Assembly (NCBI GenBank): GCA_950295325.1
Contig: OX485807.1
Location: 50,064,440-50,128,439, forward strand
DNA length: 64,000 bases
Direction: 5' to 3'
Source: Polytrichum commune
Taxonomy: Eukaryota; Streptophyta; Polytrichopsida; Polytrichales; Polytrichaceae
Position numbers and translations under genes: made by a program
Notes under the pieces: model-generated
Told to the model about the DNA's origin: nothing
Seen by the model: only the letters and a program-made list of their open reading frames with translations
Database searches by the model: none
In this document: positions 1-64,000 of the stretch, piece by piece
How the letters are laid out: the number at the start of each line of letters is the position of its first letter
Numbering within the stretch: position 1 is the stretch's first letter

Positions 1-110
1 CGCAAATCAGCATAAGTGTCGCCCGTTTGGCAAAAGAAGGGGCTCAATAGCTCCGGCCGCGAAACATCATCTTCAACCGAGTACAACCTAATCTTGAAAT
101 TCAGCGCCAT
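1..110 (-). CDS. P-like transposase, N-terminal fragment (copy 1, runs off window)
   Basis: This encodes the first roughly 36 residues of the transposase described at 17299-21828, in the same frame and with the same sequence. The ATG is at 108-110, 12 bases into a longer open frame that begins with TTG. The remainder lies left of the window, so whether this copy is intact cannot be judged here. Confidence 0.85.
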   Translation of the reverse strand, partial: MALNFKIRLYSVEDDVSRPELLSPFFCQTGDTYADL

Positions 111-3100
111 CTTCCACACCAACCAAAACCAGAGCTGCTAGTGCACTTGAGCTGCGGCTGGGATGATTGAATTTTCCCTCTTATGATTCGACTTGCTCAA
201 TCATTCCACCTCTCTCTCGCATCCAATCAATCAAAGAGAAAATAAGTACCTAGAAAAATGAATGTCGCATTGCAAAACGAATGGATTCTTCAATGGCAGC
301 CTCGCCTTAGCTCAAAGTTGAGGAAGCTAGATCACCACACCGGCAGCCAAGACCTGCATGGAAAATGCATCCATATTCTCATGAGCTCAGATAGAACCCC
401 TCCATCAGCATCCAGGGTAATCTTATTGCCAATTTACTTTAAAAAACACTCATAGGTACCAAATTTACCATTACACACCTATTAGCCTCCACCAACAGGT
501 ATTATCAAGAAAATGTAATGCCCCTTGGTAACTCATGTACCCCTACATACTTGTGTTCCAAATCCCAAAGGTGCCCATCAGTACACAACATGGCACAAGA
601 CATGCAATTACATTCTGCCCACCCTCTTCCTAAACAGTCAGTATCTGCGATTCCAATCCTTAGATTTCTCTAGATTCCTGATTCCTCTTTTGCACAAAAT
701 TCGCTGAAGAGAATCACAATCAGCCAGACATATCTCGATTATGTCTTAGTGGATAACATGCCAGACATAAATATGGATTATGCTTAATATTCCAAGGTGG
801 AAACCCTTTCTGCTTCGAGCCTCAATATTTCGGGGGCCCCAGAGCTCATATTTGATTACCTAAACTGAGGACCATGGTTTCACTGGTCGTCTTTCCAGAT
901 TCTTTGTGGCAACAAAAACCTCTCACTCAAATAATCAAGTGATCAACAGCTCACAGCTCAGCCTCTCTTGAGGCCCAGCCGATTCTTACTGATCACCATA
1001 AATATCCGTGATAACCAAACTCTATCACCACATGCAAAACTATCCCACAAGATTTTCTGAATGCCATTGTAGGGTACCAGATTAGCCCCTACTTCTTCAT
1101 GCAACCACTCACTCCACTAACACATACAATGATCGGGGAGAACTGGCACTTAGTTACAGATGAACCGGTTGAGTTTGAGAAATAACTGGTCGAAGTTCAA
1201 GACTGCAAGAAAACTACCGATCATTTTAGAGGAATTTATGGAATACACCGCAATTGTATAAAGGAAAACCGGAGGATGCCAACATGTAACCGGTTGGACT
1301 TGCAAACACTCGGATCTCAACCGATTATGCCCAACAATCTCCCCGATCACTGAACACATACTAACAAATAACTCGACTGTTTCTCCCAAGCGGATTTTCT
1401 TGAACTTTTGATCAAGTTCAACTGGCGCTCCCTACACTGCAGTGTCTATTAATATCCGTCGTCAATGCTGCCATTGACGAGTTGTCGTGAATGACCAGCG
1501 CAATGTAGACTCTGTGCACAAGATATAAGCTCAATGTGTAGCAACATCAAGGGTTGAAACAGAGGTGCATTGAAACATTACGTACATGGAAAGTGAGAGT
1601 GTAGCTGCAGCTGCAGCCTTCCAACTCGTGCACTGTTGAACAACGAGAGTAGGTGGCAAGGACAATCAAGAAGAGCCCCTTTGATTTGGCTCTTTCTGTC
1701 ACTTTCTCACGAGAGAGGATTGATTTCGATTTGGAAGCAGGACACTGAAAGCGCAACTAACAAGGAAGAAGATACCAATACAGAGAAGGAAGTATGTACG
1801 TCGATATTCATAGCTACAATTAGTGGACCAGGTAGCTTCACTTTCAGGATTGCCACGATCTAAAGGACTGTAATGAAAAACAAGCGGAGCTTTCAGGAAT
1901 ACCAGAATTGCTGCTGAAGCTTAAGTAACCAAGCCCTCTCATCAGAAGTATCATATTCCTCCTGTGTTGGCTTTCAAGTTCTCGGAGACTACTTTCTTTC
2001 CTGGTGATAAATCAGTTCTGGTGCTTTCTAAATACAGGGAGCAGCTATTAGAAAATCGCTCTTCACAATATTCCAAGAAGAAGGTTGTAGTAAAGCTCAG
2101 ACTGTGAGGTTTCTGAGAGCTGGCGTATTATAATTTAAGGCCCAGATCAAATGCAATGCTGAAGTAAAAAAGAAGTCCAACAATTATTGGAGGTGAGGAT
2201 AGATCAAGAGGCTGGGGAAACTTACAGTACAATACTCTGCCCGCATCCTTCTCACTAATGACATCGATTTTGTCGACCCCAAGCTTGACACTGTCACCCG
2301 ATGGTGAGCTTCAGAAAATTTTGATCATCACATCAATTCACCTTCGGATAAAAACCAGCGACCAAGTCCCAAAGGTTGAAGTCGTGATGATCTCCACCGC
2401 CAACTCCTCTCTCCATACAAAAAATGAAAAATGAAAATTTTAAACTCACAAGAAAGACTCAAAATACTAAATCTACGGAGCCGATGCAGTAAGATCGCAT
2501 ATCCAACACTGGCAAGAAGACAATACATCTACGGTACCTTACAGACAACCATCTCTACAGGCTCTCTCTCTCTAACCACACAGTGTGCATTCCTTTAAAC
2601 CTCACACAAGCATATTGTCGGTGGGAACACGCGGGTCTGCCAAGCCATCGAATCCTAAAATCCAGAAATTGAGGTGGCTAGGGATGCGGAGACTTACGAT
2701 GTTGCGAGGAAGGTTGGCGGTGTGTGTGGCGAGGCAACAGTAATTGGGGTGCAATCCGAGGGAGTGCAGCTGGAGCATCCAGAGAGAGGGAAGCGCGGGC
2801 AAAGGGCGAACGAGGGAGGCAGAGAGAGAGGGAGAGAAAGAGAGAGACAGAGAGCCAGCGCAGGGGGGTTGATGCCTGAGAGGCACAAGGCAAGGGGAGG
2901 GGAGGGGAAGCCATTTTTTCCGACCATTAAACTAATTGTGCATGAGTTTGAAGACAGCCAAGCTCTTACACACCTAATAATGAGAGGCCACTAAGCTCTT
3001 CTATATTTTAGGATAACTCACAATGTAGCATTTTCATACTTTTGGTCAAAAATAATAATATAAAGGGGGGTATTTTAGAACTACTTCATTTTCTAATGGG

Positions 3101-3251
3101 ACCTATTATTCCATACCCTATAGTACTTTAAAGATGTCTAGTGTCATTTTTGATACCCTATATTACTCTAAGTTCATTTATAATTTTTAGCTCCCATGTT
3201 TTTAAAATACCCTATCATTTGTTCGCACGTAGGTAGCTACTCCAACCATTG

Positions 3252-3269
3252 ACTGCCCCCCCCCCCGAG
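3252..3269. repeat. Right terminal inverted repeat of P-like copy 1
   Basis: ACTG, eleven C, then GAG. It is the same terminus as 24970-24984 except for three extra C in the homopolymer. The adjacent GAAATCAC (3270-3277) is the predicted 8-bp target duplication. Confidence 0.85.
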
Positions 3270-3277
3270 GAAATCAC

Positions 3278-4160
3278 TCTCTTTGATATGTGTTTCAGGG
3301 TTTTGGGCCAATTAAGATCTTGTGTTTTTACCTTCATGTCTATATTTATGTGTAATATCATGGACTGATTGGAGTGGACAATTGTAAGTTTTGCAAATGC
3401 GTATGAAATTTACAAAGTCAACTATATCCTTGCACCAAAGACAGCATCCCATCCCTTCCGATCCCCAGCATTTCACAGTTTGAAGCACTGAGAAAGTACT
3501 AGTTCAACAAACAAGGTACATGGCAGCAGCTTAGTTTTGGAAAAGACGGTGTGATGGCCTCAATCACATTCACATTTAGATTCAGATCTCATAGGCTAGC
3601 AAGAGCCATGGTATCATCATTGCCAAATAAGGAATATAAAGCTTTTATTGATTACTTTGCACGAGAAGAGGTTATTCCTGATGTTGCATAGAGACCTCGA
3701 GGCACAGCACAGGAGCCCCCCACCTGAGATTTATGGACACCACGTCAAGAATGTGTTAGATTGACATCTTCCTCGTTAGCCTTCACACTAATATTCCTAC
3801 TAAGCAAGTAGTACTACTTGTGAACATACCTACAAGTTTACGTCTTTTTTAATCCAAAATAATCCACTTGAGTCCAGACCTTCAAGAATTTGTCTCTCGA
3901 AGAGGTAAATTTGACAGCTGATATCCCCTCTTTGTGCCATTGCAGCCATGGCTCTTCTGCGACGTTTCTTCTAGAGTTACCCATGCTCACTAGTGACGTA
4001 TACTCTGCTACAATTCTCACTAAGTGGGCTGCTCCTAAAATGCCATCCATCTTATGGTCATCATTGTATTCTTCCCTTGAACCTCTCCATTAAAGAGGTG
4101 ACACCACAACTAAAAAAAATGTTTAGCAGCCATGACTCTGCTAGATCTCCACCGAAGTTC
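3278..4160 (-). pseudogene. Decayed relative of the three-helix membrane-protein gene at 8131-8686
   Basis: About 3395-3810 aligns by eye with 7770-8280 and with 30830-31330. About 3870-4020 aligns with 8890-9035. The part matching exon 2 lies near 3685-3730 on the minus strand, where the shared block running from AGACCTC to the CACCTGA splice-acceptor region is recognisable, but substitutions and indels break the reading frame. The exon 1 equivalent (the cysteine-His-Trp-Trp hydrophobic region) is absent between the two blocks. It is best read as an old, partly deleted duplicate. No intact gene is visible here. Confidence 0.5.
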
Positions 4161-6834
4161 CCGGTGCTTGGTACTGGATTCCACTAAAAGTTCCCGGTAT
4201 GATAGAGTCGGTTTCTTCTGAAGTTCTGCTTGTGTTTATAATGCCATCGAAAATTGGAGCGGACTCCTCATTAGAGTCCGGGAAGACAAGAGTAAGTTGC
4301 GATGACCGATAGGACTGGATATTGGAACTGATAATTGTAGGTGCAGTTCGAGGCACACGATTTCGTATCAATCTGAGTTCAATCCTCCCAGTCACTAGAA
4401 TAATACAAATTTGTTCTCAGCAAACTCTGTCAAGATAAGTGTGGGGATGGGAGCTTTTGTAGTTGGTTTATAAACTCATAAAATCAAGTGAAGCCGGCGA
4501 ATGAAGGACCACAATGGCGAGTCAACCCCTAGAATCTACAAGAGAGGGGGTCGAATGGCATACACTTCTGAAGCTCTTGTTTCGTCTCGAATTGCGATAG
4601 GGTTGCATGACCTTGAGTATATTCATTGTTTTGGTATTCATAATGGATTGGAACGATTGAGCCACTAGCGACGGTGCATTTCAGTATAAAGAGATTCTAG
4701 TGGATTACATCACACACACGTCTTACGTCCAGGTTTTTCTTCTATTACAGGTTTCTATGATGTCTTTCCGTTTAACCAAAGGGTAATCGGAGGCAAGAAA
4801 TAGGTCAAATTTTGATTTTTTGGGTGAAATCTACAACAGATAACAACAAAACGTTGACTGACATTGAGCAATTCAGCCTTCCACAAACATAATGCACATA
4901 TCTAGGACCTTCAACACTGCACGCTGCAGTGAACTCTGCAAAACCATATTTTCACATGGAGGTGTTCGGATGTGTAGGCATTTGATGGAAGGATAAACTC
5001 ACCATGTTATCTGAAAAATTCAGGTGGCATGTTGTATATGTGTATCCCATGTGAAGCATTTCCAGATTTTTGCAACTTAATCAAAAGTTCACAAGGAATG
5101 GCAGACTAGCATATTTCACTTCAAAGGTATGATTTCTGCAGAACCCGTGATGCATGGTACACCTTGCAGATTGCTGTATTTTGACATGGAATGAAGAATT
5201 ACTGCTGTTGTATGTATATAACCTTGGCAATCCATGATTTGGGTTTTATACCATCCCAATGGCGCTGAGTTCTATAACATGCCAGGGAAAAGATAAAGAT
5301 TCAGCATGAGCTGTGAATAACCATTAACACTCGTGGAGTTGAAGAAGAGTAAGAAATTCAAAATTCCACTTAATGCTCGTCTCTGTCATACCGGGAACGT
5401 TCAATGGAAACTTAGAAGAGCCATGGCTGCTAAAACAATGTTTAGCTCTGCCTTTACCACTTGAGTCGAAGCTTTCAAAGGATGAATACAATGATGAATA
5501 TTATGAGAAAGATGAAATCCCTGGATGGCATCGTAGGACCAGCCCACTTATTAGTGAGAGTTTTAGCACAGTATATGCAACAACGACGCATAGAGGGAAT
5601 TCCAGTTGATTTCACCAGCTTCGAAAATACAAATTTTTGAAGCTCTGGATTAAAGTGGGCGGAAATTATACTGTGCTGACTTCGTTTGCATACCTTACAG
5701 AGAGAGCATGTACCCTTTTGCGAATTTATAGATTGTGCAACTGTGTGCACAATGGGAAGGAGGTGAAATCCTGCAGAAGGGAACTTGAGCGGGACTTGAG
5801 CAAGACATTTGCCAGACATAATAGTGAATTCTTCATGGTCTTCTTCAAGCTTGTTGCATCATTGTACACCATATCCCAATGCATTTTCTTCATAAAGTGG
5901 AAATGTAGAATCGTCTGGCGTTCATCCATTCACTTATTTTGCTAGTGCATTTCTGCTTACACTCTCTGGAATGATTCTGCTACAAATTCTGCCAGGAGCC
6001 GTGAGCCGAAACTACGATTGACTTTTGGTAGTGCGTCGTCTTGCTTGAAATCACATTTTTGAGTGACTGAAAACTCCACAAATCCTCTGTCAAATCCAAA
6101 TTTGGGTCCAATTACCAATCACCGGCAGAAGAAACACCGTGCCGCACACGGTTGCAGCAATCGAATATTGTGCATTGGGGAAGGTTTTTGGGATGCACCA
6201 AAGCATGATCACTAACCACCACTCCTAAAATTATAGTAGTTATATAGTGGAAGCACTTTGCTAGATTTCTGCTACTGGAGGTATCTAGTGCGTCATCTTC
6301 ACATTCATCGTATCTTTCAAGAAATTATTTGGACACTGAACGGCTAACTTACAGCGACTCAAGCTCCGGACACTGTTTCTTTGAACCTTCCAGGCCCTTT
6401 GCACTTGCAGTCGCCATGGCTTGAGAAAGGAAGGGCTCATCTACTACATGATCTCCCACTAGATACGTTTCTGCTACTTCATAGTGGGTGATACTCTGCT
6501 ACGTTTCCGCTTCAAATGCTTGCATGTACATGTAACGTAATAAAACATCACATTTATTTTCCCGATGAAAATCATGAAGTGCGTGAGTGGCAGCCAGAGC
6601 TCAGGCTCCCTCGTTCATTGCCACCTTCCAGGTCAACCTTCAAATTCTGCTAGAAGTTCTGCATGCAGAGCTGCTAGACTGCTTCCTTTCTACTAGGTCA
6701 TGTAAAGTTCCTGGCACGATCCCTTCGTTGAGTGCGCATACTTTGCTACGTTTCTGCTACTGGATGTGGCTAATGTGGGTCGAGTTTGTGGTGAAAAGGC
6801 TACACAGATCTTCAAAGTCAAATGTTGGCAAGGC
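4161..6834. other. Noncoding stretch with inverted-repeat pieces and scattered TAGCAGAA-type motifs
   Basis: No convincing gene is visible; the open frames are short and unconserved. About 4117-4205 and 5385-5450 are imperfect inverted copies of each other, sharing ACCGGGAAC, TGGAA and GCCATGGCTGCTAAA-like pieces. Copies of the short motif (G)TAGCAGAAAC(G)TAGCA or its complement occur near 5970, 6258, 6470-6505, 6645 and 6735. The D1 duplicated unit begins at about 6835. Confidence 0.5.
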
Positions 6835-6899
6835 TTCACCTCTAACTCCATTCGTCTCTTGTCCAGTGGGCTCCATGCAGGCAAACCGTTTTCAATAGG

Positions 6900-8130
6900 T
6901 ACGTTGGTTATATAAGGTATGCAGGTGTTATTTGGTTGGATTTCTTAATTAGAAACTTGTATTTGATTGGTGTGTGGTTTGGTGAGGATCAAGGAACAAA
7001 CACCTTAAAGGCACGTGTTTAGAAGAGATTGGACTACCTTGTCTTTAAATTTATTAACTACTTCACACTCACTACAGTGGTGAATAAAATTGGGAGGACT
7101 TATGTATAGTTTATCTAAGAAATCAGTTTACATATACTTTTGATAACTGTAACTAAATAAGGGAGGGTCCCATTTTCATATTTGTTATATAGATTTGCTA
7201 GTGCAACAAAAGTTTCATTGTGTAAATTGAATCGATAGAAGTTGGAGAACAAGAATAACGCACTAAATATCATCCACAAACCTTAGGTCACCACAACAAC
7301 GTTCACTCTTGAACCTAGAATACAATTTTAACATGTACTTCAATCTCTTTTGACCAAATAATATGTCTTTTTGGTGTCCATTCTTAGTATCCACACCTAA
7401 CTACACACCATACAAATATAGGTGTCCAATTAAGATAGTAACTGAATTAGGCCCATTCACCTTATGCCCATCATGCTTGATTCAATCTTGGAACAGGGTC
7501 TTAAACTTTTGCCACCGTAGAGATTAGTGTGGTTTACATGGCGTCCTTCAAGTATCATGGTTTATCGTTTGATTTCAAAATTCAACCTACCTTTGATTCT
7601 CACAGAAGAAGTAACGAAGATGAATCTTCATCTCAGGTCCCTGGTGTAGTTTGCAATGTGATTGTGCAGAAAGAGGGGGATGCAATGGGATGCCAGGCAA
7701 GCAAACATATTTCTGCGTAAGCAATATTGAAGTTTGTCATACTGAATTCTTTATTATAGGCTTAAATTGCATATACAAAGGAAACACGGTTAAAAAGTCA
7801 ACTAAATTTCCTTTCACTAATGACAGCATGCCAGCCCCTCCAATCCCCCGCGTTACACACTCGAAGCACAGATTCACATAGCTACTCGAATTACCAACTG
7901 TTGAACTAACAAGGTCCAAGCTTACTTTTGGAAAAAAAATTGTAATAGGCTCACTCACATTCATGGTCTTCTGATTCATCATTCAGGTTCACTAATTGTA
8001 AACAACTTGGCTACTGTATTCCCAAATAATTCCTAGACATCCTCAGTAACAACAAATTGTGGAAATTGACAAAGCAATTCCAGCGCGCAGTAGGTCATAG
8101 TTTGATTCGCAATCAGATCTACGCTGAGCT
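6900..8130. other. Noncoding part of D1
   Basis: Sequence shared with 29560-31190 and, for the first roughly 200 bases, with 62840-63010. No gene could be supported. The short open frames at 7529-7881 and 7737-7982 are not preserved as coding sequence in the D2 copy. Confidence 0.5.
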
Positions 8131-8686
8131 TCAGGATTGACAGAGGATTACTCTGCAAGCGACGAGAATAATTGCCGACGTCGCAAGGAGACCTCCAAGC
8201 ACAGCAACGCAGCTCACCACCTGAAATGTATGGATTGGCACCAGTTCAAGACTGCGTTAGATTGACATCCTCGTCGCACAAATCCCCACCAGAAACCACC
8301 AGGAGAAAGTGTCTCTAGCTACATGAGGTACATAATACGTTGAGGTGTTTCTCGATTTCAGCAAGTGCGGCTGGGGTGCAGTTACATACCTTTAGAGGAC
8401 TGCGGGGGAATTTCTTGAGTTGACAAGAAGTCGCGATGGCAACAGCACCTGACACAATGAGAATGAGCGAAAAAGGAATCCACCAATGCACACAGTGCAA
8501 CCTCGTTCCCTGGGCCACAACTGTGATCATCCCAGGATAAAAAATAGCAAGCACTGAGATGAGCTTGAGGATGGAACCATAGGCTTTGTTGACCTTCGCC
8601 TGCTCTGATTCCAGCTGCAGTCTTGGATGCTGTGGAGGCACAATACCACCCATCTCCACATCACCTGGGCAAGGAGGATTCGTCAT
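8131..8686 (-). CDS. Small three-helix membrane protein, two exons (unknown family)
   Basis: Predicted exon 1 is 8686-8390, running from the first ATG to an AAAG/GTATGT donor. Exon 2 is 8220-8131, from a TTTCAG acceptor to a TGA. Both junctions are phase 0, giving 128 aa. The structure mirrors the two-exon gene at 12093-12789. Helix 1 is near residues 44-65 (ILKLISVLAIFY region). Helix 2 follows the conserved RLHCVHWWIPFSL block. Helix 3 is the whole of exon 2 (VAVLGGLLATSAII, then CRVILCQS). The N-terminus is short and polar and there is no signal peptide. The gene points away from its relative at 12093. D2 keeps only exon 2 of this gene. I do not recognise the family; expression is unknown. 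Confidence 0.55.
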
Positions 8687-8699
8687 TGAAGTCGAGATC

Positions 8700-9640
8700 A
8701 ATTGACAAGTCTTAACTGCACTCCTGCGAACAGACCTGCAAGCTCACCGCGTCTACTTCTTCCTGCTATCTAATCTCGACGGTGATCTCCCAAATAGCTT
8801 GCTCAAGTTCTGTACCCACGGGTGCGATTTATAAATTTGCAATTGGAATAGGCTCTCTCTGTATGCAAACTCTGGATCGACAAACCAAATGAACCAAAAT
8901 ATAGTGGCCTTCAAGGATTTGTCCTGATGTGTTGAAATAGAGCTTGACAAGCTCCGTCTTTGCACCTTCGCATCCATGGCTGTGACTCTGCGACACATTT
9001 CCACCAAAGTTGCTACTTTTCAATAGTGGGTTTAATCTGCTACACTTTCCACTACCGCAGGAATCTAAAATAGATCATCAAACGCATTTTGATGATGAGC
9101 TGATTGAGGCCCCCAGATTCCAGCGAGCCATGTCTTGGAGAAAGGGTTCTGCTATGTATCCACTGGGGTTTCTGCTACTCCGTAGCAGATATCCAGACTG
9201 TGCTGCACGTGCACGATGCACATTGGATTGTGTAGGAGGCAGCTCAGATTCTGAGTCTCGGCCTAACATTCAGGTTAATTGTTCGTAGAATGGTGGATTT
9301 CTTTGGATGAACGAGAGGCCCCTGAGAGGTACAATTCCCTCTCGCCCACCAATTGTCCTGTCTGAACCGGCCGTGGGATGTTTTCAGTATAATATACGGC
9401 AACATAGCTCAATCCTAACCCCTACATACACCAATCTGAAGTGGGACAGTTGGAGCCCTGTAATTTAAGGTTTGTTTATTTATTTATGAGAATTAGCTCC
9501 GGAATAACTTCTAGGAAATCTAATTGTACCGATATAAAGGGAGATGGGGCTTGAAAATGTCTTAGATTCTTCAACTACCTACGTGTCACTTTCTGAGAGA
9601 TTAGAACACTCAACACTTCTTGAATGTGACTTGAGCAGAG
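8700..9640. other. D1-specific sequence upstream of the minus-strand membrane-protein gene
   Basis: It is absent from D2, where 8350 joins directly to 9640-equivalent sequence at about 31410. About 8890-9035 matches the decayed copy at 3870-4020. It contains several short motifs related to TAGCAGAAA (near 9030, 9050, 9150, 9170). No second gene is visible. Confidence 0.45.
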
Positions 9641-10175
9641 TTTCTCTGCTAGATCTGTTCTGCTACACAAATTTATTCTGCTAAACTTGTAGGACCACAA
9701 GTCCACGACTATCCACAAAACTCACTGCGGATTTGCGGTGGGACCTGGCAGTCAAGTTCCCCACCTTAATCCTATATATAAGTAATGACCGACGAGTTTG
9801 TTGGTAGGCTTCTCATCACATTTTGACAAGCAGACGATCTTTGCCCAAGTACCTAAATCAGTAAAATACTCCTTCAATCACCTTGGGAAGTGCATGTGGG
9901 ATTTGCATTCTGCTACAGCCACCCCTTTCTGCTCTCTTCTTGGAGCCAGGTTTATAGCAGAATTCTTCATCCGAGATGATGTATTCAGAAGTGTATGCAG
10001 AGCCAAAAGTGTCTAATCCTCTGAGTCAGTCACCTCGGAATTTGGATAACTATTAATCCAAATCCAGCTATGGTACCTGAAATGAAGATTATAACATGGG
10101 AAAACTGCAATAATCCAACGAACTTGAAGATTGCCATGTAAACCACAATAACCTCTAAAATTGTAACCTCTAAAG
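9640..10175. other. D1 noncoding with TATA-like sequence
   Basis: CCTATATATAAG at 9772-9783 follows a GGTGGGACCTGGCAG block and resembles a core promoter. The D2 counterpart is CCTATATATTAC near 31541. A 72-residue frame starts at 9798, but it is not conserved in D2, where a 660-bp element interrupts it at the site equivalent to 9820-9827. I see no supported gene. Confidence 0.3.
9820..9827. other. Empty target site (ATTTTGAC) for the 660-bp element of D2
   Basis: D1 reads CATCACATTTTGACAAG without interruption. D2 has the same site split by 31589-32248 and duplicated as ATTTCGAC and ATTTTGAC. Confidence 0.8.
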
Positions 10176-10344
10176 TCCTGATCCAAAATTCACCTCCACA
10201 CGCGGCATTTCAAACTATTTTCTTTGATGCCAAGTGGAGGATTACCTGGATTCCTTGTGGCACTTGTGACCATATAGGCATATAGCTGCAAAGATCACAA
10301 AATTGAAACTGTCAAGTTGTTCATGATGTAATCTGAGAGGAAAA

Positions 10345-11240
10345 TCTACACTGATATGTGCAATTTTTTTGCCTTTGCAAATAGGTTCCTCTTTACCCAT
10401 TCAAATTACCTTGGGCCAAAATCAAATCACAAAACTTATAACTTTGTTTGTTCATTTGTACAACAACCACACAATTTAGAAACATCATGTATTTTGTTGT
10501 TTGTTGTGCTAATAGTCAATCAAAATAATGTGGAATGTCAACAAGTTAGCTCGAGATGACCTAATTGCACATATCAATGTACTTTGGTATGTTAGGGTTA
10601 ATGATGTGCCGGCCATGAACTATGACCTTTCACATGTAACTTGAGCTATATCCTAGTACATGTCTGCGGAGACAAGGTCATATGCCATAATACTAATTTG
10701 TTGAAACTATAGTAAATAGTCTTGTTAGGGTGGGTGGAATTCTCTAGCACGGGTCACACTAATTTCCTAGTTAGGGTGGAATTAACATGGGTCCAAGACA
10801 TTGGGCCTTTCCCCAAGTATTCATGAAGACTTCCAACCAACACATTGAATATTTTTTGTAAGACAAAAGTAGCACAAAATTAAATAATCATCCACGTTAG
10901 TTTTCTAGAAAAAAAATTAATGTGACCCATTAGAATTTTAGGGTAGATAGAAAATTAATTTGTCTCACATTAATTCTCAATATGAAACTTAATGTGGGCT
11001 TTAGAAAATTATTATGGCCAATAGTAATAGGACTATTCAATGTAGTAGAATACTACACCAATATCTGCAATTAGGTTGCCCTATCAACATTCCACATTAT
11101 TTTGAGCATTAATTACGGCAGTTTCAAAGTACATGAATTAATTTCTTGAATGTGGTTGCGATACAAATGAATAAGCAGAGTTATAAGTTTTTGTGATCTA
11201 ATATTGACCCAAGGTAATTTGCAGGAGCAAAGAGGCAGAA
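10345..11240. repeat. Imperfect inverted repeat, arms about 200 bp
   Basis: About 10345-10595 is the reverse complement of about 11035-11240. Shared blocks include ATTACCTTGGG, AAACTTATAACT, CAACCACA, AAAATAATGTGGAATGT and ACCTAATTGCA. The loop is about 450 bp and AT-rich. D2 has only the right arm (32625-32830), so the left arm and loop (10175-11030) are extra to D1. Transcription through it would give a hairpin RNA (inference). Confidence 0.65.
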
Positions 11241-12092
11241 CATATTACAATGTAACCCAAATTAGCGACATGCAGTAGCAGAAACATAGCAAAGTATGCG
11301 CACTGCTATGATGTAACTTATGGCCAGGAAACTCTATCGTAGTGGAAAGAACGCAGATCGGCGCTGTCCCCAGCCATGGGGACTACAAAGGGCCCACTTC
11401 CACGTTTCATGACTTTTCATAGGGGAATGCGATGTTTATTGAGTAAGATAGAAACCAGCACTTAGAAGCAGAAATGTGGCAATGCGTGGTTCTCCTAGAA
11501 GTAGCAGAAAAATTAGTGGGGGTGTAGCAGATCCTGAGCCCTTTTCCGAAAAGCAGTTTGATTCGCTCTAAGTAAGCTAGCCGTGCCTAGAGTTAAACAT
11601 TTCATTGAGGAGATGTGTCAGGTTGAATGTGATGTTGAGGTATATTCAGATACGGACCTCCAGTAGCAGAAAAGTAGCAAAGTCTTTCCACTACAGAACC
11701 ACTATGCATTAAGACTGGTGCAACAAACAATTTACATCCCGCCGATGTGCAGGACAATGCATCGTTCCAGCACAATTTCTAGTGGAAAGCTTAGCAGAAC
11801 CCGGGATGCAGCCATGCCTCCAAACTCCAAACTTCAAACTCCAAAGGTACAAAAAGGGTGCAAATGGAGGAGGACCACCACAGTTTAGTCACTCAGGTGG
11901 TTTATTGATCGTGAGTTGCATGCCAAAAACCTTTCCCTTTGCACATTAGAAGTCGATTGCTGCAGCCTTGTGCACGGTGTTTTCTTGTCCCATTGATTGA
12001 TTATAGGTGTGTTGATTTGATAGTACGAGGGAATAAAAGGAGACGGTTGGCAGAGTTGCTAGAGCTAGAAGAAGAGACTAGACTTGTTGCTA
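11240..12092. promoter_or_regulatory. Upstream region of the 12093 gene with repeated TAGCAGAA motifs
   Basis: Motifs of the form GTAGCAGAAACATAGCA occur near 11275, 11505, 11530, 11665 and 11790. The D2 copy retains the cognate sites near 32863, 33095, 33115, 33290 and 33418. GGGAATAAAAGGAG at about 12029 is a possible TATA-like element some 55 bases before the ATG. Regulatory function is inferred only from position and repetition. Confidence 0.35.
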
Positions 12093-12789
12093 ATGGCGGA
12101 TTCTCCTCCCTCCCTTGAAATCGAGGAGTCTGATATTGAGAGTCAGCAACAGAATAGCCTAAATTCTGAGCATGCCAATGCAAATGGATGCAACAAAGCA
12201 TATGCATTCATTTGCAAGCACGGCGCACGATTACAAAACCGTGTAGCACTTGGGTTCTCGAATATTTCAAAGGCCATCTTCTTACCGGCCGCTCATGTGG
12301 AGAACGGCCTGCTGGAGCCTGAGCACCTGATGGGCTACAAAGCGAATGGACACATTCTCAAGCTCCTCGGAGGGCTTCTTACCATTTACACTCTGGTGTT
12401 CACAACATTGGCCCAGGGAAAAAGGTTGCGTTGTGTGCACTGGTGGATCCCATTTTCTCTCGTTCTCATTGTTTCAGTTGCTGTGGCCATTGCCGTTTTC
12501 TGTCAGCTCAAGAAAATGTCCCGCAGTGCCCGACAGGTACGTCTGCACCCCAGCCACACACGCTGAATTTCAGAAACACTGCAATTGTATTCCAATTGGA
12601 TTAGTTTGATGTTTATAGGTTAAGGGTTCCACGGTGAGATTTTGTGGGCAATGACGAAGGTGTCAATTTAACACACCTTTGAACTGGTGTCCTTGTCAGA
12701 TGGTGATCTCTGTGGCTGTGCTTGGAGGACTCTGCGCGATGTCAACGATATCTCTCATCTCGTGCAGAGTATTACTCTGTCAATCATGA
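12093..12789 (+). CDS. Small three-helix membrane protein, two exons (D1 copy)
   Basis: Exon 1 is 12093-12536 and ends CGACAG/GTACGT. Exon 2 is 12700-12789, after CTTGTCAG. Splicing in phase 0 gives 177 aa. Residues 1-45 are polar and acidic (MADSPPSLEIEESDIES). Helix 1 is at about 88-108 (ILKLLGGLLTIYTLVF). The conserved RLRCVHWWIPFSLVLIVS block forms helix 2 at about 117-139. A basic KKMSRSAR follows, and exon 2 supplies helix 3 (VAVLGGLCAMSTISLI, then CRVLLCQS). The D2 copy at 33723-34419 keeps start, length, splice sites and stop, which supports a real coding gene. The in-frame TTG upstream is ignored in favour of the ATG. The family is unknown; an integral-membrane role is inferred from hydropathy alone. 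Confidence 0.65.
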
Positions 12790-13633
12790 AAGTCTTTGGG
12801 ATAGTAATTTAATAACCGACAGCCGACCCATTACAATTTTACGATCTAGTTGTCATGCTTCCAACAACATTTCCATTGACTGATGCTAATTTTGTACTTC
12901 TGGGGACTTGAAGCAACAAAGCTTATGTATTGTGAACGGTAAACAAGACCATATCTCTTGCTGCAGATCAAATTTGGACCTGGAACGTTGATGAGCCCGT
13001 CACACATACTCTTTCAAAATTTCCCCAAATTGTGTTGCTGCCACATTCAAATTGTGTTACTGTCACATTCTGGTCGAATTTAAGAGCTCGGAATGCGGGA
13101 ATTAGCATGAACAAGATAGAGTTGCATTCATCATAGGGTTCTTCAAGTTTGTTGCTTATATATATGTCACACCGTGGCCATATTGCAATTTCCATACATT
13201 TTGCAACGAAAGATGCTTTAATCATTGAATCCAACGGTAATGGTGAACCTCAGGTTCAAGGTTGGTATATTGCATCTTGTAAGTGGAGTAAGACCACGTG
13301 CAGGGTTTCCATCTGTGTAGCCCATGACAGGCAAACTGAAGTTATTCATTGTGAGCACTGGAAATGCGAATGAAGCTACAAGGTCACCATAATATAACTT
13401 TCACCAACACAACATGAACCATAATCTACCCTTGGGGACCGGCTCACTAAGCCACCGGCATTTCACACAAAGCATAGAGAATTCTAGAGCAGTTCAAGTA
13501 TTGTTCAGTAGAAAGTAATTACAAGCTTCAACGCAACAACATCGTCTCAAAGAAAATATGACAGGCTCATTCATGTTTACATCTAGATTGAGTATTCTTT
13601 GTCTTTCATTTGAGGTCATGGAAGTTAGAGGCG
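12790..13633. other. D1 noncoding, shared with D2
   Basis: Colinear with about 34420-35250. The 13149-13373 frame has no intact equivalent in D2. No gene supported. Confidence 0.45.
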
Positions 13634-13641
13634 GCTATGCC

Positions 13642-13907
13642 CAAGGGTAAAGCCAACATTTTGACCTGGGGGGGGGGGGGGGGGGGGCTGATTTTCGAAT
13701 ATGGAATCCAGTGTATTTTTTATTTTCAAATTTTAATAGGTGGTCAAATTTGATTATTTATTGAGAGATTTGGACTCGTCGAGCTGACATCCCTATAATG
13801 TTTTTGATAATGTCATTTTTATCCAAAGCTTTGGCAACATGGGCGAAGCTATGGGGGACGTTCCTTCAATGTCAGTGGGGGTTGAGCCCCCCTTGGCTTT
13901 GCCCCTA
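13642..13907. mobile_element. 266-bp hAT-like MITE with internal 20-G tract
   Basis: It is flanked by perfect 8-bp direct repeats GCTATGCC (13634-13641 and 13908-13915). The ends are CAAGGGTAAAGCCAA and, reverse complemented, TAGGGGCAAAGCCAA, an imperfect 15-bp inverted repeat. Both ends start with a YARNG-type pentamer typical of hAT elements. D2 lacks it and has the single site GCTATGTT at 35252-35259. A run of 20 G lies at 13668-13687. There is no coding capacity, so it is nonautonomous. The hAT assignment rests on duplication length and end sequence. Confidence 0.75.
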
Positions 13908-14279
13908 GCTATGCCTGACAGGCCAAAATACCGTGCACATGGTTGCAAATCTTTTTGAAAGAACCCACATCATCAAGATGCCGACTTTAGAATGAAAAAT
14001 TGTTCTACTCTAAGAAAACAAGAGAACATGGAGAAATTACCCTACCTCCAAGGCATTATGTGCATCCAACCCACCAACATGTGTTAAAAAAGACCATATC
14101 TTGCACCTTTACACTATAAATTCAACATCTAACACTGCTAATCCATGCAATCCTACTAACGCCAAAGAGCCATCCCTTTCCACAACCTAGCTCGCCCACT
14201 CACCCGGACCCCGAAGCCCACCCCAATGTACCGATATAGAGTATTCTTGGTTTAAACCTCACAAGGACTCCAAGCATGC

Positions 14280-14880
14280 ACCGAGGACGGTAGTAAGTAG
14301 TTTGGAACAAGAGACTCTCTATTGGTTCTACCTAATACCTAATGATGTAGGTGGCCAAATCATTATGTGGAACTATGAATATATAGGTATACTTTTGGTG
14401 AGGTTATCATGAAGTATACATAGAGAACTATGTTGAGTTTAATGTTGCTTCGTTCAATTTGAACACTCAAAAAACATTGCATGTCATAGCTTTATATAAA
14501 CCCCCTGCCATGCACTTAGATGAAGTCCTTCACACCTTGATAAATTACGTCTCACTCCTCCATGTTCTTGTCCTATAATTTTTACAGGAGACTTCAATGT
14601 GAATATGTTGAAGGTACCTACTCAATCCAATAAAATGAGAAACTATATGAGACATTATAACTTTGGGATTATTTTTTCAGAGTCCATAATAACCTACGAT
14701 TTACAATTAGATCATATATGGACTAATGCAATTCTTACCGGTTATTAGTCAGGATGCCTAGAATCATATTGGACATATCATAAACTGATTAATATAGCAA
14801 TTACATTATATGATCTTCTCCCACTTGTCCATCTTCTTGACACAATTCCAATGTTCCCATTATGATGAGTTACATACAAC
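14280..14880 (+). pseudogene. LINE remnant, endonuclease (EEP/APE) region, D1 copy
   Basis: Broken frames read ALYKPP, then FTGDFNVNML-like, then LDHIWTNA-like motifs in order. These resemble the Tyr-Lys-Pro-Pro, Gly-Asp-Phe-Asn and Asp-His motifs of non-LTR retrotransposon endonucleases. Stops and indels interrupt it throughout. The paralogous copy is at about 37765-38310. The reverse-transcriptase part of the same element resumes at 16509-16561 and then, after the P-like transposon, at 24993. Confidence 0.55.
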
Positions 14881-15261
14881 CTTTAGTGTATAAAATATTA
14901 TGGCATGGCCCTCGTGTAATTCACACCGTTTGATTAACTTAAGGTATATGCTAAAGACTCCTCTAAAGCAGTCGATGATTTGCCTAAAGTTGTGAACTTG
15001 AGCCAGTTATTAAGTTGGCCGCGGGTGAAAAGGGAGTATGTTGTGCTCCATCTTCCCAATGGCACTAGGATTCCTGGTACTTGGAGTACTTCCTAAGTTC
15101 GTGAGGGTAGTTTGCTTAGTCTCTGCTATGTTTCTGCTATGTTAACTTAACACGTGCACTGGCATGGGCACCCAGACTTTTCTGGCTGCGAGTCCGAGGC
15201 AGTGAGTGGGGGATGTTCCCAATAAGTAATTACGGGCTTTGGAAAGTCATGTTTGGGTCCT

Positions 15262-15292
15262 ACTATGTTATGTTATGTTATGTTATGTTATG
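15262..15292. repeat. TATGT microsatellite
   Basis: Five to six tandem units of TATGT. Confidence 0.9.
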
Positions 15293-15385
15293 TGTGAGGG
15301 CTCACAACAGAATTCCTAGCAGAATCCATCCAGCGAGTTTTAGCAGAAATCAATCCTATAATATGGTTGTTCTTCAGGATAAACC

Positions 15386-15971
15386 CCTGGGTACGCAACT
15401 CCCGTATTGAATGGCCTTGATTATAATCACTTATAATGCATTCTAGGCCAATATTGAGTGATATCATTTGCTTTAATGTAGGAAACTCTTGTAGCCCTCT
15501 TAACAAGGAATCCAAAAATGTGATAATATGTAGGAAATGAATATTCCTTGAAGCACATAATTGCATTCAAAACCTAATTATATGATTTTTTTATAAATGT
15601 ACCGTAGGCCAAAACACCCAACTTTTTGGGCTTTTTAATATAATTTTAGGATTTTTTACGAATAAAACATTGCCAACCACTTCTAAACTAATTGGAGGCA
15701 ACTACTTGTGTGGATCTTCTAAGATTAGACTCTCTACAAGGTTAAGAAAAAAGAGGTGTTTCAATTCTCTAGATACGTTGTGGAATTATGGTTTTTTTAA
15801 CAAGTATGCAGCCCAACATTTTCTACATCTCATTTTGCTTAATTTGGTCTTAACCCAAATTTTTGGGCCTTTTATTTTTATACGATTTGATCTAATTTTT
15901 ACAAAAGCCGTCCTCTAAGCCGTTTTCATGCTAATGCCCCCCACGTATAATATGGGAGTTGCGTACCCAGG
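15386..15971. mobile_element. Element A: 586-bp nonautonomous TIR element (CCTGGGTACGC ends)
   Basis: The terminal inverted repeat begins CCTGGGTACGCAACTCCC at both ends. The flanks GATAAACC (15378-15385) and GATAATCC (15972-15979) are an imperfect 8-bp target duplication. Its two subterminal halves match the ends of element B (36520-37755), in inverted orientation, but element B has about 640 bp more inside. The open frame at 15670-15918 has no recognisable domain. The superfamily is not determined; an 8-bp duplication fits hAT or P-like elements. Confidence 0.75.
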
Positions 15972-16553
15972 GATAATCCTCAAATGATTCATTGTTACCA
16001 CCTCACATATAAGAAAGTGCATCAGAATATGATGTTCAACAATCCAACGAGCTTGAAGAATAAATTTATTACTTGAAGATCTTCAATCCCAAGTTAACTA
16101 ACTCGAATTCAAAACCCAAAAAGATGTGTTCCTTCACACCATTTTCTTTGAAAAATACAAAGGAAGATGTAGGATTCCTTGTACACTTCTAACCTCATTT
16201 ATAAGTAGCGTACCAAGTCAATCCTTAACTCACAAAGTTCCAATCATCCAAATATTTTTGAGAAAATTTACCACACAAGTATCTTGCAATGCAACGCACC
16301 AACATGCTACAATAAACATTAATGCTCACCCAGGTAAATGGCAAGGAGCCCAAGATAGAATAGAGAGTATTATATAATCAATCAATGATTGTGCCATCCA
16401 AATATGCGCTACACCTCACTCTTACCCCACAAACATAATGTCAAGGTGGATTCCTACCTTGCCAAGCTAAAAAACAATGGGAAAAAACACCTTATTACCT
16501 AACATCTCATCAAACAAGCCATAAAAACTACCCCCATGCCCCTCCTATTGTCA

Positions 16554-16561
16554 CCTTAAAC
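16554..16561. repeat. Left target-site duplication of P-like transposon (CCTTAAAC)
   Basis: Identical to 24985-24992, immediately outside the terminal repeats. Confidence 0.93.
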
Positions 16562-16576
16562 CTCGGGGGGGGCAGT
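16562..16576. repeat. Left terminal inverted repeat, P-like transposon
   Basis: CTCGGGGGGGGCAGT. A second, less perfect match to the other end follows inward: GTGCGAACAA at about 16601-16610, versus the same motif 29-38 bases inside the right end. Confidence 0.9.
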
Positions 16577-16928
16577 GTGTTAGAAATTTAAGGATATAGG
16601 TGCGAACAACCACCATTTTATAGGGGGGTATTACTTTTTCTTTTCTTTTTTTTCCACGGGCTATCATTATATAATTTTCTAATTTGGCTTATTATTACAG
16701 GGGCTTGCATTACTTATAATTCCAAATTGATATGAATAAACGATATGGTAATTTAGATTTAAAAAAAAATTCTACTACAGTTTTTGTCCTACATCAAATT
16801 ATGAACACATACATGAAATCAAACAATGTAGGTTAAAGTGTAAATGATATAAAAGAGCAATTTGTATAGATCACATAAAAACTATACAAACCTTTAGTAT
16901 GAAATCATTCATATTATGAAACACAATA

Positions 16929-17148
16929 GAGTTATCCTAAAAGTCAAGTGGCCTTTGAACAAATAAGAGCCATTAAATCAAAACACATGGCATCTTGTTC
17001 AAATGCCACTTGACTTTTAAAATAACTCCAATGAGGGACCACCAAGCTCTTTCAAACTTCATAACTATTTACAATGAACAAATAAGAGTACATTAAATCA
17101 AAACACATGATATCTTGTTCAAACGCCATTTGACTTTTAGGATAACTC
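16929..17148. repeat. Subterminal repeat array of P-like transposon
   Basis: The motif TTTTAGGATAACTC occurs at 17135-17148, in inverted form at 16929-16942 and in degenerate form at 17015-17028. The same motif lies near the other terminus at 24724-24737 (and 3006-3019 in copy 1). Around it, a unit of about 85 bp (GAACAAATAAGAG through CTTGTTCAAA to GACTTTTA) is repeated at 16957-17030 and 17077-17150. A related block, ATGAGRGRCCACYAAGCTCTT, is at 17031-17051 and 24698-24718. By analogy with P and hAT elements these are candidate transposase-binding sites (inference). Confidence 0.65.
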
Positions 17149-17298
17149 CAATTTACAAAGTATTTGTGCACAATCATAGTAGTATGAAATAAATGTTCTC
17201 ATTGTGTTTACAAACACAATGAATGAAACTAAATGTGCATATCATGGAGACACTGACAAATAAAGATAAAACCGTAGCTACTTGAATAACCTGCAATG

Positions 17299-20200
17299 CT
17301 AAGTAGTTTTTGACACAAATTCATCTAGCACCTGCCGATCAGTTTCTTTTAGGGTGTAAACGTTGCTATTAGATTTGAATGACAATGCAATGATGCAAAT
17401 CACGCTTTCAATGTCAATCCATTGGGTGTCAGTCACATCGTACTTGTATTTGTTCCTCCCCGGTGCTGATTTGAACCAATTCAACATTATTTGAATGGAC
17501 GGTGAAGAACTTCCCTTCTTACCTACTAAGGTGTGAGCCATAAGGTTGACAGGGTTTCTACACAATCTCCACGTTTTTCCAACCGTCCTTCGCATTTTTT
17601 GGACTCGGCCCAGCCACCAAGTGCCAATGTTCGGGCCAACGGTCACAGCAGTCGGGTGTCCCACATGAGCACTGGTGCGGTTCCTCTTCTGTGCTGCTCT
17701 CACTCCAGAACTTTGGCCCAGAGTTCGTGATTGCATGAACATCACAGCGCAGTCACTTCCAAGTCCAAGGAAAGCGGTTGATGTTGAATTTGCAGTTGAA
17801 AGGTAATCCTCTGCGTTATTGAAATAAATAGAGTTCTTGATGCGAGTCAAGCGGTCCTTTGATAAGAAAGGATTCCCATTCAATTCACCTACTAACGTTG
17901 ATTTGTAAATGGCCCTGCCCTTGTACTCCACCACCGGCTCTATTTTCTGTACAAGGTTCTGCCCAGTTGGAGGCATTGGTGGGCTCGGCTCAGCTGAATC
18001 TAGCATTTGCGAGATTGCATCCCTGCATTCCTCCTCAGCAAGTCTTAAAATTTCTTCCCTATCATCCAAAGAATCGTCCACAATACTCATATCCACGTCA
18101 ATGTCCACAACACTCTTATCCGGGTCTACATTGGCGCCGTCACCATCCACGGTCTCTTCTTCCATTGGCAAAATTTTGGAGTCCCTCATGGCCTCACCAT
18201 CGCCATCTTCGCCGGGGACAGGTTTTTCGGGAGCCACATATGCCCAGTGCTTTGGATCCGCCCTCTCGACCGTCCAAGGCTGCAAGAACCACTGTTTATT
18301 TCTAGCATAAGAGGATGGAGCCATATTTAGCACCTTCAATTGGGTTTGGGCTGCCTTTAGACCTTCCTTCAACGCTGATACGAAGTCCTCATCTGTGGCA
18401 AGGGCGTTGTAATCTCCCAAATCTGCAGGGGACTGTCCCTGTTCTAAAGGATGCAAGTCAGCCCAGATGTTACGCTGCTTGTTATGCGCTCTACCAAATT
18501 GCAATCCATTGGGTCCATATTCAATCGCAGCAAGCTGGTTCACTGTGTTAGCACAACCCACAAGCTCTTGGAAATCGTAAGCTCTCTCCATACCCTGCAT
18601 CCCTCCCACCTTGCTAAAAAAAATTTCACACGAATCAGATCCTGTGAGGTGCAGTGGAACTGGCAAGTGAGAGAATCCATCACGAAAATACCTTATCAGT
18701 AAGACCACAAAATGGCAAGACAACTGCACATCAAGATAGCATTGGTTGCTCACAAAGCATTCTTGTAGCGTGGGCTTCTTTGTATTTCCTCCTACACCGT
18801 GGTCACCATGGTCGAACCACAACCTCCATATTCTAAAAAAGAATGACACTTTGCTAGCAAGAACCACCCTCTCCCTCAAAGTCAAAGACACGGAAAGGAA
18901 AATGTCGATATAATCAGCACATATAGACAAGTACAGCTCAGTCCCCAAAGTTCTTTCTTGATGTGCGTCCTTACAAGTTCTAAGTTCCTGCAAGCAAGTC
19001 CTTGCCTTCTTTGCACAAATGCGTTGTGCACTAGCCCAATTTTGTCTGTCTGTTCGGTCCACATCTTCTTTTCTAAGACCATGCTGATCAATACCAAACT
19101 TTTGATAAACTTGACCAAGATGATCTAGGTAACAGACATCAGCCCCTAGTTGAAGGTTCTTTACAGCACTGTCAAGTGGGTTGATCAATTTTTTTCCGTT
19201 ATGGATGAAATCCTGATCATGCAAGCCTTTAATTTTATTCTCCCCAAGCCACTCACAAGATAAAGACCAGCCTTCCCATGGAATTTCATACCTGAATCCT
19301 ACCTTGCTGCAGTAGTCTTCAACCATCAATTGCCTTCTCCTAGAGTCGCCATCTGAAGAATGCCCTATAATAGGTCCAACAACCGGCCCACAACTATATT
19401 GCCAAAGGGTGTCAATACTCTCCCACTGACTTCTCACCCAACTCGAATTAAATCGATTGCAAGTGCATGATACAACAAGGACAAGTCTGGGCAACTTATC
19501 ATGCAACGGATTGACCATGATGACACGAGCAAAACTTCCTTTGACATTCATTCGAAAAGAATCAACTATGGATGAATATCCACTCTCACCATTCCCTACT
19601 TGCGGTTTGAAAGTAGAGATGCACACATGATTCTCCTTTTCTCCACAAAAGCCTACCAATCCATCTGACCGAGCGTCCCAAGAAATACGGGACTTAACTT
19701 TCGTCTCGTCTTCAGCTAAGATGACTGGGACTGGTCCTACCACTCCGTGACTTGCTTTGGCCTCCTTGTAAATGTCAGCCACAGCAGCAAACAACGAAGA
19801 ATGTTCCCCGGCAATGAACTGAACTCCTTTTTTGTTTTCCCTCTTGGTACAATCATATGACGGTCCACCAAAATTCAAAGCAAACAAATCACACATTCGC
19901 CTCCCACCATAGATCCTCATAGCTTGTGCAAATGATTTTGAATTTTTTGAGAATGTATGACCCTGCCTCACACGATTCAAGTTTGTGGCAACATCCCTAA
20001 GGAAGTCCCACAAAGTTGGCTTTCCGCCAAAGGCGTTGGTTCTGTGAGCCGCCAAAATGTTGTTACAAAAAGAGAGAACATCCTTTCTATTAAAGCTTTC
20101 TACGGCACTAAGTTTCAGACCGCGGTGACTTACTTTCAATTGCGCGACCCTAGCCTTCATGAGCCAATGCTTAGCCTTTTCCTCACGATATTTCCTCGCT

Positions 20201-21828
20201 AATGTCCTAGACTGTGCGGCCACCTCAATACATTGCAAGTAGTCTATCCTTCTTCCAGACTGTGTATCCCTGCAACCGCGCTTAACAAGAGCACGACCTT
20301 CCCTAAGCACTCTAAGTCTGAAATCAGTGGCCTGCTCAATTTCTATGCAACAAGAACAAGTGAAATCCGTGAAAGGTTCTCCTGTGCCATTCAAACGTTT
20401 ACATTGTACATGACGGAAGCAACCTTTCACAACGACAATCTTGCCTTTGAATACAAAATTTGCAGTTGTGTTGGGCTCCGCTATCCACAACGATCCAGGC
20501 TTTGAATCATTGAGCAATGAATCCATTCTATAGCACTTCCCAACGTACTCAATGATTTTCTTCCTAAATCCCCAACACAACAATGACAAGATAGAGTCTG
20601 AGTGCATACCTGATGGAGATTCGCTTGTAGTTACGGAATCTGTACTGCCCGAACTGCTGAACCAAGAATGCAGGTCCCGTTGATTTCCAATTGTTGTTCT
20701 CGACCTTGCACTAGGTCTCCCTCGCTTCCCGGAGCTCAATGCACATGATGTCTTTGAAGAACTGTTTGCCCTTACCAAATCTTCACAACACTTGGTATGA
20801 AGGAGCCCATGGACATGATTCTCTAAATTAGCTCTGAGATTTCCCTTTTGCGGGCACAAGTGCATTAGTTCTCCGTCGATTTTGCAACGCACCTTGAACC
20901 AAAAGGACTTGAACTGAGGAACCCCCACATCTCCCACTATTACAAATGGAGGATCATCTTCCGAGATGGAATCATTCACACTTTGAAGAATGCTGACACC
21001 TTCCTCCACGAGACGCTTGTGATCGGCTGGTGTCAAAATTATGGGTTTGCTAGAGTTGCCCTCCTTCTTCGGGTGATCGTTGTACAAGATATTCCTCTTC
21101 CTACACCACTGCTTGATGTGAAGAGTGGAATGCAAGTGAGACTTTTTGAAATTCGCAAACAAGTTTTGTATGGCAATCCGGGAGTGATCACGACCTGTAC
21201 CCCCGATTTCTCTCTTGCACTCCCCACAAAATATTTTCACAACTGCCACGTCATGGTGATCGTATGTTTTGAGGTTCCACACGTGATCAGCGAAATCCAT
21301 GGACTCCAACTCCCTTCTAAGCTTCTCAGCACCCCGCTTGTAATTCTCAAGCACGTCAACAGATAAGAGTGTCGATTGCAGCAAAGTCTCTTCCTCTTCA
21401 TGAACTTCAATCAGATCTGCCTCTTCCAACGTCGGGGCAACACCGCAGAGCAAGATGTCCGCAACACACGGTTGGACAACTTCATCAACTCTAATTTCTA
21501 CTTGGGGCTCCCCTGCAAAGTCATTGCTCCCCGCTTCACCCGGCGCTTGAAGACGACACCGCTTCTGAAGTCCACCTTCGTCCTCCAATAAAGGAATGAC
21601 ATAGACACGGTCTGTCACAGGATTCATGGCCTCAAACCTCTTGAGGATTCGACATTCATCTTGGAAGTCCCAAAAAAGGAAAGGCCACTCCACGCATCCA
21701 CCATTCTCCAAGCGCGTGCGCAAATCAGCATAAGTGTCGCCCGTTTGGCAAAAGAAGGGGCTCAATAGCTCCGGCCGCGAAACATCATCTTCAACCGAGT
21801 ACAACCTAATCTTGAAATTCAGCGCCAT
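17299..21828 (-). CDS. P-element/THAP9-like DDE transposase, intact
   Basis: Single exon, 1,509 aa from the ATG at 21828; the open frame extends four codons upstream to a TTG. Zinc-finger-like clusters are at about residues 200-242 (CGECKREIGG, then HLHSTLH) and 315-347 (CKIDGELMHLC, then HVHGLLH). The first acidic catalytic motif is at about 703-728 (AEDETKVKSRISWD, then GLVGF), like the DEM-x-IK-x-WD-x-GF motif of THAP9 and P transposases. The second is at about 824-832 (HSSDGDSRRR). An HDQDFIHNGKKLINPL stretch at about 870-886 recalls the DPxHLxK motif of the P family. A final Glu motif is at about 1062-1076 (TGSDSCEIFFSKVGG). An acidic segment lies at about 1205-1275. No stop or frameshift is seen. 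It is expected to cut and paste its element in the nucleus. The assignment is by motif only; KDZ or another DDE family is the alternative. Confidence 0.75.
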   Translation of the reverse strand: MALNFKIRLYSVEDDVSRPELLSPFFCQTGDTYADLRTRLENGGCVEWPFLFWDFQDECRILKRFEAMNPVTDRVYVIPLLEDEGGLQKRCRLQAPGEAGSNDFAGEPQVEIRVDEVVQPCVADILLCGVAPTLEEADLIEVHEEEETLLQSTLLSVDVLENYKRGAEKLRRELESMDFADHVWNLKTYDHHDVAVVKIFCGECKREIGGTGRDHSRIAIQNLFANFKKSHLHSTLHIKQWCRKRNILYNDHPKKEGNSSKPIILTPADHKRLVEEGVSILQSVNDSISEDDPPFVIVGDVGVPQFKSFWFKVRCKIDGELMHLCPQKGNLRANLENHVHGLLHTKCCEDLVRANSSSKTSCALSSGKRGRPSARSRTTIGNQRDLHSWFSSSGSTDSVTTSESPSGMHSDSILSLLCWGFRKKIIEYVGKCYRMDSLLNDSKPGSLWIAEPNTTANFVFKGKIVVVKGCFRHVQCKRLNGTGEPFTDFTCSCCIEIEQATDFRLRVLREGRALVKRGCRDTQSGRRIDYLQCIEVAAQSRTLARKYREEKAKHWLMKARVAQLKVSHRGLKLSAVESFNRKDVLSFCNNILAAHRTNAFGGKPTLWDFLRDVATNLNRVRQGHTFSKNSKSFAQAMRIYGGRRMCDLFALNFGGPSYDCTKRENKKGVQFIAGEHSSLFAAVADIYKEAKASHGVVGPVPVILAEDETKVKSRISWDARSDGLVGFCGEKENHVCISTFKPQVGNGESGYSSIVDSFRMNVKGSFARVIMVNPLHDKLPRLVLVVSCTCNRFNSSWVRSQWESIDTLWQYSCGPVVGPIIGHSSDGDSRRRQLMVEDYCSKVGFRYEIPWEGWSLSCEWLGENKIKGLHDQDFIHNGKKLINPLDSAVKNLQLGADVCYLDHLGQVYQKFGIDQHGLRKEDVDRTDRQNWASAQRICAKKARTCLQELRTCKDAHQERTLGTELYLSICADYIDIFLSVSLTLRERVVLASKVSFFFRIWRLWFDHGDHGVGGNTKKPTLQECFVSNQCYLDVQLSCHFVVLLIRYFRDGFSHLPVPLHLTGSDSCEIFFSKVGGMQGMERAYDFQELVGCANTVNQLAAIEYGPNGLQFGRAHNKQRNIWADLHPLEQGQSPADLGDYNALATDEDFVSALKEGLKAAQTQLKVLNMAPSSYARNKQWFLQPWTVERADPKHWAYVAPEKPVPGEDGDGEAMRDSKILPMEEETVDGDGANVDPDKSVVDIDVDMSIVDDSLDDREEILRLAEEECRDAISQMLDSAEPSPPMPPTGQNLVQKIEPVVEYKGRAIYKSTLVGELNGNPFLSKDRLTRIKNSIYFNNAEDYLSTANSTSTAFLGLGSDCAVMFMQSRTLGQSSGVRAAQKRNRTSAHVGHPTAVTVGPNIGTWWLGRVQKMRRTVGKTWRLCRNPVNLMAHTLVGKKGSSSPSIQIMLNWFKSAPGRNKYKYDVTDTQWIDIESVICIIALSFKSNSNVYTLKETDRQVLDEFVSKTT

Positions 21829-24800
21829 CTTCCACACCAACCAAAACCAGAGCTGCTAGTGCACTTGAGCTGCGGCTGGGATGATTGAATTTTCCCTCTT
21901 ATGATTCGACTTGCTCAATCATTCCACCTCTCTCTCGCATCCAATCAATCAAAGAGAAAATAAGTACCTAGAAAAATGAATGTCGCATTGCAAAACGAAT
22001 GGATTCTTCAATGGCAGCCTCGCCTTAGCTCAAAGTTGAGGAAGCTAGATCACCACACCGGCAGCCAAGACCTGCATGGAAAATGCATCCATATTCTCAT
22101 GAGCTCAGATAGAACCCCTCCATCAGCATCCAGGGTAATCTTATTGCCAATTTACTTTAAAAAACACTCATAGGTACCAAATTTACCATTACACACCTAT
22201 TAGCCTCCACCAACAGGTATTATCAAGAAAATGTAATGCCCCTTGGTAACTCATGTACCCCTACATACTTGTGTTCCAAATCCCAAAGGTGCCCATCAGT
22301 ACACAACATGGCACAAGACATGCAATTACATTCTGCCCACCCTCTTCCTAAACAGTCAGTATCTGCGATTCCAATCCTTAGATTTCTCTAGATTCCTGAT
22401 TCCTCTTTTGCACAAAATTCGCTGAAGAGAATCACAATCAGCCAGACATATCTCGATTATGTCTTAGTGGATAACATGCCAGACATAAATATGGATTATG
22501 CTTAATATTCCAAGGTGGAAACCCTTTCTGCTTCGAGCCTCAATATTTCGGGGGCCCCAGAGCTCATATTTGATTACCTAAACTGAGGACCATGGTTTCA
22601 CTGGTCGTCTTTCCAGATTCTTTGTGGCAACAAAAACCTCTCACTCAAATAATCAAGTGATCAACAGCTCACAGCTCAGCCTCTCTTGAGGCCCAGCCGA
22701 TTCTTACTGATCACCATAAATATCCGTGATAACCAAACTCTATCACCACATGCAAAACTATCCCACAAGATTTTCTGAATGCCATTGTAGGGTACCAGAT
22801 TAGCCCCTACTTCTTCATGCAACCACTCACTCCACTAACACATACAATGATCGGGGAGAACTGGCACTTAGTTACAGATGAACCGGTTGAGTTTGAGAAA
22901 TAACTGGTCGAAGTTCAAGACTGCAAGAAAACTACCGATCATTTTAGAGGAATTTATGGAATACACCGCAATTGTATAAAGGAAAACCGGAGGATGCCAA
23001 CATGTAACCGGTTGGACTTGCAAACACTCGGATCTCAACCGATTATGCCCAACAATCTCCCCGATCACTGAACACATACTAACAAATAACTCGACTGTTT
23101 CTCCCAAGCGGATTTTCTTGAACTTTTGATCAAGTTCAACTGGCGCTCCCTACACTGCAGTGTCTATTAATATCCGTCGTCAATGCTGCCATTGACGAGT
23201 TGTCGTGAATGACCAGCGCAATGTAGACTCTGTGCACAAGATATAAGCTCAATGTGTAGCAACATCAAGGGTTGAAACAGAGGTGCATTGAAACATTACG
23301 TACATGGAAAGTGAGAGTGTAGCTGCAGCTGCAGCCTTCCAACTCGTGCACTGTTGAACAACGAGAGTAGGTGGCAAGGACAATCAAGAAGAGCCCCTTT
23401 GATTTGGCTCTTTCTGTCACTTTCTCACGAGAGAGGATTGATTTCGATTTGGAAGCAGGACACTGAAAGCGCAACTAACAAGGAAGAAGATACCAATACA
23501 GAGAAGGAAGTATGTACGTCGATATTCATAGCTACAATTAGTGGACCAGGTAGCTTCACTTTCAGGATTGCCACGATCTAAAGGACTGTAATGAAAAACA
23601 AGCGGAGCTTTCAGGAATACCAGAATTGCTGCTGAAGCTTAAGTAACCAAGCCCTCTCATCAGAAGTATCATATTCCTCCTGTGTTGGCTTTCAAGTTCT
23701 CGGAGACTACTTTCTTTCCTGGTGATAAATCAGTTCTGGTGCTTTCTAAATACAGGGAGCAGCTATTAGAAAATCGCTCTTCACAATATTCCAAGAAGAA
23801 GGTTGTAGTAAAGCTCAGACTGTGAGGTTTCTGAGAGCTGGCGTATTATAATTTAAGGCCCAGATCAAATGCAATGCTGAAGTAAAAAAGAAGTCCAACA
23901 ATTATTGGAGGTGAGGATAGATCAAGAGGCTGGGGAAACTTACAGTACAATACTCTGCCCGCATCCTTCTCACTAATGACATCGATTTTGTCGACCCCAA
24001 GCTTGACACTGTCACCCGATGGTGAGCTTCAGAAAATTTTGATCATCACATCAATTCACCTTCGGATAAAAACCAGCGACCAAGTCCCAAAGGTTGAAGT
24101 CGTGATGATCTCCACCGCCAACTCCTCTCTCCATACAAAAAATGAAAAATGAAAATTTTAAACTCACAAGAAAGACTCAAAATACTAAATCTACGGAGCC
24201 GATGCAGTAAGATCGCATATCCAACACTGGCAAGAAGACAATACATCTACGGTACCTTACAGACAACCATCTCTACAGGCTCTCTCTCTCTAACCACACA
24301 GTGTGCATTCCTTTAAACCTCACACAAGCATATTGTCGGTGGGAACACGCGGGTCTGCCAAGCCATCGAATCCTAAAATCCAGAAATTGAGGTGGCTAGG
24401 GATGCGGAGACTTACGATGTTGCGAGGAAGGTTGGCGGTGTGTGTGGCGAGGCAACAGTAATTGGGGTGCAATCCGAGGGAGTGCAGCTGGAGCATCCAG
24501 AGAGAGGGAAGCGCGGGCAAAGGGCGAACGAGGGAGGCAGAGAGAGAGGGAGAGAAAGAGAGAGACAGAGAGCCAGCGCAGGGGGGTTGATGCCTGAGAG
24601 GCACAAGGCAAGGGGAGGGGAGGGGAAGCCATTTTTTCCGACCATTAAACTAATTGTGCATGAGTTTGAAGACAGCCAAGCTCTTACACACCTAATAATG
24701 AGAGGCCACTAAGCTCTTCTATATTTTAGGATAACTCACAATGTAGCATTTTCATACTTTTGGTCAAAAATAATAATATAAAGGGGGGTATTTTAGAACT

Positions 24801-24969
24801 ACTTCATTTTCTAATGGGACCTATTATTCCATACCCTATAGTACTTTAAAGATGTCTAGTGTCATTTTTGATACCCTATATTACTCTAAGTTCATTTATA
24901 ATTTTTAGCTCCCATGTTTTTAAAATACCCTATCATTTGTTCGCACGTAGGTAGCTACTCCAACCATTG
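21829..24969 (-). promoter_or_regulatory. 3.1-kb 5' leader region of the transposase gene
   Basis: No coding exon is evident. On the minus strand, a TC-rich tract (24535-24575; TCTCTCTCTTTCTCTCC type) lies about 400 bp inside the terminus, as in plant core promoters with Y-patches. About 150 bp downstream, CAACATC/GTAAGT (24413-24423) is a strong splice donor. A candidate acceptor (TGCACTAG) lies about 35 bp before the ATG, near 21860. This suggests a short 5' UTR exon and an intron of about 2.5 kb. The many small frames here are unlikely to be coding. Copy 1 carries the same sequence at 123-3251. Confidence 0.4.
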
Positions 24970-24984
24970 ACTGCCCCCCCCGAG
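24970..24984. repeat. Right terminal inverted repeat, P-like transposon
   Basis: ACTGCCCCCCCCGAG, the exact reverse complement of 16562-16576. Confidence 0.93.
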
Positions 24985-24992
24985 CCTTAAAC
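24985..24992. repeat. Right target-site duplication (CCTTAAAC)
   Basis: Matches 16554-16561. Sequence after it continues the LINE interrupted at 16561. Confidence 0.93.
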
Positions 24993-27900
24993 CCGAAATA
25001 ACAAAAATACAAAGCAATCCCAACACACACCCACCACCTACCACCCACCTACAATGATGCACAAGAAATCCAATCATGGTTATATAACATCACAAATATC
25101 GCCAAAATTGCTAACATGGAAGCCCAAAAAAATACAAACCTACATACCTCCCAAAATTGAAAGATAGCAATTAAGAAATAAATAACCCTCCTAGACCTAA
25201 TTTTTTTTATTTAAAATAATAATAATAAATTAATAATAAACTAGACAAATACACAAAAGAATTTTCTTCCCAATGGACTGCCTTATAGACAAAGATGGCA
25301 ACATAACAATGCACCCAGATACCATTGCACACATCATACACTCTACACAAGAGAAATCATTCCACAAACAAGCCACCCTCTGCTCAGTTCTCATTGACCA
25401 TCCACATGATTATATGTGTGCCATCTGCCAATACCCTTGGCTAACTAAAGGAGGCTTCATACTCAAAAAAAGGAACCCCTCCCAACTCCCACCACTAGGA
25501 TCATCCTTCACAATAATAATTTACAACCTCTACTTTAAAAACCTATCCAATGAGAAAGGCCCTGGATTGGATGGCATCCCCAACAAAATCCTAAAAACTT
25601 TACCAAACACCTTCCATGACATGTTGTACTTATTTTTCCTACAATGCTACCATCAAAAAGCAACACCGGAACATAAAATCATTACAATATTACTTCACAA
25701 GCAAAAAAAAAACATGCAGTAAACACCAACCACAAACCTATTGCCTTATTATGTACAATCTACAAACTATTCACAAGAAAATTAAGCTCCCTCCTTACCA
25801 CCTTCCACAAACAACATAGTATCCTCCATTATAGCCAAGAAGGCTTCCGTCCAATGAGAAAGACGGCTAAACAAATTCAAGCAAACACTTGCACCTCACA
25901 TACATAGACATTCACCTCATATACATAGACTTTTATAAATGTGTTTGGCTTCATTGACCACCCACGCCTTCTAACCTTAATGGAATACCTCGGATACCCC
26001 CCAAATGCCATTGAACCAATTGGAAACATATTCACATGATCATCCACCTCCTTCCAAGAGGCCTATTTCACCACTACACCACCCATCCAAATAAGACGTG
26101 AAGCCATCCAAGGAAACACTTTAAGCTCATACCTTTTTATTATTTTCTTAGAACCACATCACGGATGGTTAGGAACAGACTAGATGGGATATCAATTCAA
26201 CACCTCACCCAACACCATCGCGACAATAGCATGTGCAAATGACCTCATCATCCTCATTGACATCGTAGAACACATACAACCACAACTCAACAAGCTAAGA
26301 CAATACTCAAATTGGGCACACATAGACGTCAACATAACAAAAAGAGCAGTCATAGGTTGCCCTAACAAATCAAAATTACAACCCTTAGCATTTACCACAT
26401 ACATGAAAGCACAAAACATCAACTTCAAAAATTAACAACTTCCCATTTTCACACAAAATGAATTGTACACATACTTTGGCATAAAAATGAAACCATCTCT
26501 CAAATGGAACATACAAAAAGAATTAACCATTGCCAAAATCAAGAAACAAAGTGCCGCCCTCCTCTTCCATCCCTAATATCCGTGAACATAACAAACTACT
26601 CATAAGACTCACAAAATCCATATGTAACATCCCCGGAGATTCCTCTAACATCCTCAGACAACTACTTTGGGTAGCATTTGGAATAGAAACATTGTCCCTC
26701 CTCCCACAATATGCCATCACAATTAATGATCAACTCACCCAAACACTCAATGACCTAGACCCATTAGCAGACATTTACCAAGGTATAGTAAAATTCATAG
26801 GAAACAAATATGATGACGCATAATATCTCATGCTTTTGAAATACCAAGCCTGCAACAAATCCCCACCACCAAAACCTCATACTTACTTAAGAAAACATTC
26901 CTAGATCCACCTAAACTCCATAGGCACCACCTTCCCCCTTAACACATTCCCCTTATATAACGATTTGCACAAAATTCTACACCACCCTTATGCCGCCCTT
27001 ACACCACCCGAAAAAGAAACTACAAAGAAATTTCTCACAAAACTTGCCACATTCAACATCACAACCCTTAATCAACTCCAAGATCCCTCCATCACCCGCA
27101 TACTTACACTCAAAGAATTCCAAATAAAATACCACACTAAATCTAGGACGATAAAAAAATGTTCTCCTTCAAGCCTCCACTATGTTCCCACCTTACACCT
27201 ACCACATACCACATACCACCCTCTACACAATATAGATCCCCACCACCACCCTCAACTCTACCACAACACACAAACCTCCCAACACACCCAAAACCACTCT
27301 CATGCAACCACTAGGCTCACCCATAACACATATCACCAACTTCAAATACACACACACAAAAGAGGGCGGGGGGGTTGAGAAATGCATACTCAAATTTTAT
27401 TGCCATTGGCAATCTCCACACACCAACTACACAAAACGGATCTCACAATCCCACCTCCTAAACCTAGACACCATACTATATGAACACAACCTATCACTCA
27501 TCACAAAACTAACACAATACACAAAGCATTAAGATAAAAATTAAAAAAATCCATTTAACTAACCCACAATCAAGGGCTAGATGACAAGTCTACCCAAGTC
27601 TCAATATCCCACATCTCACCCTATAAACAAAAGAATGCAACCCGGACAAAGACATCAGCACCACCTCTCCAACAATACAAATTACCCCCCCCCCTCCCCA
27701 TTCACCCAAATACATGACAATGATGGATGATTCATAATTGATATACCACTTGAAAGACTCGCATGGCTATGGGATAGATACTCCAGAAAATACTCCAGAT
27801 ACATATCTACATCCAATCACAACCTCTATCCTCCCATGCACGAATGCGCCACATAAACACTCCTCCTTATCAACCGCTACCTAAACCCCGTACCACACCG

Positions 27901-28030
27901 AACCCCACAAATAATCCCCCTACTCCACAACCATCACACACTAAAACCACAAATACTCATTAACCTCATACACACCTTCCAACTTGCGCACTCATATTTA
28001 TGTAGTTCACTTACATGCCCCATGAAATTT
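24993..28030 (+). pseudogene. LINE (non-LTR retrotransposon) remnant, reverse-transcriptase part, D1 copy
   Basis: The frame at 25273-25722 contains KGPGLDGIPNKILK and a downstream ITILLHK segment, matching reverse-transcriptase motifs (K-x-PG-x-DG-x-PN, then the LL-x-KK region). YRPIALLC- and SQEGFRP-like motifs follow near 25735-25860. 26184-26435 carries IACANDLIIL, a decayed form of the YADD catalytic box (Asn in place of the first Asp). Several stops and frameshifts separate these pieces, so it is dead. The coding strand is very C-rich and A-rich. 27541-28030 has the same composition and is probably the 3' part. The colinear, shorter relative is at 38320-39235. Confidence 0.65.
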
Positions 28031-28600
28031 ACACACTATCACTCCCCACTCAATAGAGACACAATATTTGGATCATTGGGCTTGGCATTTTCAAACAAAT
28101 GGGTAGGTAATGGATACACTCACATAACGGATCTTGACCCACACCCGACCCGACACCCGGCCCGACACCCAACCTGGTCTACAATAATGCACCATGCCGC
28201 CCAATATGTCCACCCTCATTTGGTTAGTTCGGTGACTGGTATGCACCATCCGTGGACATGTAACTTGTCATACCCTCCATATACTCCGATGTGGGTCATG
28301 TCAACACATGATAGGTGAATGGCATGTGTGCACCCACAACGATGGCAATCTTGGTATGTCCATCGATGCGGGTAGGTGGTGTGCACCACAAAGTACTCCA
28401 ATTCCGGCGCACGCTACCAAGAGGGCACCGAACGAATGTCACCCAGAACCCAATCCACCCTACCCATTCTAGTAGAATGGGCAAAGGGTATGCTTCACCC
28501 CCAAGATGGGGATCGTCACCCATAGAAGCCCCAAGGGGTTGAAAACAACATTATTGGATGCATCACCCGGCATTGAACTAGGCCATCAAGACTACACCGA
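28031..28600. other. Unassigned stretch between LINE and hAT remnants
   Basis: There is a short CCCGACCCGACAC-type simple repeat near 28141-28170. No gene or repeat boundary could be recognised. Confidence 0.4.
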
Positions 28601-28639
28601 CGGACTACTACCACCACATACTGGTGACCGTTTCCACTG

Positions 28640-28970
28640 AAATTCCTGCAACCCTGCAAGGTTGATTTGAACATGATTCCTTCTAGTGCTCCTCATTCTT
28701 GCAGAGTTAGCTCATGTGCAATGTGTTTCTATAACGATGTGTGAGCGTGCTTTTAGTGTGCAGAATTTGATCAAGACTAAAGTTAGAAATAAGTTGGGCA
28801 GTAAGAATCTCGAGGCAATGCTGCAAGTTGCCTTGGAAAGGCCAAATGAGGGGGTAGATGACATTATTGGTGACTTTGTCCCACTTTGGAAGAATGATAG
28901 TAAATACCGTTTTTGTATGCTAATCCCACGTCTTATATTAATTCTCCTAATACACAGAGTGTGAGTGATG
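28640..28970 (+). pseudogene. hAT transposase C-terminal (dimerisation domain) remnant
   Basis: The frame at 28686-28964 reads CVSITMCERAFSVQNLIKTK, then RNKLGSKNLEAMLQVAL. This matches the hAT C-terminal dimerisation signature (S-x-x-x-ERxFS, then IKTKxRNxL and LExML), as seen in ZNF862-like plant hAT relatives. The usual ATG and the upstream catalytic region are missing, so only about 90 residues remain. It is a relic with no visible termini. Confidence 0.65.
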
Positions 28971-29496
28971 TGTCTTGTTCTTTTGGGGTAGTTGATACTA
29001 ACGGCAATGGTACGCAAATTCATGACTTTCAATACTAACTAGCCTTCAGAAAAATACTTGGACCCTTTGTGGATCTTGTATTTTCTAAAGGCTACATCCT
29101 TGGCCCTAAGATGGTAGGGGCTTTGCCAAGTTCAACTCCTCCTAAGGATATTATTTAAACAAACAAATAGAGAGTGAATGCCAACATTCTTTAACCCTAA
29201 ACACTTGAATAAAAAGGGGGGGGGGCATGAACGACAATGAAACTCAAAGGAAAAATAATGAGGAGGGAATGAACATCCAACACCGAAATACAAAACCAAC
29301 CCCATTTTAGACATCTAGGAAACTAGATAAATGAAAAAAGAAATGTCAGCTAATTGCCTAAATACATTAGGAAATGGGGGATATAAACCAATAAAATTTG
29401 CACTCTCTAGGCCCACTTCTGAGTAAATTTGAAAATAGCCACCTCCTAGAAGCTAGGAAAGTAGTTGTTTTCTCTACAAAATTTCCCCGGACTCTG
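28971..29496. other. Junction region between D1 and D2
   Basis: A G8-9 run lies at about 29217-29226. No gene. D2 similarity begins at about 29497. Confidence 0.4.
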
Positions 29497-31189
29497 CCTC
29501 TGACTCCATTCGTCTCTTGTCCAGTGGGCTCCATGCAGGCAAATTGTTTTCAATAGGTACCCTCGTTATATAAGTTATGCATGTGTTATTTGGTTAGATT
29601 TTCTAATTAGAAACATGTCTTTGATTGGTGTGTGGTTTGGTGAGGATCAAGGAATAAACAACATAAGGACACGTGTTTAGGACAAATTGGACTACGTCTT
29701 TAAATGTATCAATTACTCCACAGTGAACACAATTGGGAGGACCTATGTATTTAATTAAGGAATCAACAAACATGCACTTTTGATAACCGTAACTAATCAA
29801 GGGCAAGTCCGATTTTCAATCTTGTATTTGGTGGTGCTTCATCGTAGATTTGTAATGCAACAACTTTTTTGTTGTGAAAATCTAAGGTTGGGGCATCTAT
29901 AACCAATTAAATAAGCGAGTTTGCATTTGTTTAGGAGGAGTATAACGGGGAATTATTTTTCTTGCAAAGAGAAACAAATTTTAAGGAGAATGCACTAAAT
30001 TAAATTCCTTTCAAGAATATGGAAATTGCTATAAATTTTGAAGGGGTAAAATTAGGGTAACACATAATCAATCTATAGGTTGGCCCATAACTGCTCATCT
30101 AAATGCTAATGATTGGCTATGACAATTATCAGAACTATTATTAGGTTAATCAATCACAAGCCACTAGCACATAAACCTTAACTTCGTTTGCCTAAAAAAT
30201 ATAAATCTCATCCATGTCAACATTACATGGCCCTAGTGAGTGGTTTAATGGACCCAGTCAATTATGGATGCCTCAACCTTAATTAGTAGAAGTCAGAGAA
30301 CATGAAAATTGCACTGAGTTACACCCACATACCTTAGGTCACCCCAATTACGTTCCCTATTGCACCTAGAATGATATTTTAACATGCACCTCAATCTCTT
30401 TTGACCAAAAGTCTTTTTGGTGTCCATTCTTAGAATCCACACCTAACTACACACCACATAAATATAAGTATCCGATTAAGATAGTAACCGAATTAGGCAC
30501 ATTTACCTTATTTCCAACATCCTTGATTCACTCTTGAAACAGGTTTTTGCACTTTTGCCACCGTGGTGTTATAATACACAGATTAGTGCGATTTTCATGG
30601 CGTCATTTAAAGTGTCCTGGGTTATCATTCGACTTCAAGATTTAACGTGTTATATATCTTTCATTCTCGCAGAAGAAGTAAAGAAGATGAATCTTCATCT
30701 CATATTCATGGCTTAGTTTGCGTTGGGATTGTGCAGGAGGAGAGGCATGCCATGCGAGGCCAGGCAGGCAAACCTATCTCTGCGTTAGCAGTGTTGCAGT
30801 TTGTCAAACTGAATTCCTCATTATAAGCTCCAATTGCAAATACAAGGGAATCGCGCTTACAAAGTCGACTAAATCTCATACCAATAAAGACAGCATCCCA
30901 GCCCCTCCAATCCCCAGCATTACACACTCGAAGCACAGAGCTACTCAAAGGGTCAACTTGTCAGCTAAGAAAGTACAAGCTTACTTCTGAGAAACAAAGT
31001 GTGATAGCCTCACTCACATCCATGGTCGTCTGACTCATCATCCAGGTTCTCAACTCGTAAAACAACTTGCTAACTTTATTCTCAAATATTTCCTGGACGT
31101 CCTTATTAGCAACAATTGTGTAACTTGATAAAGCAATTCCAGCGCACACTAGGTCATAGTTTGAGTCGCATTCAGATCTACGCTGAGCT

Positions 31190-31278
31190 TCAGACTGACA
31201 GAGGATTTCTCTGCCAGCGACGAGAATAATATCCGACGTCGCAAAGAGACCTCCAAGCACAGCACCGCAGCTCACCAC
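31190..31278 (-). pseudogene. Exon 2 remnant of the minus-strand three-helix membrane-protein gene (D2)
   Basis: GTGGTGAGCTGCGGTGCTG after a TTTCAG acceptor encodes VVSCGAVLGGLFATSDIILV, the match of exon 2 at 8131-8220. Exon 1 is missing because the equivalent of 8350-9640 is absent from D2. A one-base difference near the end removes the stop used in D1, so the frame runs on to about 30961. It is a truncated gene. Confidence 0.6.
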
Positions 31279-31588
31279 CTGAAATGGATGGATTGGCACC
31301 AATTCAAGAGTGCATTAGAGTGACATCCTCCTCGCACAAATTCCCACCAGAAGCCACCGGGAGACAGTGTCTCTAGCTACGTGAGGTCCATAATACATCG
31401 AGGTGTTTCTCTTCTAGATCTATTCGGCTACACAAACTCGTTCTGCTAACTTCCATATGCATGACTACAAGTCCACGACAATCCACGAAGTCACTGCGCA
31501 CTTGCGGTGGGACCGGGCAGACCGGTTCCCACCTTAATCCTATATATTACTAATGACCGAGTTGGCAGGCTTCTCATCACATTTCGAC

Positions 31589-32248
31589 CAGAGTTCGGGA
31601 AGTTTTTGAAGCCTCAGTGGCTAATTGCCGGTAGTTGCTACGAAGGGTCGGATTTTTTCCAATTTACATCGGCAAGAGCCGGTCTTTTGTAAAATCAATC
31701 GGCCAATTGCCTATATTTTCATGTTTTCATTGGCCAATATCCGATTAAATGGAATTCATATCGGCACCAATTGTTTAAAAAATGTATGAAAAGTTATTAG
31801 AAATAATTTCTTAGTATAGAATCTTGAATAAGTGAAAAGAAAGGCATGTTCAAAACTTTAAATTTGAAGAGTTAATATCCTTGGCAGGAATTGAACCTAG
31901 CAATGCCTTCACCGCTTGAAGGCCAAGGGTCCCCCAATTCTTCATAGAAGCAATTGGATTTGGTCATGGAAAGGTTGCATAATTCAAAAAGTTTAAGGTT
32001 TAGGGTACTTCCTCAAGTGCATCATCAGATGCCCCAGACAAATAGCGCTCAAGATGCTTCCGGTTGAAATCCAGTAACTCACAAGAAGATTCGGCTACAT
32101 TTCCGGGACATTTTCTGGTCCATCGGCTAATTGCCGGAGGATTGAAATTACAGTCGGATTGCCATCCGATGGTTGGAAATTTGGACCGGCCATGAGTGGA
32201 AATCCATCGGTTGATAATGAACTAGCCGTCGGTTTTCCCCGAACATAG
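31589..32248. mobile_element. 660-bp nonautonomous hAT-like element in D2
   Basis: It is flanked by ATTTCGAC (31581-31588) and ATTTTGAC (32249-32256), an 8-bp duplication with one difference. D1 has the single uninterrupted site at 9820-9827. The left end is CAGAGTTCGGGAA. The right end, reverse complemented, is CTATGTTCGGGGAA, a short imperfect inverted repeat. The interior carries several ATCGGC and TTGCCGG-type words in both orientations (for example 31630-31760 and 32120-32235), suggesting extended subterminal inverted repeats. It has no coding capacity. Confidence 0.75.
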
Positions 32249-32624
32249 ATTTTGACAAGTAGATGATCTTTGCCCAAGTGCCTATATCCATAAAATAATC
32301 TTCAATCACGTTGGGAATGGCATGTGGAATTTGCATTCTGCTACAGCCATCCCTTTCTGCTCTCTTTATGCAGCCATGTTTTGTAGCAGAATCGTTCATG
32401 CGAGATGTACTCAGAGGTTCAATAGTGGGTGCAGAGCCAAGAGCCAAGAGTGTTTGATCCCCTGGGTCAGTCACCTCAGAAATTATATAACTATTAATTC
32501 AAGTCCAGCTATGGTACCTGATATGAAGATTATAACATGTGGAAACTGCAATAATCCAACAAACTTGAAGATTGCCATGGAAACCACCATTCAGCCTGTA
32601 AAATGTCACCTCTGACTATTTAAT

Positions 32625-33722
32625 GTAGGACAATACTACATCGATATGTGCAATTAGGTTGCTCCACGATAATTTACCAACATTCCGCATTAATTTGACC
32701 ATTTATTACCACATTTATTACCATTGTACATAAATCAATTTCTTGAATGTGGTTGTTGTACGGATAAGTAAACAGCGTTATAAGTTTTTGTGGTCTAATA
32801 TTGACCCAAGGTAATTTGCAGGAGTAGAGAGGTTTAATGCAACCCAAAATAGCGACATGCATTAGCAGAAACGTAGCAAAGTATGCGTACTGCTACAAAG
32901 TAACACTTAATTATGGTCAGGAAACTCTATCGTAGTGGAAAGAACGCAGGTCAGCCATGTCCCCAGCCATGGCGCCTAGAATGGGCCCACTTCCACATTT
33001 CAAGACTTTGCATAGGGGAATACGATGTTTTATTAAGATAGATACCAGGATTTGGAAGCAGAAATGTGGCAGTGCGTGATTCTCCTAGAAGTAGCAGAAA
33101 AATTAGTGGGGGGTGTAGCAGATCCTGAGCCCTTTCCCGGAAGGATCAAAGAAAAGGCCGCAGCGATCAAATTACAAAGAGGCAGTTTGATTCGCTCTAA
33201 GAAAGTTAGCCGTGCCTAGAATTGAACATTTCATTGAGAGATGTGTCAAGTGGAATGTGATGTTGACGTATATTAAAATACCTACAGTAGCAGAAAAGTA
33301 GCAAGGTCGCTCCACTCCAGAACCCACTATGCGTTTAAGCCTGGTGCAGCAAATAACTTACATCACACTGATGTGCAGGGCAATGGATGGTTCCAGCAGA
33401 ATTTCTAGTGGAAAGCTTAGCAGAACCCAGCATGCACCTATGCCTCCGGAGTCCAAGCTTCAAACTCCAAAGGTACAAAAAGGGTGCAAATGGAGGAGGA
33501 ACCACCACAGTTTAGTCACTCAGGTGGTTTATTGATCGTGAGTTGCAAGCCAAAAACCTTTCCATTTCCACATTAGAAGCCGATTGCTGCAGCCTTGTGC
33601 ACGGTGTTTCCTTGTCCCATTGATTGATTGTGGGTGTGTTGATTTGATAGTACGCGGGAATTACAAAAGGCGGTCGGCAGAGCTGCTAGAGCTAGCGTCA
33701 GAAGAAAATAGACTTGTTGCTA
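32625..33722. promoter_or_regulatory. Upstream region of the D2 membrane-protein gene
   Basis: It retains the TAGCAGAA-type motif series of 11240-12092 in the same order, with small indels. No other gene is seen. Confidence 0.35.
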
Positions 33723-34419
33723 ATGGCAGATTCTCCTCCCTCCCTTGAAATCGACTTGTCTGATATTGAGATCCAGCAACAGAATAGCTTAAATTTTGAG
33801 CATGCCAACGCAAATGGATGCAACAAAGCATATGCATTCATTCGCGAGCACAGCGCATTATTACAAATCCTTGTCGCACTTCTGTTCTCGAAGATTTCAA
33901 AGGCCATCTTCTCACCGGCCGCTCATGTGGAGAACGGCCTGCTGGAGCCTGACCGCCTGATGGGCCACAAAGGGTATGGATACATTCTCAAGCTCCTCGG
34001 AGGGCTTCTTACCATTTACACTCTGGTGTTCACAACATTGGCCCAGGGAACAAGGTTGCGTTGTGTGCACTGGTGGATCCCATTTTCTCTCGTTCTCATT
34101 CCTTCAGTTGCTGTGGCCACTGCCGTTTTTTTTCAGCTCAAGAAAATGTCTCGCAGTGCCCGACAGGTACGTCTGCACCCGAGCCACACACGCTGAATTT
34201 CAGAAACACTGCAATTGTACTCCAATTGTATTAGTTTGAAGTTTATAGGTTAAGGGTTCCACGGTGAGATTTTGTGGGCGATGAAGAAGGTGTCAATTTA
34301 ACACACCTTTGAACTGGTGTCCTTGTCAGATGGTGATCTCTGTGGCTGTGCTTGGATGTCTTTGTGCGACATCAACGATAACTCTCATCTCGTGCAGAGT
34401 ACTACTCTGTCAACCATGA
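33723..34419 (+). CDS. Small three-helix membrane protein, two exons (D2 copy)
   Basis: Exon 1 is 33723-34166 (donor CGACAG/GTACGT) and exon 2 is 34330-34419 (acceptor CTTGTCAG, stop TGA), giving 177 aa like its D1 paralogue. The RLRCVHWWIPFSLVLI core and exon 2 helix (VAVLGCLCATSTITLIS) are kept. Differences are scattered substitutions (for example IESQQQ to IEIQQQ, GYKANG to GHKGYG, IVSVAV to IPSVAV) without frameshifts. Keeping frame and splice sites while the surrounding noncoding DNA has gained and lost segments suggests coding constraint. Function is unknown. Confidence 0.6.
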
Positions 34420-35654
34420 AAGTCTTTGGGATACTAGTTTAATAGAAAGCTGAACCGTTACAATTTTAGGACCTAGTTGTCATACTTCCAACAACATTTT
34501 ACAATGACTGGTGTTAAATTTGTACTTCTGAGGACTTGAAGCAATAAAGCTTATGTTATGTGGACGGTGAATAAGACCATATCTCTTGCTGCACATGAAA
34601 TTTGGACCTGCAACATGGATGAGCCTGTTACACATACTCTTTCAAGTTTTCCCCAAATTGTGTTGCTGCCACATTCAAATTGTGTTCCTGTCACATTCTG
34701 GTCGAATTTAGGCTCTCGGGGAATCAGGGTGAACAAGATAGAATTGCATTCATCATAGGGTTCTTCAAGTTGTTGATCATATGTCACATTGTGACACATA
34801 TAACAATTTCCATACATTTTTCAATAGAAGGTGCTTAAATCATTGAATCCAACGGTAAGATGAACCTCAGGTTCATGGTTGATATATAGCATCTTGTAAG
34901 TGGAGTAAGACCAAGCCCAGGGTCTACATATGTGTATCCTATGATAATCGAACTGAAGTCTTCATTGTGAGCATTGGAAATGCAAACGAAGCTACAAGGT
35001 CACCTTATATATAACTTGCACCAAGACAACATGAACCATAATTTACCCTTGGGGACCGTCTCACTAAGCCACCAACATTTCACACATAGCGTAGAGAATT
35101 CTAGAGTGGTTCAATTAATGTTCAGTAGAAAGTAATCACAAGGTTCAACGCAGCAACATAGTCTCAGAAAAAATGTGATAGGGTCATTCATGTTCACGTC
35201 CAAATTTGTGTAGTCTTTGTATTTCGTGCGAGGTCACATAACTTAGATGTAGCTATGTTTGACAAACCAAAACATTGTGCACATGGTTGTAAATCTTTTT
35301 GAAAGAACACACATCATCAAGATGCCAACTTTAGAATACAAAATTGTTCTACACTTTAAAAAAAACCAAGAGAACATGGAGCAAACCGCCCTGTCTCGCA
35401 AGCGTTATGTGCATTTTACCCATCAACATGTGTTGAAACAAGATCAGATCTTGCACACAACAATCCACCTTTACAAAGTTCAGCACCTAACATTGCTAAT
35501 CCATGCATTCCTACTAACATTGAAGAGTTACATACCCCCTCCCCCAACCCAACTCGCTGACTCGCCCGAACCCCGCAGCCTACCCCAATGTACTGATATA
35601 GAATGTTCTTCGTTTAAACCTCACATGGACTCCAAGCATGCACCGAGAACTTAC
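34420..35654. other. D2 noncoding, shared with D1
   Basis: Colinear with 12790-14280 minus the 266-bp MITE. No gene supported. The frame at 35259-35663 is broken in D1. Confidence 0.45.
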
Positions 35655-36490
35655 CAGACATGAAAAGTTTTGTACGCAAAACAACCAGCTCCTAACCCAA
35701 AGTCTAGTTGAATCAAATGATAACTCTAGTCATGTATGGGGAGATTTTGGAAACAATCAAATGTTTCTAGATTGAACTGGTTACATGTTGGTTCTTTTGG
35801 TTATTCTTTATTGGACCATGCCTAGTGGTGCATTTATTTTTAATTTATTTTAAAATACTCATTCTAAAATGTATTCTAAGATACTCGGAAAATTTTAAGG
35901 CATTTTTAATGTTTTTGATGATGAATTCACTATTATAGTTAGTCCATGCTAGTAGGGCGAATATGGACATGCGCAACTTCGCCAATTGTTCCATATTACC
36001 AAGTAATATTAGTACACTCAAACTCAATGGTAATACCTAAGCTTTGAGCCTTGGATGGAGAATGACGACAATGACATTGATGACGACAGTAATGTTGATG
36101 AGGACAATGTTGAACAAAACGAATTTCGCATCAGGGATGATCCACGCACAGTCTTGGATCAATTTTTGGGCGGAAAAGAGCTCGCATAATTGATCCTAGA
36201 AGAGGGGAATGTTTTTGAAAACGATTTGTCATAAAGGACCTCACGGATTGATGTCTTCGATGTTTTTCAATTAAAATTTGTTAAAATGTTTTGAAATATT
36301 TTAACTTTTATTTTATAATGCCACCTCCAACCTCTAGAACAAAAAATGCAACACTAGCCATGCCTTAAGGCAAGGACTATGCATTCACTTGGTTCTACAA
36401 GACCTTAAGGCTGCGATGAGCTTACGTTTGAGAAGTAGGTTGTCATGATTCATATCCATGAATGCGTGGATGTTGAAGACTCTAGTTTAG
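35655..36490. other. D2-specific insertion of about 835 bp with an acidic open stretch
   Basis: D1 reads through from CACCGAG to GGTAGTAAG; D2 has this extra block at that point. Near 36058-36189 a plus-strand frame reads NDDNDIDDDSNVDEDN, then DPRTVLDQFLGGKELA and a stop. This could be the C-terminal tail of a transposase or a gene fragment. I do not recognise it, and no terminal repeats were found. Confidence 0.4.
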
Positions 36491-36519
36491 GATGGTAGTA
36501 AGTTGTTTGGAACAAGAGC

Positions 36520-37755
36520 CCCGGGTACGCAACTCCCATATTATACGCAAGGGGCATCGTATTAAAAACGGCTTAGAGGACGGCTTTTGTAAAAATTATA
36601 TCACATTATATCAAATTAAAATGATCAAAAATTTGGGTGAAGACCAAATTAAATAAAATGAGATGAAAAAAAAGTTGGGTTGCATATTTATTATAAAAAA
36701 CTCCAACGTATATAAACAATTGAGACACCTAGTTTTTTAACCTTGTAGAGTGTCTAAGAGGGGTATTCAATGTAGATGTCGGATTAGTATTCACAAATGA
36801 TAGAGGGTCCTTTCGAGGTCTCCCTCTTTTGGAAGGAGTTGTGGCAATTACAGGTGTAACATATTCCTTCTCACTCTATTATAAGGTTCCCTGAGTGTAG
36901 CTAACTAAAGCGGGGCTTTTGTCTTATGTAGAACTTTCCTAGAGTTTTCAAAGAAGTAGTTAGTATAGTGACGTTACTTTTTGCCTTTTTTCCCGTAATC
37001 CACATGTCCCTATCTCCACCTCCACTACATGAGCCTCTATCCTTCATCTCACAATCCATGTGTTTGTTTAAGCCAAGGATGATCCTCCCAAATGAGCACA
37101 AGCACACTCCAAAGCGACGACACAAAGGCTCCAAAGCAAAGCCGCACACTCCAAAGCAAAGACACAAAGGCTCCAAAACCAAACACAAAAGCTTCAAAGC
37201 GAATATATAGAAGCCTCAAACCCTAAGCCCTAACCCTAAACCGGGAACCCGTGATATTTTGAAATACCCCATGATACCCTTGAGTAGTCGGGGCACCATA
37301 TGATGTATATGGTCTTAAAATACATACCTCAACTGTATCCTAACACAAATCATTAGTTTTCTATCCCAACAGTTAGACCAGTAAGTTGCCTATACATAAT
37401 TTTAAAAAATCCACACGAATATTTGCCTCCAATTAGAATTATAAGCCACAAATAGTTGCCTCCCATTGAAATTATAAGTCATTCACAATGTTATAATTTT
37501 ATTAAAAAGTCCAAAAAGTTGGGTAGTTTGACCTATGGTACATGTATTAAAAAAATCATATAATTAGGTTTTTAATGCAATTATATGCTTCAAAATATAT
37601 TCATTTCCTATATATAATTATATTTTTGGATTCCTTGTTAGAAGGGCTACAAGGGTTTCCTACATTAAAACGAATTGTATCACTCAATATTCGACTAAAA
37701 CGCATTATAAGTGATTATAATCAGGACCATATAATACGGGAGTTGCGTACCCGGG
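36520..37755. mobile_element. Element B: 1,236-bp TIR element (CCCGGGTACGC ends)
   Basis: Both ends begin CCCGGGTACGCAACTCCC. The flanks ACAAGAGC (36512-36519) and ACAAAAGC (37756-37763) are an 8-bp duplication with one mismatch. D1 preserves the unoccupied site (GGAACAAGAGACTC near 14305-14318). The outer parts match element A in the opposite orientation. The middle (36770-37400) is unique to B and includes a CCAAAGC-type short repeat (37105-37200) and a telomere-like CCCTAAGCCCTAACCCTAAA run (about 37223-37243). No transposase is encoded, so it is nonautonomous. Confidence 0.8.
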
Positions 37756-37764
37756 ACAAAAGCT

Positions 37765-39235
37765 TACCGGTTATACCTAATTTCAAATGATGTTATTGGC
37801 CAAATCATTATGTGGAACTATGAATATATGAATATACTTTTGGTGAAGTTATCATAAAGTATACACAGATAATTGTGCCAAGTTTATTGCCGCTTCGTTC
37901 AATTTGAACTCTCGAAAAACATTGCATGCCATAGCTCTATATAAACCCCTTGCAATACACTTACATGAATTCCTCCACACTTGGATAAATTCCGTCTCAC
38001 TGCTCCATGTTCTTGTCCTACAATTTTTATAGGAGACTTCAATGTGAATATGTTGAAGGCATCTCCTCAATCTAAAACATTGGAAAATTATATGAGACAT
38101 TATAACTTTGAAATTATTTTTCCATAGTCCACAACAACCTTTAATTCATAATTAGATCATATATGGACTCATGCTATTCTTACCAATTGTCAGTCAAGAT
38201 ACCCATAATCATATTGGACAGATCATAAACTACTTTATGAAGCATTTAAATTACATGATCATCTCCCACTTGTCCATTTTCTTGACACAATTCCAAGTTT
38301 CCCTTATGATGGGTTGCATTCAAACAAGCCACAAGAACTACCAAACCCTGCCCACCCACCCCCCTCTCTCCTATTGCCACATTGGACCCAAAATAACAAA
38401 AAAATTAAGCATTCCTAACACACCCACAACCCACCTACAATGATCTACAAGAAATCCAATCTTTGTTAAATATCAGTGTAAATATCACCAAAATCGCTAA
38501 GGTGGAAGCCCAAAAAATCACAACCCTCACGGGGAGATCACAAGCTATATACTTTTGTAAACCACATGCGGTTGGGGTTAATTATAGATGGGTTATTTAT
38601 CTAAATTTCTTGAAAAATTGGCACCCATTTAGTAGACCTCTGCTTACAAAATCTATCCAATGTGAGAGTCCCCATACCGGATGGCATCCCGGACAACATC
38701 TTAAAAGCTCTATCAAATACCATTCATGACATGCTGTGCTTATTATTCCTACAATGCTACCATCAAAAAGCAATACCAAAAAAATGGAAACATACCATCA
38801 CAATATTACTCCACAAAAAAGGCAACCCTGCAATAGTCACCAACTATAGACCTATGGCCTTGGTGTGTACAATCTAAAAACTATATACAAGCAAATTAGC
38901 CTCCCTCCTTACCACCTTCCGTGAACAACTTAGAATGCTCTATCACAGCCAAGAAGGCTTCCCGTCCAATAAGAAACATGGCTACACAAATTCAAGCAAA
39001 CATCACAACACTAGAAGAAGCCACATTCATACATATTGACATCAACCTCACATACTTAGCCTTAAAAAAAATTTGTTTGCCTCTATTGACCACCCACACC
39101 TTGAACCCTAAACGAAATACCTCGGATACACCCCAAACGCCATTGAACCTATTGGAAACATATACACATGATCATCCATGGACATATGATGGTTACGATG
39201 CATGTTCTTTAGTATGTTATACCATAACAACAACA
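37765..39235 (+). pseudogene. LINE remnant, D2 copy (endonuclease plus start of reverse transcriptase)
   Basis: The endonuclease part is at 37765-38310 and matches 14330-14870. The reverse-transcriptase part is at 38320-39235, with TGWHPGQHLK-, CLLFLQCYHQKAIPKKWKHT- and NYRPMAL-like motifs in broken frames. It lacks the catalytic YADD box and later sequence. It preserves the empty P-element target at 38380-38387. Confidence 0.6.
38380..38387. other. Paralogous empty site of the P-like transposon
   Basis: CTATTGCCA then CATTGGAC then CCAAAATAAC. The occupied copy reads CTATTGTCA, CCTTAAAC, transposon, CCTTAAAC, CCGAAATAAC. One 8-bp unit here corresponds to two there. Confidence 0.8.
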
Positions 39236-39279
39236 ATGTTCTAGGAACACAATATTTGCACAATAAATAATGATGAACT

Positions 39280-39830
39280 GTCTATTCTACTATATTGTTC
39301 ATGGTATTTAGTGTCACATGCATAATAGTGTCACTAACCCTATTTTGAGGTGTATCCTAGGTTACTATAACGATCAACAACTTGACCATTAGTGTCACCG
39401 CATGACAATTGGTGTTCACATGCGCTTGCTAATGTCGTAACATGAGTACGTGCGATAGTGTTATGAGGTGGAGGCCTATATTACACGATAATTTACAAGT
39501 TGACTAAAAGTGTACAATAATGATACTTGACATTCGTATGCTCAAGAATATCTTCCTCTTGCATACTAAAATATAAACACATGACACTTGCTATTAGTAT
39601 CCTCAATATAATATCTTTTGCTTACATACTAAAATACAAAACTATCATCTCAAACATCCCAATGTGCTATGATATAATGCAAATAAATATCACTTCAAAA
39701 ATCACTCATGTTCACCATTAGGAGACGTGACACTTTTAAACCTCAAGGCATCTAGGTTAGACCCTTCACAAATATATACATGACACTAAATACCATAAAT
39801 GGTGTATTATACTGTGCAATACTGAGAAAA
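39280..39830. mobile_element. MITE-like element with GGTATTTAGTGTCA inverted ends
   Basis: TTCATGGTATTTAGTGTCAC near 39298-39317 is mirrored by ATGACACTAAATACCATAAA near 39779-39798. The outer flanks also partly mirror each other. The exact termini and target duplication are not resolved. It is related in sequence to the CACTAAATA palindromic families below. Confidence 0.45.
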
Positions 39831-40007
39831 AACAGCAGAAGCAAGTTGGTTGTTTTGTTTGGTATTTGGACAGAAGGGTTTGGCAGAGGCTCACTAGAGT
39901 ATAATATTCAATTCATGTAACCTAACTTAAGGTTTTTTTCCTGCACATAGTATTGGTAGTACTTGGCCGCAGAGACTTTGGTAGCAGAAAAGTAGCAGAA
40001 AGTCCTA

Positions 40008-40015
40008 GAAGAAAA
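40008..40015. repeat. Left target duplication (GAAGAAAA) of the 812-bp element
   Basis: Identical to 40828-40835. Confidence 0.85.
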
Positions 40016-40827
40016 GGGGGGACGTTAAGTAGTAAGTACCCCCCCATGAACTAATAGGGATTCCATATTCGGGCGGGGGCAGCCCTCCCACGAAATTTCT
40101 GCCCCCGCCCGGATTTTTTCCAAACCCGCCCGAAAATAGCTGCCCGCCCCGCCCGAAAACGAAAAAAACATTGCTCTTCCATTCTTGAAGGCCGCTTGAC
40201 TACAAATCCCATATTGAGTGCACTTCACCTTCAAGGTTTCAAATCCAATATATATGTGCACTTCCACCTAGTAAATAAGGCATTAAATGGGATTTCATTC
40301 CGGAAGTGAAACCATCAACCAAGAATGTAATTAACTTGGAAGTCAAAAAATTAGAAAATCCTCATCAACATTGAGGTTATAATTTTTATGACTTACCATT
40401 TGAAATTGTCTTCGTCATTCTAAAATGACACTTAAATTTAGTGTGCTGATGTGGTTTGTATATTTTATAATATTTTAGATAATTCTGGCTACTTTCAAGA
40501 ATATTCATACGCACTTATTTATAAAATATACTTAATGAAACTAATTAATCAATTATTTTAATTACCGGATTTAATTGGAGTTAATTCCATTAATTAAATT
40601 TTAGGGTTAATTAGGCTTACTGGATATAAAAATTGAGTATTGTAATTACTGAAAGAGCGGCCTTCAAGAATGGAAGAGCAATGTTTTTTTCGTTTTCGGG
40701 CGCGGCGGGCAGCTATTTTCGGGCGGGTTTGGAAAAAATCCGGGCGGGGGCAGAAATTTCGTGGGAGGGCTGCCCCCGCCCGAATATGGAATCCCTATTA
40801 GTTCGTGGGGGGTACTTAACGTCCCCC
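40016..40827. mobile_element. 812-bp long-TIR (foldback-type) element with G-run ends
   Basis: Inverted arms of about 185 bp (40016-40200 and 40655-40827) begin GGGGGACGTTAAGTA and are nearly identical, including the GC-rich CGGGCGGG blocks. Perfect 8-bp duplications GAAGAAAA flank it. The AT-rich centre (40200-40650) holds a region matched in partial copies at 55045-55440, 59155-60005 and 63690-64000. There is no plausible transposase, so it is nonautonomous. The 8-bp duplication fits hAT- or P-like mobilisation. Its ends differ from those of the 8.4-kb transposon apart from the G-run. Confidence 0.85.
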
Positions 40828-40889
40828 GAAGAAAAGTACCAGTGAAGTAGCACAAAACCCTAGACGAAAACCACGACAGCATGAAACTA

Positions 40890-41261
40890 CACTAAATATG
40901 ATATTTAGTGTCACCAATTTCAATTGTATTGATCGATACTAATTGTAAACTGCAGTGTAGTGTCACCAACACTAAATGTTAATCCAACATTATTTGCCAT
41001 CCCTTGTAATTTTTTGGATGATTATATAGTTACAGTGTTGTGATTACAGTCACTTATCAAGTGATTTTTTTCCCAAATTTCAAATCATCAATGACAATAT
41101 TTCATGACAAGTTCGTGACAAAGGAAGGTAGGGGGTTGGCCAATGGATGAACTCGTCCATCATCCATGACAATATTTGTTTACTTGTTCGCAAGAAGTGT
41201 CATCCAAAAAGTTACGGTAGTGACATAAAACATCATATGACACTAAATATCATATTCTATG
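40890..41261. mobile_element. MITE family E member (CACTAAATATGATATTTAGTG ends)
   Basis: The left end is CACTAAATATGATATTTAG, itself nearly palindromic; the right end is its inverted form with mutations. Other members are at 55554-55927, 60129-60501 and, degenerate, about 53815-54200. The interior is noncoding. The target duplication is short (TA or a trinucleotide) and not settled, so mariner-like and CACTA-like origins both remain possible. Confidence 0.6.
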
Positions 41262-42090
41262 TAGTAGAAAATGATAGCAGCGGAAGTCTTGTTTTTGGAG
41301 TCATTTCATGCTAGTATTTGAAAATCGCTTTAAACCAAGATCATGTACTCTCAGTTCTTCATGTTCATAATCTCTATGTATAACAGAAATATCTATATTC
41401 ACAACTTCATTTTATATAATTTATAATAAGCATGGAGTGACAACTATTCAATAAAGAATTGGAATAAATGATTGGGACAAAGCCTCTCATAGCTACGCCA
41501 ACTTGTTTGGTATTTGGATAGAAAGTTATGGTCGATGCTAAGGAGTGTATAATATTAAAATAATGTAACTTCACTTAAGGATTTCCCATATACATATCAT
41601 AGGTTGATAATATAATCCACAATCCATGTGGGATACGTAAACTTCGAAGATGAAAGCCTTGGTAGTCCTCTTGAATGTATTTGTTTGTATCTTTTGCATA
41701 ACAACTTCAAAGTTATTCTTGGACGTAGTACTTTGTTCCATGTACCAACTTTCTCTAGTTGGACACAATTCCAAATAAATGCATCTTCTTTGTCGAATTA
41801 AGGTTCCAAACTTTATTAAGGACATAGACTAAGTTTGTAGTATATAGTTTGACAATTTTATGTTCATCCATTTTCTTTTATGATGACTAAGGATGACTTA
41901 GAATATGATGGGAACCCCTCCTCTATGTAATATCATATTGTGGATTATTAACACTGCATAAGCTTGTGTAGAGTGCGAATTTATTATTTTTCTGGGCAAG
42001 GGTGACCTGAATTATAGTAAATTCCCGCAAACTTTGTCCAGAAATAATCCGACGTTCATTTTTAGTGGGACCTGCCATCAATCAACCCAC
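41262..42090. other. Noncoding, partly duplicated from 39840-39940
   Basis: 41495-41585 resembles 39845-39940 (TTGTTTGGTATTTGGA through TATAATATT to AACTTAAGG). No gene supported. Confidence 0.4.
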
Positions 42091-42290
42091 GCTAGTCTCG
42101 GCGGTACTTGGCCGCGGCGAACACGGTAGCAGGAAAGTAGCAGGAAAGTAGCAGGAAATTAGCAAAAGGCACGCAGGAAACCCCACAAAGAGAACCACGG
42201 TAGCAGGAAAGTAGCAGAAGCCGAGCAGGAAAGTCTACAAGAGAACCATGGTAGCAGGAAAGTGTAGTAGAAAACGAGAGTGTAATAAGA
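42091..42290 (+). promoter_or_regulatory. Cluster of GTAGCAGGAAAGTAGCAGGAAA repeats upstream of the MYB/SANT ORF
   Basis: TAGCAGGAAA or close variants occur at least eight times in 42128-42270, some tandem with 11-base spacing. They follow a GGTACTTGGCCGCGGCGAACACGG block that is also present at 39956-39985. This is the densest cluster of the TAGCAGAA motif in the window and lies about 300 bases before the ATG at 42559. A promoter role is inferred. Confidence 0.4.
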
Positions 42291-42558
42291 GAAAACTTCT
42301 GTCAATTTCTATTGAAGAGTCTGACATCCTTGCCTGCTTAAGATTGTTGTGCGTAATTTCTTAGGCATGGCTTCAACTGAAGTGGAATTCTAGATTGCAC
42401 ATCGTCACTACACTGATTTCGTGGTGGTGTCTGCGATTGAGTCAGGATTGTGTACTCTCTGTTCTTCATGTGCTTCACCTCTACGAGTGTAGAAACTCCC
42501 AGCTCTTGCCCTCTTTCCCCCAACTGCAGCATCTGAATCTTTGTAATGCAAGAGCGCC

Positions 42559-43332
42559 ATGAGTACGGGTGACGAGGCCGATGGCGTGCACGCCACTTCT
42601 AATTCCTTGAGCGAGCAAGCAAAGATCGACAAGAAACGGAAACGAAACGGAGCGCAAGAGAAACGAGCAGCGAAATGGAGCCAGAAGGAATCCATCGCAC
42701 TGCTCGAGAGTCTGAGGGATTTAGTGCAGAAGAGCGAAGGAGGGAAGCAGTGCTACAAGGGCCCGGCCAAGTGGGAATGCATTTCTGGGAAGCTCGTTGA
42801 CCGCGGCTACCAGGAAAGAAAGGCGAAAAGTGTCGGCGAGAGGTGGGATACTCTTCGTCAAGCATACCTTCACGTTGAAGAGCACTTGAGAGCCGGCGAG
42901 AATTTCGCACAGGCTCTATGTGAGACCAGAAAAGAGTTCAAGTTCTTGCCTGCAGAGTACACACAGGAGTGGCACGCGTTGGCCGCTAGGTGTGGGCCCA
43001 GGCAAAAGAAGAAGCAGAGGAATGGTGGAGCGGAATTAGCCATGGTGGAAAATACTGTTGCAAAGCAAAAAAATATCGATGCTTTGCCATGTGATGTTAG
43101 TCCAGCCTCGGTCTCATTTGAAACCATCCTCCAGGCATTCCATAAACATATCAGGAATGTGAGGTCCCTGCTATCTTGCAGCAGAGATGCAGCCAGTCCA
43201 AGCCAAAGATCTGACGAGACGGATGAGCTAGGTGACATTGTGAGGTCTTTGCTATCTATAGTCGAAGCGGTGAAGACGAATGCCAAATTCGAGAAGTCAG
43301 GTTCTCCAATCAGCAAATCTTACCTTTCCTAA
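42559..43332 (+). CDS. MYB/SANT-like (trihelix-type) DNA-binding protein
   Basis: An uninterrupted 257-aa frame from an ATG. The basic nuclear-signal-like KKRKRN is at about 25-30. The MYB/SANT-like helical region is at about 38-110, with spaced tryptophans W40, W72 and W96 (KWSQKESIALLESL, KWECISGKLVDRGY, GERWDTLRQAYLHV). This is the pattern of the Myb_DNA-bind_4 and trihelix type. A second basic patch, RQKKKQR, is at about 148-154, followed by a low-complexity tail. It is GC-richer than the flanks, as expected of a real exon. It may be a stand-alone gene or the first exon of a transcript reaching the protease exons at 44269. Expected to be a nuclear DNA-binding protein. Confidence 0.65.
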   Translation: MSTGDEADGVHATSNSLSEQAKIDKKRKRNGAQEKRAAKWSQKESIALLESLRDLVQKSEGGKQCYKGPAKWECISGKLVDRGYQERKAKSVGERWDTLRQAYLHVEEHLRAGENFAQALCETRKEFKFLPAEYTQEWHALAARCGPRQKKKQRNGGAELAMVENTVAKQKNIDALPCDVSPASVSFETILQAFHKHIRNVRSLLSCSRDAASPSQRSDETDELGDIVRSLLSIVEAVKTNAKFEKSGSPISKSYLS

Positions 43333-44268
43333 CCCTAGAGATCATTGGCAATTTTAAGCTCAAACATGCCTTTCAAGATGCATTGAATATTTACAAGTTT
43401 GAAAGCTTCGAAATGCAATATGTATTTAATTTTGAGATTTCTAAGGTGAGTTCAGAATTGCTGATCATCAGAATTTGGTGGACCCATTAAGTGTACCAAT
43501 TCCGGGGAGCGGTGGTTCATGTTTTGATCCGATTTACGTTTCTTGACATCCAAGCTTCAGCACTGAACACTTCAAACTATTCGCAACTTGATCATCTACT
43601 AATTGTGTGTACTGCACTGCACAGAGCTGTATTATTCTCTGGAAATTGACAAGCGGGAGTGGAAATCGGTGCATGATCTTGCTCTTAGTTTGTCACAAGA
43701 TCACGGGCGCAGGTCAAGGCCAACACCTAGGTCGGTTTCTAACTCAAAGGACATTAGATGTCGCAGGCAAATCGGAATAGTCTCTAGAAAATGAACTGCC
43801 TTCTCCTCTTCCTGCTTCATGTTCTGAAAATTAGCAGCAGATTCCCCTTGGTAATGCAGATTTATCATTGTTGAAACGGAGGGTGAGTGTAGGTCAAGAT
43901 CCGCTTTTAGGTTTCTGTGTTTCTGACTTGGAGTTGCCATGACTTGGTCATTTTATTCGCTCCTCTCAGAACCCTCGACCGTGACTGATGTTGAGGCCTA
44001 ATTTCCACATTTTAGTCTAGCAGACATCTACAGGGTCAAGGAGCTATCATTTGATAGTATGAAGCTGGCTGTAATCTGAATTGAGAACATTGTCTGACAC
44101 TGTCTCTAGGAATCTATAGAAGTGTACTTCTGTAATATTCTGGATGGTGACTTGTGATTGCATTTCGTATTTCCAGGACTTGGTCCTCTCCACATTATCA
44201 CTTGAGACTTCACAAATTCTTTGTCTCGTCATAAGGTAGGCTCTAAAGAGATGCCATTTTATTCACAG
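43333..44268. other. Interval between MYB/SANT ORF and protease exons
   Basis: No exon is assured. A possible small exon lies near 43622-43730 (after TGCACAG; ELYYSLEIDKREWKSVHDLAL), but it lacks similarity I can name. It could hold the protease's N-terminal exons. Confidence 0.35.
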
Positions 44269-45991
44269 AGATGCCAATTCCAGTCTTCCAGAGCAAGCAC
44301 TCGAACGCTTCCAGGGTCTTGTGTACCCTCAAAATGACCCAGATCCGGTAACTATCACACAAAAGGACATCAGGACCTTGAACCCATCAGAGTTTCTCAA
44401 TGATACAATCATTGATTTTTATATCAAGTGAGTGTCGCTCTTGAATTTTTAGGTCTTTTTGTTGTAGGCGTACTTTCAAAACATACGGATTCCATGGTTT
44501 ATAGTAAACATGCTACCAGGTGGGTGTGGTAGTCCATCACTTTGTCTATGAGACATGTCCGTCCTCTTGACAAGTAGTTCAGCAGAGTTTAAATTTTGTA
44601 TTGTTGAGTGTGGATCTTGATCGCCATTTTTGGTTGTGTAGGTACATATTGCAGACCTTATCGCCACGAGAGAGGTTACCTACTCTGTATGTTTTCAACA
44701 GTTTCTTCTTTCAAAAGTTGGCAGGGACTGACACAAGCTTTAAGCAAAGCAGGGTTGCATTTGAACGAGTGAAAAAGTGGACCAAGGAAATTCCAATTTT
44801 CAAGAAAGATTACATCTTCATCCCTGTGAACCAGAGGTGAGACCTGTTTGTTGCAGTCTGATGTTGTGTGCTTTTGAACCTCCATTAACCGAGAAAGCAC
44901 TTGATCTCAGCTTCCACTTGAAAATGATGACATCTTTGAATTTATAGAATTTTGTACTAAAACAAGATTTCTTGCAGGTCACACTGGAGTCTCATTATCA
45001 TTTGTCACCCGGGACACATGTGCGATGCTGATGGTAAGGATCGGTCCAATCACCTTGCAATAAATTTGAGGTTGAACAGTCCTTTTCACCAAGGTTTCAA
45101 TATTTGTGCCATACCTTGCCCTTGTGTGCCAGTATCATTGCTTTCTGAGGGTAAAGAATCGCTGAGCCAAGTTGTTTTGGATGCAGGTTTATCTGGTGTC
45201 CCTGTTGGGGATCCTTGCATTTTGCATTTAGACTCGTATGAAGGAACTTACCATATTGGTTTGGAAGACTGCATCAAAAAGTATGCACCAGCCTACATCC
45301 TCATGTCCATTGATTTCTATTTTGTTTGCTTGACTTCCTTCCTCGAAACCACAACTATTTCTCAGGTTGGTTGTTTAATCTAAATTTTGCAGCTATCTTT
45401 CGGAGGAATGGAAAGAACGAAATCCAGATGCAGATGCAGATGCTGGAGGATATTTTGATGAAACACACTTTATTACTGCGAAGGTCCCTCAACAAGATAA
45501 CCAGTTTGATTGTGGCATCTTTCTGTTGCACTATGTGGAGCTTTTCCTTAAATTAGCACCTACGAGGTTCAGTTTGAAAAGAATTCGTAATTTGGAACCA
45601 AACTTTGTAAGTATGGAGACCATCTTTTATATTCCCACTCATACATGCTTTTGTTCCGCTTGTCAGCTCTTAGGGATGTAAATATTATATGACCTAACCT
45701 CCTGTTTGGTGGGTCCTTCAACAGCTCAGAAGGGAATGGTTCAAGCCATCTGAAGTCTCAGCAAAGCGCCTCTTCATTCAACGACTCATTATTTCCCTTG
45801 CAGAAGGGAGAAGTTCAGTTTCTTTGAAGGATGATCAAGAAGCAAGCGACTGTGAGGCTAATGGAGAGTTAGTAGGAGTGAGTGAATCCATTGAATCTGA
45901 CAAATGCGATCATGAAAAGCTGAGAGGCTTCAATATTCAGAAGAGAAATGAGTTTCTTTTGTCATTGAATGTGCAACCTCTAACGTACTAA
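44269..45991 (+). CDS. ULP1/SENP-family SUMO protease (ULP2-like), five exons seen, 5' end missing
   Basis: Exons 44269-44427, 44642-44836, 44978-45280, 45393-45606 and 45725-45991 have GT-AG borders and join in frame to 378 codons plus TAA. The start is upstream and unresolved. Signature order: IRTLNPSEFLNDTIIDFYIK (substrate-side helix), RLPTLYVFNSFFFQKL, then catalytic His in SHWSLIIICHPG, Asp in PCILHLDSYEG, and Gln-Cys in QQDNQFDCGIFLLHYVE. All active-site residues are present, so this looks functional. The family removes SUMO from proteins, usually in the nucleus. The C-terminus (SISLAEG onward) is acidic and unconserved. A deleted tandem copy lies at 57530-57812. Confidence 0.8.
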
Positions 45992-46680
45992 CCTGTAACA
46001 AGGATGGCACAATGGTAGTGGATAGAATCAGTTGTGGAATTTGGGATTCTTTGAGGAGTTGCAATTCTAAGTTCTCAAACTTGAAGTTTGTGGATTTCAG
46101 ACTTCTCTGGAATGTGAACTCGATGCCCGCAAAAATGGAAGTGACTTCTTCCCAGAGGTATCACAGGTCCTTGGCCCACATACGAGGTGAGAAATCCTCA
46201 ACTGAATATTTTGAATCAAGCAACAAATATGTTTCATTGGACATGGCTATATAAAAGAACCTCTTAAGAAATTTGACTGAAAATCAATGGACAATAATAC
46301 ACAAATTTCCTAACATTCTTAAGCCTTCCTAAGGGTGCAACCTTGGAGGAGGAATCAACTGTCTTGACTTGCAAAATTGTTCGTCAACACTGGTCTAAAT
46401 CGGATTTGAATTGGGTGGATATTTGATATTGGGTCTAATTAAAGCTTATTTTACAATATGAAATAGATATGTACTTTGGAACACATAATTTTGACATATG
46501 ATATAATTATTATATTTTTCTATATTCTTGTTATATATTATCATAAGCCTATATCCCAATATGTCTTGACATATCCTCTTGATCTCCCCCTTAGATAATA
46601 TGGGAGTGGCCACCTTAGGGGTTTTACTGTCCAATTATGAAATTGAATATAGAGACATGGAAATTAACGTGAATCATAGT
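45992..46680. other. 3' flank of protease gene
   Basis: 46012-46280 is shared with 57855-58045 and 58556-58640 of the tandem copy, including the noncoding part. No separate gene supported. Confidence 0.45.
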
Positions 46681-46687
46681 ATTGCAG

Positions 46688-48492
46688 AGAACGAAGGGAT
46701 CCTCAAGAAGAAGAGATCTTGCCAGATATGGAAGTAGCAGCAACATGTAATGAGATGGTTGTTGGTTCAGGTAAGTGATTGAAAGCATGATGGAACTCAA
46801 AGCTTCCAAATCTATGTGACTTTTCCATGCAAAAAGATTGATTTGTTGCTATAATCAAAATCTAAAATGAAGTTATCTTTGTGCCAGGAAGAGAAACTCC
46901 CCCCCTGGAAACACATCACAGAGAAGTTGGACCTAGGCAACAAGATTTGCAAACTATGGGATACACCCGTAGCCTTCGTAATACACTACATCAAAAGCCA
47001 TGCCGGTTGATTGAGGATCCCACAAAGTGCCAAACCACTACAATTATAAAAGCTATGTTGGGCACGATGAGAGAAGTATACTTCATTTCCCTTTTTGATG
47101 TTGATGTATTTTGTTTAGTGAGGAAGAGAAGTGGACATCAATCCTTAACTCTTGAAGGTCCAAGATCTCGTTTGGTTAGTTGAGCACTTAAAACACAAAA
47201 ATCGTATATCTCATTCTATAGAAAGATATGTCATTGTTATGTTGAACAAGCAAGTGACAAATTGCCAAACAATCTTCATCAATAGTTCAAATGTATGAAC
47301 CTTAACAAAATCATCCACTCTATGTCTTGTAGTCCCTAAATTAAGATAGAAATTTTCAAACACAAAAGATTAAGGTTATGTAACATAGAATCAATTTTAA
47401 TTGTGTTATCATATATGTAACCAAGATTTTGTTTGCTTCTAGAGGCATGTTGTGGGAATTAAGATTTCAAGCACAAGTAGAAAGTTGTACATTAGTCAAC
47501 TTATATGTAGTGTTTTTTGGGTGTTAATTTCTCAAAATCATAGATAGTGATTCATGTATTGTACAAGTGTGAAAACAACTTGTAACCTATAGATGTTATG
47601 TTTAAGGTGTTTTTAACAACTTTGATATTTGTTTCAGATGAGGAGAGTTAGATCCAATTAAGACTTTCATATTAGTTACTTGAGATAATAAAATCGTAAC
47701 GCAAGTGAATATATGATGGAGAGTTGTACACTAACTCCCCTCTAGGCTTAGATTACTTTTACCATTTCACTATATTATTTTATTAATTAAAGTTTTGCTA
47801 AGTACCACCTTTAATTAACTCAAGGCCTTAGCTTATGCAAGTACCATAAGCAAGTGGAGTTGATACTCTTGAGTAGCCTATAGACTATAATAATAGTGCT
47901 ATGATACCTATTCAAATATATTTGAGATTGTTGCAACAATTGACCTTAACCATTTTGACATTTATATGTTTGATTCTCATCAATAATTAACATTTTGAAA
48001 CGAAGGATTGATGAATATTGGAAATGTTTACCTATAATAGAAAGAGAGAAACATCTAACACATGTATGGTTTTTGACCACGAGATTTGACTTTCTAATTT
48101 CAACAGGGTCACACACTAGATTATTTCGACCAAGGAGATTCATTGCTGCTTTTGGGTGCACAGTCCTCTTACATGCTCAAGGATTGGAAGCATGTGAGTT
48201 TTGAAAAGGTTTAGGAAAATTTGGAGTTAATTTTTACGTGCCATGGACATTTCTAGAATACACTTAGTGTTGAGTGTTGTTCATGTGATAAAGATAATCA
48301 GTTGAAAAATTAAATTGTGGTTTATTTTTTTAGGGCACCCCTATTCCTGCATCCTCATGGCAACTACTCCGTGATGAAATCGGTAGGCCTCAGAGGCATT
48401 GCCTTCAACATTGTGAGTATGGTAGGCATGACACGCGCGTAGTAGAGGCTACATCAACAAGCATTGTTATTTATGATGTTTTTCACCTTAAG
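46688..48492 (+). pseudogene. Candidate exons of a WD40/TOPLESS-like gene, 5' part
   Basis: Open segments with splice borders are 46688-46770 (RRDPQEEEILPDMEVAATCN), a segment starting at 46888 (includes KPCRLIEDPTKCQ, reminiscent of the WKLTEI-x-x-P-x-QCR stretch of TOPLESS), and 48334-48492 (LLRDEIGRPQRH, then STSIVIYD). The resemblance is weak and the intervals are long, so this is offered as a hypothesis. It precedes, in the right order, the clearer TOPLESS-like exons at 52-55 kb. Confidence 0.3.
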
Positions 48493-51400
48493 GTAAGGGT
48501 CATACATAGCTTTGAGGATGAGTAGTTTTCTCTCTTTACACATTATTTTATTACATACAACTTCTCTAATGATGTTTCTCATAGTTGCTTTTTTTAAAAG
48601 ATCATGGCCCCTTTCATTGCAATGTAAACATCTTTGTGGTAGAACATGGTAATCATCTCCATTAATGTATGTCTTTGATTGGATGTGAAGGAAAATCCCC
48701 CACACTTCAAGGATTGGTCACCTTTGCGGAATATCAAGCCTGGTTATTTATGGATAGATGAGGTATTTATATTTCATTTCCTTTGCCTATGATGTGAGTT
48801 TGAAGGGTCAGGGGATTTACTATGATGGTAAATACAACATCCACTACATTGGTGTTGTTATTTAGCGTGGGTATGAGAATATTGACATGTGTGGAATGTC
48901 ACCACCAACACATCATGACACACAACACAAACGGCACAAGCTTACATAGACATTTAACAACTTGATTATATGTATAATCATATACATAATAATATTAAGT
49001 GTCATTTCAATATATCTTTATTTTAGTTGGATATTATATTTGGATAAACTCAAGTTGTTATTACAGCCAACATTGTTATTAATTGTCATTAGAAGTGTAC
49101 ATCAATGTCATTTAAGTTAAAAGTTATATTATGATATAAGTATATACTTTGACATTGTGGTATTTTAAAAATAATGCAATTAAATTTTATCAGGCATATC
49201 CAAAATAGGTGTTCAAACCGAGAGTTAGATTTTGACATGTGACAATCCATATGAATATGTCAGGGAATATGTAGTCCTCATTCTTTAATTTCTTTTTGAC
49301 ACCATTCATAGATCCATGCCACAATTTCAAATTTTTAAACGTCATAAAAATGCATACTAGAATCACATAATTGTATTCTAACCAATATTGAATTTTGGAA
49401 TTCCTTCCAATGTCTTCACAAATATAACGAATGGTACTCGTAATATCCTGATGAAAATCCACATATTCAAATTATTGGAAGGGTAATATGTCACAATCTA
49501 TATGTCTAGAAGAACCTATGTGGTATGAACTACGTAACCAAGAGCTATGCAGAGAATGTTTAAACAACATGAAGATGAAGAAGGGATAATAAACAACCGT
49601 TTGCTCTCCTCTTCTAAACTTCCTTACATCTTAGCTTAGTTACATTTACAAATAAAAAATATGACCCAATATAATTAAAAGTTGTATCTAAAGTGCGGTG
49701 TTCCAGTGGAGTGATTTAAGATTTTAGTGCAATCCTACTTACATAGAACCTTACATGTTACACCATAGTGTAGGTTGATGATGGGATTGGTGAAAATCCA
49801 ACCGTACACCAATTTTTGGAGGAGGTTTACTTTCCATGAAGATCTTGATGAATAAGTTTTGAATTTCTAATTCTTGATGGACAAATGTAGATTAATAAAA
49901 TTTAACACAAATGAAAACATAATTCATAGCGTCAAGAAACAAATAAACAAATAAAGATTGGACCATGAAATTCATGTAGTACTACATAGGGGGTGATCTT
50001 AAGATTGCTTTAAAATCAATAAAATGTTCATCAATTGTTCCGTGGATAATGACATTTGTAGGTTGTACAATAAGCCAATTCACACATTTTAGCTTTGATC
50101 AAACTTATGAGTGTAGAAGTAGTTGTTAATTCACACACTTTTAGTTACTCACAAACACAAAAAAAAAGATTATGGTGAAAGATAACAAATACATATTATT
50201 TGAACCAAATACATAATATGAGTGTGAAATCATGGGTGTGCAATTGACTAAAATTGGATTTTACATCAATGCATCAAGTGTTGCAAGGTGTTGGTTTAAA
50301 TGATGTCTAAATTTGAAAATGAAGTTTATACTATCTTCAATTGTTGATTTTCTTGCATTCTTCCCATTGAACTGTACATATGCATACACGAATATGAATG
50401 ATCCATATTCAAATACATAGTACATATACATGATAACCATTGTCAAATGTCATATTATTTCCACATGATTTTTTAATAAGTTTCAATTTCGGCATATACA
50501 AAGGAAAAGCTCGCTTTAATACTCATAGGGGTTGGATTAAACATACCATGTAGAGCACAAAATTAATAGTAGGGTCTTTATCACACAAAACAAATCAAAT
50601 GATTGATTGTTTTATTCCATTGTAGTGGTCAATGTGATTATAATCATGGACTATTTCAAATTAAATCTACTTTATGAAGTTTAAAGTGCATAAATAAAGC
50701 ATGAAACATTCATCATTAGAACACGAAACATACAAAGAGTAGAAGAAATCTTCATCACCTTCAAGGTGTTGGTTGTTGGCTCAACCACTCCAATATCTCA
50801 TGAAAGAATGGTTAATGCTATTCGACTTGCAAGAAAAGAAAACGGATAGAAAGAAAAGTAAAAACACATTAGGATGTGGTTTTGTCCCTTGCTTGAAGAA
50901 AGCCTTTTTGTCTTTCGGGACAACATGTGCGTGACACATTTAGGTTTCTTGAAGATCACCTACTTAGTTGTTTTGGAGACTTGAATCTTTACGATAAGAA
51001 AATCCTAATCATATCACTCTATGAAAACTTGGATTTTGGTAGTTGTGTTTGGTACAAATAAATATGTTTAATGTTCCATCACGATCATAAAATTTGCTTA
51101 CATAAATTTTATTTAAATTAAAGCAATATCTTCATTTAATGGATTATCAAAGTGTTTTTATTCTTTGAATGTTGTTTTTCAATGCAACTAATATATGAAT
51201 TGACAGGTTGTCTAAACTCAAATGTTAGTAGATTATATATTAAACATTTTTGGAGTTGGTATTAAGATGACATCAACTTGTTTGTACATTATTCTAGTTG
51301 AAACATGAATGTGGAGGATTTCATACTATGGCATTTGGATTTAGCATATGAATGATTTTAGTTATGATATAAAAATTAAACCCAACTAAAGAAATAATTT

Positions 51401-52245
51401 TTTGATAGTCACATAAACTTTATTTTATAGTAGTTCTATGCCAAATTTCAATGTTCAAACCAAAAGAGTTCATATTGGAAACAAACTCTCCATTGACATG
51501 AATCTCTTAAAAGATTGATTCATTTTTCATTTGAAGATTTGTGTGGGATGCATTGGGCAAGTTTAGCTATGGCCATCTTGACAATCATTTGGATCAATAT
51601 GTTATTAACTTTTGTGCGATGGAAGGGCCCATGGATGGGTCCATGGCCTTGCAAGGTTATTATTTGCAATAACGCAACAAGTAACAATTTGACCAAAATA
51701 CAATCTAAGAATATGATATGTTTACTAATTCCATGAATTCTATTTAATATGTACAAGTAATGAAACATCTTTATAAGCTAAGGTCATTTTATATTCAACC
51801 TAGAGTACCAAACAAAGGCCGGTGTAGATCTTCATGTTCACACAATACGTGGAATGTTGTTAACAGTTCCATAAAATGTGATGTCAAGTAAGTCCATATA
51901 TGTGGTAAATCTAAATAGCATGTTGATTTCCTTTAAGGAAACATGTGAGGACTCTTGAAGTCAAAATGGAAATTGTGCTTGAATATTCAGCTTCCTAGCT
52001 TGATAATAAAAAAAACTTGGTTAAATTTGTCATTAGTCGACATGAAAAGTAAGGTAGTCATATACACATCTCATAGTATGATAATTGACTTTGAGTTCCA
52101 TACTTGGGTATTTGTATAGCTATACGTTATAGCGAGAAAATGTTTGTGAATTGATGATAAATGAATTGGAGTATTCTTGATGAACAGCAACACAATGTAT
52201 CAAAGTGCTTCATGTTTAGGTGATTGCATTACTTTTCATTTGCAG
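48493..52245. other. AT-rich intron-like or intergenic stretch
   Basis: Low GC, many stops in all frames and no recognisable repeat ends. A possible small exon, ENPPHFKDWSPLRNIKPGYL, lies near 48690-48760. Otherwise nothing is seen. Confidence 0.4.
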
Positions 52246-54917
52246 GATAAAATTACCAATGTCCTACTACATCCACATCTTGACATTGTATTTTGGGCTA
52301 CAGAGCATGGTGTTATTGGGGCCTATGATTTCCAGAATGAGGTACGAAATTACTATCCAAATCATACATGTGGAATACAAATATATGCATTGATAAATGA
52401 TAATTTTATTGAACAACTAAAAATGATCCTATTTACGAGAGTCACTTTTGTAGTCCAAAGAATGTCAATATGGCACATGAGTTAGACCTACATGATGGAC
52501 TTAACTTCCTCTTGAATAATTTATTGTTGACTTTTAGTTGCAAATAACATGACCCAAAATAGGCACACAATGGGAATCAATTGCACGATTTGCAAAAAAA
52601 AGTTGATGTACGCATAATTTGAAGACGATGAACTAAAGTATCTCAAGCAAAGTCCAATGCATGCAGTCTACCTTGCACAGGGGTGCTTAACAAAGGTGCT
52701 AATTTGAATAAATGTGCACATTGAGCACATAAGGGGATATTGTTGAAGGTATAGTTTGAATGTATAATTTGGGTGATTAATAAGATGTGTGTAATATGTA
52801 AAATGATAATAGGCCCATGATCCGGACATGAATGCAAAATCACAACAATAGCCATGAACAAGTGCATATGTTATGGGTTACTATATATATCTAAAGCTTT
52901 GTGTAATATCTACGTTTGGATTTGAAGGTGGAGCAAACACGTTACTTTTTAAGTTTGTTGAAGAGTGCACCCCTCCAAACAACTATTGTTCGCATTGGAC
53001 TATTCTAGACGTAGATGGATTAATACATGGAAAAATTATGTTGGATCGCAGAACTTGACTAGAAGAGTGCATCTCCCTCAATTAGGGAAGCATTCCATGG
53101 GGTATGACATATGCGACCTAATTTTTTCCATCACTCTAAATATGTTGGTGTTTAAATCCCACATCAAAGGCAAGGTAATTTTTCTCATATATGAAAGTCA
53201 TCCATATCTTGAGTTTCCATTTATGTTCATGCCAAACTCCCCCTTGGAAAGCTACAACTTTGTTATCATTTCACCCTTTGATTATGATGATGTGTATTGA
53301 ATCATGTTGAAATGCAATTGAATAAAAGCTCGTGTTTTTTTTTTTGTATAGTTTATATCCTATGATTCCGATCCCAATTTATTGGGTTCAAGCAAATTAA
53401 CACTTAGTTATGTTCTAACATGCATGTTCGTGGTGTCATTAGTATCAATTATTTACGTGGACACTCAATGATGAGCACGTGGAGAGAATAAATGGATTGT
53501 ACAACCACATAATTTGTGACCTCCACAATGACCAAGTTCAACTCCTTGTTGAGAATGTAGAGGATTTAGCCATTTGGGATTTGCGGCAACGAAAGGAACT
53601 ACACAAGGTAAATATTAAATTCTTCTTAAGACCTTGATTCATTCATTGCACTCTTTTAGCAATCACGATGCATGGTACACTTAATTTTTTTTTGTGTCAC
53701 CAATTCTATTCAAATTCAAATTCTTTTTGGGATCTTGATTCGTCCATTGCACTTTGTGAGCAATCATGCCTTATTGTGATCGTGATGCATGGTACACATA
53801 ATAGTGTATTTTGTGTCACCAATTCTATTCATCTTGCTCAATATTAATTGTAAATCACCCATGTAGTGTCACCAACATTGAATATGAATTTAACATTATT
53901 TGTCATTCCTTGTAACATAAATTTTGCATTACAAATTTACTATGTTGCAATTACTGTCACTCACTAAATGAATTTTCATCCAAATGTCAATCATCCATGA
54001 CAATAATATTTCATTTCGGAATTGTGAGGATGCAAAATATACCAAACTTTGTTTCAATAAATGGCAATTTTTGGATGGAATAGAGTAATTTGGGATGAAA
54101 GTACTCACTGTAGTAAACTTACTCACAAGAAGTGTCATGAGAACAATTACCAGAGTGGCATAAAATGCCATATGAAAGTGCATCCAATATATGGTGTAGT
54201 ATGTTGATGTGTTAGCTATTATACTTATGTGTCCCTACTCAACCCATAATGAAATTCCCACCTCCCGTTCGTTGACGTTTGGAATTCGTTCTACGCAGTG
54301 GCACCGCAAGGACGCAAATATCGAAGCATGGATATTTGACGCTAAGTACTCATGTGACGGCGAGCTTGTGTATGCCGTCTTTGACAACGGTTCGATTGGC
54401 GTATTTGATGCCACTGCTCGTTTACAACTACGTTGTCGAATTACACCATCCGCATATTGCAGCCCAAGTCAACTGTGTCCCTCGTACATATAGTAACATC
54501 CCCAATCCATGCGGAAGTCATTTCCAATTCTTCCAACTCTCTGCTAGGCTGCAGTAGAACGTGAATTGTTTGTGGCTGTGGAGCATAATATGTGTAGGTG
54601 TGGATGTTACTGTTTGCAGATATCATAATCTATACATGCAGCAGTTGGAGCTCTTCATAAATTCAATGTCGTGCTTGCTCATAGACTTAGTTTGTGATGT
54701 TTTGACGGAAATTTTGATTCAGAAATTTGTTGTTGATGGCAGTTTCTGGAAGATTGTAGTGCATCCTCAAAAGCGCAACCAATTTGCAATGTATTGGTAT
54801 GAGGATGAGGATGATGATGAGGATGTCATGTATGTAATTGAGCCATCACATGAGTTGGGAGGAGAGTGGGTTTGCAAGGCCAATGAAGGAGTTGGCAGAC
54901 AAATTTGGACTAATTAG
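52246..54917 (+). pseudogene. TOPLESS/Groucho-like WD40 C-terminal exons, decayed or heavily split
   Basis: 52246-52341 (VLLHPHLDIVFWATEHGVIG, then AYDFQ) resembles a WD repeat. 53443-53607 (55 codons, GT-AG) reads LHNDQVQLLVENVEDLAIWD, like the HQDQ-x-LVVH-x-x-x-LAIYD repeat of TOPLESS. 54299-54490 reads WHRKDANIEAWIF, then YSCDGELVYAVFDNGSIGVF and LRCRITPSAYC, closely like the YSCD-x-x-x-VYA and LRCRI-x-PSAY repeat. 54743-54917 reads VVHPQKRNQFAMYW, then VIEPSHELGGEW and a stop, like the final HP-x-x-x-NQFAVG and FEP-x-x-x-GKW repeat. A frameshift or stop follows PSAYC. The order is colinear with TOPLESS-family proteins, which are nuclear corepressors. The acidic DEDDDED insert is unusual. 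Probably a pseudogene. Confidence 0.5.
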
Positions 54918-55044
54918 ACTTGAGTGCATGCAATCACACTTTATTAGTTTGAATGTATGTGAATGCTTTTGGAAATAGAAGGCATTAACTAGAATATTTT
55001 CAGCTAAACATTCTCAAACAAAATGCTAATTTTAGTTTCATTTT

Positions 55045-55440
55045 AGAATGACAAAGACCCTTTCAATGGTAAGTCATAAAAATGTTAACCTCAATGCTGA
55101 TGAGGGTTTCATAATATTTTGGACTTCCAAGTTAATTACATGCTTTATTGACGGTTTCACTTCGAAAATGAAATCCCAATCAATTGTTTATTTACTCAAT
55201 GGAAGTGAACATATATATTGGATTTTGGACCTTGAAGATGAAGTGCACTCAATATGGGTTACATGCACAAGCAGCCCTCAAGAATGCAAGGGCAATTTTA
55301 TATTTCAAAGTTCGGCGGAGCAGGTAGCAATTCTCGATTAGGATTTGAATATTTTTAGATTTCTTTTGTGGGGGATGCCCGAAAGTGCCAAATCGCAGAC
55401 CTCAGCCCCTATCCACCTACCCCTTAAAGTTAACGCCGGC
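55045..55440 (-). repeat. Partial copy of the 812-bp element's internal/arm sequence
   Basis: It matches the reverse complement of about 40040-40430 (ACTTGGAAGTC, CTTGAAGRTGAAGTGCACTC and CAAGAATG blocks) with many substitutions. The GC-rich arm is badly decayed. Confidence 0.6.
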
Positions 55441-55553
55441 CATATATAACTAGCGGTTGGACCTTCCTAATTTGCAATTACTTACATGATAAAACAATTC
55501 ACCAATTGAAGGTGTACCCTATAAAACCATATTTGAACCTTTCTTGTAACTAC

Positions 55554-55927
55554 GCTAAATATGATATTTAGTGTCATATGGTAGTTTATGTCACTATGCT
55601 AACTTTTTGGATGACACTTCTTATTAATAAGTTTATAAATGTTGTTATGGGTGATGGATGAGTTCATCCATTGGCCAAACCCCTACCTTCTCTTGTCAGC
55701 AACTTGTGATGAAATATTGCCATAGATGAATAAAAATTTGGATGAGAATTTGCTTGGTAAATGAGAATAAGTGCAACACTGTAAATTTGTCATCCCAAAA
55801 AGAGTTTTCAAGGAATGACAAATAATGTTGGGCTAACAATAAGTAGTGTTGGTGACACTATACCACGGTTTACAATTAGTATTGAGCAAGACAAATAAAA
55901 TTGGTACATTGAATGTCATAATTAGTG
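55554..55927. mobile_element. MITE family E member
   Basis: It starts GCTAAATATGATATTTAGTG and ends with the inverted, mutated form ATAATTAGTG. It is a close match of 60129-60501 and, inverted, of 40890-41261. Confidence 0.6.
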
Positions 55928-55934
55928 TACTAAG

Positions 55935-57480
55935 TGGCCACCAAACCTTACCAAGTAGGCACTGAGGGTCGGTTTACACTATGGACCATGAAGTCGGACC
56001 ATGGAAGAGGGCCATTTTCAATGGTTTGAGTTCATGGTCCAACTTCTTAAAAATTTAGTTTTAAAAGCCTTGCGCCCCTCACTAGGTGTAAACCGAATGT
56101 GAACCAAGAAGAATGACCATGCACCAAAAAGTGAATGTGCTGACTTTTCTAATACATGCTCAAAAAGGGTAGTTTTGAAAAAAATTCTCAGTTTGACCAT
56201 TCTCTTGTCTTCTCTTGGGCTTCACTTGTCTTCACTTCTTGTTAAATGTGTTGAAGATGTGGCTTGCAACTCTTCTCACAACAACTTTTACCAAAAACAA
56301 AAATGAGTGATTCAATTTGTACATGTTCCATGTAATTTACATGTGATATGTACCTTGTGTTGTCACTACACTAAATAGAATATTTAGTGTTTGATTATAT
56401 TTAATCTTGTTACCACCGTACCTTGCTCAACGCTAATATTCAATTCTTTCATGACTATTCTTAGAAGATTTGCTAGAAGATATGTTGGAATTCTCCTCTT
56501 ATCGTTGTTTTTTTTTTTCATATCCTTACTAACACTAAATTACAACATGTAACTTCCACATATGACTATAGTTGATATTTAGTGTTTGAGTTTACATATA
56601 AAGTTACTTACTCTCATAGGGTTATTGATATTTAGTGCATGTGTTTTTATTTAATGTATCAAACACTAAATATCCTATTTAGTGAAGTAGAAAACATGAA
56701 AAAAAGAACTGCAATTGTTTTCCCATCGCAGTTCTTTTGACAACCCTAATCTACAGTCGCTAAACGACTACAAAATTTTATTTTTCATTTTGCAACTGTA
56801 ATTTTAAAGCTTTTGGGGTGTGCAATATACCCTTGGAAAGGTATTCTCAAGACCTTCCCAACGGTATATTATAAGCCCCCGAATTACAAACATTTAAGTT
56901 GGTAGACCAAAAAAATAAATATGCACTCAAATTTTTGAGTTCTAGATGTCCCACATTGTTTGATGAAACATGTTGGAGCAAGTTTAAGGGGTAGGGTATG
57001 AAAGATGTGGCATATCTCATAAGTTATGGAAGAAATGGTATGTCTCATGGGCTATGATATGACCTAGGCACATAGAGGGTGGGCTTGCTTCTCAAGATTC
57101 ATTACATTATAGAGATTTTAAAAAGTGTGACTTGTGAGTGTTGCCTAGTGGAAGATTTGTATATTTAAGTCCCCAAAAAAATTTCATTTAAAAAAAATTT
57201 CAACAACATTTCTCTTCCATGGGCCCTTGAATTTTCCTAATAGACCACTTCTCTCACCGCAAACCCGTTGGACAATGTCAATGCATTTATTAGGCCTTGA
57301 AAATTGTATTTTGGGTCCTCGACCCCCATGGTCCCTCTGCCATGTTTTCCTTGGTGTAAATTGAAGTGGTCCCAGAATGAGTTCAACAGCAAAGCAACGC
57401 TCTTACAACATCCTAGTCCGACTTTATGGTCCATAGTGTAGACCGGCCCTGAACTTCACTAACAATTCATTACCAATCGC
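55935..57480. repeat. Noncoding part of tandem unit alpha
   Basis: Colinear with 61090-62450. It contains MITE family F at 56369-56684. No gene supported. Confidence 0.6.
56369..56684. mobile_element. MITE family F member (CACTAAATAGRATATTTAGTG ends)
   Basis: The left end CACTAAATAGAATATTTAGT and the inverted right end CACTAAATAGGATATTTAGT are each near-palindromic and mirror one another. The duplicate is at 61543-61860. Confidence 0.6.
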
Positions 57481-57529
57481 CAAGCCTCGCCACCAGGTTC
57501 CGTGCCACATTACTTAGTTAACAAAGCAC

Positions 57530-57812
57530 AAATGATCCTTGCATTTTGCATTTAGACCCGTATGAAGGAACTCACCATATTAGCTTGGAAAGCACGCCTC
57601 CATTCAACAACTCATTATTTCTCTTGCAGAAGGGAGAAGTGCAGCTTCTTCCACGGATGCTCAAGAAGCAAGTGACTTTGAGGCTGATGGAGAGTTTGCA
57701 GGAGTGAGTGAATCCATTGAATCTGACAAATGCGATCATGAGAAGCTGAGAGGCTTCAATCTACAGAAGAAAATTGAGTTTCTTTTGTCGTTGAATCTAC
57801 AACCTCTAACAT
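57530..57812 (+). pseudogene. Deleted copy of the ULP-like protease gene
   Basis: It begins within the exon 3 equivalent (DPCILHLDPYEGTHH) and jumps within about 60 bases into the exon 5 equivalent (RLHSTTHYFSCRRE in the shifted frame; RRLIIS region). This removes about 490 bp including exon 4 with the catalytic cysteine and the exon 3/4 and 4/5 introns. The C-terminal tail through QPLTY and TAA remains recognisable. It cannot encode an active protease. Confidence 0.75.
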
Positions 57813-58045
57813 ACTAATTAACCCGCAACAAGGAGGGCGCAAACGTAGTTCTGGATAGAAATCAAGTGTGGAATTTGGGTTTCTTTCAGGGGTTGCAATT
57901 CCGAGTTCTCAAACTTGAAGTTTGTGGCTTTTAGACTTCTATGGAATGTGAAGACGACACCCACAAAAGTGGTAGTGACCTCTTGCCAGGAGGGTCACGG
58001 TTCCTTGGCCCACAAACGAGGTGAGAAATTCCCAACTTGGAAATT

Positions 58046-58555
58046 TCAGTGGTCACCTCATTGAAGCATTTCAAACTCCCTACATGATATAGTGTGCTCA
58101 TTAGTAGATGATGTGTGAAGCTTTCTGTTGAGTTCTTAGGAGAAAATTGAAGCTTTTGGTGAAAATTGAAATTTTGATAAATAAGCTTACATGCTATTAT
58201 GATAGATTCTCAATTGAAACTTCTATTACCTTGATGTAATATACCATGAAGGAATATTATGGAGGTTTGCCCCTGGGCTGGCAACTCCCATATCATATGC
58301 GCACGCTTATGATCATTTGTAGAACATAAATTGAGCAATAACTTATGAATGTCTCCATTTTTGTTTAGAATTCAAGAGAGTATTTGATTGACTAATAAAA
58401 AATTAATTTTCTATTTGAAGATCATATAGAATATTATATACAACTTAATAGGAGTAAAATACAAGAACTATTTACACAGGTAGCAGAGAGGCAAGCCAAA
58501 AGATATTAGACAATGTTTTTTTGATTTTGATACAATATGTGATGATATTATATGA
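58046..58555. other. Beta-specific segment with a degenerate element A/B terminus
   Basis: CCCCTGGGCTGGCAACTCCC at about 58270-58289 resembles the CCCTGGGTACGCAACTCCC end of elements A and B. No second end was found. No gene. Confidence 0.4.
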
Positions 58556-58836
58556 TTTGCCAAGATGATTATCCATATTAATATTTTGAAGCAACCAAAA
58601 ATTATATTTCATAAGGCACGGCTATATTGAACCTTTGAAGAAGTTGAATTGATAACATGAATTGTTTGAGCTATGGACCATAATATGTGTAGGTGTGGAT
58701 GTTACTGTTTGCAGATATAATAATCTATACATGCAGCAGTTGGAGCTCTTCATAAATTACATCCCGTGCTTGCTCATAGAAGGAGTTTGTGAAGTTTTGA
58801 CGGAAATTTTGATTCAACATTTGTTGTTGATGGCAG

Positions 58837-59470
58837 GTATTTTGGGCAGATTGTAGTGCATCCTCAAAAGCGCAACCAATTTGCAATTCATTTGTGGTAT
58901 GAGTGTGTCGTATATGTAATTGAGCCATCACATGAGTTGGGAGGAGAGTGGGTTTGCAAGGCCAATGAAGGAGTTGGGAGATAAATTTGGACTAATTAGA
59001 CTTGATTGCATGCAATCACACTGTATTAGTTTGAATGTATGTAAATACTTTTGGAGATAGAAGGCATTAACTATAATATTTTAAGCTAAACATTCTCAAA
59101 CAAAACACCAATTTTAGTTCCATTTTAGGATGACAAAGACCCTTTCAATGGTAAGTCATAAAAATGTTGACCTCAATGTTGATGAGGATTTCGTAATATT
59201 TTTGACTTCCAAGTTAATTACATGCTTTATTGACGGTTTCACTTCGAAAATGAAATCCCAATCAATTGCTTATTTACTCAATAGAAGTGAGTGAATAAGG
59301 AATTTACTCATTGGGCATATTGTAGCACATCCTCAAAAGCGCAACCAATTTGCAATTTGCAATATGGGGGACTTCTTGCTGAGCAATGATGCCGTATATG
59401 TATTTGAGCCAACACATGAGTTGGGAGGAGAGTGGATTTGCAAGGCCAATCAGAGTTGGAGACAAATTAG
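58837..59470 (+). pseudogene. Two further copies of the TOPLESS-like terminal exon
   Basis: 58850-58984 and 59315-59470 both match 54743-54905 (GTGCATCCTCAAAAGCGC, then GAGCCATCACATGAGTTGGG). They carry different short indels in the acidic segment, and neither keeps an open frame through the whole exon. With 54743-54917 this makes three copies. Confidence 0.6.
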
Positions 59471-59559
59471 GATTAATTAGGATTAATTGGACTTGATTAC
59501 ATTCTATCACACTTTATTAGTTTGAATGTATATAAATACATGTGGAATTAGAAGGCATT

Positions 59560-60005
59560 AACTAAAATACTATAAGCTTAACGAAAACAAAACACTAAGT
59601 TTAGTTCCCTTTTAGAATGACCAAGATCTTTTCAATCGTAAAATTATAACCTCAATGTTAATGAGGGTTTTGTAATATATTTGACTTTCAAATTTAATTA
59701 CATGCTTTATTGACAGTTTCACTTTGAAAATGAAATCCCAATCAATTCTTTGTTTAGTCAATGGAAGTGAACATATTTATTATATTTTGGACCTTGAAGA
59801 TGAAGTGCACTCTATATGGGTTATATGGACAAGCAGCCTTCAAGAATGCAAGGGTGATTTTGTTTTTCAAAGTCGGGCGGAGCGGGTAGTAGTTTTCGAT
59901 CGTGCTCTGAAAAATTTAAGATCTTTTTGTGGGGGCTGCTTGAAATTGCCATATTGCAGGCCCCAACCTCTATCCACCTCCCCTGAAAGTTCGTAGGGGG
60001 AGGGG
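59560..60005 (-). repeat. Partial copy of the 812-bp element's internal/arm sequence
   Basis: It is related to 55045-55440 and to the reverse complement of 40040-40430. A less complete copy also lies at 59155-59285. Confidence 0.55.
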
Positions 60006-60128
60006 TTAATGTCCGCCATCTGTAAGTAGCGGTTGGACCTTCTTAATTTGCAATTACTTACCTAATAAAACAATTCACCAATTGAACATGTACCTCGTAA
60101 GACAAGATTTAAACCTTTTTGATAACTA

Positions 60129-60501
60129 CGCTAAATATGATATTTAGTGTCACATGGTATTTTATGTCACTATGGTAACTTCTCGGATGACACTTCTTAT
60201 TAATAAGTTTATAGATGTTGCCATCGGTGATGGATGAGTTCATCCATTGGCCAAACCCCTACCTTCTCTTGTCAGCAACTTGTGATGAAATATTGCCATG
60301 GATGAATAAAATTTGGATGAGAAGTTGCTTGGTAGATGACACTAATTGCAACACTGTAAATCTGTCATCCCAAGAGGAATTTACAAGGAATGACAAATAA
60401 TGTTGGGTTAACATGTAGTGTTGGTGACACTACACTGCGGAATAACATTTAGTTTTGAGCAAGACAATTAGAATTGGTGACACTGAATATCATATTTAGT
60501 G
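60129..60501. mobile_element. MITE family E member (beta)
   Basis: Ends GCTAAATATGATATTTAGTG and, inverted, CACTAAATATGATATTCAGT. TAC flanks both sides, a possible 3-bp duplication. Confidence 0.6.
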
Positions 60502-60507
60502 TACTAA

Positions 60508-61028
60508 TGCCCCCTTCCCACCTGACTTTAGTTAAGACCCAAAGTATTTCCTAAAAACCGGGTAAAGCTCCCTCGGTTATAGCGGAGGCATCCGACTATC
60601 CCAATGCACCTACAAGAACTTGCTCCGGAGATTTTCAAGTAGGTTTTAGTTAAGTAGCTTTCACACATGTTCATGGTTTTATCTACCAAGCAATGAATGT
60701 TGGGTAGTTTTTGTCCCATCCCCAAATGCCTTACTACTCACCTATCTTACCATCGGTTTTTGTTAATGACGCTCCTCGTGCCCTCATAGCTAAGACTAAA
60801 AAGCAACCAATCACAAGGGTGGGAGGCGACACTTTTAAAGCTCCTATATTCTTGCCTCATGTCTAGGTACCGAAGGGAGGGTCGGTAGTTTTAGCTTAAA
60901 ACCTCCACTTTTAAGCCATGCCACATCATTTGCCAACTAGGCTCGGCACTAGATAATGTCGATGGTGTGAAGGCCGGTTTGTTAGAACCAACTTTTAGTC
61001 TTAGCTAAAGTCAGGTGGGAAGGGGGCA
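60508..61028. mobile_element. 521-bp PIF/Harbinger-like MITE with 31-bp TIR
   Basis: Both ends start TGCCCCCTTCCCACCTGACT and remain inverted repeats for about 31 bases with one mismatch (TTAGTTAAGAC versus TTAGCTAAGAC). TAA trinucleotides flank it at 60505-60507 and 61029-61031, the duplication type of PIF/Harbinger elements. It is absent at the equivalent point in unit alpha (about 55931). It is noncoding. Confidence 0.75.
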
Positions 61029-61542
61029 TAAGGGGGCTACCCAACCTTGCAAGTAGTTGTTGAACCTCATTTATTAGTTACCTACGAGCCACCAAACCTC
61101 ACCAAGTAGGCACTGAGAGCCGGTTTACACTATGGACCATGAAGTCGGACCACGGAAGAGAGCATTTTTGATGGTTTGAGTTCATGGTCCAACTTCCATA
61201 GTCTAACATCTTACAAAAAATAGTTTTAAAAGCCTTGCGCCCCTCACTAGTTGTAAACCAAATGTGAACCAAGACGAATGACCATGCACCAAAAAGTGAA
61301 TGTGTTGATTTTCTATAATACATGTTCAAAAAGGGTAGATCTGGAAAAAAAAATCAAGTTTGACCACTCTCTTGTCTTCTCTTGGGCTTCACTTGTCTTC
61401 ACTTCTTGTTAAATGTGTTGAAGATGTGGCTTGCAAATCTTCTCACAACAACTTTTACCATTAAAAAAAGAAAAAAACGAGTGATTTAATTTGTACATGT
61501 GATATGTAATTTCCATGTGATATGTGCCATGTGTTGTCACTA

Positions 61543-61860
61543 CATTAAATAGGATATTTATTGTTTGATTATATTTAATGTTGTTGCCACCGTACCTTGC
61601 TCAACACTAATATCCAATTCTTTCATGACTAGTGTTAGAAGATTTGCTAGAAGATATGTTGGAATTCTCCTCTTATCGTTGTTTTCTATTTTTTCATATC
61701 CTTACTAATACTAAATTAAAACATGTAACTTCCACATATTAGCATAGTAGATATTTAGTGTTTGAGTTTACATTTAAAGTTACTTACTTTCATAGGGTTA
61801 TTGATATCTAGTGCATGTGTTTTTATTTAAAGTATCAAACACCAAATATCCTATGTAGTG
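61543..61860. mobile_element. MITE family F member (beta)
   Basis: Duplicate of 56369-56684, with the left end mutated to CATTAAATAGGATATTTATT. Confidence 0.55.
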
Positions 61861-62480
61861 TAGTAGAAAACATGAAAAAAAGAACCACAATTGTTTTTCC
61901 ATTGAAGTTCTTTTGACCACCCTAATCTACAGTCGCTAAACGACTACATAATTTTCTTTTTTTCATTTTGCAACTGTAATTTCAAAACGTTTTGGGATGT
62001 GTAATATACCCTTGGAAAGGTATTTTCGAGACCTCCCCAACGTTATATTACACGCCCCCAAATTACAAACATTTTAGTTGGTAAACCAAAAAAGAAAATA
62101 TGCACTCAAATTCTTCAGTTCTAGATGTCCCACATTGTTTGATGAAACATGTTGGAGCAAGTCAAAGGGGGGCATGACAAATGTGGTATGTCTCATAAGT
62201 TATGGAAGAAATGGTATGTCTCATGGGCTATGATATGATCTAGGCACATAGAGGGTGGACTTGCTTCTCAAGATTCATTACGCTTTACAGATGTTGAAAA
62301 GTGTGACTTGTGAGCCTTGCCTAGTGGGAAGATTTGTATATTTAAGCCCCCAAAATAAATTTCATTAATAAAAATATCATAACAACCATTTCTCTTCCAT
62401 GGGCCCTTGCATTTTCCTAATAGACCACCTCTCTCACCGCAAACCCATCGCAAACTAGTCTTACCGCAAGTAGTGTATCT

Positions 62481-63660
62481 TGTTACTTAGCTACCAAACC
62501 ACAAATGAAGGTGAATTTTCAACACAATCGAAATTTTTGTTAACCAAAGCATCCGGGGCCAACGTTGTCGAGAGTTTACACTCAAACCTAGGTTGTGTCA
62601 TATGTGGTTGTCATGAAAATACCTTATTTCTACAAGTGATTCCTTCACTGTGTGGATTCTTTCCATATGGTATGCAGGCTCCCACATGATTTCTCGGCCT
62701 TCCCTTGACCGCACTAGTAGGAAATGGGGGGGTTTATGTCATTCAAATGATTGTGGAATGACATTGTTTTGTTGGTTTTGACTGTTGTCAAGGGCCTCTA
62801 AAGATACATGCGAGTGTTATTCAATTGCTCTTCTTAATCGGACCCCTATATTTGATTGGTATGTGGTTAGGTGAGGATTAAAGAACAAATGCCATAAAGG
62901 CACATGTCTAAAAGAGATTGAATTGTGTCTTCATATTCTATTGACTACTCTATAGTCATTAGTGTACACAATTGAGAGGACCTACGTATTTGATTAAAGA
63001 ATCAAGAACCACACATTTTTGGATTTTGCGTATTTTATTGAAAGTGTAGGTTGGTAATAGGTTGCATATTACTCATAAACATGAGAGTGCGGCCATACGG
63101 GAGATGGTAATCTAGCAGAGTTGTTGGTGTCAACATAGGCTACATAAGTGACATTTGATGCAAAGCCAATCGTAACTCACCGGGAAATGTTGCCACCGGT
63201 GACTTTGTTGCCCCTATTCTTATAAGTTTTTGGTTCATTTGAGAAAGAAAAAATGATAAAATAAAAATCAATTACAAACTAAAAATCACCTTATTATTGT
63301 TGGTGCAATCTATCCTCATGGAGTGAAGAAATAAACCTTTAACCTTGCGTGCATTTGAATGTTTTAAGGCTTCTATGACGACAATTGCCAAGAAGTTAGC
63401 AAATGTGGGGAGATTGAGAAGGGATAGAGAATTTGAAACCTTGCGATACTTGAGGAGCCATTTTGTGAGCAAACATTTCAAAAAAAAACAAGATCTTGCA
63501 CCCAACAATCCTTCTTTATACTAGAATTTTAGCACCTAACACTGCTATTCCATGTGATCCCACTAACACCGAAGAGATACCCCCTGTTGCAAGCCAGCTC
63601 GGACTCTAACCCCACCCAATCCATTGATAGAGAATGTTTGTTCAAATCGCACATGCACGC
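62481..63660. repeat. Fragments related to D1/D2
   Basis: 62840-63010 matches 6935-7130 and 29600-29770. 63480-63660 matches 14085-14290 and 35445-35650. The middle (63010-63480) has no match that I can see and no gene. Confidence 0.55.
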
Positions 63661-63689
63661 CATACATTAAACACCCTTGTACGGACTTC

Positions 63690-64000
63690 CGGGGGTGTCA
63701 GATCCAGGCTGGAGCAGCTCTCCCAGGAAATTTTCGAACCCGACCGAAAACTGTTGCTCGCCCCATCCAACTTCGAAAAAAACTTTGTCCTTGCATTTTT
63801 CAAGGCCGCTTGATTACAAATCCCATATTGAGTGCACTTCACCTTCAAGGTCCAGAATTCAATATATATGTTCACTTCCAACGAATAAATAAGCAATTAA
63901 CTGGGATTTCATTATCAAAGTGAAACTGTCAATAAAGCATGTAATTGACTTGGAAGTCAAAAATATTACAAAAGCCTCACTAGCACTAAGGATATAACTT
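63690..64000 (+). repeat. Partial copy of the 812-bp element, running off the window
   Basis: It matches 40070-40390 in the same orientation (GATTACAAATCCCATATTGA, then GTGCACTTCACCTTCAAGG). The GC-rich arm is degraded to GAACCCGACCG-type sequence. Confidence 0.65.

Follow-up and report, generated by a model that had tools for sequence, protein, structure and literature searches.

A young cut-and-paste transposon in Polytrichum commune and its transposase, a probable and highly divergent relative of the P-element enzyme

Introduction

The locus described here raises the question of whether an 8.4-kb insertion in the genome of a plant is a genuine transposon and, if so, to which superfamily its transposase belongs. 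We analysed a stretch of 64,000 nucleotides from Polytrichum commune (assembly GCA_950295325.1, contig OX485807.1, positions 50,064,440 to 50,128,439; hereafter the window), in which an initial annotation had described a complete P-element-like transposon in a plant-like genome. The assembly totals 407.8 Mb over 64 contigs, with seven large contigs accounting for about 406 Mb of it, and the contig of the window is 52.9 Mb long. The plant host was borne out by four LEAFY-domain matches in this genome and none in 14 control genomes, LEAFY not being known outside land plants and streptophyte algae. In our search of the literature, no title or abstract opening named a land-plant P-superfamily element; Repbase may already list the family under a name of its own.

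Boundaries and insertion of the element

The features read in the window are collected in Table 1. The terminal repeats and the flanking 8-bp duplications that had been proposed were correct to the base. When the window was searched for the terminal repeat with up to 3 mismatches, the exact 15-mer was found at 2 sites only, and two overlapping matches with three mismatches, at 3252-3269, proved to belong to the right terminus of another copy; shuffled sequences contained a mean of 0.50 matches, and none of 100 shuffles reached 4. Inside the element, the nested 226-bp MITE is also carried by the other near-full copies and is missing at the same site in the copy on C7.

Table 1. Positions of the element and of associated features in the window
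Feature	Position	Strand	Remarks
Whole element	16562-24984		8,423 bp
Left TSD CCTTAAAC	16554-16561	.	identical to 24985-24992
Left TIR CTCGGGGGGGGCAGT	16562-16576	+	15 bp, CTC-G8-CAGT
Right TIR, reverse complement of CTCGGGGGGGGCAGT	24970-24984	-	perfect match to left end
Right TSD CCTTAAAC	24985-24992	.	8 bp, perfect
Left subterminal inverted repeat GTGCGAACAA	16600-16609	+	10 bp; element positions 39-48
Right subterminal inverted repeat	24937-24946	-	10-mer identical to GTGCGAACAA; 39-48 from end
Two 62-nt direct repeats	16971-17032, 17091-17152	.	inverted partner at 16924-16962
Single long ORF, candidate DDE transposase	17302-21828	-	1,509 aa
Nested MITE	22845-23070	.	226 bp, imperfect 15-bp TIR
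TSD AACACATA of nested MITE	22837-22844 and 23071-23078
Second near-full copy, right part	1-3269	.	left end outside window
TSD GAAATCAC of second copy	3270-3277
Paralogous empty site	38320-38527	.	alignment of joined flanks

An unoccupied paralogous site had been placed near 38.38 kb. The flanks of the element, joined with one 8-bp unit, aligned to this site with 73% identity over 217 bp (E 1e-35), and because the joined-flank alignment spans the junction, the empty site is real. It sits inside a duplicated segment of the window: 6839-14879 matches 29497-38323 in colinear blocks at about 80-86%, and beyond the element 25526-26046 matches 38636-39178 at 78%. Most simply, the insertion would be younger than the segmental duplication. 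The description as a complete transposon, its exact ends, the 8-bp duplication and a recent insertion are all supported. The sequence that it interrupts had been labelled a LINE, a label that was left unconfirmed by the two ORFs tested (25240-25719 and 26905-27375), neither of which had a reverse-transcriptase Pfam match.

Copies and deletion derivatives in the genome

Searching the genome with the termini revealed 240 sites within 1 mismatch of the left-end 16-mer, where the reversed control had 3, and 84 sites within 2 mismatches of the right-end 22-mer, where the control had 0. Four near-full-length copies are present, and the second copy in the window shows 0 mismatches to the window element over 3,263 bp. 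All six of the large copies with both ends read, namely the window copy, its neighbour on C5, a copy on C4, a copy on C2, and two interrupted copies, on C6 and on C7, are flanked by perfect and mutually different 8-bp TSDs (CCTTAAAC, GAAATCAC, ACCATTGC, ACCCCGCT, CTTCTTTC and CTCAAGAG). More interrupted copies of the family lie on C1 (9.64-9.67 Mb), C3 (53.04 Mb) and C5 (20.57 Mb). Among copies, the run of G at the terminus is about 8 to about 19 long. The initial annotation had held that similarity extending beyond 16562 or 24984, or flanks without 8-bp duplications, would speak against its reading; neither was seen in the copies checked, in which the sequence just outside the ends differs and 8-bp duplications are present.

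Many of the terminal-sequence matches are the ends of MITEs. We sampled 30 of these from the lists of end matches, choosing 11 for having both ends in those lists, and they measured 331-346 bp (about 335 bp) where both ends were read. A flush, perfect 8-bp TSD was found in 28 of the 30, while the other two (L032 and L019) have an 8-bp repeat beside the right end with a few bases lost or gained. The MITE is an internal deletion of the element: one half matches element positions 1-167 at 88%, the other 8258-8423 at 93%. The MITEs diverge from their majority sequence by 0.6-48%, with a median of 1.8%. Any preference for particular target bases is weak at best, A standing at position 6 in 16 of 28.

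The ends of related elements were also investigated. Fifteen transposase-bearing loci besides the window were scanned for an exact 8-bp repeat adjoining matching ends, and matching ends with a perfect 8-bp TSD were found at five of them: L041 (5,802 bp), L043 and L044 (6,351 bp), L046 (7,004 bp) and L063 (5,800 bp). Shuffled controls gave 0-0.05 per locus for the first four. L063, whose protein is 26% identical to that of the window, was scanned under a looser end criterion without shuffled controls; its end match was 12/12 and falls exactly where the similarity between L063 and L062 stops. A TSD-flanked end pair was not found at the other 10 loci (L042, L045, L047-L050, L062 and L064-L066), at several of which one end is missing or lies outside the examined stretch; single right ends were read at L042, L045 and L047-L049. 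The related ends start with C[T/C/A]CGGGG, and a GTGCGAACAA-like block was observed about 34-52 bp in from those that were read. The GTGCGAACAA block of the window element, which resembles these blocks, is likely a transposase-binding site.

The transposase and its selective constraints

The ORF, whose length in Table 1 is counted from its first plausible ATG, has as candidate catalytic residues D707, D826/D828, D873xxH876 and E1068. Clusters of C and H near residues 201-239 and 315-346 look zinc-finger-like by eye, resembling BED or C2H2 fingers, but gave no zinc-finger or BED Pfam match. A genome search with the 1,509-aa ORF returned 32 matches, and a search with the core of a divergent relative returned 88 whose identity to that core was as low as 34%; several loci contributed more than one match. 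The lineages of relatives within this genome are about 26-48% identical to the window protein; L062 and L063, both at 26%, match one another at 99% over 4,188 bp. We aligned the window ORF with 18 of 33 open segments, and the 14 of these 19 rows that retained 500 aa or more of core made up the core alignment. D707, D826, D828, D873, H876 and E1068 are invariant throughout the core alignment, and with them the DxxH motif. The same six residues are invariant in a wider 16-row alignment, composed of 11 of the 14 core rows and 5 distant relatives (columns with at least 14 residues).

In the analysis of selective constraints, 2 of 17 pairwise comparisons were diverged and unsaturated, with dN/dS values of 0.163 (L047/L058) and 0.119 (L050/L056). 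Nine were saturated at silent sites, with pS of 0.81-0.86 vs. pN of 0.14-0.39, and the remaining six were very close pairs (dS <0.02) with few changes, in which dN/dS ranged from 0 to 0.86. We read this pattern as selection on a working protein together with the recent decay of some copies.

Searches of Pfam and the PDB revealed no credible relative of this protein. Pfam gave no match for the window ORF and only six weak and unrelated families for the 19 related segments (best E 0.02). Of the distant relatives, L062 and L065 had no Pfam match, and L066 had one to AT_hook that lay below the cut-off. Of the PDB searches, which included three with family profiles, one returned no match at all; the others gave only NB17 (E 0.59), PHD finger protein 3 (E 0.72) or Exotoxin I (E 0.036, across 42 residues), all rejected as no better than chance. 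An AlphaFold2 single-sequence fold of residues 560-1170 (18319-20151) had a pLDDT of 35 and was discarded. With the 14-row core, one scan of viral contigs and one of prokaryote genomes gave 16 and 135 pattern matches, respectively, and no confirmed relative.

Comparison with the P element

P elements, as passages of PMC7776569 describe them, have an 8-bp duplication, inverted repeats both at and near their termini, and copies with internal deletions, all of which the window family shares. The fly P transposase, according to passages of PMC8230255, has D230, D303, a D339xxH motif and E531, with D444 touching GTP, and the signature of P is D...D...[C/D](2)H...E. This order is present and conserved among the candidate residues of the window family. 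The distance from DxxH to the last E is 195 residues in the window protein vs. 192 in P, an insertion of similar length, whereas the spacing between the first two aspartates is 119 vs. 73 and the whole transposase has 1,509 aa vs. 751. Unlike P (Drosophila P and zebrafish Pdre2), the window element has G-rich CTCGGGG ends, a single open frame and a plant host.

To compare the two proteins at the level of motifs, windows of PDB-verified fly P transposase letters were scanned against the family profile of about 1,500 positions. The D230 window ranked D707 first and the D444 window ranked D975 first at all four window sizes, and the E531 window ranked E1068 first at two of four (full profile); the three pairings follow the same order in both proteins. 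The D303 and D339 windows did not match their expected partners on their own. Among window pairs, the best and second best at h=8 and h=10 were the D707/D230 and D975/D444 regions, which ranked third and seventh, respectively, at h=6. The best single P window was within the range of shuffles (84, 55 and 19 of 200 at h=6, 8 and 10). By these scans, D975 may be the counterpart of the GTP-contacting D444.

Chains of blocks gave mixed results. At half-widths 6 and 8, blocks on D707, D826 and E1068 chained onto D230, D303 and E531, and controls reached all three P residues in 1 and 0 of 3,000; at half-widths 10, 11 and 12, the chain reached only 1, 2 and 2 of the 3 P residues. A four-block chain against P fell within shuffles (209, 151 and 561 of 1,000), and against Hermes the same chain did about as well as against P or better (98, 146 and 180 of 1,000). 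Neither the three- nor the four-block test is blind, because the block centres were chosen with the P motifs in mind. A five-residue P test gave 43-170 of 5,000 at two sizes and about 850-1,230 of 5,000 at the other two, its weak results being those at h=8 and h=10.

Overall similarity was not significant: 20 of 150 and 38 of 160 shuffles scored as high as the hhalign comparison of the profile with the fly P transposase. P-type and THAP Pfam models had no match in the window ORF, the 19 relatives or the three distant relatives, and the P-type model PF21787 had none in the genome or in the control genomes. Thus the description of the element as P-element-like stands at the motif level (D707/D230, D975/D444, E1068/E531 and DxxH) and does not extend to overall scores or Pfam. 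We file it as a P-like lineage and not as a member of P, because a P-type Pfam match and significant profile similarity are both absent. True kinship of the window transposase with P, judged from the sequence, seems to us somewhat the better bet.

Alternative placements

The 8-bp TSD is also the length found in hAT elements, and the N-terminal zinc-finger-like regions, which look BED-like by eye, and the conserved acidic residues add to this likeness. hAT transposases have CxxH, in place of which the window protein has DxxH. We compared the family with Hermes, whose catalytic positions we take to be D180, D248 and E572. The E572 window ranked E1068 first at h=8 (core profile), and the four-block chain ended on E572 at 2 of 3 sizes, but the D180 and D248 windows missed the candidate acidic residues and the three-block test reached no Hermes catalytic residue at any of five sizes. 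Most Hermes motif windows thus failed to register, and no register comparable to that of P appeared in the three-block, window-pair or five-residue tests, E572 meeting E1068 in parts of the other scans. Neither a hAT match (in the window ORF, the 19 relatives or the three distant relatives) nor a BED match was found in Pfam. We consider a hAT origin very improbable. A KDZ (Kyakuja-Dileera-Zisupton) element is in our view improbable. In its favour, KDZ transposases can exceed 1,300 aa, according to passages of PMC12477816, and Zisupton and Dileera make 8-bp duplications, with 7 bp in Kyakuja, according to passages of PMC12730594. This likeness lies in protein size and TSD, and no KDZ Pfam model matched the 19 relatives or the three distant ones; PF18758 had no match in the genome, nor in the control genomes.

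A more serious alternative, possible but distinctly the weaker one, is that the family represents a separate, undescribed DDE superfamily in which the P/hAT-type motifs arose by convergence or reflect very ancient sharing only. The lack of any credible Pfam or PDB relative, the scores against P that lie within shuffles, the distinctive C[T/C/A]CGGGG ends with their subterminal block across related families, and the low identity (about 26-48%) to the window protein of lineages within this one genome are all consistent with this scenario. It would tentatively imply a distinct eukaryotic cut-and-paste superfamily outside Pfam, whose diversification is ancient and whose activity in a plant is recent, with C[T/C/A]CGGGG ends, subterminal blocks in a pair, an 8-bp TSD and a transposase of roughly 1,100-1,500 aa with zinc-finger-like regions and a P-like DDE core. 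However, the fly D230, D444 and E531 windows find D707, D975 and E1068 in order, with the misses given above, and the DxxH motif and its P-like distance to the last E also argue against separation.

A model for transposition

The features of a cut-and-paste TIR transposon are all present: TIRs, a TSD of fixed length, an empty site, a conserved ORF and non-autonomous derivatives. The 8-bp stagger, the precise ends and the MITEs with shared ends are read directly from the sequence. The window element represents a real and young transposon lineage, on our reading autonomous and of DDE type, and probably related to P at a great distance. The explanation that we favour, as a likely one, is an autonomous cut-and-paste DNA transposon with an RNase-H-type DDE enzyme that moves MITEs in trans, the catalytic region being probably a very divergent relative of that of P element/THAP9, with BED-like fingers replacing THAP. 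Under this explanation, the ORF product would bind the ends at the subterminal GTGCGAACAA block by means of its zinc-finger-like regions near the N terminus. An RNase-H-type DDE site formed by D707, D826 or D828, and E1068, with D873xxH876, would cleave at the CTC/GAG termini, and the transposase may use GTP. Both ends would then be joined to target DNA 8 bp apart by strand transfer, gap repair would yield the 8-bp duplication, and the MITEs of about 335 bp would be mobilised in trans by the same protein.

Implications

Dozens of relatives in this genome are without a credible Pfam or PDB sequence match, and such genes are therefore probably annotated as unknown in plant genomes. The young, near-identical copies and the uniform MITEs make excision assays directly feasible. 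If the family is a relative of P, the P superfamily extends to plants, where its DNA-binding region is of another kind, and it becomes testable how the GTP-dependent chemistry of P arose.

Insertions in and around the element

A second copy of the element was found in the window, with no mismatch to the first across 3,263 bp. It carries a target duplication of its own, GAAATCAC, so these are two independent insertions near each other. The element itself hosts a MITE with imperfect terminal inverted repeats (CAATGATCGGGG/CAGTGATCGGGG) flanked by an 8-bp duplication, AACACATA, and a genome search returned about 20 additional matches to this MITE. The pieces of an interrupted large copy on contig C7 read as an empty site at the position of the nested MITE together with a separate insertion of the same MITE nearby.

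Features associated with the element
Feature	Coordinates	Size	Position
Second element copy	window 1-3269		21.7 kb from the element
Nested MITE with duplications	window 22837-23078	226 bp (MITE)	inside the element
Open frame	L062:1794-5360	1,189 aa	
Open frame	L063:2296-5637	1,114 aa	

The window also contains a duplicated segment (6839-14879 and 29497-38323), with colinear blocks of ~80-86% identity and paralogous ORFs (12069-12566 and 33696-34196) whose DUF2834/DUF4079 matches are weak and under the cut-off. A cluster of repeated blocks occupies 54558-62446 (54.6-57.3 kb vs 58.7-62.4 kb, ~82-90% identity).

Terminal G runs and diverged relatives

Among the sampled ~335-bp MITE loci (L011-L040) and the ends of large copies (L001-L010), a sample biased by the search for exact 8-G ends through which these copies were found, the terminal G run varied from ~8 to ~19 and was frequently long at one end only. 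Two loci elsewhere in the genome, L062 and L063, are 99% identical to each other across 4,188 bp and encode a deeply diverged relative (26% identity) of the window protein. In this relative QDPLHVGKKLRNP replaces QDFIHNGKKLINP, and QDPLHVGKKLRNP looks nearer than QDFIHNGKKLINP to the P motif.
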